From NCBI RefSeq assembly GCF_017304615.1, contig NZ_JAFKLZ010000002.1, forward strand, positions 620,001 through 684,000: DNA of 64,000 nt, read 5' to 3'. This DNA comes from Sphingomonas sp. GTDB taxonomy: Bacteria; Pseudomonadota; Alphaproteobacteria; Sphingomonadales; Sphingomonadaceae. Below, piece by piece: positions 1-64,000 of this stretch (position 1 is its first letter; every line of letters starts with the position of its first letter). The position numbers and the translations under genes were made by a program. Below the pieces are notes generated by a model. It saw nothing but the letters and a program-made list of their open reading frames with translations, searched no databases and had not been told where the DNA came from.

Positions 1-1470
1 GCCACGGGTCTGTCCGAGCGATATGCCGCATGGCACCGGACTTGGTGGGACGCCTCCATGGTGCTGTCGTGCCCGACGCACCGCTCGCTCCTGACCAACA
101 CCTGCCAATCGTGTGGCAAGCAGGTGGACTGGCGATCGCCGTCGATCGACATCTGCAGGTGCGGCGCGCCGCTCTGGCTGGACCATGGAGGGGAACTGCC
201 CCGCTGCGACGGCGACGCGTATCTTCTCGCCCGCCTGGAGGGTGGATCCCGAGAGGCCGTCCCGCTGCTCGATGGGCTCACCCTCGGTCGAGCCGCGGCG
301 GCAATGGGTCGGCTCGGTGAATGCGGGTTGGGCTTCGCCACATCCCGCCCGGACGTCGCCGGGGCCGATCTGGTCCGCCTGACCGCGGACGGCTTCCAAA
401 CCGCGCGCACGTTCGAGACGGCGTTTCCCAGGATCCTGGACGATGTAGTCACGGGCGCAGGTGGCGATGCCGTGGGACTGATGGCCTCATACGGATGGAC
501 CTACCGCAGCTGGCTGGCGCCGCCCGGCGGCGACCACAGCGGGGGGATCCTTCGCGATGCGCTCCTCCGCCACGCCGCGGGGCGCGGCATCATCGCGACC
601 GACGAGCTGCAGGCATCCGAGAATGCGGTGACCCTCGGCGAGGCGTCGGAGATCCTCGGCATGGGACACGACCGCACCCGCCGCATCGCGGCCCGGGCGG
701 GGCTCGTGCCGGCGGGCTCCCGTCGCGGCGTCAACTTCGCCATCGATCGGGATGCGGCTCGCGAACTTGCGCGCCGACTGGCGTCGCTCGTGGATGCACG
801 GACGGCGGCCGCGCTGCTCGGCATCGGCCGAAGCCAGTTCCGCTCGCTCGTCGCCGCCGGGCTCGTCGCGCCCGACGAGGAGGCTGGGCGACTGGGATCC
901 GGCGCGCTCTACGACGTCGAGCGGCTGGTTGCTTGGGTCGCGTCCCTCGCCGTGGGAGTCCCGGCCGTGTCGAGGACGCCGACGTCCTGCCTGCCGCTGC
1001 CCACCGCGTGTCGCAACTTCTCCCTCTCGCTCGTCGACGTCTGCCAGGCCATCTCGTCGGGGGTCCTGACGCCCGTTGGTCTCCGCGGCGAGAAGGGGCG
1101 CCTGACCTCGGTCGTCGTCTCATGCCGCGAGATGAAGGCCCTGCGCGATCCCGACCCGCTGACCGTTGGGGGTGTCGCGAGGAGGCTGGTCATCCATCCC
1201 GAGGCCGCATCGGCGCTGGTGCGCGCTGGCTTGGTGGGTCCGGTGGGCGCAGTCACTCCCCAGGGACTGCTGGACTTCACACGCGCAAACGCAACGCCGC
1301 GGGATCTGGCGGGTGAGTTCGGAACGTCCCCGCGGTCCGTCGTGGCCAGGCTGCGGGGCGCCGGGCTCGCCCCCACGTTGTTCCCTCCCGCCTTCCGCCA
1401 GCTGTTCTACGACCGCACGATCGCGAGGGGGGTGCTGCTGGCTGACTTGCCGGGTGCCGGCAGGTCGTGA
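1..1470 (+). CDS. TniQ-like transposition protein 1 (5' end beyond window)
   Basis: The frame is open from base 1, so the N-terminus lies outside the window; the internal ATG at 58 is not the true start. The first visible residues (W..WD.S followed by CPTHR) match the TniQ/TnsD zinc-finger region. Cysteine/histidine pairs follow at CPTHR, CQSC and CRCG. Downstream are several helix-turn-helix-like stretches, for example around TAAALLGIGRSQF. TniQ/TnsD proteins choose the target site for Tn7/Tn5053-type transposons together with a DDE transposase (TniA/TnsB) and an AAA+ ATPase (TniB/TnsC), which would lie left of the window. The stop overlaps the next gene's GTG by 4 bp, so the two are co-translated. 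TniQ assignment is good; the exact family is uncertain. Confidence 0.75.
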   Translation, partial: ATGLSERYAAWHRTWWDASMVLSCPTHRSLLTNTCQSCGKQVDWRSPSIDICRCGAPLWLDHGGELPRCDGDAYLLARLEGGSREAVPLLDGLTLGRAAAAMGRLGECGLGFATSRPDVAGADLVRLTADGFQTARTFETAFPRILDDVVTGAGGDAVGLMASYGWTYRSWLAPPGGDHSGGILRDALLRHAAGRGIIATDELQASENAVTLGEASEILGMGHDRTRRIAARAGLVPAGSRRGVNFAIDRDAARELARRLASLVDARTAAALLGIGRSQFRSLVAAGLVAPDEEAGRLGSGALYDVERLVAWVASLAVGVPAVSRTPTSCLPLPTACRNFSLSLVDVCQAISSGVLTPVGLRGEKGRLTSVVVSCREMKALRDPDPLTVGGVARRLVIHPEAASALVRAGLVGPVGAVTPQGLLDFTRANATPRDLAGEFGTSPRSVVARLRGAGLAPTLFPPAFRQLFYDRTIARGVLLADLPGAGRS

Positions 1471-3347
1471 CGACGGGTTCGACTGGCCGGTCGTTGGCCT
1501 CCGCCGCTCCCGATCGCGCCGCGCTGCGGATCAGGCACAAGCCTTTCGAAGGTGCGCGCGAACTGGCGCTCCGGTCCGCCGATCGTTTGGGATGCGCTAG
1601 CCTTCAGGAGTTCACGAAGTGGATGTCGCTGCCGGAAGTGGCAGTGTTCGACCCACCGTCGATAGCCCGTTTGGCGGCTTTCGCCGGAGCGGACCGGCAG
1701 GAATTGGAGCAGTGGTCACAGCGCCCGACGGACCGACATGGCATCGTTCAATACCGCGACACGACGATATCCATCGTTAAAGTCAGGTCGCGATGGCGCA
1801 GGTTCTGCCCGATGTGCCTTCAGGACGACCTTCGGCGCCTGGAGCCCGATGAACCGCGTTCCAACGGGCCGTATCATCGGTCGTGGTGGTCGATATCGAT
1901 CTTCTACGCATGCCCGGAACACCGGTGCGCCATGATCGAACGCTGTCCAGGATGCGGGGAGAGCATCGGTCGGGACAGCCTTCCGATGCATCGGCACGAC
2001 TGCGGTGCATGGCTGTGGGATGCGGAGGCAGTGCCGCTGGACGAGACGGCGATGGCGGGGAGCGACTACCTCACCGGCCGCATCGGCATCGGCGAGCGGA
2101 TCCCGTGCGCCACACTCGACGCAGTCGGCCTAGCCCAGGCCTTCTCGGTCATGAGTCGGCTCGGTGCGAGCGCGGTGTTCGGCATCGACGCCGGGAATGT
2201 CGGAGTGCGCGACGAGAGGAATGAAAGCCCTGACATGGCCCCGAGCCAACTGGGCCTGATCGTCAGTCGAGGCCTTGAATGTTGCCGTGACGGCTCGCGG
2301 TCGATTGAGGTCCTTTTAGACGACCTCGCGAGCCAAGCCCCACCAGGGCGCCGTGCTTCGATGTCATCGCTATATGGGCACCCGTTCGGCGCGTGGCTCG
2401 GCAGTCACTTCAACCCGATCCGGAAGGTGATCGATGAGGTGTTGCGGGAACATCTGCGCCGCAACGATCCCCTGAAGCGCCCCAGTTATGGCGATCATGG
2501 CCAGCATCCGAGCTACAGGATCTACACCCGCATACCGCTGACGGTGCCGGAGCGGCAGCGTTTCGAGCGCATCCTGCCCAGCGCGCTTCCTGAACGGGGT
2601 TGGCGGCAGGATGCCAAGAATGTCGGTCGCGCTGCCGGTGCGCTGCTCGCTGCGACTGAAGCCGCCCCCTATATCGGACTGTCCCATACCTTCTTCTCGA
2701 GGATGGTGGGCGCACGTTTCGTGATGCCCGTCTGGTATTCCGAGCGGCATCACGTGAAATACTTCTTTCGGGTCGAGCTCGACGAGTGGCTGGACCGGAT
2801 TGAGGCCAAGCTGGTCCCGCCGACTGAAGACCTAGAGTGGACCGATGTTTTCGACGCGGCGGTCAGGTGGTCCAGGCGCCCGTTCCATTGTCTGATAGAC
2901 CGCATCATCCATGGTGAGTTGCGCGCCACCCGCAGCACTGCCGGCCGCTTGCAGATCAGCGATTTGCTGGTCGCGCGGGCTGACCTGCCGAAGCCCGCGC
3001 CGCGGCGCTGTGGAGCCCAACTCGATCAGTTCGATCTGGCGCGGGCGATCGGCGTGTCTCCGATGACGGCCCGGCACCTGATCGCGCAGGGGCTGATCCC
3101 CTCGTCCCGTTGGCGCCGGGAGAACTTCGTGGCGGACGCCGACGCCCATGCCTTCTCTCAGCAATATGCCACGCTGAAGGACCTGGCGGCGATCCACCCC
3201 CTGCACAACGGCCTTCGCGGGATACGTTGGGTCCTGCGCGATTCCGGCCTCGAACCGTTGCTACCTTTAAAATATACTCGTCTTTTTCCTCGTCCCGAGG
3301 CGATCACGGCCGTTCTCGCCTATTGCCTGGAGAGATCGGCAGTATAA
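1467..3347 (+). CDS. TniQ-like transposition protein 2
   Basis: This 626-aa protein starts with GTG inside the stop of the preceding TniQ gene (GTGA overlap). The N-terminal third has the classic TniQ pattern: FCPMC, then a tryptophan-rich stretch (HRSWWS), then ACPEH, CPGC and a final H..CG, which should bind zinc. The C-terminal part contains repeated helix-turn-helix-like segments such as LARAIGVSPMTARHLI, suited to site-specific DNA binding. Two adjacent TniQ proteins in one element are known in Tn7-like transposons, where each can direct a different targeting route. The gene ends exactly where the transposon-end repeats begin, so it is the last gene of the element. Confidence 0.8.
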   Translation: MTTGSTGRSLASAAPDRAALRIRHKPFEGARELALRSADRLGCASLQEFTKWMSLPEVAVFDPPSIARLAAFAGADRQELEQWSQRPTDRHGIVQYRDTTISIVKVRSRWRRFCPMCLQDDLRRLEPDEPRSNGPYHRSWWSISIFYACPEHRCAMIERCPGCGESIGRDSLPMHRHDCGAWLWDAEAVPLDETAMAGSDYLTGRIGIGERIPCATLDAVGLAQAFSVMSRLGASAVFGIDAGNVGVRDERNESPDMAPSQLGLIVSRGLECCRDGSRSIEVLLDDLASQAPPGRRASMSSLYGHPFGAWLGSHFNPIRKVIDEVLREHLRRNDPLKRPSYGDHGQHPSYRIYTRIPLTVPERQRFERILPSALPERGWRQDAKNVGRAAGALLAATEAAPYIGLSHTFFSRMVGARFVMPVWYSERHHVKYFFRVELDEWLDRIEAKLVPPTEDLEWTDVFDAAVRWSRRPFHCLIDRIIHGELRATRSTAGRLQISDLLVARADLPKPAPRRCGAQLDQFDLARAIGVSPMTARHLIAQGLIPSSRWRRENFVADADAHAFSQQYATLKDLAAIHPLHNGLRGIRWVLRDSGLEPLLPLKYTRLFPRPEAITAVLAYCLERSAV

Positions 3348-3480
3348 TGGTTTCAAAATGATGGTTTCGGCAGGCTATTGGTTTCAGCGGGAACAGCCAA
3401 TTGATTCCACTTTTGCGCTAACCTGTTGATTCTGTGTGAGCCGGCTCCGCAGACAATTGGTTTCGTGAACACTGACAACA
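3347..3480 (+). mobile_element. Transposon right end with six transposase-site repeats
   Basis: Six copies of a GAAACCAAT-like motif (read on the minus strand) lie in 118 bp: at about 3347-3354, 3361-3368, 3377-3385, 3399-3408, 3424-3432 and 3455-3464, all in the same orientation. The last is followed by GTGAACACTGACAACA ending near 3480. Read inward, the terminus is TGTTGTCAGTG, fitting the TGT...ACA ends of Tn7/Tn5053 elements, whose ends carry several transposase-binding repeats. The ribosome-binding site and start of the next gene follow immediately, so the insertion sits between that gene and its former promoter. The left end and target duplication are outside the window. Confidence 0.7.
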
Positions 3481-3493
3481 TAAAGGGAGACGG

Positions 3494-4237
3494 ATGATGC
3501 GGTGGAGCATGGTTTTGGCGGCGAGCGCCGCGCTGGCGGTACCGACCGCGATCGTCGCGAAGCAGGCCGTCTCCCCCGCCATCACCAAGGCGATTGCCGA
3601 CCCGGCACGCGCCGATCAGGCCAAGGACGACGAGCGTCGCAAGGCCGCCGAAGTGATTGCGTTCGCCGGACTGAAACCCGGCCAGACCGTCGTCGATCTC
3701 ATCCCCGGCGCCGGGTATTGGACGCGGATCTTCACTGGCGTGGTGGGGCCGACGGGGCATGTCTGGGCCGTGTGGCCCGCCGCTTCGGCCGGCTATGCCG
3801 AAAAGGCCAAGCCGGCGCTCGAAGCGCGCGGCCTCGCCAACGTGTCGGCGGCGGTCGATCCCGCAATCCTGACCGTCGACAAGCCCGTCGATCTCGTCTG
3901 GACCGTGCAGAACTATCACGATGTTCCCAACAAAGGCGGCGGCGAAGTCGCGATCAAGGCCTTCAATGCCGCAGTCTTCAAGGCGCTGAAACCAGGCGGC
4001 ATCTATTTGGTGATCGATCACGTGGCGGCGGCGGGATCGGGTCTGCGCGACACCGAGACGCTGCACCGCATCGACCCGGCGATCGTCAAGAAGCAAGTAC
4101 TCGCCGCGGGATTCGTGTTCGTTGGCGAGTCTAGGGTATTGGCCGACCCCAAGGACGATCACACGCTCAAGATTTTCGATCCCAAGATCCGCGGCGTCAC
4201 CGACCAGTTCGTCTATAAGTTCCGCAAACCGTCCTAA
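3494..4237 (+). CDS. Exported class I SAM-dependent methyltransferase-like protein
   Basis: This 247-aa protein begins with a probable signal peptide (MMRWSMVLAASAALAVP) followed by a Rossmann methyltransferase fold. Motif I appears as VVDLIPGAGYWTRIF near residue 62, and a later strand reads PGGIYLVIDHVA. A small family of predicted periplasmic methyltransferases in sphingomonads and other proteobacteria has this arrangement; substrate unknown. AAAGGGAG lies 4-5 bp before the ATG. Only 13 bp separate the ATG from the transposon terminus, so transcription probably comes from the element or has been lost. The 3' end overlaps convergent gpsA by 4 bp. Confidence 0.75.
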   Translation: MMRWSMVLAASAALAVPTAIVAKQAVSPAITKAIADPARADQAKDDERRKAAEVIAFAGLKPGQTVVDLIPGAGYWTRIFTGVVGPTGHVWAVWPAASAGYAEKAKPALEARGLANVSAAVDPAILTVDKPVDLVWTVQNYHDVPNKGGGEVAIKAFNAAVFKALKPGGIYLVIDHVAAAGSGLRDTETLHRIDPAIVKKQVLAAGFVFVGESRVLADPKDDHTLKIFDPKIRGVTDQFVYKFRKPS

Positions 4238-5211
4238 CCGCGCTCCTCGCGCAAGGGGCGGACGAGCAGCGCGCCGATCACGTCGGCGACCGGCGCGCCG
4301 TCGAGCAACTGGCAGACCGCCTCGCACACCGGCATGTCGACGCCCGCCTCGGCGGCGGCCTCGCGCAACACGGGTGCGGTGAACGCGCCCTCCGCGACGG
4401 TATGGCGGTCGGCCAATAGCTCGCGCGCCGACCGGCCCTCCCCCAGCCCGACGCCAAGCGAGAAGTTGCGGCTGCTGGTCGACGAACAGGTCAGGACGAG
4501 GTCGCCGAGTCCCGACAGCCCCGCCATCGTCTCCGACCGCGCGCCGCGCGCCAGCCCGAACCGCGTCATTTCCGCAAAGCCGCGCGCGATCAGCGCGGCG
4601 CGCGCATTCTGCCCCAGCCGCGCGCCCTCGACCACGCCGCATCCGATCGCGAGCACGTTCTTGACCGCGCCGCCGATTTCCGCGCCGGTCACGTCGTCCG
4701 ATGCATAAGTGCGGAAGGTCGGGGCCGCGATCCGCTTGGCCAGCGCCGCCCCCAGCGCCGCATCCTCGCACGCCAGCGTCACCGCGGTCGGCAGCCCCGC
4801 CGCCACTTCATGCGCGAAGGTCGGACCGGACAATACCGCGATCGACGCCCTTGGCTGCACCTCTCGGGCCACTTCGCCGACCAGCATACGCGTCCCCGCC
4901 TCGATCCCCTTGGCGCACAGCACCAGGGGAGTCGCGCCGAAATCCGCCATCTCCAGCACGCCGCGCACATGCTGCGCCGGCGCGACCACCAGCACCGCAT
5001 CGACGCCACGCAATTCATCGAGATCGCCGGTCGCCCTGATCGTCGGCGACAGCGGCACGCTCGACAGGAACAGGTCGTTGACGTGGCGGTGGTTGATCGA
5101 CTGCACCACTTCCGGCTCGCGCGCCCATAGCAATACGGGTGCGGCCCCCTGCGCCGCGACTTGCGCCAGCGCCGTGCCCCACGCCCCGCCGCCGATGACT
5201 CCGATCTTCAT
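4234..5211 (-). CDS. gpsA: Glycerol-3-phosphate dehydrogenase [NAD(P)+]
   Basis: GpsA reduces dihydroxyacetone phosphate to sn-glycerol 3-phosphate, the backbone of phospholipids, in the cytoplasm. The protein (325 aa, usual length) starts MKIGVIGGGAWGTALA, the dinucleotide-binding glycine motif. The catalytic lysine is in GGAVKNVLAIG (K184), and a substrate-binding GLSGLGDLVLTC motif follows. It lies 10 bp downstream of tsaD on the same strand, so the two are probably co-transcribed. Confidence 0.95.
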   Translation of the reverse strand: MKIGVIGGGAWGTALAQVAAQGAAPVLLWAREPEVVQSINHRHVNDLFLSSVPLSPTIRATGDLDELRGVDAVLVVAPAQHVRGVLEMADFGATPLVLCAKGIEAGTRMLVGEVAREVQPRASIAVLSGPTFAHEVAAGLPTAVTLACEDAALGAALAKRIAAPTFRTYASDDVTGAEIGGAVKNVLAIGCGVVEGARLGQNARAALIARGFAEMTRFGLARGARSETMAGLSGLGDLVLTCSSTSSRNFSLGVGLGEGRSARELLADRHTVAEGAFTAPVLREAAAEAGVDMPVCEAVCQLLDGAPVADVIGALLVRPLREERG

Positions 5212-5221
5212 GAGCTGATCT

Positions 5222-6256
5222 TCACGCCTTCACGCCCGCGCCGCGCACCTTTTCGGCGTCGGGATCGAGCGGCCAGCGCGGGCGCGCGGCGACATCGAGC
5301 GGGTCGGTCAGCCCGGCGGCGAAACGCTCCGCTCCCGCCCAGCCGATCATCGCAGCATTGTCGGTGCAGAGCCATTGCGGCGGGACGCTGAACGGCAGTC
5401 CATAGTCGCCCGCCAGCGCCTCGAGCGCCGATCGCACCGCCGTGTTGGCCGCCACGCCGCCCGCGACGACCAAGGCGGTCGCATCAACCTCGCCCAGTTG
5501 CCGCCGGGTACGATCGACCAGGCACTCCACCGCCGCTTGCTGGAAACTCGCGGCAATATCCTCCTTCGACCACGTCCCCGCTTCGTGTGCGCGCAACACC
5601 GCGCTCTTGAGTCCAGCGAACGAGAAATGCGGCTCGGGCGATCCGAGCAAGGGCCGCGGCAGCGGGACGATCGGCTGGCCCACCGCCGCCGCGCGCTCGA
5701 CCGCCGGGCCGCCGGGGAAACCGAGGCCCAGGATCTTGGCGGTCTTGTCGAACGCTTCGCCCGCGGCATCGTCGATCGTCGTCGCGAGCCGGCCATAGCG
5801 ACCGACGCCCTCGACCAGCAGCAACTGGCAATGCCCGCCCGACACCAGCAGCAGCAGATAGGGGAACTCGAGATCGGGATCGGCCAGCCGGGGGCTGAGC
5901 GCATGCCCTTCGAGGTGATTGACCGCGACCAGCGGCTTGCCCGCCGCGTGCGCCAGCGCCTTGCCCGTCACCAGCCCGACCATCACGCCGCCGATCAGCC
6001 CCGGCCCGGCGGTCGCGGCGATCGCATCGACCTCCGCCAGTGTCACGCCTGCTTCGTCGAGCGCGGCGGCGATCAGCGGCTCCAGCACCTCGACATGCGC
6101 GCGGGCTGCAATCTCCGGCACGACCCCGCCATAGGGCGCATGCGCCGCTTCCTGTCCCGCCAGCTTGTGCGCCAGGATTCGCCGGTCGCCGGTGACCAGC
6201 GCCGCCGCGGTTTCGTCGCACGAGGATTCGAGGCCCAGGATGAGCATGGCTTCCAT
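5222..6256 (-). CDS. tsaD: tRNA N6-adenosine threonylcarbamoyltransferase TsaD
   Basis: TsaD transfers the threonylcarbamoyl group from threonylcarbamoyl-AMP to A37 of tRNAs that read ANN codons. [12 protein letters not shown] near the N-terminus and the metal-binding HLEGH motif (H114, H118) are diagnostic, as is the later GGVAAN. GAGAGG lies 5 bp before the ATG at 6256; an ATG three codons later (6247) would also give a normal N-terminus. It is divergent from hemC with only 28 bp between starts, so the promoters must overlap or lie within the genes. Confidence 0.95.
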
Positions 6257-6284
6257 CTAGGCCTCTCGCCCGGTAGCACAAGCC

Positions 6285-7229
6285 ATGCCCCCTATCCGTC
6301 TCGGCACGCGCGGATCGCCGCTCGCCCTCACGCAAGCCACTATGGTCAAGGATGCGCTGTTCGCCGCGCACGGCGTCGCGTGCGAAATCCACGTCATCAA
6401 GACCACCGGCGACCGCGTGCAGGATCGCGCGCTGGCCGAAATCGGCGGCAAGGCGCTGTGGACCAAGGAACTCGACCGCGCCTTGCTCAGCGGCGAGATC
6501 GACATCGCAGTGCATTCGATGAAGGATGTCGAGACGGTCCGGCCCGATGCGATCGTGATTGCAGCCATGCTCGAACGTGCCGACGTGCGCGACCGGCTGG
6601 TCGGTGCGGACAGCCTGTCCGCGATTCGGCCGGACGGCGTGGTCGGCACGTCGAGCCCGCGCCGCCGTGCGCAAGTGCTGCGCGCGCGGCCCGACCTGTC
6701 GGTGGTACTGTTCCGCGGCAATGTCGATACGCGCCTCGCCAAGCTGGCGGCGGGCGAAGCCGACGCCACCTTGCTCGCGGCGGCGGGGCTGATCCGGCTG
6801 GGGCGCGACGATGTCGGCGTGGCGGTGCCGATCGACCAGATGCTCCCCGCCCCGGCGCAAGGCGCGGTCGGGATCGAATGCCGCGCCGATGACGCCATGA
6901 CGCGCGGCCTGCTCGGCGCGATCGACCATGCAGACACCAGCCGCGCGGTGCGGTGCGAGCGCGCCTTGCTCGCCGCGCTGGACGCGACGTGCCACTCGCC
7001 GGTGGCCGCGTTGGCGACGGTCGAAGGCAACCTCGTAACCTTACGCGCCGAACTATTTTCGGAAGACGGCGCGGCGCATGTCGCGGCCGACGCCCAGGCA
7101 CTGCGGCTGTCGCGCGAAGAAGCGCCAGCCCTCGCCGCTAGCGTGGACGACCACACGCTGGCACGCGACCTTGCTCGCGCCTTGCTCGATCGCGCACCGC
7201 CATCGGTTCGCGCGGCTTTCCGCGCATGA
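6285..7229 (+). CDS. hemC: Porphobilinogen deaminase (hydroxymethylbilane synthase)
   Basis: HemC polymerises four porphobilinogens to hydroxymethylbilane in haem synthesis. The 314-aa protein shows GTRGSPLALTQA, DIAVHSMKD, GTSSPRRRAQ and FRGNVDTRL motifs. The dipyrromethane cofactor would attach at C236 in LDATCHSP. Its stop overlaps the hemD start by 4 bp, so hemC and hemD are translationally coupled. Confidence 0.95.
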   Translation: MPPIRLGTRGSPLALTQATMVKDALFAAHGVACEIHVIKTTGDRVQDRALAEIGGKALWTKELDRALLSGEIDIAVHSMKDVETVRPDAIVIAAMLERADVRDRLVGADSLSAIRPDGVVGTSSPRRRAQVLRARPDLSVVLFRGNVDTRLAKLAAGEADATLLAAAGLIRLGRDDVGVAVPIDQMLPAPAQGAVGIECRADDAMTRGLLGAIDHADTSRAVRCERALLAALDATCHSPVAALATVEGNLVTLRAELFSEDGAAHVAADAQALRLSREEAPALAASVDDHTLARDLARALLDRAPPSVRAAFRA

Positions 7230-7891
7230 GTCGCGCGGTCGCGGTGCTGCGGCCCGAACCCGGCAATGCCGCCACCGTCGCTCGCGTCGAAGCCGCTGGG
7301 CTGACCGCGATCCGTCTGCCGCTGTTCGACGTGCGCGCGGTCGATTGGACCGTGCCCGATCCCGACCGCTTCGACGCGCTGATCCTGACCAGCGCCAACG
7401 CGCCGCGACTGGCCGGTCCCGGACTCGACGCGCTGGTGCGATTGCCGGTGTTCGCGGTCGGGCCAGCCACCGCCGCCGCGGCCCGGACGCGCGGCCTGAC
7501 GATCGCCGCGACCGGCGACGGCGACGGGGCCGAAATCGTCGCCACGCTCACGGAGCGCGGCTTTACCCGCGCGCTCTTGCTCGGTGGGCGCGAAAGGCGC
7601 GTGCACGCGGGCGGCGTGGTTGCCGAAGCGATCACGGTTTACGCAAGCGATCCGTTGCCGATGGATCCCGCCGGGATTGCCTCGTTGGCGGGCGCCGTCG
7701 CGTTGCTCCACTCCGCGCGCGCCGCCGAGCGCTTGGCCAGCCTCGTCGGTGACGCCCGCGCCTCGATCCGCCTCGCTGCGATCAGCGACGCCGTCGCAGC
7801 GGGGGCGGGGCCGGGCTGGGCCGGGGTGGCCGCTGCCGCAATGCCGGACGACGCAAGCCTGGTGGCGCTCGCGCGGCGTCTCGCCGATTGA
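7226..7891 (+). CDS. hemD: Uroporphyrinogen-III synthase
   Basis: HemD cyclises hydroxymethylbilane with inversion of ring D to give uroporphyrinogen III. The sequence is poorly conserved, as usual in this family, but the length (221 aa), the start (VLRPEPGNAATVARVEAAGL), an LILTSANAPR segment and direct coupling to hemC support the call. The next gene begins 31 bp downstream on the same strand. Confidence 0.9.
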   Translation: MSRAVAVLRPEPGNAATVARVEAAGLTAIRLPLFDVRAVDWTVPDPDRFDALILTSANAPRLAGPGLDALVRLPVFAVGPATAAAARTRGLTIAATGDGDGAEIVATLTERGFTRALLLGGRERRVHAGGVVAEAITVYASDPLPMDPAGIASLAGAVALLHSARAAERLASLVGDARASIRLAAISDAVAAGAGPGWAGVAAAAMPDDASLVALARRLAD

Positions 7892-7922
7892 CCCTGCGCG
7901 CGGCGCCGCCGATAAGGGGACG

Positions 7923-8780
7923 ATGAGCGACGTTACGCCGCCCCCCGCGCCGGTTCCGCCTACGCCCCCCGCCTTGCGGCAACTGACGCTGGCGACCGTC
8001 GGCTGGATCGCGCTGGCGACCTTCGTCGTCGGCGTGATGATCGCGGTCTGGGCGATCAACCGTTTCCGGACCGCCGATACCACGACGCAACCGCAGGCCG
8101 CCGTCGCGCCGCAACCCACCAAGGTCATCGTCACGCCGCCGGTCGCCACCGATCCAGCTTCGCTGTCGGCGCGGCAGGAACTGCTTGGCGCGCAACTCAC
8201 CGCGCTCGAACAGCGCGGCGCGGCGATCACCGCAGCCTCGGCCAACGCTTACGGCAACGCAACCCGCGCCGAGGGATTGCTCGTCGCCTTCGCCGCGCGG
8301 CGGCAGATCAGTCGCGGTCAGGGGCTAGGCTATCTCGAACAGCAATTGCGTGACCGTTTCGGCGCGACCCAGCCCAATGAGGTCAACGCGGTCATCGCGG
8401 CGTCCCGCAATCCGGTGACGGTCGAGGATTTGCGGCTCGGACTCGACCAGATCGGGCCGCAGCTCGCGCTCGGCCCGTCGGGCAGCGCGGGCTGGGGCGG
8501 CGCGGTGTGGCGGCTGTTCGGCAGCCTGATCGTCGTCCATCCGAAGAATATGCCGTCGCCGGTGCCGAGCGAGCGCCTCGCGCGCGTGCGGCGGATGCTG
8601 TCGCAGGATCAAGTCGAAGCGGCGGTCGAGGAAGTGGGCAAGCTGCCCGGCGCGGCGCAGGCGACCGGCTGGATGACCGGGGCGAAACGCTATGTCGAAA
8701 CGCGAAAGGCGCTCGACACGCTGGAGACCGCCGCGCTGCAGGGCAGAGTCGTCAATCCAGCCACCCCCGCGGCCCGCTAG
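7923..8780 (+). CDS. Single-pass membrane protein, mitofilin/COG4223-like
   Basis: This 285-aa protein starts at the ATG at 7923, well inside a longer open frame that overlaps hemD. A proline-rich cytoplasmic N-terminus is followed by one membrane segment (TLATVGWIALATFVVGVMIA, about residues 21-40) and a mostly helical, alanine- and glutamine-rich periplasmic part. A membrane protein of this kind commonly follows hemCD in alphaproteobacteria and is annotated as mitofilin-like; its biochemical role is unclear. Convergent with the DUF72 gene, overlapping by 4 bp. Confidence 0.75.
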   Translation: MSDVTPPPAPVPPTPPALRQLTLATVGWIALATFVVGVMIAVWAINRFRTADTTTQPQAAVAPQPTKVIVTPPVATDPASLSARQELLGAQLTALEQRGAAITAASANAYGNATRAEGLLVAFAARRQISRGQGLGYLEQQLRDRFGATQPNEVNAVIAASRNPVTVEDLRLGLDQIGPQLALGPSGSAGWGGAVWRLFGSLIVVHPKNMPSPVPSERLARVRRMLSQDQVEAAVEEVGKLPGAAQATGWMTGAKRYVETRKALDTLETAALQGRVVNPATPAAR

Positions 8781-9562
8781 ACGCGGGCGATCAACGCCTG
8801 CGCCGCGGCGGGATTGCGTACCTTCGCGCCGGAGATCATGAAGACGAAGACGTCGCGCGGTTGCTTGGGCGGCAGCGCACCGAAATAGGGCAGGCCATCG
8901 GGAGCGGCGCCCGCCGCCCAGCGCTTCGCGGCGCCGGCCCAGCGATCGAGCGCGTCGGGCGAATAGCCGATGGGCTCCTCCTCAACGCTGCTTTCGAGCC
9001 GCGCATAGACGAAGTCGGCGGTGACGTCGGCAATCGCCGGATAGTCCGGCGATTCGCCATAGACGATCGCGACATTGGCGGCGCGGCACAGATCGACGAA
9101 TTCGGGCACGTGGAAACTGTCGTGCCGGACCTGCACCGCATGGCGCAGCGCGACGCCGTCCTGCTCGGCGGGAAGCAGTTTCAGGAACGCCCTGAAATCG
9201 TCCGCGTCGAACTTCTTGGTCGCCATGAACTGCCACAGGATCGGACCGAGCTTCGGCCCGAGCTCGACGATTCCCTGGCTCGTAAAGCGCCGGATCGATT
9301 CGCCCGCCTCCGCCAGCACCTTGCGGTTGGTGCAGAAGCGCGACGCCTTCAATGTGAACACGAAGTCGTCTGGCACGACTTCCGCCCAGCCCGCGAACGT
9401 CGCCGGCTTGAACCCCGAATAATAGGTGCCGTTGACCTCGATCGCGGTCAGGTGGCGACTGGCATATTCCAGCTCGCGCTTGTGCGGCCATTTGTCGGGA
9501 TAGAAGGTCCCGCGCCACGGCTCATAGGTCCAGCCGCCGATTCCGATTCGGATGTTCGCCAT
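8777..9562 (-). CDS. DUF72 family protein
   Basis: 261 aa from the ATG at 9562 (MANIRIGIGGWTYEPWRG); the open frame extends further upstream, but that extension is low-complexity and lacks homology-like features. Family landmarks are the GGWTYEPWRGTFYP N-terminus, the EVNGTYY segment and FVFTLKASRF. DUF72 proteins adopt a TIM-barrel-like fold; their function is not established. This is the last chromosomal core-type gene before the proposed island junction. Confidence 0.85.
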   Translation of the reverse strand: MANIRIGIGGWTYEPWRGTFYPDKWPHKRELEYASRHLTAIEVNGTYYSGFKPATFAGWAEVVPDDFVFTLKASRFCTNRKVLAEAGESIRRFTSQGIVELGPKLGPILWQFMATKKFDADDFRAFLKLLPAEQDGVALRHAVQVRHDSFHVPEFVDLCRAANVAIVYGESPDYPAIADVTADFVYARLESSVEEEPIGYSPDALDRWAGAAKRWAAGAAPDGLPYFGALPPKQPRDVFVFMISGAKVRNPAAAQALIARV

Positions 9563-9621
9563 GGCGAGGAGGATAGGCGGTGACGGGGCAAGAGGCGATA
9601 GCTGGCGCGGTGATCGGGAAT

Positions 9622-9717
9622 CCGCCGCGGCAAAGCCGCGTCGTCGGCCATGGCTTCGCCATGCCGGCCGTGCTTCTTGCGATTCGCGAAATAGCGCCGC
9701 TATTTCGCGGCAAGAAG
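9622..9717. repeat. Three consecutive hairpins; the last is a long perfect stem-loop
   Basis: CGCGGC-AAA-GCCGCG (9626-9640) is followed by a second hairpin built on ATGGC-TTC-GCCAT (about 9650-9662). The third has arms CGCGAAATAGCG (9685-9696) and CGCTATTTCGCG (9698-9709) around a single base, extended by CTTCTTGC (9673-9680) pairing with GCAAGAAG (9710-9717). The third hairpin ends one base before the tRNA-Gly 3' sequence. Read on the minus strand it sits just where a terminator of a tRNA gene would be. Confidence 0.75.
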
Positions 9718-9718
9718 C

Positions 9719-9739
9719 TGGAGCGGGCGAAGGGATTCG
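9719..9739 (-). other. Candidate attachment site: 21-bp copy of tRNA-Gly(GCC) 3' end
   Basis: These 21 bases are identical to the first 21 of the 47-bp tRNA fragment at 59330-59376 and in the same orientation. Read on the minus strand they are the T-arm 3' side, the acceptor strand and CCA of a tRNA-Gly(GCC). Beyond 9739 the match stops, so no tRNA gene is present here. Together the two copies look like direct-repeat island junctions at the 3' end of a tRNA gene on the minus strand. Confidence 0.65.
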
Positions 9740-10143
9740 TTCGCTACCGTCATTCCTCAAGGCCACCGTGTAACCTTCAACAGCGGCTTATGGGCCGTCT
9801 GCCGACTGTCAGGTTCCGGGCAGCGAACCCCAGATAGCTGCCCTTCCTCGCGCCGCCGCAGCGATGACGGCTGTCGACCAGGGCCAGTCTTTCAATCCTA
9901 CTACGGTGAACGTCCGGCCCTGATGGAAGCGGCCGATCGGACTGGTCGAAGCGGGCCATTGGCAACGCGCCCAAGTGTTGACATTCGTGCCGCTCGTGCC
10001 CGATCCGGCAGCCGCCCCTCATTGATCTCCATATCACGATCGCTTTCAACCGATCGCAACGCGTCGTGCATCCTTTGCACTTGTCCTGAACCGGCAGCCG
10101 TCGGATCGACATGCACTGTCTGTCCGTTAGCGAGCAATTTCAG

Positions 10144-10743
10144 ATGCGCTATTTCCTCGCTCGCCATGGTGAGACCGTCTATAATGCGGCCGCCCGAATT
10201 CAGGGCAACAGCGTCCATACGCCACTCAGCCGCACCGGCATCGCTCAGGCCGAAGCGATGGGCGCGGCGCTTGCCGATTTCCTGGCCGACCCTCGCGAAA
10301 TCGACATCTGGGCATCGACGGCGGGACGGGCGTTGCAAACCGTCGCGATCATTGTCGAGCATCTTCACCGGGATTTCCTCGACGTGTCCACCGATCCTCG
10401 ACTGGTCGAACTGGAGGTTGGCGCGTGGGAGGGGCGGCTCTACGCGGACGTCATTGCTGCGGACGGCGTGATCCTGTGCACCGATCGGCGTCTTTTCACG
10501 GTGCAGCCGCCTGGCGGAGAGGATTATCCGACCGTTGCGGCGCGGCTGCGGGACTGGCTGGTGACGCTGTCACCCGACCGGGATGTGCTGGTGGTGAGTC
10601 ACGGCATGACGCTGCGCGTCTTGCGGGGGCTGTTGGCGGGCGGTGAACCGTTCAACGGTGTGCCGATCGCGGAGGATGCGCCGCAGGGAACCATGTTCCT
10701 TGTCGAGAACGGGATCGAGACCCGGCTCCACCTGATGACCTGA
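10144..10743 (+). CDS. Histidine phosphatase (phosphoglycerate mutase-like)
   Basis: From ATG 10144 the protein starts MRYFLARHGETVYN, with the phosphate-accepting RHG motif of this superfamily. A second conserved histidine occurs in VVSHGMTLRVLRG near the C-terminus. Length (199 aa) suits a stand-alone member. An upstream ATG at 10111 would add 11 residues before the conserved beta strand; neither start has a strong Shine-Dalgarno sequence. Substrate cannot be read from sequence. It lies just inside the proposed island. Confidence 0.85.
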   Translation: MRYFLARHGETVYNAAARIQGNSVHTPLSRTGIAQAEAMGAALADFLADPREIDIWASTAGRALQTVAIIVEHLHRDFLDVSTDPRLVELEVGAWEGRLYADVIAADGVILCTDRRLFTVQPPGGEDYPTVAARLRDWLVTLSPDRDVLVVSHGMTLRVLRGLLAGGEPFNGVPIAEDAPQGTMFLVENGIETRLHLMT

Positions 10744-10870
10744 GCCCTTCAAACTGGTCCATTTTATGTGGGAAAATCCCGGTTAGGTTTGGCAGGTGCC
10801 GAACGAGGGAATCCGCCGATGAAGAAGTCGAGGTTCAGCGAGCAGCCGAGCCCGGGAGATCGTCGGCTAT

Positions 10871-11671
10871 TTGCAGGCGAGCTACCAGGTCAGCGAACGG
10901 CGAGCCTGCGGCGCGTTTCCGATCAATCGATCGACCCAGCGCTACCAGTCCCGCCGCCTCGATCAGGCCGGCCTCAAGATGCGGATCAAGGAGTTGGCTG
11001 CGACCCGTGTTCGCTACGGGTGCCGACGCATCCACGTGTTGCTCCGGCGCGAAGGCTGGGAGATCAACCATAAGCGAACGCACCGCCTGTATCGCGAGCT
11101 GGGGCTGCAGCTGCGCAACAAGACACCCAAGCGCAAGGTGAAGGCGAAGCTGCGCGACGACCGGACGACGGCAACGGCACCGAACGAGTGCTGGTCGATG
11201 GATTTCCTGTCGGACCAGCTTTTCGACGGGCGCAAGATCCGCGTGTTGTCGATCGTGGACAACTTCACGCGCGTGTCGCCGGCCCTCGACGTATGGACGA
11301 GCTACCGCGGCGCCGACGTTGTTGAGACGCTTGACCGCATCGCAGCGGCATACGGCCGCCCCAGACGCATTCGTCTGGACAATGGCCCTGAGTTCATCTC
11401 GAAGGACCTCGATCTATGGGCCTATCAGCACGATGTGGTGCTGGACTTCAGCCGACCCGGCAAACCCACCGACAATGCGTTCGCCGAAGCCTTCAACGGT
11501 CGCGTGCGGGCCGAATGCCTCAACGCGTTCTGGTTCTTGAGCTTGGACGACGCTCGGGTAAAATGTGAGGCATGGCGGCGGGACTATAACGAGCTCCGTC
11601 CGCACAGCTCCCTCGGCAACCAAACCCCGATGGAGCGCGCTTTTTCGTCAGGGCAGGCATGCCTGCCCTGA
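10871..11671 (+). CDS. IS3-family transposase OrfB (DDE integrase core)
   Basis: 266 aa from the first ATG, though in this group OrfB is normally made as a frameshift fusion with OrfA, which is missing here. HTH_21-like region (VRYGCRRIHVLLRREGW) is followed by the integrase core: first D in CWSMDFLSD, second D in IRLDNGPEF, and the glutamate in NAFAEAFNGRVR. The C-terminal YNELRPHSSLG is typical. All three catalytic acids are present. The stop codon falls inside a strong palindrome. Confidence 0.85.
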   Translation: MQASYQVSERRACGAFPINRSTQRYQSRRLDQAGLKMRIKELAATRVRYGCRRIHVLLRREGWEINHKRTHRLYRELGLQLRNKTPKRKVKAKLRDDRTTATAPNECWSMDFLSDQLFDGRKIRVLSIVDNFTRVSPALDVWTSYRGADVVETLDRIAAAYGRPRRIRLDNGPEFISKDLDLWAYQHDVVLDFSRPGKPTDNAFAEAFNGRVRAECLNAFWFLSLDDARVKCEAWRRDYNELRPHSSLGNQTPMERAFSSGQACLP

Positions 11672-11677
11672 CGAAAA
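11642..11677. terminator. 17-bp perfect inverted repeat at end of IS3 orfB
   Basis: Arms TTTTCGTCAGGGCAGGC (11642-11658) and its complement (11661-11677) are separated by only 2 bases, with T-runs and A-runs at the outer edges. It can terminate transcription on either strand and contains the orfB stop. Confidence 0.7.
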
Positions 11678-11775
11678 GAGAAGCCGGTTTTCTCACAAAG
11701 ACCGGACCAGAGATGGGGTGAAGCTCACCTCGATCCAGACTGTCATAGTCGATGGACCACTCAGAAGGGGGCAGC

Positions 11776-12000
11776 TCAGGTCTTTAAATCCTCGACCGTC
11801 GCCCTTTTACGCCACTTCGCCACAGTCTTCGGGTTGATCCCCAGCTCACGGCTCAGCGTCGCGAGCGAAGCTTGCGACATGCTGTATTGCTGCTCGGACG
11901 GCGTGCGTGGTCGTGGCGCACCCATGACGTACCTGTCCCATACGGCTTCCTTCCATTCCAACGAAAGGATCGCACCATCAAACCGGGGGATCAAACACCT
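11776..12000 (-). pseudogene. IS481-family element: left end and truncated transposase
   Basis: Starting at 12000, the sequence AGGTGTTTGATCC looks like an element end. A transposase start follows at ATG 11941 (MGQVRHGCATTTHAV), with a 1-base insertion near 11880 moving the reading into the frame SQASLATLSRELGINPKTVA, the N-terminal helix-turn-helix of this family. It stops at DLKT (11776) with no catalytic domain. A catalytic-domain piece of the same family lies at 41281-41412. Confidence 0.65.
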
Positions 12001-12141
12001 AATCGCGGCGCTATCGGGAACGACATGCTCCAGGAGTTCGCGAAGCGCTGCGACATCCCATTGCCCCTGATCGAGGTCGCGCAGACGGCGGCCGACAATC
12101 TCGTCGCTGGTCAGGCTGAACAGCTTGAGAAACGCGCGGCT
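12001..12141 (-). pseudogene. PAS-domain fragment of a sensor kinase
   Basis: About 47 residues, in frame with the IS630 remnant, read RAFLKLFSLTSDEIVGRRL then DLDQGQWDVAALRELLEHV. This resembles the PAS/PAC segment of CheR- or histidine-kinase-linked proteins. No neighbouring sequence completes a kinase, so it is a scrap trapped between two IS remnants. The family call rests on remembered consensus only. Confidence 0.45.
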
Positions 12142-12843
12142 ATGGGCAGGGAGGTTGTCCATGATGACGACATCGCCGGGCTTTAGCGTCGGCGCCAGCA
12201 CCTGCTCGGTATAGGCAAGGAACCACTCGCCCGTCATCGGGCCGTCGAGGACCATCGGTGCGGTCATGCCGGTCAGCCGCAGAGCGCCGGTAACCGTCGT
12301 CGTCTTCCAATGGCCATGCGGGATACTCGCCCGGAGCCGCTGCCCGCGCGGCGCGCGGCCGTGCAGCCGCGCCATCTTGGTGCTCGCCCCGGTCTCGTCG
12401 ATGAAGACGAGGGTGTGGGGGTCGAGATCGAGCTGGCCGTCGAACCATGCCTCGCGGCGCTCTACGACATCGGGACGATCCTGCTCCGCTGCATGCCCGG
12501 ACTTTTTTTGAGCGTGATCTTCCGGCGCGCGAAGAACCGCCACAGCGTCGCGATGCCGACAGTGACGCCGTGTCCGGCGAGCAGCTCGCGCAGTTCGGCA
12601 AGGGTGATGTCCGGCTGTCTGGCGATCGCGCTGAGGATCACGTCCGCGTGCGCCTCGACCCGAGCGACGGTCGCCACCTTGCTGCCGGGGTGCAGCCGTA
12701 CCGGTCCGCCGCGCCAGCGCGTGCCACCGGATCGCACTCGACACGCTGACCCCGAACCGCGCCGCCGCCTGGCGCCGCGATAGACCGCCGTCGATCACCG
12801 CCACCACCCGCTCACGAAGATCAATCGACAGCGCTTTGGTCAT
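12142..12843 (-). pseudogene. IS630-family transposase, frameshifted and truncated
   Basis: The N-terminus (MTKALSIDLRERVVAVIDGG, then RRQAAARFGVS) is an IS630 helix-turn-helix. The homologous reading leaves the first frame near 12660 (after GGDRRSG), continues in another frame as RVEAHADVILSAIARQPDITL, and returns near a run of seven T at 12503-12509. The catalytic D (FIDETGAS) and second D (VVIMDNLPAH) are present, but homology stops at NLPAH (12142), so the third acidic residue and C-terminus are lost. The open frame then runs by chance into two unrelated fragments. Confidence 0.75.
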
Positions 12844-13211
12844 GCATGCCAGCCTCCCTCGCCAGCACGCAGCTTGAATCAGATCGCGACCGCCTTGGGA
12901 ATCCCCAACGAGTCTGTCAGCTCGGAAGATGCTCTAGGAAAAATTGGCGATGGCAGGCCCTTTATTAATCCGCGAGCGGGCGGTTTTTTCGCGCACGCCG
13001 CGTTGGATATCTGAAAGGTCTGCCTTCGGCGATCGTTTCGCATCGCGTTTTCCCGGTGGCCAATTCCGGCCAACGAAGAAAAGGGATGGGACATTTCCTC
13101 ATTTGACCCAGCCGACACGGGACCTGCTTGGAACGCCGGACGAAAAATTGGCGCGAAGCGAGCGCTGAAGCCGAAGAGATTTGGGCCATTCGCTTCATGC
13201 TCGACCACGCC

Positions 13212-13320
13212 AAGAAGGTTCGGGGTCGGGCGGTCCAAATCCTGCTCGGCCATACCAGGATCGAGAGCACGGTGCGGTACCTTGGCGTTGACATTGAGGA
13301 CGCCCTCGCGCTCGCCGACG
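13212..13320 (+). pseudogene. C-terminal scrap of a tyrosine recombinase
   Basis: The + strand encodes GRAVQILLGHTRIESTVRYL followed by GVDIEDALALAD, the end of many phage-type integrases, with the conserved H (GHT) and the tyrosine nucleophile (VRYLG). Upstream and downstream sequence in this frame has no further similarity, so only about 36 residues remain. Confidence 0.65.
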
Positions 13321-13533
13321 GATCTGGACCAGCTGCTGTCGCCATGTCCGCGCACATCGACAGCGATTGCGCGAAACCCCGCATCGGCCAGATCGCTCAT
13401 TACCCGCTTCCAAGCGCGCCGGGTCTGACCGCCCCCATGGGCGAGCAGGACCGGCATTGCTCCTCGCCCCCCGGGCCTCAGCCACAAGAGTTAGGCCTCC
13501 AGAACCTTCGATCGAGAGTATTTCCGTCTGCAC
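13321..13533 (-). pseudogene. N-terminal scrap of an alpha/beta hydrolase, frameshifted
   Basis: Minus-strand reading begins MQTEILSIEGSGGLTLVAEA, then after a shift near the C/G run at about 13465 continues in another frame as MPVLLAHGGGQTRRAWKRV and AIAVDVRGHGDSSW. These are the first strands, HGGG oxyanion region and RGHGDS motif of an alpha/beta hydrolase. The nucleophile elbow and everything after it are missing, replaced by the inverted integrase scrap. Confidence 0.65.
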
Positions 13534-13560
13534 TCATTAGCCTCTATAGTATAAAATGGC

Positions 13561-14781
13561 TTAGACCAGGCTTCGGAGCGGAACCTGCAGGTCACCTGCG
13601 GCGCTAAGGTCGACGGACGCGCGTCGTTCAACCAGCCGTCGACCGACCGCCATGTCCGCGCCCCGGTTGACGGTAAGGACACCTTCTACAATTCCCTCCG
13701 AGAGGAAGAGGGCGGTAAAGGCGTCGGACTCCAGGTCCCCGCGCAGGACTAGCCTGAGGCTGTCGTCGATCCGTCCTGCGACCTGGATGTTGCAGTCATA
13801 CTGGTCGGACCAGAACCAGCAGGGCTGGAGATACCCGCCAGCGCCGCCCAATATTGCGGCGGCCGCGACCTCCGCCTGATCGGCGGCATTGCGAAAGGTC
13901 TCCAGCCTGACCCGCGTGCCGAAGAAGCCGGGCTGGTTGCTCACGTCGCCCGCTGCCCAGACATGGGGATCGCTCGTCCGGCCCCGCGCATCGACCACGA
14001 TCCCGTTGGCCACACGCAGGCCTGCGGTCGCGGCGAGTTCGACGTTGGGATCGACGCCGATGCCCACCACCACGGCGTCCGATTCCAGCCGCACGCCGTT
14101 GGTCAGGATCACGGTGCGTACCGTACCGCCTTCCCGCTCCAGCGCAGAGACGCCCACTCCGTAATGCGCGGTCACGCCCCGCGCCCTGTGGAGTTCCGAT
14201 AACCACCCTCCGAAACGGCCACCCAGCGTGCGCAGCATGGCCGCGCCGCCCGGTTCCACGGCGGTGACCCGACATCCGGCCTGGACGGCACTCGCCGCGA
14301 CCTCCGCGCCGATCACGCCCATCCCCACCACGACGATCGCGGCCCCCGGCCGAAGCGCCGCGCGCAGGTCGTCCGCATCGGCGCGGGTCCTGAGGTGATG
14401 CACGTTAGCCGCATCCGCGCCCGGAAGATTGAGCCTGCGCGCCCGCGCGCCGGTGGCCAGCAGGACCCGATCTGCCGGGATGCAGCGGCTGTCGGCCAGC
14501 CGCAGTTGGCCCCCGGCACGGTCCAGCGCCTCGACCCTCGTCCCGAGTATCAGGTCGATCTGATTGTCGTCGTACCACCGCTCGTCTCGAAGCTCGAACC
14601 CCGCCGGCACCGTGTCCGACCGCAAACATTCTTTGGACAGCATCGGCCGTTGATAGGGCCGCCACGGCTCCTCGCCGATCAGCACGACGCGCCCCTCGAA
14701 CCCGCCGGAGCGGACGGCGGCCGCCGCCTGAGCGCCGGCAAGATTGGCGCCGACTATAGCGATCGTTCCGATCATGGTCAT
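13561..14781 (-). CDS. Ferredoxin reductase of an aromatic-ring dioxygenase
   Basis: This 406-aa FAD protein resembles the BphA4/HcaD reductases that pass electrons from NADH to the Rieske ferredoxin of ring-hydroxylating oxygenases. The FAD-binding motif is IVGANLAGAQAA at the N-terminus. A second glycine motif, VVVGMGVIGAEVA, binds NADH, and the FAD-binding VWAAGDVSN lies at about residue 275. The PYQRPMLSKE segment is typical of the family. It follows the TonB receptor by 24 bp and is probably in its operon. The partner ferredoxin is encoded separately at 25260-25580. Confidence 0.88.
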   Translation of the reverse strand: MTMIGTIAIVGANLAGAQAAAAVRSGGFEGRVVLIGEEPWRPYQRPMLSKECLRSDTVPAGFELRDERWYDDNQIDLILGTRVEALDRAGGQLRLADSRCIPADRVLLATGARARRLNLPGADAANVHHLRTRADADDLRAALRPGAAIVVVGMGVIGAEVAASAVQAGCRVTAVEPGGAAMLRTLGGRFGGWLSELHRARGVTAHYGVGVSALEREGGTVRTVILTNGVRLESDAVVVGIGVDPNVELAATAGLRVANGIVVDARGRTSDPHVWAAGDVSNQPGFFGTRVRLETFRNAADQAEVAAAAILGGAGGYLQPCWFWSDQYDCNIQVAGRIDDSLRLVLRGDLESDAFTALFLSEGIVEGVLTVNRGADMAVGRRLVERRASVDLSAAGDLQVPLRSLV

Positions 14782-14805
14782 GCCGGCCTCGTCGGTCCCC
14801 GCTAC

Positions 14806-17007
14806 CTAGAAGCGGATTTCCGCACCGATACCGACGCGCCGCGGCCGTTCGTAGATAATATAGGTGCCAAGCGGACCCGGCGAGATTTGCTGTGCCACCT
14901 TCGCGTTGGTCAGATTGTTCACGAACAAGCTAAAACTGATCTTCTCGCCGGGAAGGCGCCAGCCGATTTCCCCGGACAAAGTCGTATAGGAAGCCTGCAC
15001 CAACGAATTGAGGAAGTCATAATAGACCTTGCCGCTGTGGAACAGGTTCGCGCTCGCGGTGAGGCGGCTTTTGCCGATGTCGACGCCATACGTACCGCCC
15101 AGATTAAAGGTATAGCGCGGTGTGCGGATCATCCATTTGCCGGAAACATCTGCGGAGCTCACGATATTGCCGCCGGTTGTTCTAGGGATGAAGACCTGCG
15201 CCTGGGGAAACTTGTCATATTCGGCATGTGTGTAGACCGCCGAGGCGCGGAGGTTGAGGTCGTGTATGGGAACAACAGTGACTTCCAGCTCTCCGCCGTA
15301 GATCTTCGCGTTCGCCGCATTCTGCAAGATGAAGGCATTGCTGGCCGAACGCGCCGTCACCTGCAGGTCGCTATAGTCATAGCGATAGACCGACAGGTTG
15401 GTCCTGAGCCATGACGCAGGGTCCACTTTCAACCCAATTTCGCTCGCCTTGATCGACTCCGGATTCACCGCGATTGGCGACGTGCCGAAGGTATTGAACA
15501 CCCCGCTCTTGAAACCGGTGCCGTAGCTTGCATACACATTAGCGTGATTGGCAAAATTATATCGCAGCGCAGCGCGATAGGTAAATTTGTCAAATGATCT
15601 GCGGGCGGTGCCGAACGGCAGCGGTGTGCCATTTACCGATTGCTCGAAGGTACGTTTCTCGGTCGTGTAGCGCACACCTCCCGTAAAGAAGAGAGAATCG
15701 ACGATCTCGTAAGTGCCCTCCGCAAAGCCTGCAAAGGAGGTTGTCGTGACCTTCGGCTCAAGTAGCGTTTGGCTCGGCACCGCAGTGGGAGATGTCGCGC
15801 TGTAGACGAACACCGGTTGTTCGCCGGTCAGGCGAAACGCATAGGCTCCGAGGATCCATTTGAAGCGCCCGACACCGGTGGAAAGCAGCCGCACCTCCTG
15901 GCTATACGTCTTGGGCCGGACCCGCATGTCAGTATAGCCCAGCAGAATGTTCGAGGCGTCCGAATCGGCGAATTGATTTACCCGCGTTGCCATGAAGGCA
16001 CTAGTAGTCTCTAGGCTCACACCGCCCAGATCGAATTGCGTGCGCAGCGACAGATCGAACCGGTTGTAGTCGGACCGACCGCGCCCGTTGAGCGCTGCCT
16101 CCCATGGCTGGTCGGCAATAATCACTCCTGGGAATGGCGCAGCGGCGGTGTTTCCCCGGAACGGCTGCTGCGACGCCACCTGATCTTTCGAATCGACATA
16201 CGCCGCGGTCAGGATGATTTTTGCCGAATCGCTGGGTTCGAACATTAGCTTGCTGCGTAGCGAAATCGTCCGCGCAGCGCCCAACGTTCCACCGGTGTTG
16301 AGGTCACTGATGTAACCGTCGCTCTTGCGGTATAACACCGCAAGATCGGCTGCGACTGTTTTGCCAAGCCCTCCGGTCACATAACCGCGAACATCGACGT
16401 CATTCGCCTCTTCTCGGGAGCGACCGTAGCGCGCGGCGATCCGGCCACTCGTCGTGAAACTGGGATCCGGCGTGATGACGTTGACCAGCCCGCCAGTGGC
16501 ATTGCGGCCGAACACGGTGCCCTGCGGGCCGCGCAACACCTCGACCCGCTCGACCTGGACGAGGTCGATCTGCGTCGAATATGGGTCCGCCTGATAGATG
16601 CCATCGACGTAGATCGCGACATTACTCTCGTCCCCGGTAGAATTCCCTGCCGAACCGACTCCGCGAATGCTCGGCTGCATCACGTTTTGATTACGACCGC
16701 CGTTAAATGCCGGAATGATCTGAGTGAGGTTGCGAACGTCGCGTACGCCAGAACTTGCAAGCGCTTCGCCACCGATCGCCGTCACCGTCACCGGAATATT
16801 CTGAAGCCGTTCTTCACGGCGCGTAGCGGTGACCACGATGTCGGCAATGCCGCTGTTATCGGGCGGGGTCGCGGCGGGGGTCGTCGGCGTGTCCTGCGGC
16901 GTGGCCGCAGCGGAAGGAACTGGCGCGACCGCTTGCGCCTGCGCGATCGCCGGGAAACTCACCGCGCAAAATAATGCGAACGGCCGCTTCAGAACCTGCA
17001 TTCCCAT
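14806..17007 (-). CDS. TonB-dependent outer-membrane receptor
   Basis: The start at 17007 (MGMQVLKRPFALFCAVSFPA, signal peptide) has AGGGGAGAGG just upstream and is preferred over the longer frame from 17058. The plug domain shows the ENIPVTVTAIGG-like stretch (QNIPVTVTAIGGEALASSGV), PSIRGVGSAGN and RVEVLRGPQGTVFGRNATGG. The rest is a 22-strand barrel ending in the aromatic RF C-terminus. Sphingomonads use many such receptors to take up hydrophobic or aromatic compounds; position within the catabolic cluster suggests the pathway substrate. A palindrome (17081-17094) lies upstream. Substrate is inference. Confidence 0.88.
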   Translation of the reverse strand: MGMQVLKRPFALFCAVSFPAIAQAQAVAPVPSAAATPQDTPTTPAATPPDNSGIADIVVTATRREERLQNIPVTVTAIGGEALASSGVRDVRNLTQIIPAFNGGRNQNVMQPSIRGVGSAGNSTGDESNVAIYVDGIYQADPYSTQIDLVQVERVEVLRGPQGTVFGRNATGGLVNVITPDPSFTTSGRIAARYGRSREEANDVDVRGYVTGGLGKTVAADLAVLYRKSDGYISDLNTGGTLGAARTISLRSKLMFEPSDSAKIILTAAYVDSKDQVASQQPFRGNTAAAPFPGVIIADQPWEAALNGRGRSDYNRFDLSLRTQFDLGGVSLETTSAFMATRVNQFADSDASNILLGYTDMRVRPKTYSQEVRLLSTGVGRFKWILGAYAFRLTGEQPVFVYSATSPTAVPSQTLLEPKVTTTSFAGFAEGTYEIVDSLFFTGGVRYTTEKRTFEQSVNGTPLPFGTARRSFDKFTYRAALRYNFANHANVYASYGTGFKSGVFNTFGTSPIAVNPESIKASEIGLKVDPASWLRTNLSVYRYDYSDLQVTARSASNAFILQNAANAKIYGGELEVTVVPIHDLNLRASAVYTHAEYDKFPQAQVFIPRTTGGNIVSSADVSGKWMIRTPRYTFNLGGTYGVDIGKSRLTASANLFHSGKVYYDFLNSLVQASYTTLSGEIGWRLPGEKISFSLFVNNLTNAKVAQQISPGPLGTYIIYERPRRVGIGAEIRF

Positions 17008-17080
17008 ATTCCTCTCCCCTTTGCCTCGTTGGGCAACACCAAGATACGCGCAGCTCATCCGGCGGACTTCCCGCTCGTCA

Positions 17081-17094
17081 ATACGTCGTCGTAT
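17081..17094. promoter_or_regulatory. Candidate operator ATAC-N6-GTAT upstream of TonB receptor
   Basis: ATACGTCGTCGTAT has arms ATAC and GTAT 6 bp apart. It is about 74 bp before the receptor start, beside a TTGACA hexamer read on the minus strand near 17111-17116. The same arrangement occurs at 23541-23556 and 32991-33005, with a near-match at 33085-33099. Confidence 0.5.
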
Positions 17095-17119
17095 GTTTAT
17101 AGTCGATTCTTGTCAATAC

Positions 17120-18067
17120 TTATGTTTGCTCGCCCGTGGCGGTGAGGTGCGCGACACCTGCGATCCATCCTGGCGCCGGCCTATATTCCTTCTGTGCGAT
17201 ACGGTATTGACCGGTTGCTCCCATCGCCGCGGACGCGGCGACCCATGCCAAGAGTTCGTTGGCTCCCGAACCCGCGACCGCGTCGACCGCCGCGGTATCC
17301 AAGGCGTCGAGAGCCTCCCAGTCCTGCGCCGCGATCATTTCCAGGACACAAACATCCCAGGCCGGGTTGAGCGGCCGTACCGGCCCCTCCCCGCGCGCGG
17401 CGTCCGCTGCGACGGCAAGAACCTTAGTTTCCCGTGCTCGCTGCTCGTCACGGGTCAGCGCTGCCGCCCCGGTCAGGCGGTCCCGCACCTCCGAGCTCGC
17501 GCCAGCGATGCGGGGCACCAGGGGATCGTGGGACAGCCCGCCCGATGCGGCGAACAGGATCCGCAGGCTACAGCGCCGCGCGAAACGTCCTACCGCTTCG
17601 CCCAGCAGGCGCGCGCGGCGATAGGTCGGCAGCGGCGGGGCGGCACAGTTCACGAAGATCGGCACGACGGGATAGCGGTCCGCCCGGCCGAACATCAGTT
17701 CCCACATCTGGACAAAGCCGTGGTCAACCACCATCGCATAAGAAAGCGCTGCATCCACGTCTCCTGCACGTATCGCGTCGAGCACCTGCAGCGCGAACAC
17801 CTCGTCGACCTTCAGCGGGCCGTCTGACGTTGCCCAGTCACCATAGGAACGCGCAGCCGTCCCGACGCAGAAGCTCGGCATCATACCGTAATTGAAACCG
17901 TGAAAATGGTCGGGCGCGAACTGGATGATGTGATCGGGAGCAAAGTCTTCGATGAAGCTGGCCATCCGGTCGAAAGATGCCTTCACCGCCATGCACGTGG
18001 CATCGTCCGCGAGGTCCGCGTTGAGCATGACGGGGGAGTGCGAGGCACAAGCGAGAGCGAACGGCAT
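17120..18067 (-). CDS. mhpB: 2,3-dihydroxyphenylpropionate-type extradiol dioxygenase
   Basis: This 315-aa class III extradiol (LigB-superfamily) enzyme resembles MhpB, which opens the ring of 2,3-dihydroxyphenylpropionate next to a hydroxyl group using Fe(II). Fe-ligand and catalytic histidines are expected at the ASHSP start, at VVDHGF (H116) and at GGLSHDP (H180). GGGGGAGAA precedes the ATG. It follows the mhpC-like gene by 2 bp. The true substrate could be another 3-substituted catechol. Confidence 0.85.
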   Translation of the reverse strand: MPFALACASHSPVMLNADLADDATCMAVKASFDRMASFIEDFAPDHIIQFAPDHFHGFNYGMMPSFCVGTAARSYGDWATSDGPLKVDEVFALQVLDAIRAGDVDAALSYAMVVDHGFVQMWELMFGRADRYPVVPIFVNCAAPPLPTYRRARLLGEAVGRFARRCSLRILFAASGGLSHDPLVPRIAGASSEVRDRLTGAAALTRDEQRARETKVLAVAADAARGEGPVRPLNPAWDVCVLEMIAAQDWEALDALDTAAVDAVAGSGANELLAWVAASAAMGATGQYRIAQKEYRPAPGWIAGVAHLTATGEQT

Positions 18068-18069
18068 CG

Positions 18070-18957
18070 CTATTCTCCCCCGGTACCGGCGTCGCGACCC
18101 AGCAGGAACGCCAGGTGGATACGGTTGAACGTGTCCGCATCCTCATATTGCGGCCAGTGCCCACACTCGTTCATCACGGCGAACTGGCTGCCCGGAATCA
18201 TGTCGGCGATCTGCTTGCCTTCGACTGCGGTCGCGGTGGGATCATGCGAGGTCCACAACACCAGCGTTGGCGCCCTGATCGATGCATATTGGTGGGGCGT
18301 GATCATATTGCGCCGCCGGACCTCCATGTCCTGAAGGCACAGGATCTCGCGCATCACGGCGGCGAAGCCCGGCTGGCGATAGATGCGCCGGCGCACCTCG
18401 ACGAGATCATCGGTGACCTTGGTCTTGTCGTGCATCAGCATCTCGAGACGTTCGCGGATCATCGCGGCGTCGGGATTCTCCACCGCCCGCGTCGACAGGC
18501 GCCTGATCCGGTCCATCACCTCCGGGTGCGCGGTCCAGCCGCCCGCGGTATTGAGCACGACCCGGTCCACCGCATCCGGGTGGTTAACCGCAAGATAAGT
18601 CGCGATCCAGCCTCCAAGCGATTCGCCCGAGACGTGCGCCCGCTCGCGCCCGAGCGCGTCGATCGCTGCCAGCGCGTGCCTCGCATAATCGCCAATTTCA
18701 TAACCGCCGGCCGGCTTGTCGCTCCAGCCATGCCCAACGCTGTCGATCGCCACCGTCCAAAAGTGCTCCGCATGCGCAGCGAAGTTGCGCACATAGGCCT
18801 CCGCGTGGCCGCCCGTGCCATGGAGTAGCAGCAGCAACGGCTTGTCGCTGTCGCCCGCGCTGATGAACCGCGTTCGGACACCGCCGGCATCAATATAACC
18901 CTGGCGAAACTCGGTGGGACCGAGATCGGTCCAGATGCTGTGGTACGGCGTTTCCAT
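18070..18957 (-). CDS. Meta-cleavage product hydrolase (alpha/beta fold), MhpC-like
   Basis: 295 aa. The enzyme should hydrolyse the C-C bond of the ring-fission product, releasing 2-hydroxypenta-2,4-dienoate and a carboxylic acid. The oxyanion region is LLLHGTGGHAEAY, the nucleophile is S113 in SGESLGG, and the catalytic histidine is in NECGHWPQYED. It is co-directional with mhpB (2-bp gap). A second enzyme of this class is encoded at 32141-32977, so each may serve one of the two extradiol enzymes. Confidence 0.82.
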   Translation of the reverse strand: METPYHSIWTDLGPTEFRQGYIDAGGVRTRFISAGDSDKPLLLLLHGTGGHAEAYVRNFAAHAEHFWTVAIDSVGHGWSDKPAGGYEIGDYARHALAAIDALGRERAHVSGESLGGWIATYLAVNHPDAVDRVVLNTAGGWTAHPEVMDRIRRLSTRAVENPDAAMIRERLEMLMHDKTKVTDDLVEVRRRIYRQPGFAAVMREILCLQDMEVRRRNMITPHQYASIRAPTLVLWTSHDPTATAVEGKQIADMIPGSQFAVMNECGHWPQYEDADTFNRIHLAFLLGRDAGTGGE

Positions 18958-18986
18958 TGGCAGATCCTGTTGTCGTCGTTGCGTGG

Positions 18987-19487
18987 TCAGGCGATGTTGT
19001 GATAGCCACCTCGCCAGTGGACGAGCGGCGGCCTGTCGCGGTGGCGCGCGCGCATTACGCGGCCCAGAAAGATCGCGTGATCACCCCCGGGAAACTCGTC
19101 GACCCTCTCGCATTCGATCCATGCGAGCGCGCCCGGCACCAGGGGTACGTCTGCCATGCCGGTCGCCGCACGGAGCGCAGCGAAGCGATCGACCGGAGCG
19201 CAGAATCGCCGGGACACCTCCTCCTGGTCGGCGGCCAGGATGTTGGCCGCGAAGTGGCGCGCCTTGCTGAAAACCGCATAAGATGGCGCGGTTCGGCGCA
19301 GGCTCCACTGGATCAGCGGCGGGTCGAGTGACAGCGAAACGAACGAACTGACGGTGACGCCGTGGGGGGCGCCCTGCGCGTCCCGAGTGGAGATCACGGT
19401 TACACCACTGGCCAGACACGCCATCGCGCCGCGGAACGACTCCGCGCTAACGCAGGGTGCAGCCTGCACCTCGGCCCGGCCGTTCAC
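18987..19487 (-). CDS. Flavin reductase (HpaC-like)
   Basis: 166-aa protein of the flavin reductase-like FMN-binding fold: N-terminal FRGAMACLASGVTVIST, then GVTVSSFVSLSLDPPLIQW and the FAANILAADQEEVSRRF stretch. It would use NAD(P)H to supply reduced flavin to the HpaB-type oxygenase, whose gene overlaps it by 4 bp (ATGA), so the two are co-translated. Confidence 0.88.
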   Translation of the reverse strand: MNGRAEVQAAPCVSAESFRGAMACLASGVTVISTRDAQGAPHGVTVSSFVSLSLDPPLIQWSLRRTAPSYAVFSKARHFAANILAADQEEVSRRFCAPVDRFAALRAATGMADVPLVPGALAWIECERVDEFPGGDHAIFLGRVMRARHRDRPPLVHWRGGYHNIA

Positions 19488-20971
19488 GCCGCCGACGCCG
19501 GCGCGAGCCCGGCGGGTTGCGGCTCCCCTGCCAGCGCGAGAGCCGCCTCCACCAACCGCCGGTAATCGGTGTCGTCAACCGCGAGATAGGTGCCGGCGAT
19601 GTTGCGGACGGGATCGCCGGCATAATAGCGCTCATACTGGACGAGCCGCTGGCCAAACGCCTCGCCGGCCAGATCCCAAGCGAGCTTGAACAGCTTCACC
19701 CGATCGATCGACGACAGCTGTGCGCCGGCATAATACGTCGCGGTATCGCCCGCTATCTCCTCCGCCGCCAGATCGGCGCCCGACGGCATCAGCATGAACC
19801 CGCCGGCGCCGATCGTTTGGAGGACTTCGATTACCCGCGGATAGGCTTGCGGCAGCATTGTACGCAGCGCCTGGAGCGGCGCGAGGGCAGGTCGCAGCGT
19901 GCCGCTTGCGGTACGCTCTGCCTCGACCTCGGCGCGTGCCAACCCGCTCTTGAGATGCTCTACATAGCCGATGCATTCGCCCAGCATGTGCTGCACATGC
20001 AGGAAGGCGTCGGCACCGATCGAGCGCGCGACCGCCATGGCGAGGCCGGTAGCGAACTGCATCTTCGCCAAGGCACGTGTATTGGTCTGGTAGGCCGTGT
20101 GGTTGCGGATCGCGGTGCGGAAATACATGTCTCCCGACAACTTGACGTCGCGGTAGCTGAAAACCCGCTCCCACGGCACGAACACGTCGTGGAACACCAA
20201 AAGCGAGTCATTTTCCTCGAACCGCGTCGACAACGGATGGTCGAACGCGGCGCGTTCGCCAGCCATTTGGTAGGGCTCGCGGCAAATCTGGCGCAGGCCC
20301 GGCGCACCGGCGGGCACCGCACAGATCAGCGCATGGTCCTCGTCGCCGGGCCTCATGCCCGGCAAATTGTACAGCAGGATTTCGTCAGCGACCGGCCCCA
20401 AAGTGGCGATCATGCGGGCGCCGCCGATGCGAATCCCGCCGCCTTCCTCACCGACGACGCGAAGGTGAAGTGCGCCGTGTTCGTGGCTCTGCTTCGTGCG
20501 ATCGTTCTGCGGTGGGATCAGCGCATGGCTCAGAAACAGGTCGTGACGGCGGACATGGTCGTAATACCATGCGACGTTATCCGCATACCGCTGCCCGGCC
20601 TCGCCGAAGACGTGACGATCCTCCCACAGCGCCAGCAGAGTGGTATTGAGGAAGTCGGGGGACCGCCCCAGCAGCCCGAAGCTCGCCTCCGCCCAAAGCC
20701 TGTATCCTTCGCGCCGCCTGCGCAAGTCATCGACGGTCCGCGCGGGCTCGAACGCAATACCACAGCGCTCGCCCGTGACCGCGTCGAGGGCGGTTAGGCT
20801 GTCGCGATGCTCGGGATGGTGCTGCATGTCATACAGCGCCGCAATCTCGCGCGCGACCGCACTGAACGCCGGGTGATCGGCGACGTTGTCAACTCGCTGC
20901 CCGCCGACCCAGACGTCGCGCGGACTCGATCGTAACCCCTGCAGATACTCGGCACCCGTCCGCACGCCCAT
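19484..20971 (-). CDS. FADH2-dependent aromatic monooxygenase (HpaB family)
   Basis: 495 aa from ATG 20971, which has GGGAGAG upstream; a TTG at 20992 is the alternative. Family members (4-hydroxyphenylacetate 3-hydroxylase, HsaA/TftD relatives) use FADH2 and oxygen to hydroxylate a phenol ortho to its OH. Recognisable parts are TGAEYLQGL at the N-terminus, SHALIPPQNDR, FVPWERVFSYRD and the helical C-terminal region. Together with the flavin reductase it would make a catechol for MhpB or LigAB. The exact phenol is unknown. Confidence 0.86.
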   Translation of the reverse strand: MGVRTGAEYLQGLRSSPRDVWVGGQRVDNVADHPAFSAVAREIAALYDMQHHPEHRDSLTALDAVTGERCGIAFEPARTVDDLRRRREGYRLWAEASFGLLGRSPDFLNTTLLALWEDRHVFGEAGQRYADNVAWYYDHVRRHDLFLSHALIPPQNDRTKQSHEHGALHLRVVGEEGGGIRIGGARMIATLGPVADEILLYNLPGMRPGDEDHALICAVPAGAPGLRQICREPYQMAGERAAFDHPLSTRFEENDSLLVFHDVFVPWERVFSYRDVKLSGDMYFRTAIRNHTAYQTNTRALAKMQFATGLAMAVARSIGADAFLHVQHMLGECIGYVEHLKSGLARAEVEAERTASGTLRPALAPLQALRTMLPQAYPRVIEVLQTIGAGGFMLMPSGADLAAEEIAGDTATYYAGAQLSSIDRVKLFKLAWDLAGEAFGQRLVQYERYYAGDPVRNIAGTYLAVDDTDYRRLVEAALALAGEPQPAGLAPASAA

Positions 20972-21053
20972 AAACTCTCTCCCGCCGATCAACAGTACCG
21001 TACGGGAGAGTATTTAACTCGAGCCAGTGGTTGCCCAAAGGCGAAGTTGCATG

Positions 21054-21072
21054 CTGTTCACGTAGTGAACAG
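21054..21072. promoter_or_regulatory. 8-bp inverted repeat CTGTTCAC-GTA-GTGAACAG
   Basis: A perfect repeat with a 3-bp centre, directly after the IclR-type regulator's stop and 83 bp upstream of the HpaB-type gene. It has the size and symmetry of an IclR-family operator for the monooxygenase operon. It could also be a weak terminator for the regulator gene, though no T-run follows. Confidence 0.5.
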
Positions 21073-21852
21073 TTAATGGAGCGAGCCGATTTGCCTTTCG
21101 ATGCGCTCGACGCAGTCGCGCAGCGGCTGCAGAAACCGTGCCGCCGCTGTCGCTGGCGTCAACACCGTAGAGAAGAAGACGATGTTGACCGCACCGATAA
21201 CGTGAGCGTCTCGGCGAAGGGGAAGCGCGATCGCGCTGGTACCGGATTCAATCAGGCCATGGCTGGCGCCGAATCCATCCCGCCGCGCCTGCTCAATGGC
21301 CCGGGTAACTGCGCCATCAACTTCGATCTCACTAGCGTCTTCCCCCGCTGCGGCGCGCACCAGTTCAAGCGTTTGCGCAAGCTGCCCATCGTCCATTGCC
21401 GCCAGCATCGCACGGCCCAGGGCAGAGCGCAGCAGGGGGCGATGCTGTCCGATGAGCCGGCGAAAAACCGTCATTGTAGTCCGCGGGTGCGTGGAAGCGG
21501 CGATCGTCAGGCGCCCGTCCTTGATGACGGCGTAGTCGCTCGGCCAGCCGATTCGGACGACAAGCACATCCAACTCAGACTGTGCGGTCTGCAGTTCAAG
21601 ATCGTCTTGCCGAATCTCCAGCCCGATCCGTTGCACCTTCGGCGCAAGATAATAGCGACCGTCGTCGCGGCGCACGGCGAACCCTGCCGCGGCCAATGTC
21701 GCCAGCAACCGATAGGCGCTGGACCGGTCGATGCCGGCCCGGTTTGCGAGCGCGGTCGGCGATGACCAGCCCATGTCCGCCATCGCGTCCAGCAGCGCGA
21801 GCCCGCGTTCCAGAGCCCGAACCTCTCGATAGGGGCGGTTCGGCTCGGCCAT
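21073..21852 (-). CDS. IclR-family transcriptional regulator
   Basis: 259 aa from ATG 21852 (MAEPNRPYREVRALERGL); the longer frame from 21942 overlaps the upstream TetR gene and is unlikely. N-terminal winged helix (SSPTALANRAGIDRSSAYRLL) is followed by an effector domain with ALGRAMLAAM and AIALPLRRDAHVIGAVN. It resembles MhpR-type activators of aromatic pathways. It lies between the HpaB operon and a TetR regulator, 10 bp after the latter, and probably controls part of this cluster. Confidence 0.88.
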   Translation of the reverse strand: MAEPNRPYREVRALERGLALLDAMADMGWSSPTALANRAGIDRSSAYRLLATLAAAGFAVRRDDGRYYLAPKVQRIGLEIRQDDLELQTAQSELDVLVVRIGWPSDYAVIKDGRLTIAASTHPRTTMTVFRRLIGQHRPLLRSALGRAMLAAMDDGQLAQTLELVRAAAGEDASEIEVDGAVTRAIEQARRDGFGASHGLIESGTSAIALPLRRDAHVIGAVNIVFFSTVLTPATAAARFLQPLRDCVERIERQIGSLH

Positions 21853-21862
21853 CAGTATGAGG

Positions 21863-22468
21863 TCACTGCATCCGTTCGGGAAGTTCGAGAAGGAATTCCA
21901 AACAGACCTCCCGCTGCGCCCGAAAGGCCTGAAGTCCGACATCTCGGTGAATGACGTTGACTCCGATGAGATGCGACAGCGCGAGCAGCGCGGCGGCGGC
22001 GGCGCGAGATTTGCTCATCCCCATGTCGCGGTAGATTTCGGCGATGATCGTAAGCCGTTCGCTGTCGACGTCGGAGATGGCGTGGCGCGCCAGTTCGGAA
22101 GACCGCGCCCATTCGCGCAGCGCATGTTCAGTCGTTCCGCCGGGGACGTCGCTGCGATCTTCCGACGCTAGTCCGAGAAGGTAGGAGAGGCGTTCACGGG
22201 GCGTCTCGATCTTCGTGCGCACGAAGCGGCCGACCTCGGAGGTCAGGCTTTGCTGCCAGAACCGAAGCATTTCGCCCAGCAGCGCATCGCGGTCCTTGAA
22301 ATGCCAGTAGAAGCTGCCCTTCGTCACGCCTAGGACGCGTGCCAGCACCTCGATACGGACCTGCGCGACGCCACCATTCCCGACTTCCTGCAGCGCGGCC
22401 ACGATCCAGTCGTGTTTCGACAGCCGCTCTGACTGATCGGCATTTGCCTGCGCCTGTTGTTTTGCCAT
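21863..22468 (-). CDS. TetR-family transcriptional regulator
   Basis: 201 aa from ATG 22468 (MAKQQAQANADQ). The helix-turn-helix reads VAQVRIEVLARVLGVTKGSF followed by YWHFKDRDALL, the signature of the family. The ligand domain is variable. It is adjacent to the quinone-oxidoreductase gene upstream (75 bp) and IclR gene downstream (10 bp). TetR proteins bind palindromes like CATAC-N6-GTATG, so this is the best candidate reader of the repeated ATAC-N6-GTAT sites. Confidence 0.88.
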   Translation of the reverse strand: MAKQQAQANADQSERLSKHDWIVAALQEVGNGGVAQVRIEVLARVLGVTKGSFYWHFKDRDALLGEMLRFWQQSLTSEVGRFVRTKIETPRERLSYLLGLASEDRSDVPGGTTEHALREWARSSELARHAISDVDSERLTIIAEIYRDMGMSKSRAAAAALLALSHLIGVNVIHRDVGLQAFRAQREVCLEFLLELPERMQ

Positions 22469-22542
22469 GTAGACCGCCACCTCCGTTATTGCCCGGGCCC
22501 ATATCGCAATCGTCGGCAAACCGGAATCACCATGACACCGGG

Positions 22543-23514
22543 TCAAGCATTTTCCACGTCGAGAACCAGCTTCCCGATGGTGCGCCCGCCTGCAAGTTCC
22601 GCAAGCCCCTCCTTGAGCGCCGCGAACGGCACTGTCGCGCCGATGGTGGGACGGATAGCTCCCTCTGCCAATGCCGTGGCAAGCCCCCTCTGGACCGCGG
22701 CGATGCCGGATGGATCAGCATCGAATTTCCAGAACACGCCCCGCGCCGACGCCGCCTTTACGAGCAGGCGGTTGGCGGGGATCGCGGGAATAGCCCCGCT
22801 GGCAAAGCCGACGATAAGAAGACGCCCGCCCCAGGCGAGCGCGCGGACGCTTTGCAGCGTGATGTCTCCGCCCACCGGATCCAGCACGACATCAATCCCG
22901 CCCGGCGCGATCCCGCGTAGCGTTTCGACCCAGTCTGCGGCGCGGTTGTTGACGATGGCACTGGCACCGTTGGCGGTCGCCACCGCTGCCTTTTCCGGCG
23001 CGGCGGTCGCCGCGATGACGCGCGCGCCGGCGTTGCGTGCGAGCTGCGTCGCGGCGATGCCGGTGCCGCCCGCTGCGGCGTGTATCAGCACGGTCTCGCC
23101 CGCTCGCAAGCCGGCGGTGTCGAAGAGCGCGATCGACGCAGTTGTATAGGAGATCGGGATCGCGGCGGCCTGTGTGGGGTCTGTGCCCGGCGCGAGACGG
23201 ATCAGCCGCGCAGCGTCCACTGCGCAATATTCCGCATAGGCGCCCGAGGTAACCTGCGCCATCACCAGGTCGCCAAAGGCAAGATGTGCGAAGCCACCCG
23301 TATCGACGACCTGGCCGGCGATTTCCGCACCAAGGATAAACGGCGGATCGGTCCTGACCTGATATTCGCCGCGCACGCTGATGACGTCGGCGAAATTCAA
23401 ACCCGCGCGCAGCACACGGACCAGCGCGCAGCCCGCCGGCACGACGGGAATGCGAACGTCCCGGATGCTGACGCGGTCCAGCGTCCCATACCCCTCAACC
23501 ACCCAAGCCTTCAT
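22543..23514 (-). CDS. NADPH:quinone oxidoreductase-like (zinc-free MDR family)
   Basis: 323 aa from ATG 23514 (MKAWVVEGYGTLDRVSIRD). Medium-chain dehydrogenase/reductase fold with NADPH-binding AAAGGTGIAATQLA and DVVLDPVGGD; the zinc ligands of alcohol dehydrogenases are absent. Could reduce an enoyl or quinone intermediate of the pathway; which one is not visible. It is divergent from the acyl-CoA synthetase gene, with a shared palindrome in the 93-bp gap. Confidence 0.82.
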   Translation of the reverse strand: MKAWVVEGYGTLDRVSIRDVRIPVVPAGCALVRVLRAGLNFADVISVRGEYQVRTDPPFILGAEIAGQVVDTGGFAHLAFGDLVMAQVTSGAYAEYCAVDAARLIRLAPGTDPTQAAAIPISYTTASIALFDTAGLRAGETVLIHAAAGGTGIAATQLARNAGARVIAATAAPEKAAVATANGASAIVNNRAADWVETLRGIAPGGIDVVLDPVGGDITLQSVRALAWGGRLLIVGFASGAIPAIPANRLLVKAASARGVFWKFDADPSGIAAVQRGLATALAEGAIRPTIGATVPFAALKEGLAELAGGRTIGKLVLDVENA

Positions 23515-23540
23515 CGCGCCACCCCCCTGTTGCATCCAGC

Positions 23541-23556
23541 CATACGCAAAGGTATG
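23541..23556. promoter_or_regulatory. Candidate operator CATAC-N6-GTATG in divergent promoter
   Basis: CATACGCAAAGGTATG has perfect 5-bp arms with a 6-bp spacer and lies in the 93-bp gap between the quinone oxidoreductase (minus) and acyl-CoA synthetase (plus) genes. It matches the sites at 17081 and 32991 in arms and spacing. Confidence 0.55.
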
Positions 23557-23607
23557 TTTTCGGGCAAGGCGCACCGACGTCGGGATATCGAGAGGATAAC
23601 GACCGCC

Positions 23608-25263
23608 ATGACGACCTCCGCAATGAGCCAGCCCTGGGCCCGCTTCTATAATCCGCGCGCCGCGGCGCTGGCGTCGCCCGACCCCATGCCGCTGTCCGTC
23701 CTGCTCGATCGGGCAGCGTCGACCTTCGGCGCGCGCCCATGTTCGTCGTTCGCCGAGGAGAGCTTTAGTTACGCGGAGGTCACAGCCTTCGTGGAGGACC
23801 TCGCCGCCGGTTTCGCCGCGGCGGGCATCGGCGCAGGCGACAGGGTCGGCTTCCTCGCCCCGGCCCATCCTTCATTCACCGTCTTCACCTTCGCCCTGTG
23901 GCACGTCGGCGCAATCGGAGTCGGGCTGAACCCGCTCTATTCCGTCAGGCGCCTTACCGACCAGGCCAACGATGCGGGACTGAAGGCGATCTTCACGCTC
24001 GACGATGCAGCGCTGCTCGGCAAGGCGGCCCAGATCCGGCGCGCGTCGGCGGTGAAGCCGACGCTGATCGCGACGAGCGCGCGCAGCGGCGATCCCCACG
24101 CGCCCGCATCGGTTGGCAACGGCGAAGGCACGCTGACCACCGCTGCCATCATGGCTGGAGCGGGCCGGGTCGCACGCGCCACGGTCGACCCGCTCACGCA
24201 GCCGGCGGTGCTGCAATATACCGGCGGCACGACCGGCGCGCCCAAGGCAGCGGTGCTGACCCATGCGAACCTGTCGGTCAACGTCGTGCAGATGCACAGC
24301 TGGTTCCCCGAACTGAGGCCTGGTGCGGAATCCGTGCTCGCCGCAGCACCCGTCACGCATGTGTCGGGCGTCGGACCCATCCAGAACTTCATGGTCAACA
24401 TTGCAGGCGAGATGGCCTGGATGCCCCGGTTCGACGCCGACGCGGCGCTGGACACCATCGAGCAGCGGAGGATTACGTTGCTGTTGGCGCCGCCGACCAT
24501 GTTCACCGCGCTGCTGCATGCCGCGGAAACGCGCGGCAAGTTCGACTGGTCGTCGCTGCGCAACGCGCAGTGCGGCGCCGCGCCGGTCTCGGCCGAGCTC
24601 AAGAAGCGCTTTCGCGATGCGACGGGCCTGACGATCACGACCCTGTACGGAATGACCGAGACCTCACCGGCCGCGATCTATTCCTCACCGGCACGGCACC
24701 ATGACGGAGCGACCGGAATCCCCCTGCCCTTCACCGAGGTGGAGGTCCGCTCGACGCGCGACCCGTCGATCCGCGTGGCAACTGGGGAGCCGGGCGAGAT
24801 CTGCATCCGGGGTCCGCAGGTCATGCCGCATTACTGGCAGCGCCCCGATGCGACCGCGCAGGCGTTCGTCGACGGCTTCTTCCGCAGCGGCGATATCGGC
24901 ACCATGGACGCCGACGGCGCGGTCACCGTGTTCGACCGGCTGAAAGACGTGATCATCGCCAGCGGCTACAACGTCTATCCTGCCGATGTGGAAAGCGCGG
25001 TCCTGAAGCACCCCGCGGTGCGCGAAGCCGCAGTGATCGGGGTACCCTGCGCCTATCGCGGGGAGACCGTGAAGGCGATCGTCAGCCTGCGCGACGCCGC
25101 CGGACTCACGATCGAGAATCTGCGGCTGTTCCTGGCCGACCTGCTGTCGCCGATGGAAATCCCCAAATTGCTCGAGATCGTCGACGAGATCCCGCGCAAC
25201 GAGAACCTGAAGATCTCACGCCTCGCTCTACGCGAGCGCGAGGCCCGGCGACGCGAAGGCTAG
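23608..25263 (+). CDS. Acyl-CoA synthetase (AMP-forming) 1
   Basis: 551 aa from ATG 23608. Adenylation landmarks in order: YTGGTTGAPKAAVLTHAN (ATP loop), YGMTETSPA, SGDIGTMDADG, RLKDVIIASGYNVYPADVE and a C-terminal lysine in NENLKISRLA. It would activate an aromatic or aliphatic acid as its CoA ester. Opposite strand to the rest of the cluster; its 3' end overlaps the ferredoxin gene by 4 bp. Substrate unknown; a second paralogue lies at 27556-29145. Confidence 0.86.
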   Translation: MTTSAMSQPWARFYNPRAAALASPDPMPLSVLLDRAASTFGARPCSSFAEESFSYAEVTAFVEDLAAGFAAAGIGAGDRVGFLAPAHPSFTVFTFALWHVGAIGVGLNPLYSVRRLTDQANDAGLKAIFTLDDAALLGKAAQIRRASAVKPTLIATSARSGDPHAPASVGNGEGTLTTAAIMAGAGRVARATVDPLTQPAVLQYTGGTTGAPKAAVLTHANLSVNVVQMHSWFPELRPGAESVLAAAPVTHVSGVGPIQNFMVNIAGEMAWMPRFDADAALDTIEQRRITLLLAPPTMFTALLHAAETRGKFDWSSLRNAQCGAAPVSAELKKRFRDATGLTITTLYGMTETSPAAIYSSPARHHDGATGIPLPFTEVEVRSTRDPSIRVATGEPGEICIRGPQVMPHYWQRPDATAQAFVDGFFRSGDIGTMDADGAVTVFDRLKDVIIASGYNVYPADVESAVLKHPAVREAAVIGVPCAYRGETVKAIVSLRDAAGLTIENLRLFLADLLSPMEIPKLLEIVDEIPRNENLKISRLALREREARRREG

Positions 25264-25580
25264 GCAGGCACCACCACGTGCAGCACGCCGTCGATGCGGC
25301 GGAGAGCGTAGGTGGCGACCGGCTCGGTGACGGGAAAGGCGAGCGGCGCTCCGCTCCGGATGTCGAATCGCCCCGAATGGACCGGACATTCGATCTCGAA
25401 CCCTTCGAGCCAGCCTTCGGCCAGAGACGCCTGGCCGTGGCTGCACGTGTCGGCGATGGCGTAAAACGCGCCATCCATGCGGAAGATCGCGACCGGGCCG
25501 GTCGCTGGCGAACACAGGCGGCGGACGTCGCCATCGGCCATGCCGTCGGCTTCGGGGACGGCAATAAGCACTTCACTCAT
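25260..25580 (-). CDS. Rieske-type ferredoxin of ring-hydroxylating dioxygenase
   Basis: 106 aa with a 2Fe-2S Rieske centre: C46-x-H48 in TCSHGQAS and C65-xx-H68 in ECPVHSGRFD. This carries electrons from the reductase (13561-14781) to the oxygenase alpha subunit (29681-31042). It is the last gene of the long minus-strand operon, 15 bp after the aldolase gene. Confidence 0.92.
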   Translation of the reverse strand: MSEVLIAVPEADGMADGDVRRLCSPATGPVAIFRMDGAFYAIADTCSHGQASLAEGWLEGFEIECPVHSGRFDIRSGAPLAFPVTEPVATYALRRIDGVLHVVVPA

Positions 25581-25595
25581 GAAAGGGTCTTTCGA

Positions 25596-26624
25596 TTAGG
25601 CCACGCGGGCCTTGAGCATGTCGAGCGCGACGTCGATGATCATGTCTTCCTGGCCACCGACCATCTTGCGACGGCCGAGTTCCACCAGGATCTCGCGGGT
25701 ATCGAGACCATATTCGAGAGCCGCTTTTTCGGCATGACGCAGGAAGCTGGAATAGACCCCCGCATATCCCAGCGTCAGGGTTTCGCGGTCGACCCGAACC
25801 GGCCGATCCTGGAGCGGGCGGACCAGTTCCTCTGCGGCATCCATCAGCTTCATCACGTCGCAGCCGTGTTGCCATCCCTTACGATCGATCGCAGCGATGA
25901 ACACTTCCAAGGGCGCGTTGCCGGCACCAGCGCCCATCCCGGCCAGGCTGGCGTCGATCCGCACTGCGCCTTCCTGGGCAGCGACGATCGAATTGGCGAC
26001 GCCCAACCCGAGATTGTGGTGCGCGTGCATCCCGCGCTCGGTCTCCGGCTTGAGCACGCGATCATAGGCGCGGAGCCGGTCGGCCACCCCGTCCATGTCC
26101 AGCGCACCGCCGGAATCGGTGACATATACGCAGTGCGCGCCGCAGCTTTCCATCACCAGCGCCTGCTGCGCGAGCGCCTCGGCATCGATCATGTGGCTCA
26201 TCATCAGAAAGCCCGACACGTCCATGCCGAGGTCGCGCGCGATCCGCATATGCTGCCGGGCGACGTCCGCCTCCGTGCAATGCGTCGCCACCCGCACCGA
26301 GCGGACGCCGAGTTCGTAGGCCCGCCGCAGTTCGTCCACCGTCGCGATGCCGGGCAGGATCAGCGTGGTCAGCACGGCACGCTCCACCACGTCGGCGACC
26401 GCTGCGATCCATTCCCAATCGGTCTGCGCGCCGAACCCATAGTTCAGGGAAGCGCCCGAAAGACCGTCGCCATGCGCAATCTCGATCGCATCGACCCCCG
26501 CTTCGTCGAGCGCCCGGCCGATCGCGCGGACATGATCGAGCGTGTACATGTGGCGGACGGCGTGCATGCCGTCGCGCAGCGTCACGTCCTGGATATAGAG
26601 CCGCCGATCGGGATCGCGGGTCAT
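25596..26624 (-). CDS. mhpE: 4-hydroxy-2-oxovalerate aldolase
   Basis: 342-aa DRE-TIM aldolase that cleaves 4-hydroxy-2-oxopentanoate to pyruvate and acetaldehyde. The signature [12 protein letters not shown] is at residues 14-25 and metal-binding [11 protein letters not shown] follows. Its start overlaps the mhpF stop by 4 bp. In known systems MhpE and MhpF form a channel that hands over acetaldehyde without release. Confidence 0.93.
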
Positions 26625-27559
26625 GCCGCTGCCGCCCGAAGCTTGCGCGCGGCGATTGCGTCGCCGGTGGCCTGGGCCGATGCGGTCATGATGTCGAGAT
26701 TGCCCGAATAGCTGGGCAGGTAGTCGCCCGCGCCCTCCACCTCCAGATAGATCGCCGTCTTCAGGCCCACGAAATCCTCCTGTCCTGGGATGACGAGCGG
26801 CCGGTTCGCGCCGTACCGTTCGAACTGCACTTCTTGTTTCAGGCGATAGCCGGGGACGTAACGCTGTACCGCCGCCACCATCGTCGCGACCGAAGTGCGC
26901 ACCGCATCCTCGTTCGCCATGTCCGACAGCGTGAACACAGTGTCGCGCATGATCATCGGGGGCTCTGCGGGATTCAAGATGATGATCGCCTTGCCGCGCT
27001 CGGCCCCGCCGACGACCTCGATGGCGCGCGCGGTCGTGCGCGTGAATTCGTCGATGTTGGCGCGCGTTCCCGGCCCCGCCGAGCGCGACGACACGGACGC
27101 GACGATTTCGGCATAGCGGACCCGCGCGACCCGGCTGACCGCGGCGACCATCGGGATCGTCGCCTGACCGCCGCAGGTCACCATGTTGACGTTGGGTGCG
27201 TCCTGGTGCTCGTCGATATTGACCGTCGGCACCGTGAACGGGCCGATTGCGGCCGGCGTCAGGTCGATCACCTGCTTGCCGTCACGGCGCAGCACGGCGT
27301 CGTGATCGCGGTGCGCATAGGCGGAGGTCGCATCGAACACGATCCCGATGTCCGGATAGGCGTCCATCACCACCAGTCCGTCGATCCCGTCGTGCGTGGT
27401 CGCCACGCCGCGCTCCCTTGCCATCGCAAGCCCTTCGGAACCGGCGTCGATGCCCACCATCGCGACCAGTTCCATATTTCCCGGCCGTTTCAGCATCTTG
27501 ATCATCAGGTCGGTGCCGATGTTGCCCGAGCCGATGATGGCCGCCTTGATCCTGCTCAC
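26621..27559 (-). CDS. mhpF: Acetaldehyde dehydrogenase (acylating)
   Basis: 312 aa from a GTG at 27559 that overlaps the upstream synthetase stop (GTGA), the only start that gives the conserved [18 protein letters not shown] nucleotide-binding N-terminus. Catalytic cysteine C129 lies in [10 protein letters not shown]. It converts acetaldehyde, NAD+ and CoA to acetyl-CoA, the last step of the meta-cleavage lower pathway. Confidence 0.93.
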
Positions 27560-29145
27560 TCGCTCTCTCCCGTTGGCTGCTGGCCCGCCGCAAGGGCTGC
27601 GAGCGTCTTGCGGCAGATCTTGTTGGCAGGGGTCTTGGGAATCATATTCATCAGCGTCACCGAACGCGGACGCTTGTACGCGACCAGTTGGGCGGCGCAG
27701 TAGTCCGCGAGGGCGGTGGGGCTGGCCGTTGCCCCGTCGCGCAGCCGCGCGAAGGCCACGGGCACCTCGCCCTTGCGCGCGTCGGGCGTCCCCACCACGG
27801 CCGCTTCGGCAACAGCGGGATGGCGCGCCAGCACTTCCTCTATCTCGCGCGGGTAGACGTTGAAGCCACCGACGATCAGCATGTCCTTGGTCCGGTCGAC
27901 CAGCCGGAGATAGCCGTCGGCGTCGAACACGCCGACATCCCCGGTGTACAGCCAGCCATCCGCCCGCCCCGCGCCCTGCCCGCGATAGGCGTGGACGACG
28001 CGCGATCCACGGATGCGGATCTCGCCCAGTTCGCCCGTCGGCACCGTGCGCTCCGGATCGTCGAGCGCCGCGATCGAAACCTCGAGCCCTGGCAGCGGCC
28101 GCCCGACGGTGCCGAACCTGTGGGTGCCGTCGGTCGGGTTGGCGCAGATTGGCCCGCCTTCGGTCATGCCGAAGGCTTCGAGGATCGGAACCCCAGTTCG
28201 CGCATACCAGGTGGTCAGCGTCTCCATCAGGAACGGCGATCCGCCGCCGGGACAGATGCGCAGCGACGACAGGTCGGTGCGATCGATTCCCGCTGCGGCA
28301 AGGAGGCCGACATAGATCGCGGCAGGCCCGCCGCTGAACACCGTCACCCGGTGCCGTTCCAGCGCGGCAAGGACCAGGTCGGGCTGGTAGCGGGATATGA
28401 TCACGACGGGGCTGCGGCAATAGACAGGATTGAGGCACCCCATCAGCGAACCCCAGACGTGGAACACCGGCGCGACATTCAGCCATACCTCTTGGTCGAT
28501 GCGGGTCGGCCACGCCTGATGCATCCCGTGGACTATCTCGACCAGGGTGCCGTGGGGGCGATCGACGCCCTTCGGCACGCCGGTGGTGCCGCCGGTGAAA
28601 AGCAAGGTGGCCAGATCGCCGCGGTCGATCCTCACCGCCGGCCTCGTGGCGGCCTGCGCCACCAGCGCCGGTGTTGACAGGTCACCTTCGCCGACCGCCA
28701 GCACGTGGTCAATGCGGTGCGCAGCGGCGAGCCCGCGCGCCGCCCGCGCGCCGTCGGCCCCGGCAATGATGACCTTGGGCCGGGCGATGTCGATGAGCGG
28801 CGCCAGTTCATCCGCGCCATAGCCAGGATTGAGCAGCGCGACCTGCGCGCCGGCGGCCAGCGCCGCGTAGATCGCGACGTTCGCCTCGATCGAATTTGGC
28901 ACCAGGATCGCGACCCTCTCACGCGACACGCCGATCGCAGCCAGCCGCGCCGCCAGCGCGGCGACGGCAGCACCGTAGTCGCGGTAACTCAGCGTCCGTT
29001 CGCCTTCGATCAGGGCGATGTGACCGCCCGCGACGTCGACCGCATCCCAGAACATGTCGACAACCGTCCCGAAATCGGCGCGACCGAATACTTCGTCGTG
29101 ATTCGGCTGCGACTGCTCCGCATCAGGATCCATCACACCGCTCAT
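27556..29145 (-). CDS. Acyl-CoA synthetase (AMP-forming) 2
   Basis: 529 aa. [63 protein letters not shown] and the C-terminal lysine in [13 protein letters not shown] are the core motifs. Its position inside the operon, between dioxygenase beta subunit and mhpF with 4-bp overlaps on both sides, suggests it activates the substrate or a side-chain acid released by a hydrolase. Substrate not visible. Confidence 0.87.
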
Positions 29146-29684
29146 AAGAATGTGTTGATATTCTTTGCCTGCAATACCGTCTGCTGCAGGCGTATTAGCC
29201 GACGTGCGAGCTTCAATTCACCCGATTCGCCCCGGCGGACGAGGTCCTGGCGGCGAGCTGTCAGCGTTTGCTGTTCTGCCTCGTTACGATGGCGCAGATT
29301 GTGGACGAGAGAATGAACCACCCATTCATTCGGTTTATCCGTCCGCTCGACCTCGACGTTACCCACCATATGGAAATGTCGCGTTGGCGGATCCTCGGCC
29401 CAGGCGGTGGTCTGCTTGGCGCGATCGACCCTCTTGGTGAGATAATCCAGGTCATCATCGAAAAACGCCATTCGCGTCCGGCTGATCACGTCTCCCTTGT
29501 CGGCGCGATAGCGGGCCTGAATCCCAGGCATCCAGTAATGGATGTCGGGCGCCATCATCGTCAGCCACTCGTCATAGCGCTCCTCGTCGAGCAGCCGCGC
29601 CTCGCGATAGAGGAACTGCTCGATCTCGAACGCCAGGTCGCGGTCGACGCGGGCGGTACCCGCATTGCCTTCGATGCCGCTCAT
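29142..29684 (-). CDS. Aromatic-ring-hydroxylating dioxygenase, beta subunit
   Basis: 180 aa of the SnoaL/NTF2-like beta-subunit family: FEIEQFLYREARLLDEERYD, the MAPDIHYWMPG stretch and the VHSLVHNLRHRNEAEQ strand are typical. It packs against the alpha subunit in an alpha3beta3 complex and has a structural role. Overlaps the alpha and synthetase genes by 4 bp each. Confidence 0.9.
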   Translation of the reverse strand: MSGIEGNAGTARVDRDLAFEIEQFLYREARLLDEERYDEWLTMMAPDIHYWMPGIQARYRADKGDVISRTRMAFFDDDLDYLTKRVDRAKQTTAWAEDPPTRHFHMVGNVEVERTDKPNEWVVHSLVHNLRHRNEAEQQTLTARRQDLVRRGESGELKLARRLIRLQQTVLQAKNINTFL

Positions 29685-31042
29685 CGTGCCGGCACGTCCG
29701 ACCAGCGGGGTGCGGTCATAAGGTCACTCCAGCGCTGATAGAAAGCGCGGTGATTGGCCTCGTTCACCTGGTTGCGGTGCACATGCCCCTTCAGTTCGGG
29801 GTGGTCGACCTCCGATCCGAGGCCAAGGCCGGTATGCAGCTTGCGACGGCGCGTGACCACGCCCGCGTTCGACGCGGTGCAATGCTCGAAATTCTCCCCG
29901 TCATCCATCTCGAAGATCCCCGCCGGCGAGAACGTTAGCATGACGCCACGCCGGTATTTTTCCTTTAGGCTGTCCGGCGCGCTGCGGTTGAGAAACACCC
30001 AGGTGTGAAGCTCGGTCTCGGCCGGGCCCTTCGGGTTCCAGGTGCGAAAGGTGTTGTGCCCGGCAAGGAAGGACAGATTGGGGAACACCGTCGCGGAACT
30101 GAGCGAGCCGACCATCCGGCTCCGCATCTTGCCCAGACGTTCGGCGAACCTGGCTTCGTTCTCGCGCAGATAGTCGACGATCTCAGGCTCGCACAGGGTC
30201 GCCGCGTTGCCGATGAAGTCGAGCCCGAATTCCCAGCCGTGCCCGTTGGCGTTGACCTGGAACGATCGATCCGGCTTCATGGTCGGCACGCCGCCGAACA
30301 GCGCTTGCAATGCCGAGCTGTGCGTCCAGGTCGCATGATACGCGTCACCGACGAAATTTTCCGCCGGGAACTTCCAGTTGCATTTCAGCCGCGACTTGAT
30401 GTTGCCGTCAACGAATTCGATCCCGCCGTCGTCGTTGTCGAGCAGCACGTCGAGATACCAGCGGAAGTCGCCGAGATAGTCCGCGAGCGAGGGCGCCTCC
30501 GGGTCGAAGCACGCGAAGTGCATGCCGCCATGGCTCTCGACCCGCGCCTTGTGCAGCCCGAGCTTGCTGCGGTCGAAGGTGGGGTTGTCCTTGTAAAGTT
30601 CCTCGGCCGTCACCCCGGACAGCGACCCGTCCAGCGCATAGGACCAGCCATGGAAGTTGCAGGTGAACCGTCGCGCGCTGCCTGCCTCGGCGAAGCACAC
30701 GCGGTTGCCGCGGTGGCTGCACGAATTGATGAAGGCATGCACCCGGCGGTCGCGGGCCCGCGCGACGATGACGGCGTCCTCACCCACATAGGTCGTGACG
30801 AAATCGCCGACCTCCGGGATCTGGCTGTCATGCGCCACGAAGATCCAGCAGCGCGCGAAGATACGTTCCATCTCCAGCGCATAGACCTGGGAATCCCAGA
30901 AGATCCGCCGATCGATCCAGCCCTGTTCGCCGTCGACCATCGCCCGTATCGTCGCGGCATCGAGCGGTGCGGAATCCGGGGCCGGCGCCCGGTCGCGCGG
31001 CAGCTCCGCCGGCGTAATGCCCTGCCCTAGCGGCGTGGTCAT
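29681..31042 (-). CDS. Aromatic-ring-hydroxylating dioxygenase, alpha subunit
   Basis: 453 aa from ATG 31042, which overlaps the upstream stop (ATGA). Rieske ligands are C108-x-H110 (SCSHRGN) and C128-xx-H131 (CNFHGW). The mononuclear-iron site is in NFVGDAYHATWTH (H236, H241). This component inserts both atoms of O2 to give a cis-dihydrodiol. The family covers benzoate, biphenyl, phenylpropionate and related substrates; the actual substrate cannot be read here. Confidence 0.92.
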   Translation of the reverse strand: MTTPLGQGITPAELPRDRAPAPDSAPLDAATIRAMVDGEQGWIDRRIFWDSQVYALEMERIFARCWIFVAHDSQIPEVGDFVTTYVGEDAVIVARARDRRVHAFINSCSHRGNRVCFAEAGSARRFTCNFHGWSYALDGSLSGVTAEELYKDNPTFDRSKLGLHKARVESHGGMHFACFDPEAPSLADYLGDFRWYLDVLLDNDDGGIEFVDGNIKSRLKCNWKFPAENFVGDAYHATWTHSSALQALFGGVPTMKPDRSFQVNANGHGWEFGLDFIGNAATLCEPEIVDYLRENEARFAERLGKMRSRMVGSLSSATVFPNLSFLAGHNTFRTWNPKGPAETELHTWVFLNRSAPDSLKEKYRRGVMLTFSPAGIFEMDDGENFEHCTASNAGVVTRRRKLHTGLGLGSEVDHPELKGHVHRNQVNEANHRAFYQRWSDLMTAPRWSDVPAR

Positions 31043-31863
31043 GCCGCCGGTCTCATCTGAGCGAAACCCAGGCCGGTCACTGCACCCTCCCACGCGTCAT
31101 AGGCGATCACCTCGCCCGAGCCGCCGGGCATCGCGCCCATCACGGCCAGGAAATGCCGTATCTCCATCGCGCCATTGCCTCCTTCGCGCAGGATTTCCTC
31201 GTCGGTCAGAGCGAGCAGCGAGTCCGCGTCGCCCGCGACTATGGCATCGAGCACCATTCGATCGAACGCCGGGTTGGTACGTCCCATCTCGCCCGTGCCG
31301 ACCCAGTGGCTGATGCCGCCGCTACCCAGCACCACGACGCGCTCTTCGTCGTTCGCGGCCTCGACCGCAGCCTTCACCATCGCGCCGAATGCGTGCGCGC
31401 GGCGCAGCCGCAGGTAGGGCGCGACGCCGCTTGCCATATAAACCGCCACCGTCTTCACCGAGCCGTCCTCCGGCAGGCAGAGGTGAGCCGGCGCCCCGAT
31501 GGCGTGATCCACGCCGAGCGACCGCGCGACCGCCAGATCGAACCCGACATCCTGGGCATGATCGAAGATGTACCCGGCAAGCGCGGCATTGTGCGGGATC
31601 GGACGGCCGGGCAGTCCCGGCAGTTGGTCCACAGGCCCACTGAGCTCACCCAGGCAGATCAGGATCTGCGGGAGGCATTTCGGGGTGAACAGGATGTAAT
31701 GATCGGCGCCGACGATCACTGCGGAGGTCGCCCCGAGCGCAACGATACGGCGCCGGATTTCGGCGTACGCGTCCATCAGGTGGCTGTTGTCCAGCTTTTT
31801 GGGATTAATAAAGACCGTCGGATCGTGCGGCATCATGAAGCCGCCGACTATCTTGCCCATCAT
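31039..31863 (-). CDS. Class III extradiol dioxygenase, catalytic (LigB-like) subunit
   Basis: 274 aa. MPHDPTVFINPKK near the start, GADHYILF and VLGSGGISHWVG contain the histidines expected for the Fe(II) site and general base of LigB-type enzymes. The small alpha-type subunit is encoded next to it (overlap of one base), as in protocatechuate 4,5-dioxygenase. It is a second ring-cleavage enzyme beside MhpB. Confidence 0.83.
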   Translation of the reverse strand: MMGKIVGGFMMPHDPTVFINPKKLDNSHLMDAYAEIRRRIVALGATSAVIVGADHYILFTPKCLPQILICLGELSGPVDQLPGLPGRPIPHNAALAGYIFDHAQDVGFDLAVARSLGVDHAIGAPAHLCLPEDGSVKTVAVYMASGVAPYLRLRRAHAFGAMVKAAVEAANDEERVVVLGSGGISHWVGTGEMGRTNPAFDRMVLDAIVAGDADSLLALTDEEILREGGNGAMEIRHFLAVMGAMPGGSGEVIAYDAWEGAVTGLGFAQMRPAA

Positions 31864-32144
31864 TACTCTCCCGTGCCGAGCGTCGATGCAAGGGTCGGCA
31901 TCTTGCGCAGATAGTCAGCCATCGACGCGGGCCCATGAAAACTCATATAGAATCCCATCAGGAGCATTGGGTTCAGGCCGCGCCGGAAGAGTTCGGCTAC
32001 GTCCATATCGCGGATCAGTGTCTTCTCCCCTTCGCTCAGGGCATAGCGCGCGAGGAAGGCCTCGGGTTCAGCGGCGTAGCCTTTGCGTACCCGGCCCGAA
32101 TTACCAAGGTCGAATACACATTGCTCGACAGCGTTGAGGCTCAT
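31863..32144 (-). CDS. LigA-like small subunit of extradiol dioxygenase
   Basis: 93 aa from ATG 32144 (MSLNAVEQCVFDLGNSGRVR), overlapping the upstream hydrolase stop as ATGA. The helical pattern with FLARYALSEGEKTLIRDMDV and GLNPMLLMGF is that of LigA-family subunits. It covers the active site of the catalytic subunit encoded immediately downstream. Confidence 0.8.
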   Translation of the reverse strand: MSLNAVEQCVFDLGNSGRVRKGYAAEPEAFLARYALSEGEKTLIRDMDVAELFRRGLNPMLLMGFYMSFHGPASMADYLRKMPTLASTLGTGE

Positions 32145-32977
32145 CGCGGCGACTCCGTTGCTGCAAGGAACATGAAGACCTGCGCCAGAAATTCCTCCTC
32201 GCGCTCCAACTGCACCCAGTGGCCGCACTGGCCGAACACATGCAGCTGCGAATTGGCAATGTGGCGATGTGCCCGGACCGCGACGTCGAGCGGGATCATG
32301 CGATCCTCTCGACCGTGCAGAACCAGCGTCGGCACATCGATGGCTTCCAGTTGATCGAGCGGAACGCCGCGTACGGTCGCCGGTTTGCCCTCCGTCGGCC
32401 GAGGTTGAAGTTCGCGTATGGTCTCGAGCCCGGCATTATGCCGCGCTACCGCGTAACGCGCAGCGACCATTTCGTCGGTAACGATCGCGGGGTCGAACGG
32501 GAAACGGCGCATCATTGCGCCCATATTTTCCAAGCTGGGCTCGAAAGCGTAACTGTCCGCCAGGCCCCCGGTTTGCTCGAACTCGCCTGCGGGCGTCCCC
32601 ATGAGCACCAAAGCGCGGACACGATCCGCATGGCGCGCCATCATGGCCAGCGACAGGGCGCCGCCGAAGCTGTTGCCAACCAGCGTCGCCTCCTCGATCT
32701 CGAGCGCATCAAGGATGCCAACGAGGTGCGCTAGCCATAGCTTGATGCCAGGCTTCTCACCCTCGGGCTTGGGGCTGAAGCCGAAACCTACAATGTCGGG
32801 AGCTATGACACGATAGCGCTCCGCCAGTCGGGGAATGATTCGCTGCCAGTTCTGCCAGGCCGTCACACCCGGCCCGGAGCCGTGCAGCAACAAGACCGCG
32901 CGGCCGGCGCCTGCTTCGTGATAGTTGGTGGTCACGCCACCAATTGTAATGGTGCGGCCGAAGTCGGGAAGTACCAT
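32141..32977 (-). CDS. Meta-cleavage product hydrolase (alpha/beta fold) 2
   Basis: 278 aa, BphD/MhpC-like. LLLHGSGPGVTAWQNW forms the oxyanion region, S103 is the nucleophile in VGNSFGGALSL, and the histidine is in FGQCGHWVQLERE. First gene of the nine-gene minus-strand operon that runs to the ferredoxin at 25260; each junction is an overlap or a short gap. Confidence 0.86.
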   Translation of the reverse strand: MVLPDFGRTITIGGVTTNYHEAGAGRAVLLLHGSGPGVTAWQNWQRIIPRLAERYRVIAPDIVGFGFSPKPEGEKPGIKLWLAHLVGILDALEIEEATLVGNSFGGALSLAMMARHADRVRALVLMGTPAGEFEQTGGLADSYAFEPSLENMGAMMRRFPFDPAIVTDEMVAARYAVARHNAGLETIRELQPRPTEGKPATVRGVPLDQLEAIDVPTLVLHGREDRMIPLDVAVRAHRHIANSQLHVFGQCGHWVQLEREEEFLAQVFMFLAATESPR

Positions 32978-32990
32978 GGCAACGCCTCTC

Positions 32991-33006
32991 CATACTTTAT
33001 GGTATT
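32991..33006. promoter_or_regulatory. Candidate operator ATAC-N6-GTAT before the main operon
   Basis: ATACTTTATGGTAT (32992-33005), flanked by C and T, lies 14 bp upstream of the hydrolase start, in the 143-bp divergent gap. Arms and spacing match 17081 and 23541. Confidence 0.5.
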
Positions 33007-33084
33007 GTGCCTAGCATCGCCAAATTTCCAAGTCAAATCTGACTGACAGGGTTTCATTCGCATTGTCGGAGATTGCCACAGACA

Positions 33085-33099
33085 GTACCAATGCGTATG
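33085..33099. promoter_or_regulatory. Near-match operator GTAC-N6-GTATG before the SDR gene
   Basis: GTACCAATGCGTATG differs from the other sites by one arm base and lies 22 bp before the SDR start. A wider repeat, CGCATTG (33059-33065) with CAATGCG (33089-33095), overlaps it. One site near each start is what a divergent regulated promoter would show. Confidence 0.4.
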
Positions 33100-33120
33100 T
33101 TGATCGGCAGGAGGATGCGC

Positions 33121-33906
33121 ATGGGGTGGCTTGAAGGACGGGTGGTGATCGTCACCGGTGCCGCGTCTGGCATCGGTCGAGCGGTCGCTGTGCGATTTGT
33201 GGCCGAGGGAGCGCGCGTAGTCGCTGTTGACCGCGCCGAGAGAGGGCTCGCGACGCTGCGGGCAGAGCTCGGTTCGGCCTGCACGTCGGTGGCGGGCGAC
33301 GCCTCGCTTCCGGACGCCAACGCTCGCGCCGTAGCCGCCGCAATCACCAGCTTCGGGCGCCTCGACACCGTCATCTCGAACGTCGGAGTATTCGATTGGC
33401 ACAAGCGGCTCGACCGTCTTTCGCCCGAGGACTGCATGGCCGCGCACGACGAGATGTTCGCAATTAACGTGCGGTCGCACGCGTTGATGGCTCGCGAAGC
33501 CTACCCGCATTTGAAGGAGGTCCGAGGCAGCCTTGTGATGACCTGCTCCACGGCCAGTTTCCGCGGCGGCGGCGGCGGGGCGCTGTATACCGCGAGCAAG
33601 TTCGCGGTGCGCGGCCTCGTCTACCAGCTCGCTCATGAATGGGCGCCCGACGTGCGGGTCAACGGCGTGGCACCGGGCGGCACCGTGACCGGTTTGTCGG
33701 GGATCGATTCGTTGGGCAGCGCCGGACGCCGGCTGGAAGATGACGATCGCATCGTCGCGGCAGTTGGAGCGGCCACCCCACTGGGATTCGCGGCCGCCCC
33801 GGAGGACCATACCGGCGCCTACGTGCTGCTCGCATCGGCGGATAACTCGCGCGGCATGACCGGCACCGTCATCGTCAGCGATGGCGGGTTGCTGGCGAGG
33901 ATCTGA
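33121..33906 (+). CDS. Short-chain dehydrogenase, probable cis-dihydrodiol dehydrogenase
   Basis: 261 aa from ATG 33121, which has AGGAGG 6 bp upstream; an ATG at 33115 is too close to it. NAD-binding TGAASGIGRA, catalytic serine in VMTCSTAS and YTASK are present. It would oxidise the dihydrodiol made by the Rieske oxygenase to a catechol (BphB/HcaB role). That substrate is inferred from the operon context. MhpD-like gene follows by 11 bp. Confidence 0.86.
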   Translation: MGWLEGRVVIVTGAASGIGRAVAVRFVAEGARVVAVDRAERGLATLRAELGSACTSVAGDASLPDANARAVAAAITSFGRLDTVISNVGVFDWHKRLDRLSPEDCMAAHDEMFAINVRSHALMAREAYPHLKEVRGSLVMTCSTASFRGGGGGALYTASKFAVRGLVYQLAHEWAPDVRVNGVAPGGTVTGLSGIDSLGSAGRRLEDDDRIVAAVGAATPLGFAAAPEDHTGAYVLLASADNSRGMTGTVIVSDGGLLARI

Positions 33907-33917
33907 CAGGAGGAAGA

Positions 33918-34700
33918 ATGACCGAGGATGCTGTCCACCGTGCCGCGCTGGAGTTGCGCGAGGCCTATCACACAGGCGCAATCGACCCAGTCGCCGACCG
34001 GCTGGTGCCCAACGACCGCCTGATTGCCTATCAAATCCAGGAGATCAACACAGCGCACTGGATCGCTGAAGGCCGACAATTGGTCGGCCGCAAGATCGGC
34101 CTTACCTCGCCTGCGGTCCAGGCCCAGCTCGGGGTTGGCGAGCCCGATTTCGGCATGCTGTTCGCCGACATGGCGGTCGCGCCCGGCGGCGCCTTCGCGG
34201 CGGCGAGCGTTTCGCAGCCGCGCGCGGAGGGTGAGTTGGCCTTCGGCATCCGCCGCGCGCTGACCGATCCCGCGGTCGACGAAGCCGCGGTGAGCGATGC
34301 GGTCGAGTGGATGGCGCCCGCGATCGAGATCGTCGGCAGCCGCGTCCGAGACTGGCAGATCAGGATCGCCGATACCGTGGCCGACAACGCATCCTCCGCG
34401 CGCTACGCCATCGGCGACGACCGCCGTCCGTTCGACCGCGCCGTGATCGACGCCCTCACGATGGAACTCTTCGAGGACGCCGTGCGGGTGTCACATGGTC
34501 CGGCAACCGCCTGCTTGGGCAGCCCGGTGACGGCGCTGGCATGGCTGGCGCGCAAGATGGTCGAGGTCGGCCGTCCCCTTGCCGCCGGCGACATCGTGCT
34601 GTCGGGGGCGTTCGGACCTCTGGCGCCGATGACGGCCGGCCGCCATTACCGGCTCGCCATGTCCGGTTTCGCCGACCTCGTCGTCGACTGCGCCGATTAA
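33918..34700 (+). CDS. mhpD: 2-keto-4-pentenoate hydratase
   Basis: 260 aa. The hydratase adds water to 2-hydroxypenta-2,4-dienoate to give 4-hydroxy-2-oxovalerate, the MhpE substrate. Family landmarks: GRKIGLTSPAVQAQLG, DFGMLFADM, EGELAFGI and WLARKMVEVGRPLAAGDIVL. GGAGGAAGA precedes the ATG. Paired with the SDR gene on the plus strand. Confidence 0.92.
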   Translation: MTEDAVHRAALELREAYHTGAIDPVADRLVPNDRLIAYQIQEINTAHWIAEGRQLVGRKIGLTSPAVQAQLGVGEPDFGMLFADMAVAPGGAFAAASVSQPRAEGELAFGIRRALTDPAVDEAAVSDAVEWMAPAIEIVGSRVRDWQIRIADTVADNASSARYAIGDDRRPFDRAVIDALTMELFEDAVRVSHGPATACLGSPVTALAWLARKMVEVGRPLAAGDIVLSGAFGPLAPMTAGRHYRLAMSGFADLVVDCAD

Positions 34701-35205
34701 TCGCTCTGCCGGCTGCCTCCAAAACGCGCAATATCAGAATCCCTCGCACATCGCTCCATATTCCTGGAATGCCGCTCATCGGAATCTGGAGGGTTCTGTG
34801 AGGTCGCGCGGCGGTGAGCGACGATCTTGGCGCGGTGCGCGACCTCACAGAACCCTTGTATGGGGATTTGTTTGTCAAGCCATCACGCGGCTGCCACTTT
34901 CCTGCTTTTTTGCGTTGCCGATCCCGACGAGTCGATAGCCCCGCCTGATTTGAGAGGATCCGAGGGGAGCCCACCATCGCGCGCACCACATGCGCCGCGG
35001 CCTTGTATTCGGTGGGATCGTGCTGGATCCCGACCATGAAGCATCCATTCGCTTCGGCGGCAAGGCTCCGAGGCGGCGGGCCCATTCTCCAGACGGGCAT
35101 CGGAGCCAGGTTTCTGTTCGGGTCACCACCACCTCGGATCATCGACGGCCGGTCAGAAAAACGACCGTACGTCGACCTGCTTGTTTGGTTTCCTCGCAGA
35201 CCTGC
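34701..35205. other. Gene-free stretch holding IS110-side sequence and a 19-bp inverted repeat
   Basis: No supported gene. A perfect 19-bp inverted repeat, GGGTTCTGTGAGGTCGCGC (34791-34809) and its complement (34837-34855), encloses 27 bp. The rest, to 35205, is downstream flank of the degenerate IS110 transposase. The repeat could be a terminator for the SDR-mhpD operon, although no T-run adjoins it, or a miniature mobile element. Confidence 0.55.
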
Positions 35206-36368
35206 TCAGGCCGGCTGTCGCAGCGTGACGCCAACCGGGATTTCGCCGATCGTGACCACGCGCCACAACGCGATGAGCAGCTTGCGGGCGAGCGCTACGA
35301 TCATCTTCGTTTTGCGCGTACCGCTCGGGCCCTCCGTTCGCGCCCGGTACCATTGGGCGAGCGCGCTGTCGTTCTGGAACCGCAGGAAGCGCCATGCGAG
35401 CTGGATCAGCCCGCGGCGTACGCGGGCGTTGCCTGTCTTCGCCAATCCCTTCTCGCGTCGCTTGGAGCCACTTTCGTCAGGCGCGCCGGTGAGCCCCGCA
35501 TAGCGGGCCACCGCCCGTCGGTCGCGCAGGTTGCGGGATAGCACCTCCTGCACCAGCATGTCGGCGGTCTCGACGCCGATGCCAACGACGCTGACGATCA
35601 GACGCACCATCGCATGTGGCCCCGTCGCGGGGGCCTGTTCCAGACGCGCGAGGCGTGCCTCCTCGATCACCTTGATCTGCTCGCGGATCATGGTGAGTCG
35701 AGCCATATCGCGCCGCAGTTCGTCAATCGTGTTCGGTGGCAGCGGTACACCGTCCGGTGTCCGCAGCGCGTCAGGCGCTCCACCGCTTTGCGCAATTTGG
35801 GATTGAAGCCGCGGATCCCGAGCCACGCCAGGATCGCCTTGATGCGGTTGATGATCCGCGTGCGCTCGACCACCAGACTTTCCCGCTCACGGCTCGGGCG
35901 CCTGGCATCTTCTTCCTCGAGTGTCGGGATCACGACCATCCCACAATGCCCGCGCTCGCCGCGCAACCAGCCCAGGAAAACGCGCGTCAGCATCGCCGTC
36001 TCCAACCGGTCGGTCTTCGCACGGCGATGCTCGCGCGACACCGCAACGCTGGTCGAATGGATGACATGCACCTCGATGTCGCGTGCCCGCAGCCACCGCG
36101 CCAGCCAGAACCCGTCGCGTCCCGCCCCAAAGGCCAGCGCGACCCGCTTGATCGTCCTGCCCGCCTTCACCGCCTCGTCGCGCCAACGTTCCACGAGACG
36201 CAGCAGCGCGGCTGGATCCGGTTCCAACTTCTTCAGGGGCTGGCGGTCGAGACGGGGAACCTGTCCCGCCACCAGCCAGCTCGATGCACTCATTTCGACA
36301 ACGACCGTCACGCTGCTATTCTGCTCAAACGAGACAAGCGAACGGCTCAAATCGTTAACCTTGGTCAT
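35206..36368 (-). pseudogene. IS110-family transposase, frameshifted and with altered active site
   Basis: Minus-strand reading starts at 36368 (MTKVNDLSRSLVSFEQNSS). KTDRLETAMLTRVFLGWLRG and the C-terminal MVRLIVSVVGIGVETADML with YAGLTGAPDESGSKRREKG are the DEDD and Tnp_20 regions. A one-base deletion near 35774 breaks the frame between KAVERL and DALRTPDG. Two acidic sites differ from the family pattern I recall: AFGAGRDGFW where relatives have AFEAGRDGFW, and RLET where they have RLDT. The copy is almost certainly dead. Confidence 0.8.
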
Positions 36369-36442
36369 GGGGCACCTTATCTGTCGCTTCTATCGAACGA
36401 CGATGGTGCCATACCGCCGCCGCTCGCCCCATAGCTTCTCCA

Positions 36443-36670
36443 GATTCCGACGTCGGCGCGATCGCGGTTCCGATCCGCAGCGATGGGCGGGTCCTGGGCG
36501 CCATCAATATCATCTTCTTTCGGCGCGTCGTGGCGCCCGGAGAAATCGCCGAGCGGCATTTGGCGGATCTACTGTCCTGCGCCGCCGCGATCGAAGCGCG
36601 CTTCGTCTCCGATGCACCGGACGACCGGTGCAGGCCGCCGGCGCCTCAACTACAGCGGCCCCGACTTTAA
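36443..36670 (+). pseudogene. C-terminal remnant of an IclR-family regulator
   Basis: The plus strand reads GAIAVPIRSDGRVLGAINII, FFRRVVAPGEIAERHLADLL and a stop at 36668. This is the end of the IclR effector domain, and it closely resembles the matching part of the IclR protein at 21073-21852. The 5' portion is absent; IS110 sequence lies directly to the left. It probably regulated the aromatic genes before the insertion. Confidence 0.7.
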
Positions 36671-36693
36671 GAACGGCGATGTCCGGCGGCCGA

Positions 36694-39600
36694 TCATTCG
36701 GCCGCCTGGAGTTCCTCGATCGGTACGAGGAACGCGGCGAGCCGGCTGTCGCGCTCGGCGAGGGCGCCGGGCACCGACCGGTCCTTGATATGGCCATAGC
36801 CGCGGATCTTGTCCGGATAACGGGCCAGCGCCACCGCCGCGTCGTACTTCACGGGGTCGAGATGGGTCGCGATGCTGTCGAGCACCGCCTCATAATCGCG
36901 AACCAACTGGCGTTCCATCCGCCGTTCGGCGGTACGGCCGAACGGGTCGAACGCGGTTCCACGCAGCCGCTTCGCCCGCGCCAGCAGGCCGAAGGCGGCC
37001 AGCATCCACGGCCCGAACTCTCGCTTTCGCGGCAACCCCGTCAACGGATCCTTGCGCGCGAACAATGGCGGCGCGAGATGGACGGACACGCGGTAATCGC
37101 CGGTGAACTGCTCGCCCAGCTTCGCGCGGAATTCACCGGACGTATAGAGCCGGGCGACCTCATATTCGTCCTTGTATGCCATCAGCTTGAACAGGTTTCG
37201 CGCCACCGCGTCGCTGAGCTCGGTGCGGCCTGGCGCCACCCTGGCCTCTGCCGCGGCGATCGCCGCGATCTTCCGACCAAAACGCGCGGCATAGGCCGCA
37301 TTCTGATAGTCGGCGAGAAGAGCAGCTCGCCGCTCGATCGCGTCGCCGGTATCCGTCGACAGCCGGAGCGATCCCTCTGCAACCGCGGCAACTTGGTCAC
37401 CGAGCTGCGCCTCGATGGCGCCGGGCTCGACCACGGCCAGCCGGCCCAGCGCGAAGGCGCGCAGGTTGAAGTCGACCGCGACGCCGTTTAGCGTGATCGC
37501 GCGTTCCACCGCCGCCAGCGATACCGGCAGCAGGCCACGCTGCAGCGCGACCCCGACGACGAACATGTTCGCGCCGATGGCGTCTCCCATCAGGCGGGCC
37601 GCGACCCGCGTGGCGTCGACGAACGCGGAATCCGCGGCCAGCACTTCGCGCAACCGTCGCAGCGTCTGCGCGCCGGCAAAGTCTATGCCGGTGTCGATCG
37701 TGAAGGCCGCCGTGGGAGTAAGATTTTCGTTAATGACGCCGCGCGTGTGCCCAGGCTGAACCAGCGCCATCGCCTCGGCCCCGCCCGCGGTGATCATGTC
37801 GCAACCGAGCAGCAACTCCGCGCCGGCGATCGGAATGCGCGCCGCCGCGATGGCGTCATCGCTCGGCGCGATCCGCAGATGGCTGAACACCGCCCCGTTC
37901 TTCTGCGACAAGCCGGTCACGTCGATGATGCTTGCGGACTTGCCGTCGAGATGCGCCGCCATCCCCAGCACGGCGCCGATGGTGACGACGCCGGTGCCGC
38001 CGATCCCCGCGATCAGAATCGCGAGCGCGCCTTCGACGGGCGGCGGCGGGGCGGGCAGCGGCGGAATCGCAGCCGCCGGGGCGGCGGCTGCACGCCCCTT
38101 CAGGTTGCCGCCGCTGACCGTCACGAAGGACGGGCAGAACCCGTTGATGCAGCTGAAATCCTTGTTGCAGTTCGACTGGTCGATCTGACGCTTGCGGCCG
38201 AATTCGGTTTCGAGGGGCTGTACGCTGACACAGTTCGACTTGACCGAACAGTCGCCGCATCCCTCGCACACCAGGTCGTTGACGAAGATCCGCTTTGCCG
38301 GGTCGGGGAAGGTCCCCTTCTTTCTGCGACGGCGCTTCTCCGCCGCGCACACCTGATCATAGATCAGCACGGTCACGCCGTCGATCGTGGCGAGGTCGCG
38401 CTGCACGGCGTCCAGCTCCTCGCGCGGGCGGATCGCGACGCCGTCCGGGAAACGCACTGTGGAGGGATATTTGTCGGGATCGTCGGCGACGACCACGACC
38501 TTGCGCACCCCCTCCTGCAACAGCTCGGACGCGATCTGCCACGGCGTCATTTGCCCCTCGACGGGCTGGCCGCCCGTCATCGCCACCGCATCGTTGAACA
38601 ACAGCTTGTAGGTGATGCCGATACCCGCCGACACCGCGGCCCGGACAGCCAGCGAACCGGAGTGATGGTAGGTCCCGTCGCCCAGATTCTGGAAAATATG
38701 CCGGGTGTCCGTGAACGGGGCGACGCCGATCCAATTGGCCCCCTCGCCCCCCATCTGCACCGGCCAGACGTGCTTGCGATGCGGCATCATCGCCGCCATC
38801 ACGTGGCAGCCGATCCCGGACAGCGCGACCGATCCGTCGGGCACGACGGTCGACGTGTTGTGCGGACACCCGGAACAGAAGAACGGCATGCGGTTGAACG
38901 GCGTCAACGCCGCGCTTCCCGCCGCGAGCCTAGCCTCAATCTCCGCGCGGCGCGCCCGCAGCGGCTCGTCGACAAGGCCGAGCGCCTCGAGCTGGCCGAA
39001 CAGGACCGCGCCGATCTCGGTGGGGCCGAGTTCCCCGTTCTGAGGAAGCAACGGGCGGCCGGTCGCGTCGGCCTTTCCGGTCAGCACCGGGCGCTCGCCG
39101 GCATCGAGGTGATACAGCAGCGAGGCGACTTGCGGTTCGATGAACGCGCGCTTCTCCTCCACCACCAGCACTTGGCGATGCCCGCGCGCGAAGGCCCTGG
39201 TCACGTCCGGCTCGACGGGCCAGGTCATCGCCAGCTTCAGCACGCGGATGCCGAGCGCGCGGCAGCGCGCGTCGTTCAGGCCGAGCTGATTCAGCGCCTC
39301 GATCACATCGAGCGCGGCCTTCCCGGCGGTGACAATGGCGAGCGTCCGGCGATCACCGTCCCGCAGCAGCCGGTCGAGCCGGTTCGCGCGAATGAACGCC
39401 TGTGCCGCCGGCAGTCGGAAATCGGTCGTCCGGCGTTCCATCGACAATTGCGATTCGCCCTGGAAGATGTTGAGGCCCTCGGCGGGCATCTCCACTTCGG
39501 GGCAGAGCCAGCGGCGCAGCGGATCGCCCAGCGACGCGGTCGCGGTCGCGTCGGCGGTGTCGTTGATGCACTTGAAGCCGGCCCACAGCCCCGAAAATCG

Positions 39601-40167
39601 CGACAGCGCGATCCCGAACGCCCCAAATTCCAGGAATTCGGCAACCGATGCGGGATAAAGCACCGGGATCAGCGAGGCGACGAGCGCCTGTTCGGACTGG
39701 TGCGCGGTCGTCGACGACTTGGCCGAATGGTCGTCCCCGGCCAGGACCAGCACCCCGCCAAGCGCGGCAGTCCCCGCGAGATTGCCGTGCTTGAGCGCAT
39801 CGCCGGCCCGGTCGACCCCGGGCCCCTTGCCGTACCAGGCGGCGAACACGCCGTCATGGCGCGCGCCGGGAAAGAAGCCGAGTTGCTGGGAACCATAGAC
39901 GGCGGTCGCGGCCAGTTCCTCGTTTACGCCCGGCTGGAAGACGATCCCCCCGTCCTTCAGCGCGCCCCGCGCCGCCCAGAGGGCAGTGTCGAGCGAGCCC
40001 AGCGGCGAGCCGCGATAGCCCGAGACAAAGCCGCCGGTGTTGAGTCCCTGAGCCGCATCCGATCGCCGCTGGGACAGGAGTACGCGGGTCAGCGCCTGCG
40101 TGCCGGACAGGAACACGCGCCCCTGATCCAGCATGTATTTGTCGCTCAGCGCCACTTCGTATGACAT
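36694..40167 (-). CDS. Indolepyruvate:ferredoxin oxidoreductase, fused alpha/beta/gamma type
   Basis: 1157 aa from ATG 40167 (MSYEVALSDKYML); the upstream extension to 40335 has no family similarity. The fused enzyme oxidatively decarboxylates arylpyruvates or other 2-oxo acids to acyl-CoA with ferredoxin as acceptor. N-terminal domain starts with GFVSGYRGSPLGSLD; the TPP-binding region has CSGCPHNTS and MGGEGANWIG. A ferredoxin-like cluster follows (CEGCGDCSVKSNC, then CNKDFSCINGFCPS), then the gamma-type domain with GIGGTGVVTIG. It may feed phenyl- or indole-acetyl-CoA into the cluster. No coupled gene adjoins it. Confidence 0.88.
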   Translation of the reverse strand: MSYEVALSDKYMLDQGRVFLSGTQALTRVLLSQRRSDAAQGLNTGGFVSGYRGSPLGSLDTALWAARGALKDGGIVFQPGVNEELAATAVYGSQQLGFFPGARHDGVFAAWYGKGPGVDRAGDALKHGNLAGTAALGGVLVLAGDDHSAKSSTTAHQSEQALVASLIPVLYPASVAEFLEFGAFGIALSRFSGLWAGFKCINDTADATATASLGDPLRRWLCPEVEMPAEGLNIFQGESQLSMERRTTDFRLPAAQAFIRANRLDRLLRDGDRRTLAIVTAGKAALDVIEALNQLGLNDARCRALGIRVLKLAMTWPVEPDVTRAFARGHRQVLVVEEKRAFIEPQVASLLYHLDAGERPVLTGKADATGRPLLPQNGELGPTEIGAVLFGQLEALGLVDEPLRARRAEIEARLAAGSAALTPFNRMPFFCSGCPHNTSTVVPDGSVALSGIGCHVMAAMMPHRKHVWPVQMGGEGANWIGVAPFTDTRHIFQNLGDGTYHHSGSLAVRAAVSAGIGITYKLLFNDAVAMTGGQPVEGQMTPWQIASELLQEGVRKVVVVADDPDKYPSTVRFPDGVAIRPREELDAVQRDLATIDGVTVLIYDQVCAAEKRRRRKKGTFPDPAKRIFVNDLVCEGCGDCSVKSNCVSVQPLETEFGRKRQIDQSNCNKDFSCINGFCPSFVTVSGGNLKGRAAAAPAAAIPPLPAPPPPVEGALAILIAGIGGTGVVTIGAVLGMAAHLDGKSASIIDVTGLSQKNGAVFSHLRIAPSDDAIAAARIPIAGAELLLGCDMITAGGAEAMALVQPGHTRGVINENLTPTAAFTIDTGIDFAGAQTLRRLREVLAADSAFVDATRVAARLMGDAIGANMFVVGVALQRGLLPVSLAAVERAITLNGVAVDFNLRAFALGRLAVVEPGAIEAQLGDQVAAVAEGSLRLSTDTGDAIERRAALLADYQNAAYAARFGRKIAAIAAAEARVAPGRTELSDAVARNLFKLMAYKDEYEVARLYTSGEFRAKLGEQFTGDYRVSVHLAPPLFARKDPLTGLPRKREFGPWMLAAFGLLARAKRLRGTAFDPFGRTAERRMERQLVRDYEAVLDSIATHLDPVKYDAAVALARYPDKIRGYGHIKDRSVPGALAERDSRLAAFLVPIEELQAAE

Positions 40168-40793
40168 GCTATCCCTCTCATACCGGATTCCCGCGTACCA
40201 TGCGGTCAAGTATGGAGCAAGGGCTCGCCGGCTGTCGATGCTGCACGGCGGGAATTGTCGCCCTCCCACGAAAACCGAATGCAAGACTCCACCGAGCCGC
40301 TTGATCAGGGCATCGGTGGCGGTGGCCTGCGCCATTCAGCGCGCCCCGTCCGCAGGAGCCAGGGCGGAGCGGCTGCGGATGGACAGACTGCGGAACTTGG
40401 TCGACCTGCGGGGACGATCCATCGGCGATACTGTGTCCTTCCCATGACGGACCTCGCCGCTGAGGGGATACCGAGCGTGGCGCCAGGTCGGGCGCTCGCG
40501 CGGTCGAAGCCGTCCATGCGGCGCCGTCTGAAGCGCATCCGCTTTCCGGTCCATTGATGGAACTGGAAGGCGCGAGGTCGCATGCGTCGATCCGCCCGAT
40601 GAGTGCGGCCTCGTCCGCCTCCCGCACCAGGCCGGTTGCGCTCGACAGTCCCGGGACCGCCGAGACGCCGAACAGATCGCCGAGCGCGCTCCTCTCGACT
40701 CACCATGGAAGGTCGTTGAGGAAATCGGCGAGTTCCGTAACTTCAGGACCCTCCATCGAGCGAGCGCGATCGGGTACCCGGCTGCTCGCCCTT
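40168..40793. other. Gene-free stretch
   Basis: Several overlapping open frames exist on both strands, as expected at this GC content, but none shows a recognisable family or a credible ribosome-binding site. It is probably degraded sequence between the oxidoreductase gene and the IS remnants. Confidence 0.5.
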
Positions 40794-40907
40794 CACGATG
40801 CCCGCCAGCTCGGCTTCTTCCGCAGCATGGCGCCTCTCGCCGAGCGCCGCGCGTTCCTCCACCACCTGTCGCCGGCCCGGAAGAAGCGCTGGGTGGTCTA
40901 CGCCAAG
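40794..40907 (+). pseudogene. IS91-family transposase fragment
   Basis: About 38 residues (HDARQLGFFRSMAPLAERRA, then FLHHLSPARKKRWVVYAK) match the region before the catalytic tyrosines of IS91-type rolling-circle transposases, where the pattern FF..LA.LA...F..HL.P.R...WVVYAK is characteristic. Similarity ends at 40907. Assignment is from remembered consensus. Confidence 0.5.
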
Positions 40908-40993
40908 ATGGTGTATCGCGGCGGCTGCATTTCGCCTCTTTGATGATGAGATTGCAGCCTCTTCACATACGATGTCTGGATCGGGGTCGCCCT

Positions 40994-41221
40994 GAGGGTG
41001 CGCACGAAGGCTTCTGCCATACCGTTTGACTGCGGAGAGCTGACCGGCGTTGTCCGCGGCACCAGGCCGATGGCGCGGGCGAAGCGGCGGGTATCACCAG
41101 CGACGTAGGGGCTGCCATTGTCGGTGAGCCATTCGATCGGCTCTGCTAGGCGGTTCACCGGGCCGAAGCGGTGTTCGACGGTGGCCACCATCAGATCACG
41201 GATGGTCGTATGCTCAGTCAT
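40994..41221 (-). pseudogene. IS3-family transposase fragment A
   Basis: Reads EPIEWLTDNGSPYVAGDTRR then GLVPRTTPVSSPQSNGMAEA and FVRTL, the second half of an OrfB catalytic domain (second D in LTDNGS, E in MAEAF). N-terminal catalytic D and C-terminus are missing. Beyond 40994 the reading is unrelated. Confidence 0.75.
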
Positions 41222-41280
41222 ATGCCTCACTCTTATCTAAGAGCGAGACCCTGTCAGGTCATTTTGGGGGCCAGCTCATC

Positions 41281-41412
41281 GACAAGGCTGACAGGCGAAC
41301 AGCTTGGGAGTTCCTCGAGCACCTGCTGAAAGCCGTACCCTACCGCATCCACACCATTCTGACGGACAATGGCATTCAGTTCGCCGAGCAGCCCCGTAAC
41401 CGAAACACCGCC
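41281..41412 (+). pseudogene. IS481-family transposase fragment
   Basis: The plus strand reads DKADRRTAWEFLEHLLKAVP followed by YRIHTILTDNGIQFAEQPRN, the central part of the DDE domain of IS481 transposases with the second aspartate. Only 44 residues remain. The N-terminal piece of a similar element is at 11776-12000. Confidence 0.7.
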
Positions 41413-41431
41413 TGTGACCTGCTCCCCGTTT

Positions 41432-41983
41432 TCAGGCCGCTGGTAAGTTAGCTTCGGTGTCCTCATGCCCATGGCGGGGGCGGTTGGTAAACTCGGCGGG
41501 TGCCATGCCGCCAAGGCTGCTGTGCGGACGCACGGTGTTGTAGTCCGTCCGCCATGCCTCGATGATCCGTCTCGCCGCAGCCAGCGAGGGGAACAGGTGC
41601 TCGTTCAGGCATTCGTCGCGCAAGCGACCATTGAACGATTCAACAAAGCCGTTCTGCTGCGGCTTGCCAGGAGCGATGTAATGCCACTCCACGCCGGTGT
41701 CCTGGCACCAGGCGAGGACAGCATGGCTGGTCAGCTCAGTGCCATTGTCGCTGACCACCATGCACGGCAGCCCGCGCCGCTCGGCAATGGCGGTCAGCTC
41801 GCGCACGACACGCCGGCCTGACAACGAGGTATCGACGATGCACGCCAGGCATTCCCGGCTGTAATCGTCGATGACGTTGAGCAAGCGGAACCGCCGGCCG
41901 CAGGCCAATGCATCCGACACGAAGTCGAGGCTCCAACGCTGGTTGGGTTCCTGCGGGATCGCCATCGGTGCCCGTGTGCCCAA
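41432..41983 (-). pseudogene. IS3-family transposase fragment B (catalytic core intact)
   Basis: 183 residues from [20 protein letters not shown] to the natural C-terminal region [12 protein letters not shown]. All three acids are present: [15 protein letters not shown] and NGFVESFNG. The N-terminal helix-turn-helix part of OrfB and all of OrfA are missing at the junction with the DUF499 remnant (about 41983). The ATG at 41981-41983 is fortuitous. Confidence 0.8.
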
Positions 41984-42558
41984 CGCTCGCTTACACCTAC
42001 CTGCCCCGGCTTAAGAACCAGGCTGTGCTGGTGAAGACAGTGCAGGCCGCCATTACGGGAATGCTGTCAGGGCCGTTTGGCTATGCGGAGCGGTGCGACG
42101 ACAAGACCGACACCTATCTGGGCCTGGCGATCGAGCGCGCCACCAACGCCGCCGTTGTGATCGACAGCGACAGTGTCATCATCAAACCTGACATCGCTGA
42201 AGCGCATCGTCCGGCGCCGGTGCAGCTCGGCCCGCCCCCCGTTGCAGGCGCTCCCGCCAGTCCAGACGGTGTGCCCCCGGCCGCTGGTCCTGCGGATGGA
42301 ACGCCGGATGCCCCGGCACCGGAGCGTAAGCCGACCCGGTTTTTCGGGACCGTCATGATCTCGGCCGAGCGACCGGCGCGCGAAATCCATCAGATCGTTG
42401 AAACGATCGTGGAGCAACTCACGACGATCCCGGGCAGCGAAGTGACGCTGAAGCTGGAGATTGATGCGGAGGTGCCGGGAGGCCTCGATAGGGCAAAAGT
42501 CCGCACACTGTTGGAGAATTGCACAACGCTCGGTTTTATTGACAAAATTGTTAGTTAG
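41983..42558 (+). pseudogene. C-terminal remnant of a DUF499-type ATPase
   Basis: About 191 residues: [20 protein letters not shown], then FGYAERCDDKTDTYLGLAI, an A/P-rich linker, RKPTRFFGTVMISAERPARE, and EVTLKLEIDAEVPGGLDRAK ending in a stop. This is the C-terminal end of DUF499 proteins, large P-loop ATPases often found beside DUF1156 methylases and helicases in suspected anti-phage modules. The ATPase part has been removed by IS3 fragment B. Nothing else of such a module remains here. Confidence 0.7.
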
Positions 42559-42618
42559 AGATGTTACACAAAGATGTAGTCAACTAGTCATTCTAATGAC
42601 TTTGCGGTTCGATTACAT

Positions 42619-43515
42619 CTACGCGTGTCTCGTTTGCCAATTTCGGGTTTCGACTACAGGGGCAATCAGGTGCGAAAGCTGCTGCAACCAGCATGCCTCA
42701 TTTGAAATGCGTTCCTCGTCGCCTTCGATCCACCAAGCGCGACGTTCGGGCGACCAGCGATAACCGGCGGCCTTGAGAGCATCCTTGCACTCGAACGGTG
42801 CACGGTTTGCATAGAGCCGCTCGCTCGGTCGACGCGCCGTCTCGACCATGTGAGCTGCGATCGCCCGGCCATCGGGCGCGGTGAATGCGAGCAGGCACGT
42901 CGTCGCCCAGACGTCGGCGGCAGCACGATGCGCGTCGGGGAGGAAGAATCCAGCGCCGGTAAGCAATGCGCCGATGCTTCGTCCGCCACTCCAGCCCAGT
43001 GACGACCAATCCACCTCGCTCATCGAGCAAATCCAGGGCAGGTCGGCGAGCGCCGGGAACCGCTTGGTCGTGAACGCCCGATCGAACCTGGCATTGTGGG
43101 CTACGGTGGCCGTGACGCCCGTCATCGCCTTCATGATTGCCGCATCCGGAAACCACTTGCCGATGAGCATGTCGGACGTGATGTGGGTCAGCCGTTCGAT
43201 CTCGATCGATAAATCCTCGGCCGGATCTTCAAGCCATGATTTTGGCGGCGTGACGTCGATTACGTCGCCATGATCCGCATCGATCGTTAACGTCCCCACC
43301 GCGAACTCGATCATCTTGTGTCGCTCGGAATCGAGTCCGGTCGTCTCGCAATCGACGATCGCGAGCTTGATGACGTTGTCTGACGACGGCATTGATCGGC
43401 ACCACATTTCGTCGGGGCGCGGCAGGCGGCGGAGCACACGATAGTCGTCAAGTTGTTCGATCCGGCGCGCCATGCGCTCGCCACGGCGGTTGGGATTGAG
43501 ATGATAGAAGGACAT
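42619..43515 (-). CDS. DEDDh-type 3'-5' exonuclease
   Basis: 298 aa from ATG 43515 (MSFYHLNPNRRGERMARR). The exonuclease domain, related to the DNA polymerase III epsilon chain, starts with LAIVDCETTGLDSERHKMIE (first D and E), continues with VAHNARFDRAF, and has HRAAADVWATTCLL, which holds the final histidine and aspartate. A C-terminal region (CKDALKAAGYRWSPERRAWW) resembles the short tail found after exonucleases on plasmids and integrative elements. Function in the host element is unknown, probably DNA processing during transfer. Confidence 0.82.
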   Translation of the reverse strand: MSFYHLNPNRRGERMARRIEQLDDYRVLRRLPRPDEMWCRSMPSSDNVIKLAIVDCETTGLDSERHKMIEFAVGTLTIDADHGDVIDVTPPKSWLEDPAEDLSIEIERLTHITSDMLIGKWFPDAAIMKAMTGVTATVAHNARFDRAFTTKRFPALADLPWICSMSEVDWSSLGWSGGRSIGALLTGAGFFLPDAHRAAADVWATTCLLAFTAPDGRAIAAHMVETARRPSERLYANRAPFECKDALKAAGYRWSPERRAWWIEGDEERISNEACWLQQLSHLIAPVVETRNWQTRHA

Positions 43516-43590
43516 GATGCTGTTCCCTGGATACGCGAACGCCCGCCGCTCCACGGAGCGACGGGCGTCAGATTGCGTTGAAGGTGGACG

Positions 43591-44253
43591 TCAGGCAGCG
43601 GTCGCGGATCGCAACCCGATCAGGCGGAGCCAGTCATCCTCGGCAGTACGGAGCTGATCGGCGTTGGCGAGCCACTGCCACTGGCGCGATCCGAACCGGC
43701 CGGTCGGGCGCCAGAACCTCGCCGTGGCCAACAGATGGATGTGGGGCGGAGCCGACGGCTTGTCGCCATTGCCCTTGGGCGCGTGGATAGCCCAATCTAC
43801 CACCATCCCTTTATCGACGAGATGATCGAACGCATATTTCTCGACGAGCCACGACCAGCGCGCCGGGTCGGCATCGGGCGGCAGATCCGCGACGATGTGC
43901 GTCGCTGAAATGGCACGCGGTCCCTCGAGGGCCGCCGCGTCGTCGGCCTCGCGCCACAGCGTATCGCCCGAGCGCAGTCGCGGCGGCAGCTTCTGCGGAT
44001 GGCAACGTCCGCTGGCGACCAGATCGCCCCGCGCGACATAACCGTCGGGCACCGGTCCGAACCGGTCGCTGCCGCTGAGCCGGTTGATGTAGAAGTAGCT
44101 GGCGGTGGCGGTGTAATGGGTCGAGTACGGCCCCTCGGTGGACCGGCTCTCGCGTCCTGCGGCGCAGACGGGCCGCGCGTTGAACGGCGGACGCGGGCGC
44201 AGGATGCTGCGCCCTGCCTCGCGGGTGCGAGGCATGGTGATGATGTCGGACAT
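43591..44253 (-). CDS. MobA/MobL-like protein, short
   Basis: 220 aa. YFYINRLSGSDRFGP and HIVADLPPDADPARWSWLVE, followed by VDWAIHAPKGNGD and PPHIHLLATAR, resemble the MobA/MobL relaxase core, in which the HxH pair binds metal near the nicking site. It lacks a long helicase or C-terminal extension, so it may be an accessory or degenerate relaxase. It follows the larger MobA-like gene by 206 bp on the same strand. Confidence 0.55.
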   Translation of the reverse strand: MSDIITMPRTREAGRSILRPRPPFNARPVCAAGRESRSTEGPYSTHYTATASYFYINRLSGSDRFGPVPDGYVARGDLVASGRCHPQKLPPRLRSGDTLWREADDAAALEGPRAISATHIVADLPPDADPARWSWLVEKYAFDHLVDKGMVVDWAIHAPKGNGDKPSAPPHIHLLATARFWRPTGRFGSRQWQWLANADQLRTAEDDWLRLIGLRSATAA

Positions 44254-44459
44254 TCTACGTATTCCTTTTCAGGCTGAGATCGCGCGTCGCCGTTGCGACG
44301 CGCGGAGCCGTCAGGGACGGATCAATGCTATCTGCATTTTTCCTATCACCTTCCGGCTCACTTCAGACTTTTCTGCCCTGCTATCCTTTGCTGGCGCGAT
44401 GCCTGGCGTAGGGGCGCGCTTTTCCATCGATCGATCAAAATAAAGGGTGCCCCAGGTAA

Positions 44460-47234
44460 CTATCGCGCCGGGCCACGGTCGATGTCCGATCGCTGGCTTC
44501 GGGTCGGAGAACTGCCGGTCGCTCGATCGGCATAGGCACGGACAGCGGCGGCGACGCTCGCCGGCCAGACCGCGTGACCGGCGGCGGCGCTGGCGCGCGC
44601 CGTTTCGGTGACCAGCGCGGCGACGCGATCGTGGTTCCGCCACGGATGGAGCAGCGCCGGCAGCATGGAGATCTTGCCGGGCATGGCCATCAGCCGACCA
44701 TCGGTTGCGATACGAATCCGGTCGGGATGCCGCCCGGCCAGCATCAGCAGCATGAGCAACTGATCGGTCGGCCTGCCCGTCGCATCGAACGCCGGGACGC
44801 GAACATATACGCCGTCATCCTGAAATACCGGGACGGGTCCCTGACGTTCGCCGCCCGACTCGACTAGCCCCCGTGCAGGTTCAAGCGTCGCCGGATGGCG
44901 GCCGATAGCGGCGGAAGCCCCGCGATCGGCGTCACGTCCGGCGTGGGTCCGCGCGACGCCCTTCTGGATCGCCGCCACATCCTGCTGGAACCCCGGGTCG
45001 GTCGCCCAGCGATCGATCCGGCGGAGCTGGTCCGGCGGCAGATCACGCGGCCAGAAGCGCGAGCCGGTCCTGGCAAACGCCAGCGGTCGCGCCTTCGCCT
45101 CGCGAGCGAGCTCGGCAACCACCAATTGCTGTTCGGCGCGCAACGCGCAAAGCCCGCGCTGCACGCCCGGCTGCTCCAGCCAGTCCCACCCGACCCCGAT
45201 CGCCTCGAGTGCCGGATAGTCGGTTTCGACCTGTCCGTGCTCGTGACGGTAATCGGCGACATAGGGGTCGAGGGCCTTCAACCGCGCCAGTCGGGCCGCG
45301 TCCGCTTCGTTTTTTCGGTCCACGGCGCGCGGTCGCGACACCGCCTCGGCAACGAGCCGATCGAGGCTCGGCAATGTCTCGAGCGTCGTCGTCGCGGCCA
45401 GCGTCGGCAGCGCGTCCTGCCGGAGGGCTTCGCCCGCTACGCGCTGCCGCAGCCGGCGCAGCCGCGCTTTCCGGGCGCGTGCCAACGCATCGAGCAGATC
45501 GAATGCGATGGGTGCGGATACCGTGGTGACGGTCGGGGTGACCGCAAGTTCCGCCCGCGGCCGCGGGCGCGGGGCGACGGTCAAAGTGCGGGCTTCCGTC
45601 GTCGGTACCGCGGTGATGAGAGATTGCGCGGCAAACCGCACGCGCATAGCCGGCATGCGGATCACCGCCGGCGTCAAGACCCGTCCGATGGTCATGCGGT
45701 CCGCCGGAACCGCACGCTTCCTCACGGAAAGCCGCGCCGCCGGGCGGACTGGCGGTGTCGCTTCCCGGCGGATCGCAGCGGGGGGCGTCGACGCCGGGGT
45801 CAGCGAGGCCGAAGGTTCGACCGGTGTGCCGGTCCTGGCGACGAGCGCCGGTCGTGCAGGGCGGTGGGTGATCGCCGGACTGAGGGTCTTCGCCGGCACG
45901 GCGGGCGCTGAAGATATGAGGGCGCTCGCTGACGGCGCGACCACTTTTACGGTCCGGATGGCTGCGGGTTCGACCGGGGGAGTAGCGCGGAAGACCTTCG
46001 CCGGGACGATCGCCTCCTCGTGACGCGCCATCCGTTCGATCGCCGCGTCGCGCACCCTGGTCAGGGCGGCGATCTTGTGGTCGGCGTCGCGAATCGCCCG
46101 CCGCGCGACGTTCTTTGCTGCCTTGATCCGGTTGCGTTCGTGCGCCCATACATGACCGCCTCGCGCGGCGATCGCGGCACGGGCTTCGCCGAGATGTTCG
46201 CCGACATCGAGATCGAGCCGCCGCGCGCCATAGCCGAGACCAGTATAGCGTCGGTTGCTCTGCGCCTGCTCCGCTGCCTCCGACGTCGAATGCGACCAAA
46301 GATGCCGAAGCATCTGAACGCCATCGCGGCCGTCGAGTTCGCCGCACACCTCGTCGGCGACGTCCCAGCAATAGGGCTCGACCCGACGCATCGGTCGTAG
46401 CGAGAAGGCGATGTGCGGATGGAAGTTGCGTTGATCGCCTTGCGCGGGCGGCGCGTGGATCGCGGCGGAATATGGGAGGCCGAGCGGGTCCAGCACGGTC
46501 GTGCAGAAGTGGCGCAACGCCGCGATCATCTCGGCTTCGCTCATGTCGCTGTCCAACGGCGCGATGGCGAGCATCTGGATTTTGGCGTTGGCGCGGGTGC
46601 TGGCGTCCTCCATCGCCTGCCAGGCAGTGCCGATCTCGATCCAGTCGTCGCCCATGTTGCTGATGATGACAGGCTCGCCCGCCGCGTCGAGCAGTACCGC
46701 CTCATCGCGGACGATGTATTCCCAGTTCTCGCGCGCCTTGCCGTTATGGAAGCCTGGCGACTTGCGACCTAGATAGCTCTGCTGCCAGATCACGCCCCTC
46801 ATGCCGAGCGCATCGACCGCCCAGGAGGATGCGGGGCGCGGCGCATCTATACCTCTTGCGGTCCCCCTGATCGCGATGCCGATTACGCGCTTGGTGACCG
46901 GTGACGTGCTGTTCTCCGGCCGCTTCGGCTCGGCCCGCACCTTGAACCGTGCGGCCCATCGGATCGAGCCGCGATGAAGCTCGGCCAGTTCCCGCTGCAA
47001 CGATCGCGCGGCGGCGCGATCCTCGAGCATCATCTGCAGTTCGAGGGCCTTCTCGTGCCGCTTGATCTTCGCCTGTTTGCGCGCCTCGGATCGCATCTGG
47101 CGCATGATGATCCGGCGGTTCTCACGCGTTGCAGGGATACAACTTCCGTCGGGCAGGACGAGAAAGAACTCAGGTGGGGGCGGGGGTGGGACAGGGCCGG
47201 CGGAGCCGCCCGAATTCGACGAAGGCGAATTCAT
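44460..47234 (-). CDS. Large putative relaxase (MobA/MobL-like)
   Basis: 924 aa. A basic, probably coiled-coil stretch (about residues 38-85) precedes a domain with YSAAIHAPPAQGD and NFHPHIAFSLRP (H272, H274), like the histidine cluster of MobA/MobL relaxases. The middle (about 410-560) is proline/alanine-rich and low-complexity, then a C-terminal helical region contains RDLPPDQLRRIDRWATDPGF. It probably nicks DNA at an origin of transfer for conjugative mobilisation. Divergent from the 47683 gene, with the 448-bp gap a likely oriT region. Confidence 0.6.
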   Translation of the reverse strand: MNSPSSNSGGSAGPVPPPPPPEFFLVLPDGSCIPATRENRRIIMRQMRSEARKQAKIKRHEKALELQMMLEDRAAARSLQRELAELHRGSIRWAARFKVRAEPKRPENSTSPVTKRVIGIAIRGTARGIDAPRPASSWAVDALGMRGVIWQQSYLGRKSPGFHNGKARENWEYIVRDEAVLLDAAGEPVIISNMGDDWIEIGTAWQAMEDASTRANAKIQMLAIAPLDSDMSEAEMIAALRHFCTTVLDPLGLPYSAAIHAPPAQGDQRNFHPHIAFSLRPMRRVEPYCWDVADEVCGELDGRDGVQMLRHLWSHSTSEAAEQAQSNRRYTGLGYGARRLDLDVGEHLGEARAAIAARGGHVWAHERNRIKAAKNVARRAIRDADHKIAALTRVRDAAIERMARHEEAIVPAKVFRATPPVEPAAIRTVKVVAPSASALISSAPAVPAKTLSPAITHRPARPALVARTGTPVEPSASLTPASTPPAAIRREATPPVRPAARLSVRKRAVPADRMTIGRVLTPAVIRMPAMRVRFAAQSLITAVPTTEARTLTVAPRPRPRAELAVTPTVTTVSAPIAFDLLDALARARKARLRRLRQRVAGEALRQDALPTLAATTTLETLPSLDRLVAEAVSRPRAVDRKNEADAARLARLKALDPYVADYRHEHGQVETDYPALEAIGVGWDWLEQPGVQRGLCALRAEQQLVVAELAREAKARPLAFARTGSRFWPRDLPPDQLRRIDRWATDPGFQQDVAAIQKGVARTHAGRDADRGASAAIGRHPATLEPARGLVESGGERQGPVPVFQDDGVYVRVPAFDATGRPTDQLLMLLMLAGRHPDRIRIATDGRLMAMPGKISMLPALLHPWRNHDRVAALVTETARASAAAGHAVWPASVAAAVRAYADRATGSSPTRSQRSDIDRGPAR

Positions 47235-47682
47235 TTAATGCGCCCCCCGCCCCTAAATCCTGAATGCCCCTTCCAGACTGTCGCGCTGCTGGACCCGTAT
47301 CCGTCGGCGCTGTCTTGATCACCTGACACACCCCGCCAATATTGGTAGATCGATTGGCTGGACAGATAGGCGCGCGGCAGGGTCATGTCCGACCCATCGG
47401 CGATCGGCATGTGCGGGAGCCACGGCACTCCCGCCTGGGCAGCAGGTCGGCACGGCGGGCGATCGATGCAGATTCGCCTACCGAATTTCCGGCGACCAAC
47501 CCATAAGCTCGGGGCTGGGCATCGTGCCCGGCGTTATGCCGGAGCCTGCCCCGATGATTGCCGTCCTGCCGAACCCTCCCGCATCGTCGCCGCGCGCGCT
47601 CGGGCATGGGCAGGCTCAGCCGCGACTGACATCGCTGCGCTACATCCCGTCATGGCTGATGCGTCTCGAAGGAGACGTATCG
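47235..47682. other. Divergent gap; possible origin of transfer
   Basis: No supported gene. It contains a perfect palindrome CCAATATTGG (47336-47345), an inverted repeat GCGGGAG...CTCCCGC (47413-47419 and 47428-47434, 8-bp loop) and CCGGC-GTTAT-GCCGG near 47529. Inverted repeats next to a relaxase gene are what an oriT would show, but no nic consensus can be named. AAGGAG near 47669 serves the next gene. Confidence 0.4.
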
Positions 47683-48561
47683 ATGCAGAAGCCCATTCCA
47701 CCTGCCAGCGACGAGGCGCTCGTCGCGACGATCGATCGGCTGATCGCCAAGGCGAACATCGCCCGTGAGACGGCCGCCGCCGAGATCGTGGCGCTCGATG
47801 CCGAACAGGTCGCGCTTGGCCATCATCCGCATTACGCCGGCTATGTCGCTGGCGGCATGCTCAACGAGCGCGGGTTCGGCGCCGGGCATATTCTCGCGGT
47901 GCTCGGCGTGCACGCGCTTGACTGGCGCGACATACTCGACCGGCTCGCCGACGCGCGCGTCGACGACGATGCCGATCCCGCCGACCTCCTGCCCCGCCTG
48001 CGTAGCATGTGCGAGGCGGACCCGATGCTTGAAGTCGCCGGCGAGCGGCTGGCGGCTGACCTCGGGCTGTTACAACAAGGGCGTATCGATCCGTTCTGGC
48101 TGAAGCGCCCGAAGTTCGGGCTCGGCCAGGCCGCGATGGCGTTCGGGGTCGAGCCGCACCACGCCGATGGCCATCGCGGGTTGTACGCCCTGCCGCTCGC
48201 GGTGCTCCATCGCGGGTTCGAGCGCGCTGCCGCCGGACAGGACGACCAGCGGTTCGGCGCGCTGCTGGTCCCGGTGATCGAGACCGGCGGCGAGCGCTTG
48301 GCGCGGATCGGTGCGGCCGCATTCCATCGCGACGCCGAAGCGCGGTATCATGAGGACTGCGCGCGGTTCGCGGCCCACCAGCAGGCGAACCCCGACCGGC
48401 GCTGGCGGTGGAAGCCGCCGCTGTCGCGCCAGGGTCATCTCGCCGTCACCACCTCGCGGGCGCTCGGGGTCGATTTGCCGGCCGAGCGCACGCGCGGCCA
48501 TGCCGCCAACTGGCTCGGCGACCATGACGCGAATCTCCGCTTCTCGAAACCGGAGGCGTGA
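47683..48561 (+). CDS. Conserved hypothetical protein of the mobile element
   Basis: 292 aa from ATG 47683 (MQKPIPPASDEALVATIDRL), which has AAGGAG upstream; the longer frame from 47524 runs through the possible oriT region. Mostly helical N-terminus, then a mixed region with FGLGQAAMAFGVEPHHADGH. No family recognised. First gene of a plus-strand run with overlapping junctions through 51202. Confidence 0.65.
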   Translation: MQKPIPPASDEALVATIDRLIAKANIARETAAAEIVALDAEQVALGHHPHYAGYVAGGMLNERGFGAGHILAVLGVHALDWRDILDRLADARVDDDADPADLLPRLRSMCEADPMLEVAGERLAADLGLLQQGRIDPFWLKRPKFGLGQAAMAFGVEPHHADGHRGLYALPLAVLHRGFERAAAGQDDQRFGALLVPVIETGGERLARIGAAAFHRDAEARYHEDCARFAAHQQANPDRRWRWKPPLSRQGHLAVTTSRALGVDLPAERTRGHAANWLGDHDANLRFSKPEA

Positions 48562-48563
48562 AG

Positions 48564-48848
48564 ATGGCCGACAGCACCATCACCGTCGAAGGCGTTCTGG
48601 TCACTGACATCACACCCTATCGCACCAAGCTCGAAACCGTGCGCGCAAAGCTCAAGGCGATCTTCACCGGCTTCAATCCCGCGAGGCCCGAGCATCTGCT
48701 CCCGCGAGAAGCGGAGATCGTCGCTCTCGCCAACGACGCCGAGCGCCTACGCGAGATCGTCGAGAGTTGGGACGCGGTCGAGGGACAGCGCGCCAACATC
48801 ATCGGCGTCTGGGAACTGGTGCGAACGTTCGATGGGGACGAAGCATGA
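48564..48848 (+). CDS. Small hypothetical protein
   Basis: 94 aa from ATG 48564 (MADSTITVEGVLVTDITPYR), with GGAGG 7 bp upstream; a GTG at 48558 overlapping the previous stop would add two residues. Predominantly helical after residue 20. No family recognised. Stop overlaps the next start (ATGA). Confidence 0.65.
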   Translation: MADSTITVEGVLVTDITPYRTKLETVRAKLKAIFTGFNPARPEHLLPREAEIVALANDAERLREIVESWDAVEGQRANIIGVWELVRTFDGDEA

Positions 48849-51202
48849 CCCCAGATCGCGCACTCCACCGCGACAGCCGCGAAGATATCGAGGGCCTCGC
48901 GCATCGCGGCCGCATCCGGCTGCCCGAGGTGATCCTGCCCGACGGCTCGGCGTCGCCGGATCAGGTCGCGACGGTGCCGCCGGGTGTGGACCTGGCCAAG
49001 GCGTTCCTTCCCTGGCGCGAACTGCCCGGGCCGCCATCGGCGGGAATGGGGGCCGCGATCGTCGGCACCCGGGAACCGGATATCGGCCCCTGGCTCGCCG
49101 GTGCCGGCACTGCCCTGAGTCTCGATGCCGGCTACCCCTACATCACCCGGCCGCAGAGCCGCGACGAGATCCTGGCGTGGCTCTACGATCTCACCGGCGT
49201 CCGTTATGCGCCAGCGGCGTTCTGGCGGGTCGCGGGCTGGGAGATCGGCTGGCTGGCGCACTGGCTTGATCGCCTGTTCACCGGCGGTGCGATGGGCAAG
49301 CTGATCGTCGTCGAGCGGCAGGCTGCAGCGGCAGTGCGTGCGGCGTGGCTTGCGCTCAGGGCCGACGCTGCGAGCGGATCACCACTGATCGACACCGGCG
49401 TGTTGCTGGCGGCGCGCGCGGTGATCGACATGCTTGTCGCGTTAGATCGCGTAATCGGCGCAGCGTCCCACGATCCGCAAGTCCAGGCGAAATGGCCCGC
49501 GGTGCTCGACGCGCAGGCCGCCATCATCCAGCGGCTACGCTCGTTCGTCCGGGCGATCGAAGACGCCGCCGGCGATCGGAGGCTCGCCGTCGACCGGGAA
49601 CGGAAGATCGGCCACGCGCTCGATCATGCGCGCGATATCGTCGAGAGTATCGGCCTGTTCACCGCGGTCGGCGACGCGATCGGCGAAAGCGTTCTGCGGA
49701 TCACCGGTGCACTGCCCACCAAAGGGCGTAAGCCCCCGCCGCTCGACACGACGTTCGCCACCGAGCTGGTCGATCTCTCGAACCGGCTGGAGACCGCGAT
49801 CGCGGCCGGGCCCGAGCCGGCAGAACCGAAGCGATGGGACACCGAGACGACCGGCGATCTCACCCGTCTGTACGACACCAGCCCGCAAGCGCGTGGCGCG
49901 GCGCTCGCTCGTGTCCGGACCGACCTTATTTACAAGCTGGTTGCCACCCGCCGGCTCGACCGGCTGTTCGAGGCGCTCCCTTGGGTGGCGGCGCCGTCCG
50001 GCGCGTTCCGGCTGACGTTCGGCGGGCCGCTCGGCGCGATAGCCGCGGTGTTCGAGATCGCCCGGCATCGCGAGATCGCGGTCGAACAGGTGCATCGCAC
50101 CCGTGAGCCCGTCGCCGGCGGTCGGCTGGATACGACGCGCGGCAAGCAAGTCTACGGCGATCCGAGCCAGGCACTAAGCGCTCTTGGCTCTAACAGTCGC
50201 GCCGGGTTCTGGCTCGCCAGCAGCGCGCTGTCGCATCACATGATCAAGGCGCTGCTGGATGGCCGCAGCTTCGATGCCCGTCATCCGCTTCCCACATTGC
50301 AGACGGGGCGTCTCAGCTGGGACTTTGAGCACGCTATGTACGATCCGGCGACGATGACGACGGTCACTGAGACCGAACTCGCCAAGTCGGTCTACGCCAC
50401 CGCCGATTACCACCGTGACCTGCCCCGCTACATGGGACTGGTGGTGGGCGACGTCCTCACCGCCGGGCTGACGGACGTGTTTCCCGGCGAATTGCGCGGA
50501 CCGGGGTTCAACCGTTTCACCAGCGCCGCCGACGCGCAGCGTCGCAACCTCAAGGTCGGTGGCAACCCGTTTGCCGGTGACAGCGCCACCGCCGCCCATC
50601 GCGAGTTGCTCCGGTCGATCCTCAAGTCGCTCGACGAACCCACCGACGGCAACGATGCCGCCTGGCGGACCGCATCGGTCGTCACCCGCACACCCGCTAC
50701 CCACGAACTGCGCCGGTTCGACGAACGCAACGTCAGCCATACCGGCGACCGCGGCGATGCTGGCGGCCGCATCCGCCGCCGGGCCGCCGAGATCCGCAAG
50801 GCACAGAAGGACCCGGGCAGGACGCTGCGCCGCATGGTCGATCGCGCGCGCAGCTGGACCGATACGAGCGACGACCAGCCGCTCGCCGGCGTCCTGTCCG
50901 GGCGCCTGCGCCTTACCGCAGTGACGCCGGTCGCGCAGACCGGTATCCCGGCGATCTGGTTCTGCCCGGGGATCGACACGCCGGTCCACGACTGGATCGC
51001 CCATGGCGCGCCGATGTGGCAGCCACTGGCGCTGAGCAATATCGTCCACGCCGGGCTGATCGCGCGCGAGGTACAGGCGGTCGGCGACGCGATGCCGGTA
51101 TTGTTCGGCATGCCAATCCCCACGGCGCTGCGCCGTCGTATCCTGGTACCGTTCTGGACCGGGCTCGCCGGTATTACTGACGACCACGCCCACGTTCCTT
51201 GA
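48845..51202 (+). CDS. Large hypothetical protein of the mobile element
   Basis: 785 aa from ATG 48845 (MTPDRALHRDSREDIEGLAH), a 4-bp overlap with the preceding gene. Long helical stretches, for example about residues 170-290, alternate with loops; no signal peptide, membrane segment or nucleotide-binding motif is evident. The size, context and translation coupling suggest a role in element maintenance or transfer. A family could not be recognised. Confidence 0.7.
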   Translation: MTPDRALHRDSREDIEGLAHRGRIRLPEVILPDGSASPDQVATVPPGVDLAKAFLPWRELPGPPSAGMGAAIVGTREPDIGPWLAGAGTALSLDAGYPYITRPQSRDEILAWLYDLTGVRYAPAAFWRVAGWEIGWLAHWLDRLFTGGAMGKLIVVERQAAAAVRAAWLALRADAASGSPLIDTGVLLAARAVIDMLVALDRVIGAASHDPQVQAKWPAVLDAQAAIIQRLRSFVRAIEDAAGDRRLAVDRERKIGHALDHARDIVESIGLFTAVGDAIGESVLRITGALPTKGRKPPPLDTTFATELVDLSNRLETAIAAGPEPAEPKRWDTETTGDLTRLYDTSPQARGAALARVRTDLIYKLVATRRLDRLFEALPWVAAPSGAFRLTFGGPLGAIAAVFEIARHREIAVEQVHRTREPVAGGRLDTTRGKQVYGDPSQALSALGSNSRAGFWLASSALSHHMIKALLDGRSFDARHPLPTLQTGRLSWDFEHAMYDPATMTTVTETELAKSVYATADYHRDLPRYMGLVVGDVLTAGLTDVFPGELRGPGFNRFTSAADAQRRNLKVGGNPFAGDSATAAHRELLRSILKSLDEPTDGNDAAWRTASVVTRTPATHELRRFDERNVSHTGDRGDAGGRIRRRAAEIRKAQKDPGRTLRRMVDRARSWTDTSDDQPLAGVLSGRLRLTAVTPVAQTGIPAIWFCPGIDTPVHDWIAHGAPMWQPLALSNIVHAGLIAREVQAVGDAMPVLFGMPIPTALRRRILVPFWTGLAGITDDHAHVP

Positions 51203-51277
51203 CGGGCCGACGACTGTCGTCGCTGCCGCACATCATCCGGCGGCATCAAGATGTCCTAGACGAAGAGGACGATCCCG

Positions 51278-52138
51278 ATGACCGACCAGTTGCCGCTCAA
51301 CACGCCCAAGGGCAAGACCCGGGTGATTCAGGTCGATCCGGCCTCAGTGCGCATTTCGCCCCTCAATCCCCGCGCCACCACTGTACATGATCCCAAGGGG
51401 CTTGGCCGGCTCGCACTCGAACTCAGGGAGGTCGGCCAGATCAACGACGCGCACGGCGAGACCGCCGCCGACGGCGTCATTGAACTGCTCGCCGGCTCGC
51501 GTCGTTGCGCTGCGTGCATGCTGGCGAAGCTGCCACTGCGCATCCGCGTCCATGGCGAGCTCTCGCGCACCGAGGCGATCGCCATCGCGTACCGCGACGA
51601 TCGCGAGGCGCTGACGCCGTGTTTCTGGGATCTCGCCGGCGGCTGGTCGCGGCTGACGGCGGACGGCGCGTTCAAGTCCGACGCGGACCTCGCCAGGGCC
51701 GTCGGCATCGACAAGTCGACGCTGAGCCGCGGGCTGGCGTTCCGCAAGGCGCCCGACGCCATCCTCGATGCATTCGCCGACAGGGGCGATATCAGCCTCA
51801 GCCAGTGGATCGACCTCGCGCCGCTCGTCGAGGATCCCGATACCCGCGCCAGGCTGATCGAGCGCGCCGCAATCATCGCCGCCAAGGGGTATGCCGCACC
51901 GCGCGTCGCCGCCGAGCTCAAGGCCGCTGCCGCCGGCAAGGCCGAGATCAAGGCGATCGAGGTCAGGAACCGGCACGACCGCGTCGTCGCCGTCATCCAG
52001 CCCGACCACCGCGGCGGATTCGCGATCAAGGTCAAGCCGATGGCCGAGGCGCACCCCAGCTTCCGCCTCGAATATGCCCGGCTCGTCAATGAGCGGTTCG
52101 TCGAGATCATCAAGAGCTGGTTCGATCGCGAAGCCTGA
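51278..52138 (+). CDS. ParB/RepB-like partition protein
   Basis: 286 aa. The N-terminal ParB fold shows SPLNPRATT and AGSRRCAACMLAKLPLRIRV in place of the usual GERRxRA box, and a helix-turn-helix LARAVGIDKSTLSRGL follows. ParB-like proteins of integrative elements bind centromere-like sites or act as CTP-dependent regulators. No parA gene is next to it. ParB genes linked to ThiF/E1 genes occur in PRTRC-type cassettes, and a ThiF gene lies 3.6 kb downstream here. Confidence 0.75.
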   Translation: MTDQLPLNTPKGKTRVIQVDPASVRISPLNPRATTVHDPKGLGRLALELREVGQINDAHGETAADGVIELLAGSRRCAACMLAKLPLRIRVHGELSRTEAIAIAYRDDREALTPCFWDLAGGWSRLTADGAFKSDADLARAVGIDKSTLSRGLAFRKAPDAILDAFADRGDISLSQWIDLAPLVEDPDTRARLIERAAIIAAKGYAAPRVAAELKAAAAGKAEIKAIEVRNRHDRVVAVIQPDHRGGFAIKVKPMAEAHPSFRLEYARLVNERFVEIIKSWFDREA

Positions 52139-52155
52139 TATCAACCGAGAGGAGT

Positions 52156-52464
52156 ATGAACATGATGGCACTCACCGAACAGGCACCGGTTTGGTTCGGA
52201 TCGGTCAAGCGACTGATGGGCGAGGACGACAGCAATGTGCTCGCCCAGCTGCCCAAGGACATCTATCCCGACGCCGAGCCCGCCTGCGCAACCTGCCCGG
52301 CCAAGGACTGGTATCTCACCGCCAAAGAACTGCGCTGTTACTGCAAGGAGCGCGGTGTCATCTCATGGGTGTCGAACGATGCCCCGGTCATGGCCTGCGA
52401 TGCGCGCGAGCGGCTGATCGCCGATGCCGAGGCGAGAGCGCGCGACGCAGCCGGCATGCGCTGA
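52156..52464 (+). CDS. Small cysteine-containing hypothetical protein
   Basis: 102 aa (an ATG two codons in is the alternative start), preceded by GAGAGGAG. It contains CATCPAKDW, LRCYCKERG and a later cysteine in VMACDARE, enough to bind one metal ion. Lies 17 bp after the ParB gene and 42 bp before the methylase gene. Function unknown. Confidence 0.65.
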   Translation: MNMMALTEQAPVWFGSVKRLMGEDDSNVLAQLPKDIYPDAEPACATCPAKDWYLTAKELRCYCKERGVISWVSNDAPVMACDARERLIADAEARARDAAGMR

Positions 52465-52506
52465 TCAGTCTCACCGATACAACGTTCAAATGAGGAGGAT
52501 TTCTAC

Positions 52507-53136
52507 ATGACGACTGGTCCTGGGGTGGAACTCAAGGAAAGCGACAATCGCTTCACGTCGCCCACCTTCATCAAGGCGATCGAACAGAGCTTCGGCAGGA
52601 TCGGCTTCGATCCGTGCTGGCATCGGGCGAGCGCAGTACGCCCGCTCGCGTATCTCGATGTACGCCGGGGGGATGATGGTCTCCGCGACGATTGGTCGGG
52701 CAACGTGGCGTTCGTCAACCCGCCGTGGTCGAACCAGAAACGCTGGATCGAACGCGCGCATGATCAGTGGCTCTGCGGTAACGTCGTTACAGCTATATGC
52801 CTCGTGCCCGCGAAGACCGACACCAGGCTCTTCCATCACGTCCTGTCGAAAGATGCTGACGTGTATTTCATCGAAGGCCGCCCCCACTTCTTCAGGGAAA
52901 ACGGCAAGTCCGAGGCGACCATGGTCAGCGCTATGGTGGTGATGTTCGGCGCGACGCCCGCACAGAAGCGGCGTTTCGCGGAAAGGGTCCGGGGTTCGTG
53001 GTGGGTGCCGAACCGCTCGTCCGCCGATTTCGCCGGACGACTGCCGCTCGGCGCAAGGTGTGTCGTCACGGAATATCCGGTCATGTCGTGCACCGCTTCG
53101 TCACAGGCGAGCGTCGTCTGCGCGCCCGGACGCTAG
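52507..53136 (+). CDS. Phage-type DNA N-6-adenine methyltransferase
   Basis: 209 aa. DNRFTSPTFIKAIEQSFGRI and FDPCW at the N-terminus and the catalytic NPPWSNQ (adenine-methylase motif IV) are typical of phage Dam-like enzymes (PF05869 type). GAGGAG precedes the ATG. Such enzymes modify element DNA against host restriction or regulate element genes. The C-terminal tail after about residue 165 is unlike the family. Overlaps the convergent gene by 4 bp. Confidence 0.8.
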   Translation: MTTGPGVELKESDNRFTSPTFIKAIEQSFGRIGFDPCWHRASAVRPLAYLDVRRGDDGLRDDWSGNVAFVNPPWSNQKRWIERAHDQWLCGNVVTAICLVPAKTDTRLFHHVLSKDADVYFIEGRPHFFRENGKSEATMVSAMVVMFGATPAQKRRFAERVRGSWWVPNRSSADFAGRLPLGARCVVTEYPVMSCTASSQASVVCAPGR

Positions 53137-53762
53137 CCGGAGGTTGCGAACCGGAGCAGGTCGAGTTCGCGCGCAGCGTCCTGCTCGGTAGCGATCGTCG
53201 TTTCGACGAACCCGGCGACGAGTAACGGCATGAATGTGGTGGTGTCGATTACGACGCCACCATCCAGTTTCCCTACAGCTTCGATGGCCGACGACGGGGA
53301 CAGCAGCACTACGTCGCCCAGCGCGCCACCGTATCGTTCGTCGTGACGGCCCTGACGGCCAAGATCGTTGAGGGCGCTCGCCGCAACGACGATGACCGTC
53401 TCGTCGCCGAGCGGTCGTCTGGCGACATAGGATTTCGGCAGAACCTCTTTCGCCCCGGCAAGGAGCGCCGGAGCCAGCGTCGACCAGCGCTCGGTCACGT
53501 AGCGGGCGGCGAGCGAGGGCACCATGAACGCCGCCATCAACCGGATCGCAGCGGCGAACGCTGCCAGTTCGGCAAGTCCGTACGTTGGTCCGCCAACTTG
53601 GCCACCCTCGCGTGGCGGAAGGCCAAGGCGTTGCAACTGGCGGATGCGAGCCTCGAACGCCGTTCGCGCGGCGGGGTCGATACTGCAAGCCGCCATCAGC
53701 ACGGTGACGGCCTGCGCATAGCGAAGCGACAGGCGAAGAGCGGGCGTGGCAGGCATCGACAC
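53133..53762 (-). CDS. Hypothetical protein, divergent to the Ubl/E1 operon
   Basis: 209 aa, alanine- and leucine-rich (MSMPATPALRLSLRYAQAVT). Several hydrophobic stretches, such as LAELAAFAAAIRLMAAFMVP, but no clear membrane topology. No family recognised. Its start is 76 bp from the start of the plus-strand operon, so the palindrome at 53811-53830 could control both directions. Confidence 0.6.
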   Translation of the reverse strand: MSMPATPALRLSLRYAQAVTVLMAACSIDPAARTAFEARIRQLQRLGLPPREGGQVGGPTYGLAELAAFAAAIRLMAAFMVPSLAARYVTERWSTLAPALLAGAKEVLPKSYVARRPLGDETVIVVAASALNDLGRQGRHDERYGGALGDVVLLSPSSAIEAVGKLDGGVVIDTTTFMPLLVAGFVETTIATEQDAARELDLLRFATSG

Positions 53763-53800
53763 TGCATCCCCGGTTGCCCGCTATCCAGCAAGTCGAACCA

Positions 53801-53830
53801 TTGACATAGAACATACACGATCGTATCTGT
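53801..53830 (+). promoter_or_regulatory. Promoter with overlapping ACGATCGT palindrome
   Basis: TTGACA (53802-53807) and TATCTG (53825-53830) are 17 bp apart, and the palindrome centred at 53820/53821 (ACGATCGT, with partial arms to 53811-53830) fills the spacer. A repressor bound there would block polymerase. ACGATCGTATC recurs at 57379-57389. Confidence 0.6.
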
Positions 53831-53838
53831 TCTGCGCC

Positions 53839-54480
53839 ATGATGAGCAGGATGATCATCGATACGCCCGACAGCGCCTTTCGGTTGTGCGGACGCACACA
53901 AGGTGGTCGCGTACTCGAACTGCAAGTCCAGCCGCCCGGCAGTAACGCTGCACCAGTCGCTATCTGGAGCCGCCGCTTCACCGATGATGCGGGGTGCGAT
54001 GCGCTGCTGACCGCGGTGAGCGAGCGTGAGATCGACATCGTCTTTCTGGGGCGTCTCACCATGATGTTCGGCGGCAGAGCCCTCGACGAGATAGCCGATG
54101 CGCTCGTCGCCGCCGCGGCGGCTCGGCGGGAGAAGGAGCGGGAGACGGAAGCACGGCGGGCACGCGATCACCTCACCGTCAATCTCTACGCGCGCGAGGG
54201 CAAGCACGGTCGGCATCTGCTCGAGCTGCAGCGCAGAAGCAGTTCCGATGCCGACTGGTCGGTCAGATACGACCGCGCGGTCGAACGCGACCGCCTGTGC
54301 GACTGGCTGCGCTGGCAGAAGGATCGGTTCCTCCAGTTCCTCGACCACGCCGCCGAGCATGGCGACGAATCGCTCGCTCGGATGCTGATCAACGAGATGT
54401 TCGTGACCGAGCGGCGCGTGAAGAAGGAAGGGCGCGGCGCCGGCGGCATGCGGCCCCTGAGAATGTGGCGGGGCGACTGA
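53839..54480 (+). CDS. Hypothetical first gene of the Ubl/E1 operon
   Basis: 213 aa from ATG 53839 (MMSRMIIDTPDSAFRLCGRT); ATG 53851 is possible and has AGCAGG nearby. Two similar beta-rich units seem to occur, GRVLELQVQPPGSNAAPVAI and GRHLLELQRRSSSDADWSVR, each followed by a helix with charged residues, so it may be an internal duplication. A charged helix with EKERETEARRARD joins them. No family recognised. Stop and next start overlap as TGATG. Confidence 0.6.
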   Translation: MMSRMIIDTPDSAFRLCGRTQGGRVLELQVQPPGSNAAPVAIWSRRFTDDAGCDALLTAVSEREIDIVFLGRLTMMFGGRALDEIADALVAAAAARREKERETEARRARDHLTVNLYAREGKHGRHLLELQRRSSSDADWSVRYDRAVERDRLCDWLRWQKDRFLQFLDHAAEHGDESLARMLINEMFVTERRVKKEGRGAGGMRPLRMWRGD

Positions 54481-55361
54481 TGGCGATGCTGGCACCCTTC
54501 CAACCCGCCACCCCGGCGATGATCGTCGGCCACGGTTCGGACGACGAGTCGCTGCCGCTCGAACTCGGCGAGCCGTTCGCGCTGCTCGGTGGCGACCGAC
54601 TCGGTCCCGACGGCATCCCGTTCCTGGTTATGCACGAGCACCAGCCCGAGTTCCTCGCTTGGGTGCGTAGGCGATGCGCCGCGATGCTCGCAGCCGAACG
54701 CCCGTGGTTTGGCGGCGGCTCGCTGATCCTCGGCGGCGTGCCCGGAGCGGGTCGTACGCATGCGGCGCGCTGGCTGGCGCGTGTTGCAGGCGTACCGCAT
54801 GCCGTGCTCAACCTCACCGATCCCGTCATCGCCGCCAATATTGCAGCTTCTGGCGAGATCGGGGAGGCGATGGGCGCTTCGCCCGTCACCATCGCGATGG
54901 CGACCGCCCGCTGCGCCAATCCGGTCGTCACCGTACTGGGTGCCGACCGCGTCGGCGACGACGTCCTCGCCGGGTTCCAGGCGATGGTCGATCCGGCGCG
55001 TTGCCGCCGCTGGCGCGAGGACCGGCTGGGGATCGATGTCGATCTCGGCGAGGTGACCTGGATACTGCAGCGCGACCTTCAGCGCGCCGTTCCCTCGTGG
55101 GTCGCGCCGGACGCCGATGCGATCGCGCTGCGGACGATTCCGAGCGGGACGGATCACGTGCTCGCGCTCTCCATCTGCCTCGAGGCGATGGGTGATATCG
55201 ACGTCGATCCGCGTAGGGGCACCTGTTCATGGGATCAGATCAGCGAGCACTTGCCGCGACACTCCTATCATTCCGCGAAGTCGCTCTACGCCGACATGAT
55301 CGACGCGCTGCGCGGATGCCTGCGCCCGACCGACCGCCGCTCCGACCCCGAACCCTTCTGA
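54480..55361 (+). CDS. Lon-like AAA+ module with degenerate ATP site
   Basis: 293 aa. GGVPGAGRTHAARWLARVAG aligns with the Walker A of Lon-type AAA+ proteins but has R where lysine belongs. VVTVLGADRVGDD sits where the Lon Walker B (LLDEIDK) should be and lacks both acidic residues. MVDPARCRRW and GIDVDLGEVTWIL match the Lon LDP... and sensor region. No protease domain follows. It may be a scaffold rather than an active ATPase. It overlaps the previous gene and lies 14 bp before the ubiquitin-like gene. Family call is inference from motif order. Confidence 0.6.
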   Translation: MAMLAPFQPATPAMIVGHGSDDESLPLELGEPFALLGGDRLGPDGIPFLVMHEHQPEFLAWVRRRCAAMLAAERPWFGGGSLILGGVPGAGRTHAARWLARVAGVPHAVLNLTDPVIAANIAASGEIGEAMGASPVTIAMATARCANPVVTVLGADRVGDDVLAGFQAMVDPARCRRWREDRLGIDVDLGEVTWILQRDLQRAVPSWVAPDADAIALRTIPSGTDHVLALSICLEAMGDIDVDPRRGTCSWDQISEHLPRHSYHSAKSLYADMIDALRGCLRPTDRRSDPEPF

Positions 55362-55375
55362 CCAGGAGAACGACC

Positions 55376-55750
55376 ATGCTGCCCACCATCACCGCCTCCT
55401 CCAACACTTCTCTCGTGCTGGCCGTCCTGCCGCCGGCGGTCGCGCCCCGTCGCCGTGCCCTGTATCTCGTCGGCGAGGCGGAGCGCTCCGCGCCGAAGCC
55501 AGTCGCTACCGCGGGGCGCACGATGATCTCGGTCAATGGTCGCTGGACCGCATTGCGCGGCAGCACCGTCAGCTATGCGCAGCTGCTGCGGATCGCCTAT
55601 CCCGACCGCGAGGGCCAGGCCCCGGGGTCGGCGACGGTGTCGTATCGCCACGCGCTCGACAGTGGGCTGACCGGACTGCTGACGCCCGGCGACGTCGTGC
55701 CGCTCGCTGATGGCCTGTTGGTCAACGTCAATGCCACCTTCGCCAGCTGA
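55376..55750 (+). CDS. Ubiquitin-like protein (multiubiquitin-type domain)
   Basis: 124 aa from ATG 55376 with AGGAGAA upstream. After a variable 45-residue N-terminus comes one beta-grasp-like unit: MISVNGRWTALRGSTVSYAQ, LLRIAYPDREGQ, SATVSYRHALDSGLTG, TPGDVVPLADGLLVNVNATF. The order VNG...SY..L...A...VTYR...G.L..G..V...DG...NV.AT is the pattern of the multiubiquitin/E2-linked domain. The chain ends AS rather than GG, so conventional conjugation would need trimming or another chemistry. Ten bases separate it from the E1 gene. Confidence 0.65.
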   Translation: MLPTITASSNTSLVLAVLPPAVAPRRRALYLVGEAERSAPKPVATAGRTMISVNGRWTALRGSTVSYAQLLRIAYPDREGQAPGSATVSYRHALDSGLTGLLTPGDVVPLADGLLVNVNATFAS

Positions 55751-55760
55751 GGGCAGAACC

Positions 55761-56510
55761 GTGGACGCCACCAACCGCCCCGACCCGTTCGTCTATCCGG
55801 ACACCGCCTCGCCTCGCGTCGGGATCGAGGCGGTGTCGGACCGGCTCGCGGGCGGTACGGTCGCGATCATCGGGCTTGGCGGCACCGGATCGATCGTGCT
55901 CGATCTCATCAGCAAGACACCCGCCGGCCGAATCCTGTTGATCGACGGCGACGCAGCCGAACAGCACAATGCGTTCCGCTGGCCGGGCGCGATGGCGATC
56001 GAGGACATCCAAGCCGGGCTGACCAAAGTCGACTATTTTGCAAAGGTATACGGCCGGATGCACACTGGCATCGAAGCCCATGCGGTGCATCTTACCGATG
56101 AGACGATCGGCCTCCTCGACGACACCGACTTCGTGTTCGTCTGCGTCGACAGCGTGGCAGCGCGTGCGTTCATCGTCCCTGCGCTGGAAGCGCGTGGCCT
56201 GCCCTATATCGATTGCGGCCTTGGACTCAGTCTAGTCGACGAACGGCTGATGGGCCTGATCCGCGTCACCACCAGCACGCCGGCGATGCGCGCGCACGTC
56301 CACGAGCGCGACCGGATCCCGATGACCGGCGATGCCGACGACGCACTGTATCGCAGCAACATCCAGGTCGCGGACCTCAACATGCTCGCCGGCACGCTGG
56401 CGGTGATCCAGTACAAGCAGCTCCTCGGATTCTACCTCGATACCGGCGCCGAATATCACGCCATCTATTCGACCGACGGCAATACCATCATCAACGCGGA
56501 CCGTGCGTAG
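55761..56510 (+). CDS. ThiF/E1-like adenylyltransferase
   Basis: 249 aa from GTG 55761. The nucleotide-binding motif is VAIIGLGGTGSIVLDLI (39-43 glycines), followed by ILLIDGDAAEQHNAFR (D62, D64, N70, R73) and K89, matching residues that bind ATP in E1, MoeB and ThiF. Cysteines are only C128 and C152 (YIDCGLG); no zinc CxxC pair is present. The C-terminal half (SNIQVADLNMLAGTLAVIQY) is like E1 enzymes encoded with multiubiquitin proteins. It probably adenylates the C-terminus of the upstream ubiquitin-like protein. No E2 or JAB protease gene is recognisable nearby. Confidence 0.78.
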   Translation: MDATNRPDPFVYPDTASPRVGIEAVSDRLAGGTVAIIGLGGTGSIVLDLISKTPAGRILLIDGDAAEQHNAFRWPGAMAIEDIQAGLTKVDYFAKVYGRMHTGIEAHAVHLTDETIGLLDDTDFVFVCVDSVAARAFIVPALEARGLPYIDCGLGLSLVDERLMGLIRVTTSTPAMRAHVHERDRIPMTGDADDALYRSNIQVADLNMLAGTLAVIQYKQLLGFYLDTGAEYHAIYSTDGNTIINADRA

Positions 56511-57330
56511 CGGCGACGCGATGGCGCGCTTCCTCGACCAGCCCGCCCAGCCGGCGCCGCTCGCCGGTGGTCGCCCGCCACGGGAAGACCGGATCGGCAT
56601 CAGGCGGCAGCGCCGACCAGGCGGCCTCGGGTACCGGTTCGAGCGGCGTCAAGTGGTGATCGACCTCGAACACCAGCGCTGCTCCCTCCTGAACGACGCC
56701 GGCGATGATCAGGTCTGCGGCGACGAAGAACGGATGGCTGACAACCTCGGCCAGCGTGCGCCGTGCGTTGCTGGCCGCTCCCCGCTGCAGTCCGGCGATC
56801 AGCGTGTCCGGCAGCCGGTGATCCTCGATCCGGATCAGCGCCCGTTCGCCGATTGTCGCGACGCAGCGCGGACGGTCGGACAGCTCGATCCGTTCGGCCA
56901 CGGCCATTCCGCCGCGCACCCTGATCCTGGCGCCGCCCTGTCCGAGCTCGCGCCGGGCGCGGCGATCGAGATAGCCCGCGACCGGGGACAGACCGACGGC
57001 ATTGGTCAGACGCAACGCCTTGCGCAACGCATTGCCGGTGCCGGCCCAACGCAACCAGTCGGCAAGAACGGTCGATCCGCTCACCAACCACAGCGGTATC
57101 GATCGGGATGCCATGCCGGCAGCCTCAATCATCCGAAGCGCTCGCTCGACTGCAATAGCCGCCTCAATAGCTTCGGCCAGCTTCTCGAAGGCAATGGCGA
57201 TGTCCGCTGCCCGAGCATCAAGATCAATCCGCGCATCGGCGATCATGATCCGACACGCGTCATTGCTTCCTTCGACGGTCCACGACTGCCGGTCGGCCAA
57301 CGCCGTCATCTGGTCAACCAGATCGCGCAT
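56491..57330 (-). CDS. Hypothetical protein convergent on the E1 gene
   Basis: 279 aa (MRDLVDQMTALADRQSWTVE). Helical N-terminus (ADIAIAFEKLAEAIEAAIAV), then a beta-rich C-terminal half with IRVRGGMAVAERIE and ALVFEVDHHLTPLEP. No family recognised. Its last 20 bp overlap the end of the E1 gene on the other strand. A perfect 14-bp palindrome, also found before the E1 operon, lies 46 bp upstream of its start, so both may be controlled together. Confidence 0.6.
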   Translation of the reverse strand: MRDLVDQMTALADRQSWTVEGSNDACRIMIADARIDLDARAADIAIAFEKLAEAIEAAIAVERALRMIEAAGMASRSIPLWLVSGSTVLADWLRWAGTGNALRKALRLTNAVGLSPVAGYLDRRARRELGQGGARIRVRGGMAVAERIELSDRPRCVATIGERALIRIEDHRLPDTLIAGLQRGAASNARRTLAEVVSHPFFVAADLIIAGVVQEGAALVFEVDHHLTPLEPVPEAAWSALPPDADPVFPWRATTGERRRLGGLVEEARHRVAATHGPR

Positions 57331-57375
57331 GTTCTTTCCACTCGTCTATCCCTGCCACCGACAAGGCATATGGTT

Positions 57376-57389
57376 GATACGATCGTATC
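57376..57389. promoter_or_regulatory. Perfect palindrome GATACGATCGTATC
   Basis: 14-bp perfect palindrome in the gap upstream of the minus-strand gene at 56491-57330. Eleven bases, ACGATCGTATC, are identical to the site in the Ubl/E1 promoter (53817-53827). Likely operator of the same regulator. Confidence 0.6.
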
Positions 57390-57484
57390 CGGCAGGACGC
57401 CATGTGATCCGTGCGAATTCTCTTCGGGGCGCATATCGGGACTGACTTGGCTACCGCACGTCCATGCAAGCCAGATGTTGGCGG

Positions 57485-57664
57485 ATGTCGCTCCCCAACG
57501 ACCCTCGTCACGAAGCGATCGCAACAGAGGCGAACTGCTCGCACGGATTGGTCGCGCCTGTTGTTGCACTGGCCGACTTCGTGAAGGCTATGGCTCGCGC
57601 CAACGCTGCGCGCGATATCGCGGCGGCGCGGGTGCGCGCTTCGAGCATACCGATCCCGAGGTGA
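57485..57664 (+). CDS. Possible small protein
   Basis: A 59-codon frame (MSLPNDPRHEAIATEANCSH) ending 56 bp before the recombinase start. Composition is compatible with coding, with an alanine-rich C-terminal helix, but there is no strong ribosome-binding site and no family. It may be non-coding. Confidence 0.3.
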   Translation: MSLPNDPRHEAIATEANCSHGLVAPVVALADFVKAMARANAARDIAAARVRASSIPIPR

Positions 57665-57719
57665 ATGCGGACGCTTGGTATCGAGATTCGACACTCCTCA
57701 CCAACGTACCGGATCCAAC

Positions 57720-59462
57720 ATGATCACAGTCATCTATGCGAGATTCTCAAGCGCGTTGCAGAACGCGCGATCGATTGAAGATCAGATCGCCCTGTGCCGC
57801 GAGCGCTGCGAACGCGAAGGTTGGCCTGTCGCTGACGTTTTCACCGATTATGCGATCAGTGGAGCGGCCGGGATCGACGAGACCTCCCGCCCCGGACTGA
57901 GCGCGATGCTGGCGCGCATAGAAGCTGGAGGCATCGATCAGGTGGTGGCGGAGGCAACAGATCGGATCGCTCGTCATCAGGGCGACGCTTTTACGATCCG
58001 GGAGCGAATCACCTTTGCCGGCGCGCGGCTCTTCACGCTCTCGGACGGCGAGGTTACCGACATCACCGCTACCTTCCGCGGGCTGATGGACGCTCAGTTC
58101 CGCCGTGACCTGGCGGCGAAGATCAAGCGTGGTCAGCGCGGCACCATATCGCAGAAGCGCTCGGCCGCAGGTCTGGCCTATGGCTATCGTAAGGCAAACC
58201 GGTTCGACGATCGCGGCGAACTCATCCGGGGCCTGCGTGAGGTCGACGAGGAGCAGGGAAAGATCGTTCGGCGCATCTTCGAGGAGTTTGCGGCCGGGCA
58301 GTCCCCTCGCGCCATCGCGGAACGGCTAAACCGGGACGGTGTCGAATCACCGGGCGGGCGGCTCAGCGGACCGAGGTTCTGGCGCGCCTCGACGATCTAC
58401 GGCGATCGTAAGCGCAAGAATGGGATCCTCCAGAACCGGCTCTATATAGGCCAGCTTGTCTTCAATCGAACCAGGAAGGTGCTCGATCCACGCACCCGTT
58501 CGCACCTCATCCGTGCCAATCCCGAAAGCGAGTGGCTGGTCGAGGAGGTGCCCGACCTGCGGATTGTTGATGATGAACTGTGGGAAGGCGTGCAGTCGGT
58601 GCTGGGCCGGGTCCAGAGCCGCGCGCCGCAGAAGAGTCGCCGTCCCAAGCACATCCTCTCAGGGCTGGTCGCTTGTGGCCTGTGCGGCGGCGGTTGGGTG
58701 ATCCACAGCGGCAATCGGTGGGGATGCTCACGGCATAAGGAGGGCGGCAAACACGCGTGCGCGAACAATCGCATCATCACGACCGACCGGCTTGAGACCC
58801 GCGTCCTCAACGGATTGCAGCACTACATGCTCGACGAGGACCTGATCGAAATCTACGTCGAAGAATATCGCGCCGAGTTCGCCAAGCGGACCAGAGAGCT
58901 TAGCCGAGAGGGCGACCGTTTGAAGAAGCGCCACGGCGACGCCGTCGCCAAGATCGAGCGGCTGGTGGAGGCGATCGCCAACGGTGCCGAGGATTTCGTC
59001 GAGATCCGCGATGTTCTGGCCAAGGCGCGGAGTGACCGCGATCAGCTCGCCGAGCAGATATCACAATTGCAGCAATTACCGGCCGTCATGCTGCATCCGG
59101 CGATCGTTGCCGATTATCGCCGTCAGGTCGCCAGGCTCAATATCGCATTGGGAGGGAATCCGGAGGCCCGGCTCGAGGCAATTCCGCAGCTCAGGGCATT
59201 GATCGACCAGGTGAAGGTGTCACCGTCAGAGCAGGAGAAAGGCGTTACGATCGAGGTGATCGGACGGCTGACCTCGATCATGGCGCTCGCCACCGGTCAG
59301 CCGATTTCCGGAAAAGAGTACTTTAACGTTGGAGCGGGCGAAGGGATTCGAACCCTCGACCCCAACCTTGGCAAGGACAGTAACGTCTCTAACCGTGACT
59401 TACGGCGACTTGCCGAACATTACAAAATCACTCTCCAAAAGTTTGACTTTTCAACGACTTAA
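57720..59462 (+). CDS. Large serine recombinase
   Basis: 580 aa from ATG 57720 (MITVIYARFSSALQNARSIE), with the nucleophilic serine at residue 10 and SIEDQ following. Resolvase catalytic domain (to about 150), recombinase domain (PRAIAERLNRDGVESPGG), zinc ribbon (CGLCGG...GCSRH...HAC) and a long coiled coil with EGDRLKKRHGDAVAKIERL make up a complete protein. It catalyses site-specific integration or excision. The last 40 or so residues, including GAGEGIRTLDPNLGK, are translated from a tRNA-Gly fragment and beyond, so the native C-terminus may have been replaced by recombination. Confidence 0.9.
   Translation: MITVIYARFSSALQNARSIEDQIALCRERCEREGWPVADVFTDYAISGAAGIDETSRPGLSAMLARIEAGGIDQVVAEATDRIARHQGDAFTIRERITFAGARLFTLSDGEVTDITATFRGLMDAQFRRDLAAKIKRGQRGTISQKRSAAGLAYGYRKANRFDDRGELIRGLREVDEEQGKIVRRIFEEFAAGQSPRAIAERLNRDGVESPGGRLSGPRFWRASTIYGDRKRKNGILQNRLYIGQLVFNRTRKVLDPRTRSHLIRANPESEWLVEEVPDLRIVDDELWEGVQSVLGRVQSRAPQKSRRPKHILSGLVACGLCGGGWVIHSGNRWGCSRHKEGGKHACANNRIITTDRLETRVLNGLQHYMLDEDLIEIYVEEYRAEFAKRTRELSREGDRLKKRHGDAVAKIERLVEAIANGAEDFVEIRDVLAKARSDRDQLAEQISQLQQLPAVMLHPAIVADYRRQVARLNIALGGNPEARLEAIPQLRALIDQVKVSPSEQEKGVTIEVIGRLTSIMALATGQPISGKEYFNVGAGEGIRTLDPNLGKDSNVSNRDLRRLAEHYKITLQKFDFSTT
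59330..59376 (-). other. Attachment-site fragment: 3' part of tRNA-Gly(GCC)
   Basis: Read on the minus strand, these 47 bp run from the anticodon arm (CCTTGCCAAGG, anticodon GCC) through variable loop and T-arm (GGTTCGAATCC) to the acceptor strand and CCA. The 5' half is absent, so this is not a functional tRNA gene but a displaced 3' fragment of the sort left by integrases at tRNA genes. It sits 184 bp before a tyrosine-integrase gene and inside the end of the serine-recombinase gene. Its first 21 bp recur at 9719-9739. Confidence 0.85.
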
Positions 59463-59514
59463 TGGTTTTATTAAGCTAGCTTCACCATGAGGGTGGCGAG
59501 CTTAATATAACCAT
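59462..59514. repeat. Long inverted repeat after the recombinase stop
   Basis: ATGGTTTTATTAAGCT (59462-59477) pairs with AGCTTAATATAACCAT (59499-59514) at 15 of 16 positions; an inner CACC...GGTG stem extends it. AT-rich in a GC-rich region. It may terminate the recombinase transcript, or be an integrase-binding arm site, lying between the tRNA fragment and the integrase gene. Confidence 0.55.
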
Positions 59515-59560
59515 TAATTACACCGGCGTGGCGACATGGTGGTGATTTGGACCAGACGAC

Positions 59561-60841
59561 TTGGCCACGGAAAAACTCACCAAACGCCACATTGACGGCC
59601 TCAAGGCGTCCGCCAAGCCGTATCGCCATTACGACACCGAGTTGAAGGGTTTCGGCATCCTCGTCCTGCCAAGTGGCGTCAAATCCTACATCATAGAATA
59701 TCGCCCTGATGGTGGGGGACGCAATGTCGCCAAGAAGCGGATGACCTTGGGCCGCGTCGGCGAACTCACGCCTGAACAGGCTCGCGCGATTGCACGGGAC
59801 CGGCTAGCCGATGTTCGGCGCGGCACCGATCCGCTGTCCGATCGCCAAACCAAACGGCGCGAGCAAAAGCTGTCTGAGTTTATCGATCAATGGGAGATCG
59901 ACGCTCCGGCAGGCAAGCGCACTGGCCGCCCCATGAAGGATCGCACGCGAACCTATATGCTGGCGCGCCTCCGTCATCATGTCGTCCCCCTGTTGGGAAC
60001 GAAGCGCATCAGCGACGTGACCGTGGATGACATAAACGGAATGATCCGACGCATTGCGCGTGGCGAGACTGCCAAAGATGGTCTGTCCGGGAAAAAGCGC
60101 GGTCGCCTGAAAGTCAGGGGCGGCGAAGGTGCAGCCCTTAAGGTGGCAAGCGATCTTTCGATCATTTTCAACTATGCCGTCGAAAAGCGCTTGATCGCCA
60201 CCAACCCAGTCACACACGCGCGAAAGCCGCGCGCAGGGAAGCGCCACGATTTTCTCACCGCATCGGAATTTGCCCAGATTGCTACGTCGCTGGCCGGACT
60301 TGAAGCGGATGGAGCCAATCCTGCCGGTATCGCCATTCTCCGGTTGATACTCTTGACTGGCGCGCGACCCAGCGAGATCGAAGGCCTCAAATGGGCAGAG
60401 GTCGATACCGACCATCAGTGTCTCCGTTTGGCGGAGAGCAAGACGGGCTACTCGGCTCGCCCTCTGTCTCAAGCTGCCGTGGACATACTGTCGGCGATCA
60501 GTCGCTGCGCGTCGCCCTACGTGTTTCCCGCGACCCGTGGCGACGGCCATTTCACTGGCGCGAAGAAAATATGGAACCAGGCGCGCGCGAAAGCCAATTT
60601 GCCGGGAAGAGTTCGCTACCACGCACGACATGCGATGGCGACATTCGCTTTGGCTGACGGCGTGGATGCCGTTTCCGTCGCCGCGATCATGGGTCACAAA
60701 GGACCGCGCACGACCCTCGCCACATATGCCCACGTCATCGACGGTACGGCGGCCCGCGCAGTCGAGGCCATTGGCCAGAAGATCGCGGTCGCCATGCAAA
60801 CAGCGGCTACAATTCCCGCGCCCGCTGAAGGCCACACATAG
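59561..60841 (+). CDS. Tyrosine-type integrase (P4-like, DUF4102 arm domain)
   Basis: 426 aa from a TTG at 59561 (MATEKLTKRHIDGLKASAKP). N-terminal DUF4102 arm-binding domain (about 4-95), SAM-like core-binding domain (105-225) and catalytic domain. Catalytic residues are R269 (TGARPSEIEGL), K294 (ESKTGYSARPL), R356 (RYHARHAM), H379 (IMGHKG) and nucleophile Y389 (ATYAHV). The usual HxxR histidine is Y353, an atypical but sometimes seen change. It lies beside the tRNA-Gly fragment, as integrases normally lie beside their att site. First gene of the right-hand island. Confidence 0.92.
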   Translation: MATEKLTKRHIDGLKASAKPYRHYDTELKGFGILVLPSGVKSYIIEYRPDGGGRNVAKKRMTLGRVGELTPEQARAIARDRLADVRRGTDPLSDRQTKRREQKLSEFIDQWEIDAPAGKRTGRPMKDRTRTYMLARLRHHVVPLLGTKRISDVTVDDINGMIRRIARGETAKDGLSGKKRGRLKVRGGEGAALKVASDLSIIFNYAVEKRLIATNPVTHARKPRAGKRHDFLTASEFAQIATSLAGLEADGANPAGIAILRLILLTGARPSEIEGLKWAEVDTDHQCLRLAESKTGYSARPLSQAAVDILSAISRCASPYVFPATRGDGHFTGAKKIWNQARAKANLPGRVRYHARHAMATFALADGVDAVSVAAIMGHKGPRTTLATYAHVIDGTAARAVEAIGQKIAVAMQTAATIPAPAEGHT

Positions 60842-60917
60842 GCAAGCTTTGGACGAATTTCCGTTTTCACTGTATAATGCATGGGCTGGCAATGGTGCCG
60901 TCCGTCAGGAGGCTCCA

Positions 60918-61304
60918 ATGACCGAAGGCCGAACTTTTCGCCGCGACGAAGCTGCACGGCTTCTACAATCGTACGGACTGAAAACCACAACCGCCAGCCT
61001 GGCGACAATGGCAACGCGCGGGGGCGGGCCGCGATACTTCAAAGTCGGGAAGCTCTGCATGTACCCGCTGAGCGACCTTCAATCATGGGTGTCACAGCGC
61101 ACCACCGGCTTGTTGGATTCCACCTCCACAAAAAAGGGCGCGTACATCGACAACTTCATCGGGTTTGACTGCGAATTGGAAGACAACCTTTTCATTACCG
61201 GGCATCCGGGCTTCGACGAGATCACGCGCCTTCTCGACCAAGAGGCGGAAATGCAAGCGCATATGGATTCCGCCCGCACCAAATACGACCAACAGTTTAT
61301 ATAA
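60918..61304 (+). CDS. AlpA-like DNA-binding protein / excisionase candidate
   Basis: 128 aa from ATG 60918 with AGGAGG upstream. N-terminal winged-helix-like region TFRRDEAARLLQSYGLK followed by GPRYFKVGKLCMYPLSDLQS, the pattern of AlpA/MerR-like excisionase domains that prepare the integrase substrate or switch its gene. The C-terminal half has no recognised family. Next to the integrase. Confidence 0.65.
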   Translation: MTEGRTFRRDEAARLLQSYGLKTTTASLATMATRGGGPRYFKVGKLCMYPLSDLQSWVSQRTTGLLDSTSTKKGAYIDNFIGFDCELEDNLFITGHPGFDEITRLLDQEAEMQAHMDSARTKYDQQFI

Positions 61305-61393
61305 CAAAAACAAATAGTTGACACCCTCGCCGGGTCTGGTTTTGCATGGACGGGAGAAATCGCTCTCCCGCTAGCAATGCCAAGGAGAACATC

Positions 61394-61612
61394 ATGGAAC
61401 AGACTGCAGAAACCGATGGCTTCATCCTATTCCCCGCTGCGACGGGCGGGGGCGCTTTGGTTCGCCGAAGCCAGATCGCTGGCGCTCGCGCCAACGGTCG
61501 TGACGGGGCAATCCTCTACGCCATGTGCGGACCGTCCATCTATACGACGGCGACCATTCCCCAACTCGCCCAGTTTCTCGATGCGGAAACCACTAACATC
61601 CATCGGGACTGA
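61394..61612 (+). CDS. Small hypothetical protein
   Basis: 72 aa from ATG 61394 with AAGGAG upstream (MEQTAETDGFILFPAATGGG). Short beta-rich protein (ALVRRSQIAGARANGRDG and ILYAMCGPSIYTTATIPQL). No family recognised; island cargo. Confidence 0.6.
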   Translation: MEQTAETDGFILFPAATGGGALVRRSQIAGARANGRDGAILYAMCGPSIYTTATIPQLAQFLDAETTNIHRD

Positions 61613-61678
61613 AAGGGCCGACCAGATTGTGTGCCGGTGGGGCGACCCATCGGCACACGTCGTATGTGGAGACGAAAC

Positions 61679-62236
61679 ATGAAGGCGCGCAACGACCCAA
61701 CCGACGAGCAGTTGATGCGGCGACTACGTCGTCGCCCCGCGTCAGATCGCGACCCTCGCGTCAAAAACGACGCCTATTGGGCGCTGCGGTTTCAAGGACA
61801 TCCGCACTCCTACGCGATACGCGCCCTCCGCAATCAGCCGCCCGTATTCCACGAACGACAGGTAACCGCCGATCAAGCCGCCGAGTGCGATCCGGCTGAT
61901 TTGCTGTTTCCGCCAGGATCGACTTTGGTTGAGGTCAAGGTGTTCGTCCGCCCATTTCTGTCGGAGGAAACAATACAGGGATTGGAGCCGAGATCGTCGG
62001 AATATACGGTGTGGGACGACAAGGTACGTAGGTTTGGGGTTAGAGTCCGACCGACGGGCCATAAAACTTACATCGTCAACTACCGGATTCGATTCAAAAC
62101 AAAGCTTCATAAGCACACGATCGGATTGGTCGGAGACTTTACGCTTGAGCAAGCCCGAAACTTGGCAAGAGAACTTCGGTCCGATGCTCGCAACGGCGTC
62201 GATCCGAAAAAGCGCAACCGCGTCGAGCCACAATGA
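61679..62236 (+). CDS. Stand-alone integrase arm-binding domain protein
   Basis: 185 aa from ATG 61679 with GGAG upstream. After a non-homologous 90-residue N-terminus, the C-terminal part (YTVWDDKVRRFGVRVRPTGH, KTYIVNYRIR, TIGLVGDFTLEQARNLAREL and DARNGVDP) is a DUF4102 arm-binding domain like the first domain of the integrase at 59561. It stops before any core-binding or catalytic domain. It may regulate integration by occupying arm sites or be a truncated integrase fused to another N-terminus. Confidence 0.7.
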   Translation: MKARNDPTDEQLMRRLRRRPASDRDPRVKNDAYWALRFQGHPHSYAIRALRNQPPVFHERQVTADQAAECDPADLLFPPGSTLVEVKVFVRPFLSEETIQGLEPRSSEYTVWDDKVRRFGVRVRPTGHKTYIVNYRIRFKTKLHKHTIGLVGDFTLEQARNLARELRSDARNGVDPKKRNRVEPQ

Positions 62237-62266
62237 GCGGTTGAGGCCTGAGGGCAATGTCAGAAA

Positions 62267-64000
62267 TCAGACCGTCAGATCATATAGCCGTCGCCAGGCC
62301 TTTGTCCGGCGCAACTTGGGATCGGCGTCTGCAATTACGTCCAATGCTTTGCCCAACTCATAGGGCATCTGAGACCTGTCCTCGGCAATCACCGCATCGA
62401 GAAGCAAAAGTGTCTCAGCCGGAAACTTGCGAGCAAAGTCGCTCTTGCCGTCATCTGACTCCCTAGCGAGCCGGTAGGTTATCATATCGAGTTGCGCTGC
62501 TGGACGCAGCAAGCCGACAACTGCCCGGACGACATCGGGGAAATTATCGCCAGATTGCTCCACCAGATGGACAAAGCTGCGCGACACGTTTTCGGTCCGA
62601 AACCTTACCTGGCGGGGCCAAGCCTGCTCGATAAACGGCTTTACGAACTTAGCCCATGTCCCGTCCTCAGCTACGATATTGGCAAGCATCCACAAAGCGT
62701 CTCCGCGCGCTTTGTCATCGATCGCAATCAGAACTTCGCGGGCTTCTTTGAACGAGATTGGCGGCCCACCTTCATTTTCTGGCCTGGTGAGAACCACCAT
62801 CTTTTGAACCCAATGTCGCTGGTCAGATTCGTCCAACTCCCACTTCGCTTTGCCTTTCAGCACAGCAAGCAAACTAGGGCAGAGAATTTTCAGCGTTTTG
62901 GAGGAAGGCCATTTAGGGTTAGCGCCAAATCCGTGCCAGGCCGCCTCCGCCAGCGGATGATCGATCGCGAACATTGGTCGGAGAACGCGATCCGACCATT
63001 CCGAGAACCAATGATCAAGCCAAGGGAAATGCCGCGCAACTACGCAAGCGGCATGCCCGCCCCCGTCACCACGCGCTTTGAATAACAGCTCAAAACGCTC
63101 ACCAACGCCGTCTGGCATCGGGCCGTCTTTATTCGCCGTGCCTGGCATGAGTTCCCATAGCGCTTCGGCTAGTTGACCTATGGGGCTATTGATTGCCTTG
63201 CTAACGGAGACCTCAGAGCGGTCCTGAACGACGCCACCGACCGTCGTATGCCCTATTCCGCTTGTGGTGACTTCCGCTGGCGCAGCTACATAAGGCGCGA
63301 TAATTTTATCGATGATACCGAGCGCGCGGGGGCGATCCGCCTCCGCCAGGGCTTTCAAGTGTTTCTCAAACCATCTTGGGACCGAATGTCTCAAGGCCTC
63401 CAAAACATCGGTAGGAAGCTGGCTTATCGTTTGGGCCGCGAGCCATCGCAATCTCAGCGACGTGCCTTCGGGCCAGTTGGAGAGCAACGCTTCCCAGAAA
63501 TCGGTCGGGAAGTCCCCCCCTCTCATGGCAAAGCGGAGCGCGGCGAGAGCTTTAAACGGCCGCGACGCGACCAGGCCTTCGAACGGACGAAAATCTCGTA
63601 ACTCGCGGTGCCGGCTCTCCGTCTTGTTTCGGGCCTCATGGAGAATTTGGGAAATGGAGACAGATTCGATCCCACGTGTATCGGTAACTCGCTCGACCAT
63701 CCCGCCACGAGAATCGAGCGAACGATCTGCACCGCGAGCCCAGTCGTCAGACCAGTTCGGATCAACCCCCTTTAGCGATGTCAGCGCTTTCGACGCGACC
63801 GGCGATAACTGGCAGCCATTCAACTCCAGCCACAAAAGTCTTTCAGCCGAATACACGGCCCTCCGCCGTCGGAATTCAGACGCCTTCTCATTTTCCCATC
63901 GAGCAGGGCCTTTCGTGATTCTTCGCTCAATCAATCGGCGCTGCTTTAAAGTGAGATCGCTCCACCGCGCTCGCAACGTGATGAGGAGTTCCCTCTGCGA
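62267..64000 (-). CDS. Large protein, probable C-terminal part of a SIR2/DUF4020-type defence protein (partial)
   Basis: The frame is open through the right edge, so at least 577 C-terminal residues are seen and the N-terminus is missing. WSDLTLKQRRLIERRITKGP, RRRRAVYSAERLLWLELNGC and FEGLVASRPFKALAALRFAM match the DUF4020 pattern I recall from defence-associated sirtuin proteins, in which a SIR2 NADase domain precedes a long helical region. No catalytic motif lies in the visible part. Location in an integrase island fits a defence role. Call is inference without a search. Confidence 0.5.
   Translation of the reverse strand, partial: SQRELLITLRARWSDLTLKQRRLIERRITKGPARWENEKASEFRRRRAVYSAERLLWLELNGCQLSPVASKALTSLKGVDPNWSDDWARGADRSLDSRGGMVERVTDTRGIESVSISQILHEARNKTESRHRELRDFRPFEGLVASRPFKALAALRFAMRGGDFPTDFWEALLSNWPEGTSLRLRWLAAQTISQLPTDVLEALRHSVPRWFEKHLKALAEADRPRALGIIDKIIAPYVAAPAEVTTSGIGHTTVGGVVQDRSEVSVSKAINSPIGQLAEALWELMPGTANKDGPMPDGVGERFELLFKARGDGGGHAACVVARHFPWLDHWFSEWSDRVLRPMFAIDHPLAEAAWHGFGANPKWPSSKTLKILCPSLLAVLKGKAKWELDESDQRHWVQKMVVLTRPENEGGPPISFKEAREVLIAIDDKARGDALWMLANIVAEDGTWAKFVKPFIEQAWPRQVRFRTENVSRSFVHLVEQSGDNFPDVVRAVVGLLRPAAQLDMITYRLARESDDGKSDFARKFPAETLLLLDAVIAEDRSQMPYELGKALDVIADADPKLRRTKAWRRLYDLTV

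Follow-up and report, generated by a model that had tools for sequence, protein, structure and literature searches.

An operon of the multi-ubiquitin kind with a Lon-derived pseudo-ATPase on a mobile element of Sphingomonas

Introduction

Bacteria harbour ubiquitin-like systems that supply both defence mechanisms and hints about where the ubiquitin pathway came from. Bil, CBASS Cap2 and PRTRC all apply a ubiquitin-like logic with a ThiF-type E1. The closest described relatives of the locus reported below are the polyUbl/Bub systems (Iyer 2006, row 6e), with which it shares a Multi_ubiq-type ubiquitin-like protein (Ubl) adjoining a ThiF-type E1. In these systems, JAB or another domain lies N-terminal to the E1, whereas the E1 of our locus has neither JAB nor DUF6791 there. 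The passage of Iyer 2006 on row 6e mentions a "distinct domain" in place of JAB, which may be the DUF6791 of long-E1 relatives. Bub systems (Gong 2025, Ye 2026) are also cited and remarked on in PMC13373217. An AAA+ protein (FtsH/MoxR) shares an operon with Ubl conjugation genes in the FtsH-ternary conflict systems, which PMC7159879 describes with an E2, a RING-type E3, a JAB and a caspase-like effector, unlike our locus; the whole word Lon occurs 0 times in its text. The whole words AAA and Lon occur 0 times in the text of PMC1779556, and among the papers ranked highest in literature searches none describes a Lon-like AAA in a Ubl/E1 operon.

Here, we describe a four-gene cassette, carried by a mobile element of a Sphingomonas-group bacterium, in which the recognisable pathway is cut down to a Ubl and an E1 and paired with a Lon-family pseudo-ATPase. 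It lies in a 64,000-nucleotide stretch of DNA, hereafter the window. As compact operons available in 15 natural versions, these cassettes would provide a way to ask whether a Ubl can work without a recognisable E2, and what role an inactive AAA plays beside it.

Results

The cassette encodes a multi-ubiquitin-type Ubl and an E1 whose adenylation motifs are intact

The first-pass annotation of the window had described four tightly packed plus-strand genes, and all of them are where it placed them (Table 1), with a TGATG overlap at 54478-54482 joining the first gene (A213) to the AAA gene, and gaps of 14 bp (AAA-Ubl) and 10 bp (Ubl-E1) thereafter. Three start codons are candidates for A213, at 53746, 53839 or 53851.

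Table 1. Genes of the cassette, its flanks and the carrying element (window positions)
Feature	Coordinates	Strand	Basis
A213, 213 aa, at the head of the operon	53839..54480	+	ORF
Lon-derived AAA module, pseudo-ATPase, 293 aa	54480..55361	+	hhalign to Lon, PDB Lon matches, motif loss
Ubl, one Multi_ubiq (beta-grasp) domain	55376..55750	+	Pfam, 9cd2 match
E1-like adenylating enzyme, ThiF family, 249 aa	55761..56510	+	Pfam, NCBIfam, BubCD and UBA5 structures
up209, divergent flanking gene	53133..53762	-	ORF, present at 8/15 loci
down279, convergent flanking gene	56491..57330	-	ORF, present at 8/15 loci
ParB-like protein of carrying element	51278..52138	+	TIGR00180 1.1e-9 (below cut-off); PHROG ParB 1e-12
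p811, large element protein	48845..51202	+	accompanies most short-E1 loci
Large serine recombinase of carrying element	57720..59462	+	Pfam Resolvase 4.3e-20, Recombinase 2.6e-20
MobA/MobL-type relaxase of carrying element	44460..47105	-	Pfam PF03389 2.8e-7, over cut-off

The Ubl had been read as a single multiubiquitin-type domain, which is borne out by Pfam, whose Multi_ubiq model matches residues 51-120 above its gathering score (E 6.2e-6). While the Ubl alone matches the solved multi-ubiquitin protein 9cd2 at E 0.15 only, a ten-row profile of its family does so at 1.2e-14, in an alignment that runs to the last residue. The C-terminus of the Ubl carries a T-x-x-S motif, found at 15/15 loci (see below) and in 10/10 plasmid relatives. 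ThiS and MoaD have C-terminal glycines, which are absent from the cassette protein.

As for the E1, it matches Pfam ThiF (E 1.6e-12) and the NCBIfam PRK06153 group (E about 2e-81, yet under the curated cut-offs of those models). Since the latter match covers only model positions 153-389 of 391, the N-terminal part is missing from the window E1; this part is DUF6791 in relatives, and was found N-terminally in all three long-E1 relatives scanned. Residues GxGGxG, Asp62, Arg73, Lys89 and Asp130 are present at 15/15 loci, and the adenylation site is thus, judging by sequence, complete, as previously annotated. The nearest solved structures are those of BubCD, with UBA5, ThiF, MccB and TcdA matching too. 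A model of one relative's long E1 with DUF6791 has a mean pLDDT of 65.7 and a pTM of 0.49, and its structural matches are not assignable to DUF6791 because they concern the whole model. In an E1 tree, the AAA-bearing rows are not resolved as one clade.

By sequence, the AAA module is a Lon-derived pseudo-ATPase

The unusual part of the cassette is its Lon-derived pseudo-ATPase, an AAA partner that the first-pass annotation had already singled out and that is found in none of the ten plasmid relatives. The sequence alone matches nothing in Pfam beyond chance, but the family profile aligns with predicted Lon proteins by hhalign (97.9%, E 5.5e-13; 1/22 frames was dropped from the Lon alignment for length), and Lon structures in the PDB match from 9e-14. 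Lon protease and the Lon-type AAA-only ATPases thus have an AAA core homologous to that of the cassette, but Lon protease has Walker motifs and a protease domain, whereas the cassette protein has neither: the lysine of Walker A and the Asp-Glu pair of Walker B are each kept in 0/15 loci, and the protein stops after its AAA part. As the earlier label of an inactive-looking Lon-like module implied, the residues that bind and hydrolyse ATP are gone and the module is, on this sequence evidence, a pseudo-ATPase. The CANP motif is nevertheless retained, as is the aspartate of the Lon "DP". This retention despite lost catalysis, together with the homology of the core and weak matches to Lon-like frames of ~800 aa in many genomes of the family, would fit a module that acts on host Lon, joining or capping its rings and either blocking Lon or delivering Ubl-marked substrates to it. 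We regard this as improbable, since no Lon-like match is listed for the window's own genome and the nearest relatives outside the cassettes are AAA-only proteins of the Lon type that keep their motifs but carry no protease. Because of these relatives, descent from host Lon is unsupported.

The four genes are conserved as a set and under purifying selection

The gene order A213-AAA-Ubl-E1 is kept unchanged across 15 distinct loci of Sphingomonas and its family. Among these are a second cassette copy in the same genome as the window and three loci outside the set used to build the profiles. Conversely, among 397 genomes of the family, all five AAA matches with E <=5e-20 are accompanied by the other three genes. 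The earlier expectation of a conserved gene set is thus upheld, and none of the outcomes it had named as refuting (no beta-grasp fold, no E1 fold, an unconserved neighbourhood) occurred. Several loci were left out of these counts: L044, whose DNA is 99.4% identical to that of the window along 13,897 bp; L038 and L039, the same as L053 and L051; L099, the same as L052; and L103, where A213 exists as pieces only. Weak A213 matches (E 4e-9 to 8e-4) were also omitted, among them C8:605883-606308 in the window's own genome. Some near kin remain among the 15, with AAA proteins 89% (L048/L049) and 91% (L052/L100) identical.

For six genes, three pairwise comparisons per gene gave dN/dS values of 0.15-0.32, which are only rough because dS is near saturation; on this rough measure, the genes are under purifying selection. 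It is very unlikely that the cassette is a decaying leftover of a canonical multi-ubiquitin system, without present function. Such decay would account for the missing DUF6791 and DUF6527, the dead AAA, the relic in L103 (A213 in pieces within 10 kb of sequence) and the second copy in the window's genome, which may be broken because its Ubl domain has no in-frame start codon upstream. However, it sits poorly with the low dN/dS, with E1 motifs intact at 15/15 loci and with Walker losses common to all 15.

The proposal that the cassette rides on a mobile element is confirmed by the ParB-like, relaxase and large serine recombinase genes of the window (Table 1). With the latter two close by, and relatives of ParB-like protein and p811 near the cassette in the window and in L036, L045, L047, L048 and L049 (though not within 9 kb in L046), the cassette could instead be a toxin-antitoxin-like or element-maintenance unit that partners the ParB-like protein, relaxase and recombinase and has no part in defence. 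We find this distinctly unlikely, as the long-E1 loci L037, L038, L039 and L050-L053 keep the four genes with no ParB or p811 match. Plasmid searches with A213, Ubl and ParB returned no match, and that with AAA returned two distant AAA-only proteins. Two scans of viral contigs (40 and 34 pattern-matching stretches) yielded 0 that encode a relative. The second cassette copy adjoins Thoeris and Qat genes, and a defence-gene scan of neighbours at a few loci left 2/10 without any match.

The cassette is a variant of the multi-ubiquitin kind

Several described systems could be set aside. Bil was set aside since Pfam and PADLOC find no E2 or JAB in the operon and its flanks; JAB-family proteins do occur elsewhere in the four cassette genomes, as they do in 8/14 controls. 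CBASS Cap2 was set aside for the lack of an E1-E2 fusion, PADLOC E1-E2 models aligning with the ThiF part of the 249-aa E1 (best 2.4e-8), and of a CD-NTase among the nine proteins scanned. For PRTRC, likewise set aside, the ThiF model TIGR03736 gave 0.013 and 14.9 bits, far under its cut-off of 144.75, and other PRTRC models in NCBIfam had 0 matches among ten proteins. Pfam and PADLOC scans detect no E2 in the window genes, although a diverged E2 could be missed, and Prok-E2_E matches 0/4 cassette genomes but is silent in the 14 controls too.

The plasmid relatives, of which we examined ten records among 40 matches listed of 114, are the more telling comparison. They encode a Ubl and a long E1 in 10/10, the metal-binding protein DUF6527 in 9/10 and AAA or A213 in 0/10, and have Ubl/E1 adjacency and the T-x-x-S motif in common with the cassette. 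By contrast, the cassette has A213 and the AAA module, and DUF6527 was found neither in the window and 12 loci nor in L099-L103, nor in four cassette genomes in a search that is positive in 1/14 controls. An E2 or JAB gene is annotated beside the E1 in 0/10 plasmid relatives (the gene table being incomplete), so the missing E2 and JAB, put forward in the first-pass annotation as distinctive, are no distinguishing mark. Its suggestion of an unlisted minimal Ubl module stands in part: the cassette falls within the multi-ubiquitin (polyUbl/Bub) kind as a variant, rather than forming an entirely separate module. It is set apart by a Lon-derived pseudo-ATPase and A213 where 9/10 plasmid relatives have DUF6527 and, in the window's branch, by the missing DUF6791.

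The absence of detectable E2 and DUF6527, the single Ubl domain and the E1 matches to ThiF, MccB, TcdA and UBA5 are also what one might expect if the Ubl were never conjugated, serving as a carrier activated by the E1, or if the E1 adenylated a different peptide, for instance the tail of A213, to yield a small molecule or modified peptide as in ThiS/ThiF and MccB. This seems unlikely to us, because the E1 and Ubl are closest to the multi-ubiquitin/Bub group, Pfam recognises no biosynthetic or sulfur-carrier gene in the cassette, and the Ubl lacks ThiS/MoaD-type glycines.

Our preferred reading, to which we give a probability of roughly 0.45, is that the four genes work together as a single unit that stems from a multi-ubiquitin conjugation system, with A213 and AAA as its acceptor or targeting complex. 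The E1 would adenylate the Ubl at its C-terminal carboxylate and, because there is no invariant cysteine, would hand it on by hydroxyl-linked or direct acyl transfer. The activity of relatives cannot be assumed for the window E1, since it lacks DUF6791, and no acceptor or ligase was identified. A213 and the pseudo-AAA, products of neighbouring genes, may form a complex that substitutes for the DUF6527 partner of the plasmid systems, in which the AAA module would be a protein-binding scaffold and not a motor. To judge by its context, the cassette would probably serve in defence against invading DNA or in control of the carrying element. A bolder and rather doubtful version makes the dead AAA the receptor or targeting scaffold of a Ubl conjugation that operates without E2, JAB and DUF6527, linking Ubl marking to a proteolytic-machine fold and perhaps to host Lon; if true, this would be an independently built analogue of the ubiquitin-proteasome link.

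A213 and up209 match no known family, and down279 no solved structure

A213 and the two flanking genes had been annotated as unknown, and searches of A213 and up209 against Pfam, NCBIfam, PHROGs and PADLOC, which found no family, were in keeping with this, as were profiles of up209 and down279, which match nothing in the PDB beyond chance. The AlphaFold model of A213 (pLDDT 83.8, pTM 0.60) has no Foldseek match in the PDB at E<=0.001 (best 0.3) and none in a viral library, and the A213 sequence profile finds no match in the PDB either (best 0.19). An E2-like fold, an idea from the strand order, is not claimed since both types of search were empty, and PUR repeats, which appeared only at rank 4 with E 0.52, were dropped. 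A213 nevertheless ends in a tail, RPLRxWxG, that is invariant at 15/15 loci. Both up209 and down279 are kept with the short-E1 branch, and down279 may be distantly related to the gene that follows E1 in L053, as its alignment by hhalign with the group of that gene suggests (57.8%, E 1e-4).

The same four genes at 15 loci

The operon encoding a 213-residue protein (A213), a Lon-derived pseudo-ATPase (AAA), a Multi_ubiq ubiquitin-like protein (Ubl) and a ThiF-type E1 is a real and conserved cassette. The gene set is not peculiar to the window, the same four genes occurring in the same order at 15 distinct loci (the window, L036, L037, L045-L053 and L100-L102).

Coordinates of the cassette, its minus-strand flanking genes and the intact AAA-only ATPases
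Feature	Location	Strand	Remarks
A213	window 53839-54480	+	first gene of the tight four-gene unit
AAA	window 54480-55361	+	TGATG overlap with A213
Ubl	window 55376-55750	+	14 bp after AAA; Pfam Multi_ubiq, 6.2e-6
E1	window 55761-56510	+	10 bp after Ubl; Pfam ThiF, 1.6e-12
up209	window 53133-53762	-	flanking gene, no assigned family
down279	window 56491-57330	-	flanking gene, no assigned family
Lon-type AAA-only ATPase (Methylorubrum)	L069 6191-7810		megaplasmid; intact Walker motifs
Lon-type AAA-only ATPase (Azospirillum)	L070 5140-6621		megaplasmid; intact Walker motifs

A search of 397 family genomes with the window's AAA protein reached E 5e-20 or better at five places, spread over four genomes: two in the window's own genome, namely the window itself and a second copy (L036, 57% identical in this search), and single places in G395, G206 and G273. 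A213, Ubl and E1 adjoin AAA at all five, and the second copy is additionally accompanied by up209, down279 and relatives of the ParB-like protein and of p811, a large protein of the element. The Ubl frame of this copy (L036 10558-10887) has no start codon ahead of mid-domain; the copy is perhaps defective, or its Ubl is translated from a different start. An AAA pattern derived from the family itself, which more distant forms would therefore escape, matched 26 stretches in named genomes; 10 encode a relative, with the four genes in the same order at each, in hosts named Sphingomonas, Sphingobium or Qipengyuania.

Profiles of A213 were applied to family, class, order and phylum samples, which overlap. 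A profile of the first five places recovered those five and weak matches in 8 further genomes of the family, and a single weak match (7.8e-4) besides the window's own genome among 385 genomes of the class. A ten-row profile matched 8 of 386 order genomes at E below 1e-30, a count that includes the window's genome; at E 1e-5 the latter was also the sole match in 398 genomes of the phylum. Five order-level places were opened. Three of them, L100, L101 and L102, add new loci with the complete operon, and one (L099, in G1314) carries the locus of Sphingomonas pituitosa, duplicating L052 with an identical AAA protein. Since G1314 is assigned to the same genus as the window, the source genome is probably a Sphingomonas. 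Only fragments of A213, spread over two frames, lie at L103 (5475-6231), and the 10 kb fetched there contain neither AAA nor Ubl nor E1.

The loci form two branches. The short-E1 branch (window, L036, L045-L049 and L102; 8 of 15) has up209 and down279, and the long-E1 branch (L037, L050-L053, L100 and L101; 7 of 15) has E1s of 388-413 residues by our own gene calls, with DUF6791 in all three that were scanned (L037; L038, the same as L053; L039, the same as L051; 3e-30 to 4e-49). Ubl is longer in L050, L053 and L101 (219-224 residues), and Pfam finds two Multi_ubiq stretches in L053's copy. Directly ahead of the operon, L050 and L053 have mutually related exonuclease-type genes (Pfam RNase_T for L053), to which an RNase_T-type exonuclease at window 42619-43554, with a DUF5710-like end below the DUF5710 cut-off, is 36-40% identical. 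Proteins distantly similar to the gene after E1 in L053 occur at L046 3962-4789 and 13259-13933, L048 11972-12616 and L049 11894-12622, and are possibly one family with down279.

Ubl and E1 are of the multi-ubiquitin/Bub kind

The GxGGxG motif of E1 and its Asp62, Arg73, Lys89 and Asp130 (window numbering), whose roles are presumably as in MoeB/ThiF, are kept at all 15 loci, as are Thr170 and Thr173; a ten-row alignment contains no invariant cysteine. Because the motifs are intact, E1 likely activates Ubl, as judged from sequence. In NCBIfam, E1 comes closest to the models of the PRK06153 group (about 2e-81, below model cut-offs), the match being confined to the C-terminal part of these ~390-residue models. 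Among solved sequences, Citrobacter BubCD and UBA5 come closest, followed by ThiF and MoeB, and a modelled long E1 of a relative best matches BubCD (4e-12; mean pLDDT only 65.7). Ubl ends in T-x-x-S, with no terminal glycine, at all 15 loci and in each of the ten plasmid relatives. Bub enzymes act through oxyesters. A 22-row E1 tree did not resolve the AAA-bearing rows and has three label changes on the best tree; the AAA-bearing E1s may have a single origin.

Plasmid relatives were sought by tblastn with the long E1, which gave 114 plasmid records; 10 of the 40 matches listed were opened. The multiubiquitin gene overlaps the E1 start in all ten, and DUF6527, which we take to be BubE, directly follows E1 in nine (eight by annotation, L075 by Pfam), L078 having none annotated. 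No match to A213 or AAA was found in any of the ten, and no E2 or JAB is annotated beside E1 in any, in a gene table that is incomplete. DUF6527 was not found at the cassette loci or in four whole genomes. JAB-family proteins are present elsewhere in these four genomes, and likewise in 8 of 14 controls; Prok-E2_E has no match in the four, but the controls were silent too, and this result carries little weight.

By its Ubl and E1, the cassette thus belongs with the multi-ubiquitin/Bub kind. However, two features of that kind, a DUF6791/JAB region N-terminal to E1 and DUF6527, were looked for and not found in the window cassette, and a third, the E2-like partner, may have escaped the searches in a diverged form; we therefore leave the cassette out of the Bub systems proper. 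The first-pass annotation's unlisted ubiquitin-like module is accordingly no unknown class; what is new, as far as our searches reach, is the steady pairing of Ubl and E1 with a Lon-derived pseudo-ATPase and A213.

A degenerate Lon-type module and A213

A ten-row AAA profile finds Lon structures from 9e-14, and its family, aligned profile to profile against 21 predicted Lon proteins (long frames under weak AAA-search matches, not from a family scan) gives 97.9% and E 5.5e-13 over 185 columns. The protein has no protease domain. At all 15 loci, the Walker A lysine and the Walker B Asp-Glu pair are missing, with glycine at the second Walker B place in all and glutamate at the first in L051, and the preceding CANP is kept. 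Intact motifs are seen outside the cassette in Lon-type AAA-only proteins of Methylorubrum, Azospirillum, G027, G076, G123 and G043, those at L069 and L070 being outside relatives of the pseudo-AAA. Since A213, Ubl and E1 were not found beside them in the stretches searched, degeneration of the module accompanies the operon.

Pfam gave nothing solid for A213, AAA, up209 or down279, and PHROGs and PADLOC added nothing for A213, up209 or down279. Two strand groups with helices after them, linked by a long helix, make up the AlphaFold model of A213 (pLDDT 83.8, pTM 0.60). This model has no match in the PDB at E<=0.001 or in the set of viral models. The C-terminal RPLRxWxG of A213, kept in 15 of 15, suggests a docking tail. 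We propose that A213 and AAA would form an acceptor, scaffold or targeting complex for the activated Ubl.

The carrying element

The carrying element encodes a MobA/MobL relaxase, a large serine recombinase, a ParB-like protein and a Dam-type methylase. A stretch of 13,897 bp in a Qipengyuania metagenome-assembled genome (L044 1-13897) is 99.4% identical to it in DNA, which points to recent movement between genera if the binning is correct, or else to a binning error. Genomic context suggests that the cassette may serve defence or element control. In L036, QatC and Thoeris-type genes occupy 2670-8184, the latter comprising three ThsB-type TIR genes and two ThsA-type fragments in separate frames (5496-6257 and 6404-6937); the second cassette copy follows directly. 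A defence scan of ten chosen neighbours from five loci, which is not a statistic, found the candidate defence gene PDC-S65 at L053 and a type II methyltransferase at L047; two of the ten neighbours had no match.

A tRNA-Gly gene (window 59330-59409) overlaps the 3' end of the serine recombinase, and a 47-bp part of it is repeated exactly outside the window (C8:691289-691335, on a contig of the same genome). The two bracket about 12 kb that open with a tyrosine integrase and look like a second element inserted at tRNA-Gly. Elsewhere in the window, a large protein (36694-40335) has DUF6537 and POR domains, presumably as in indolepyruvate ferredoxin oxidoreductases.
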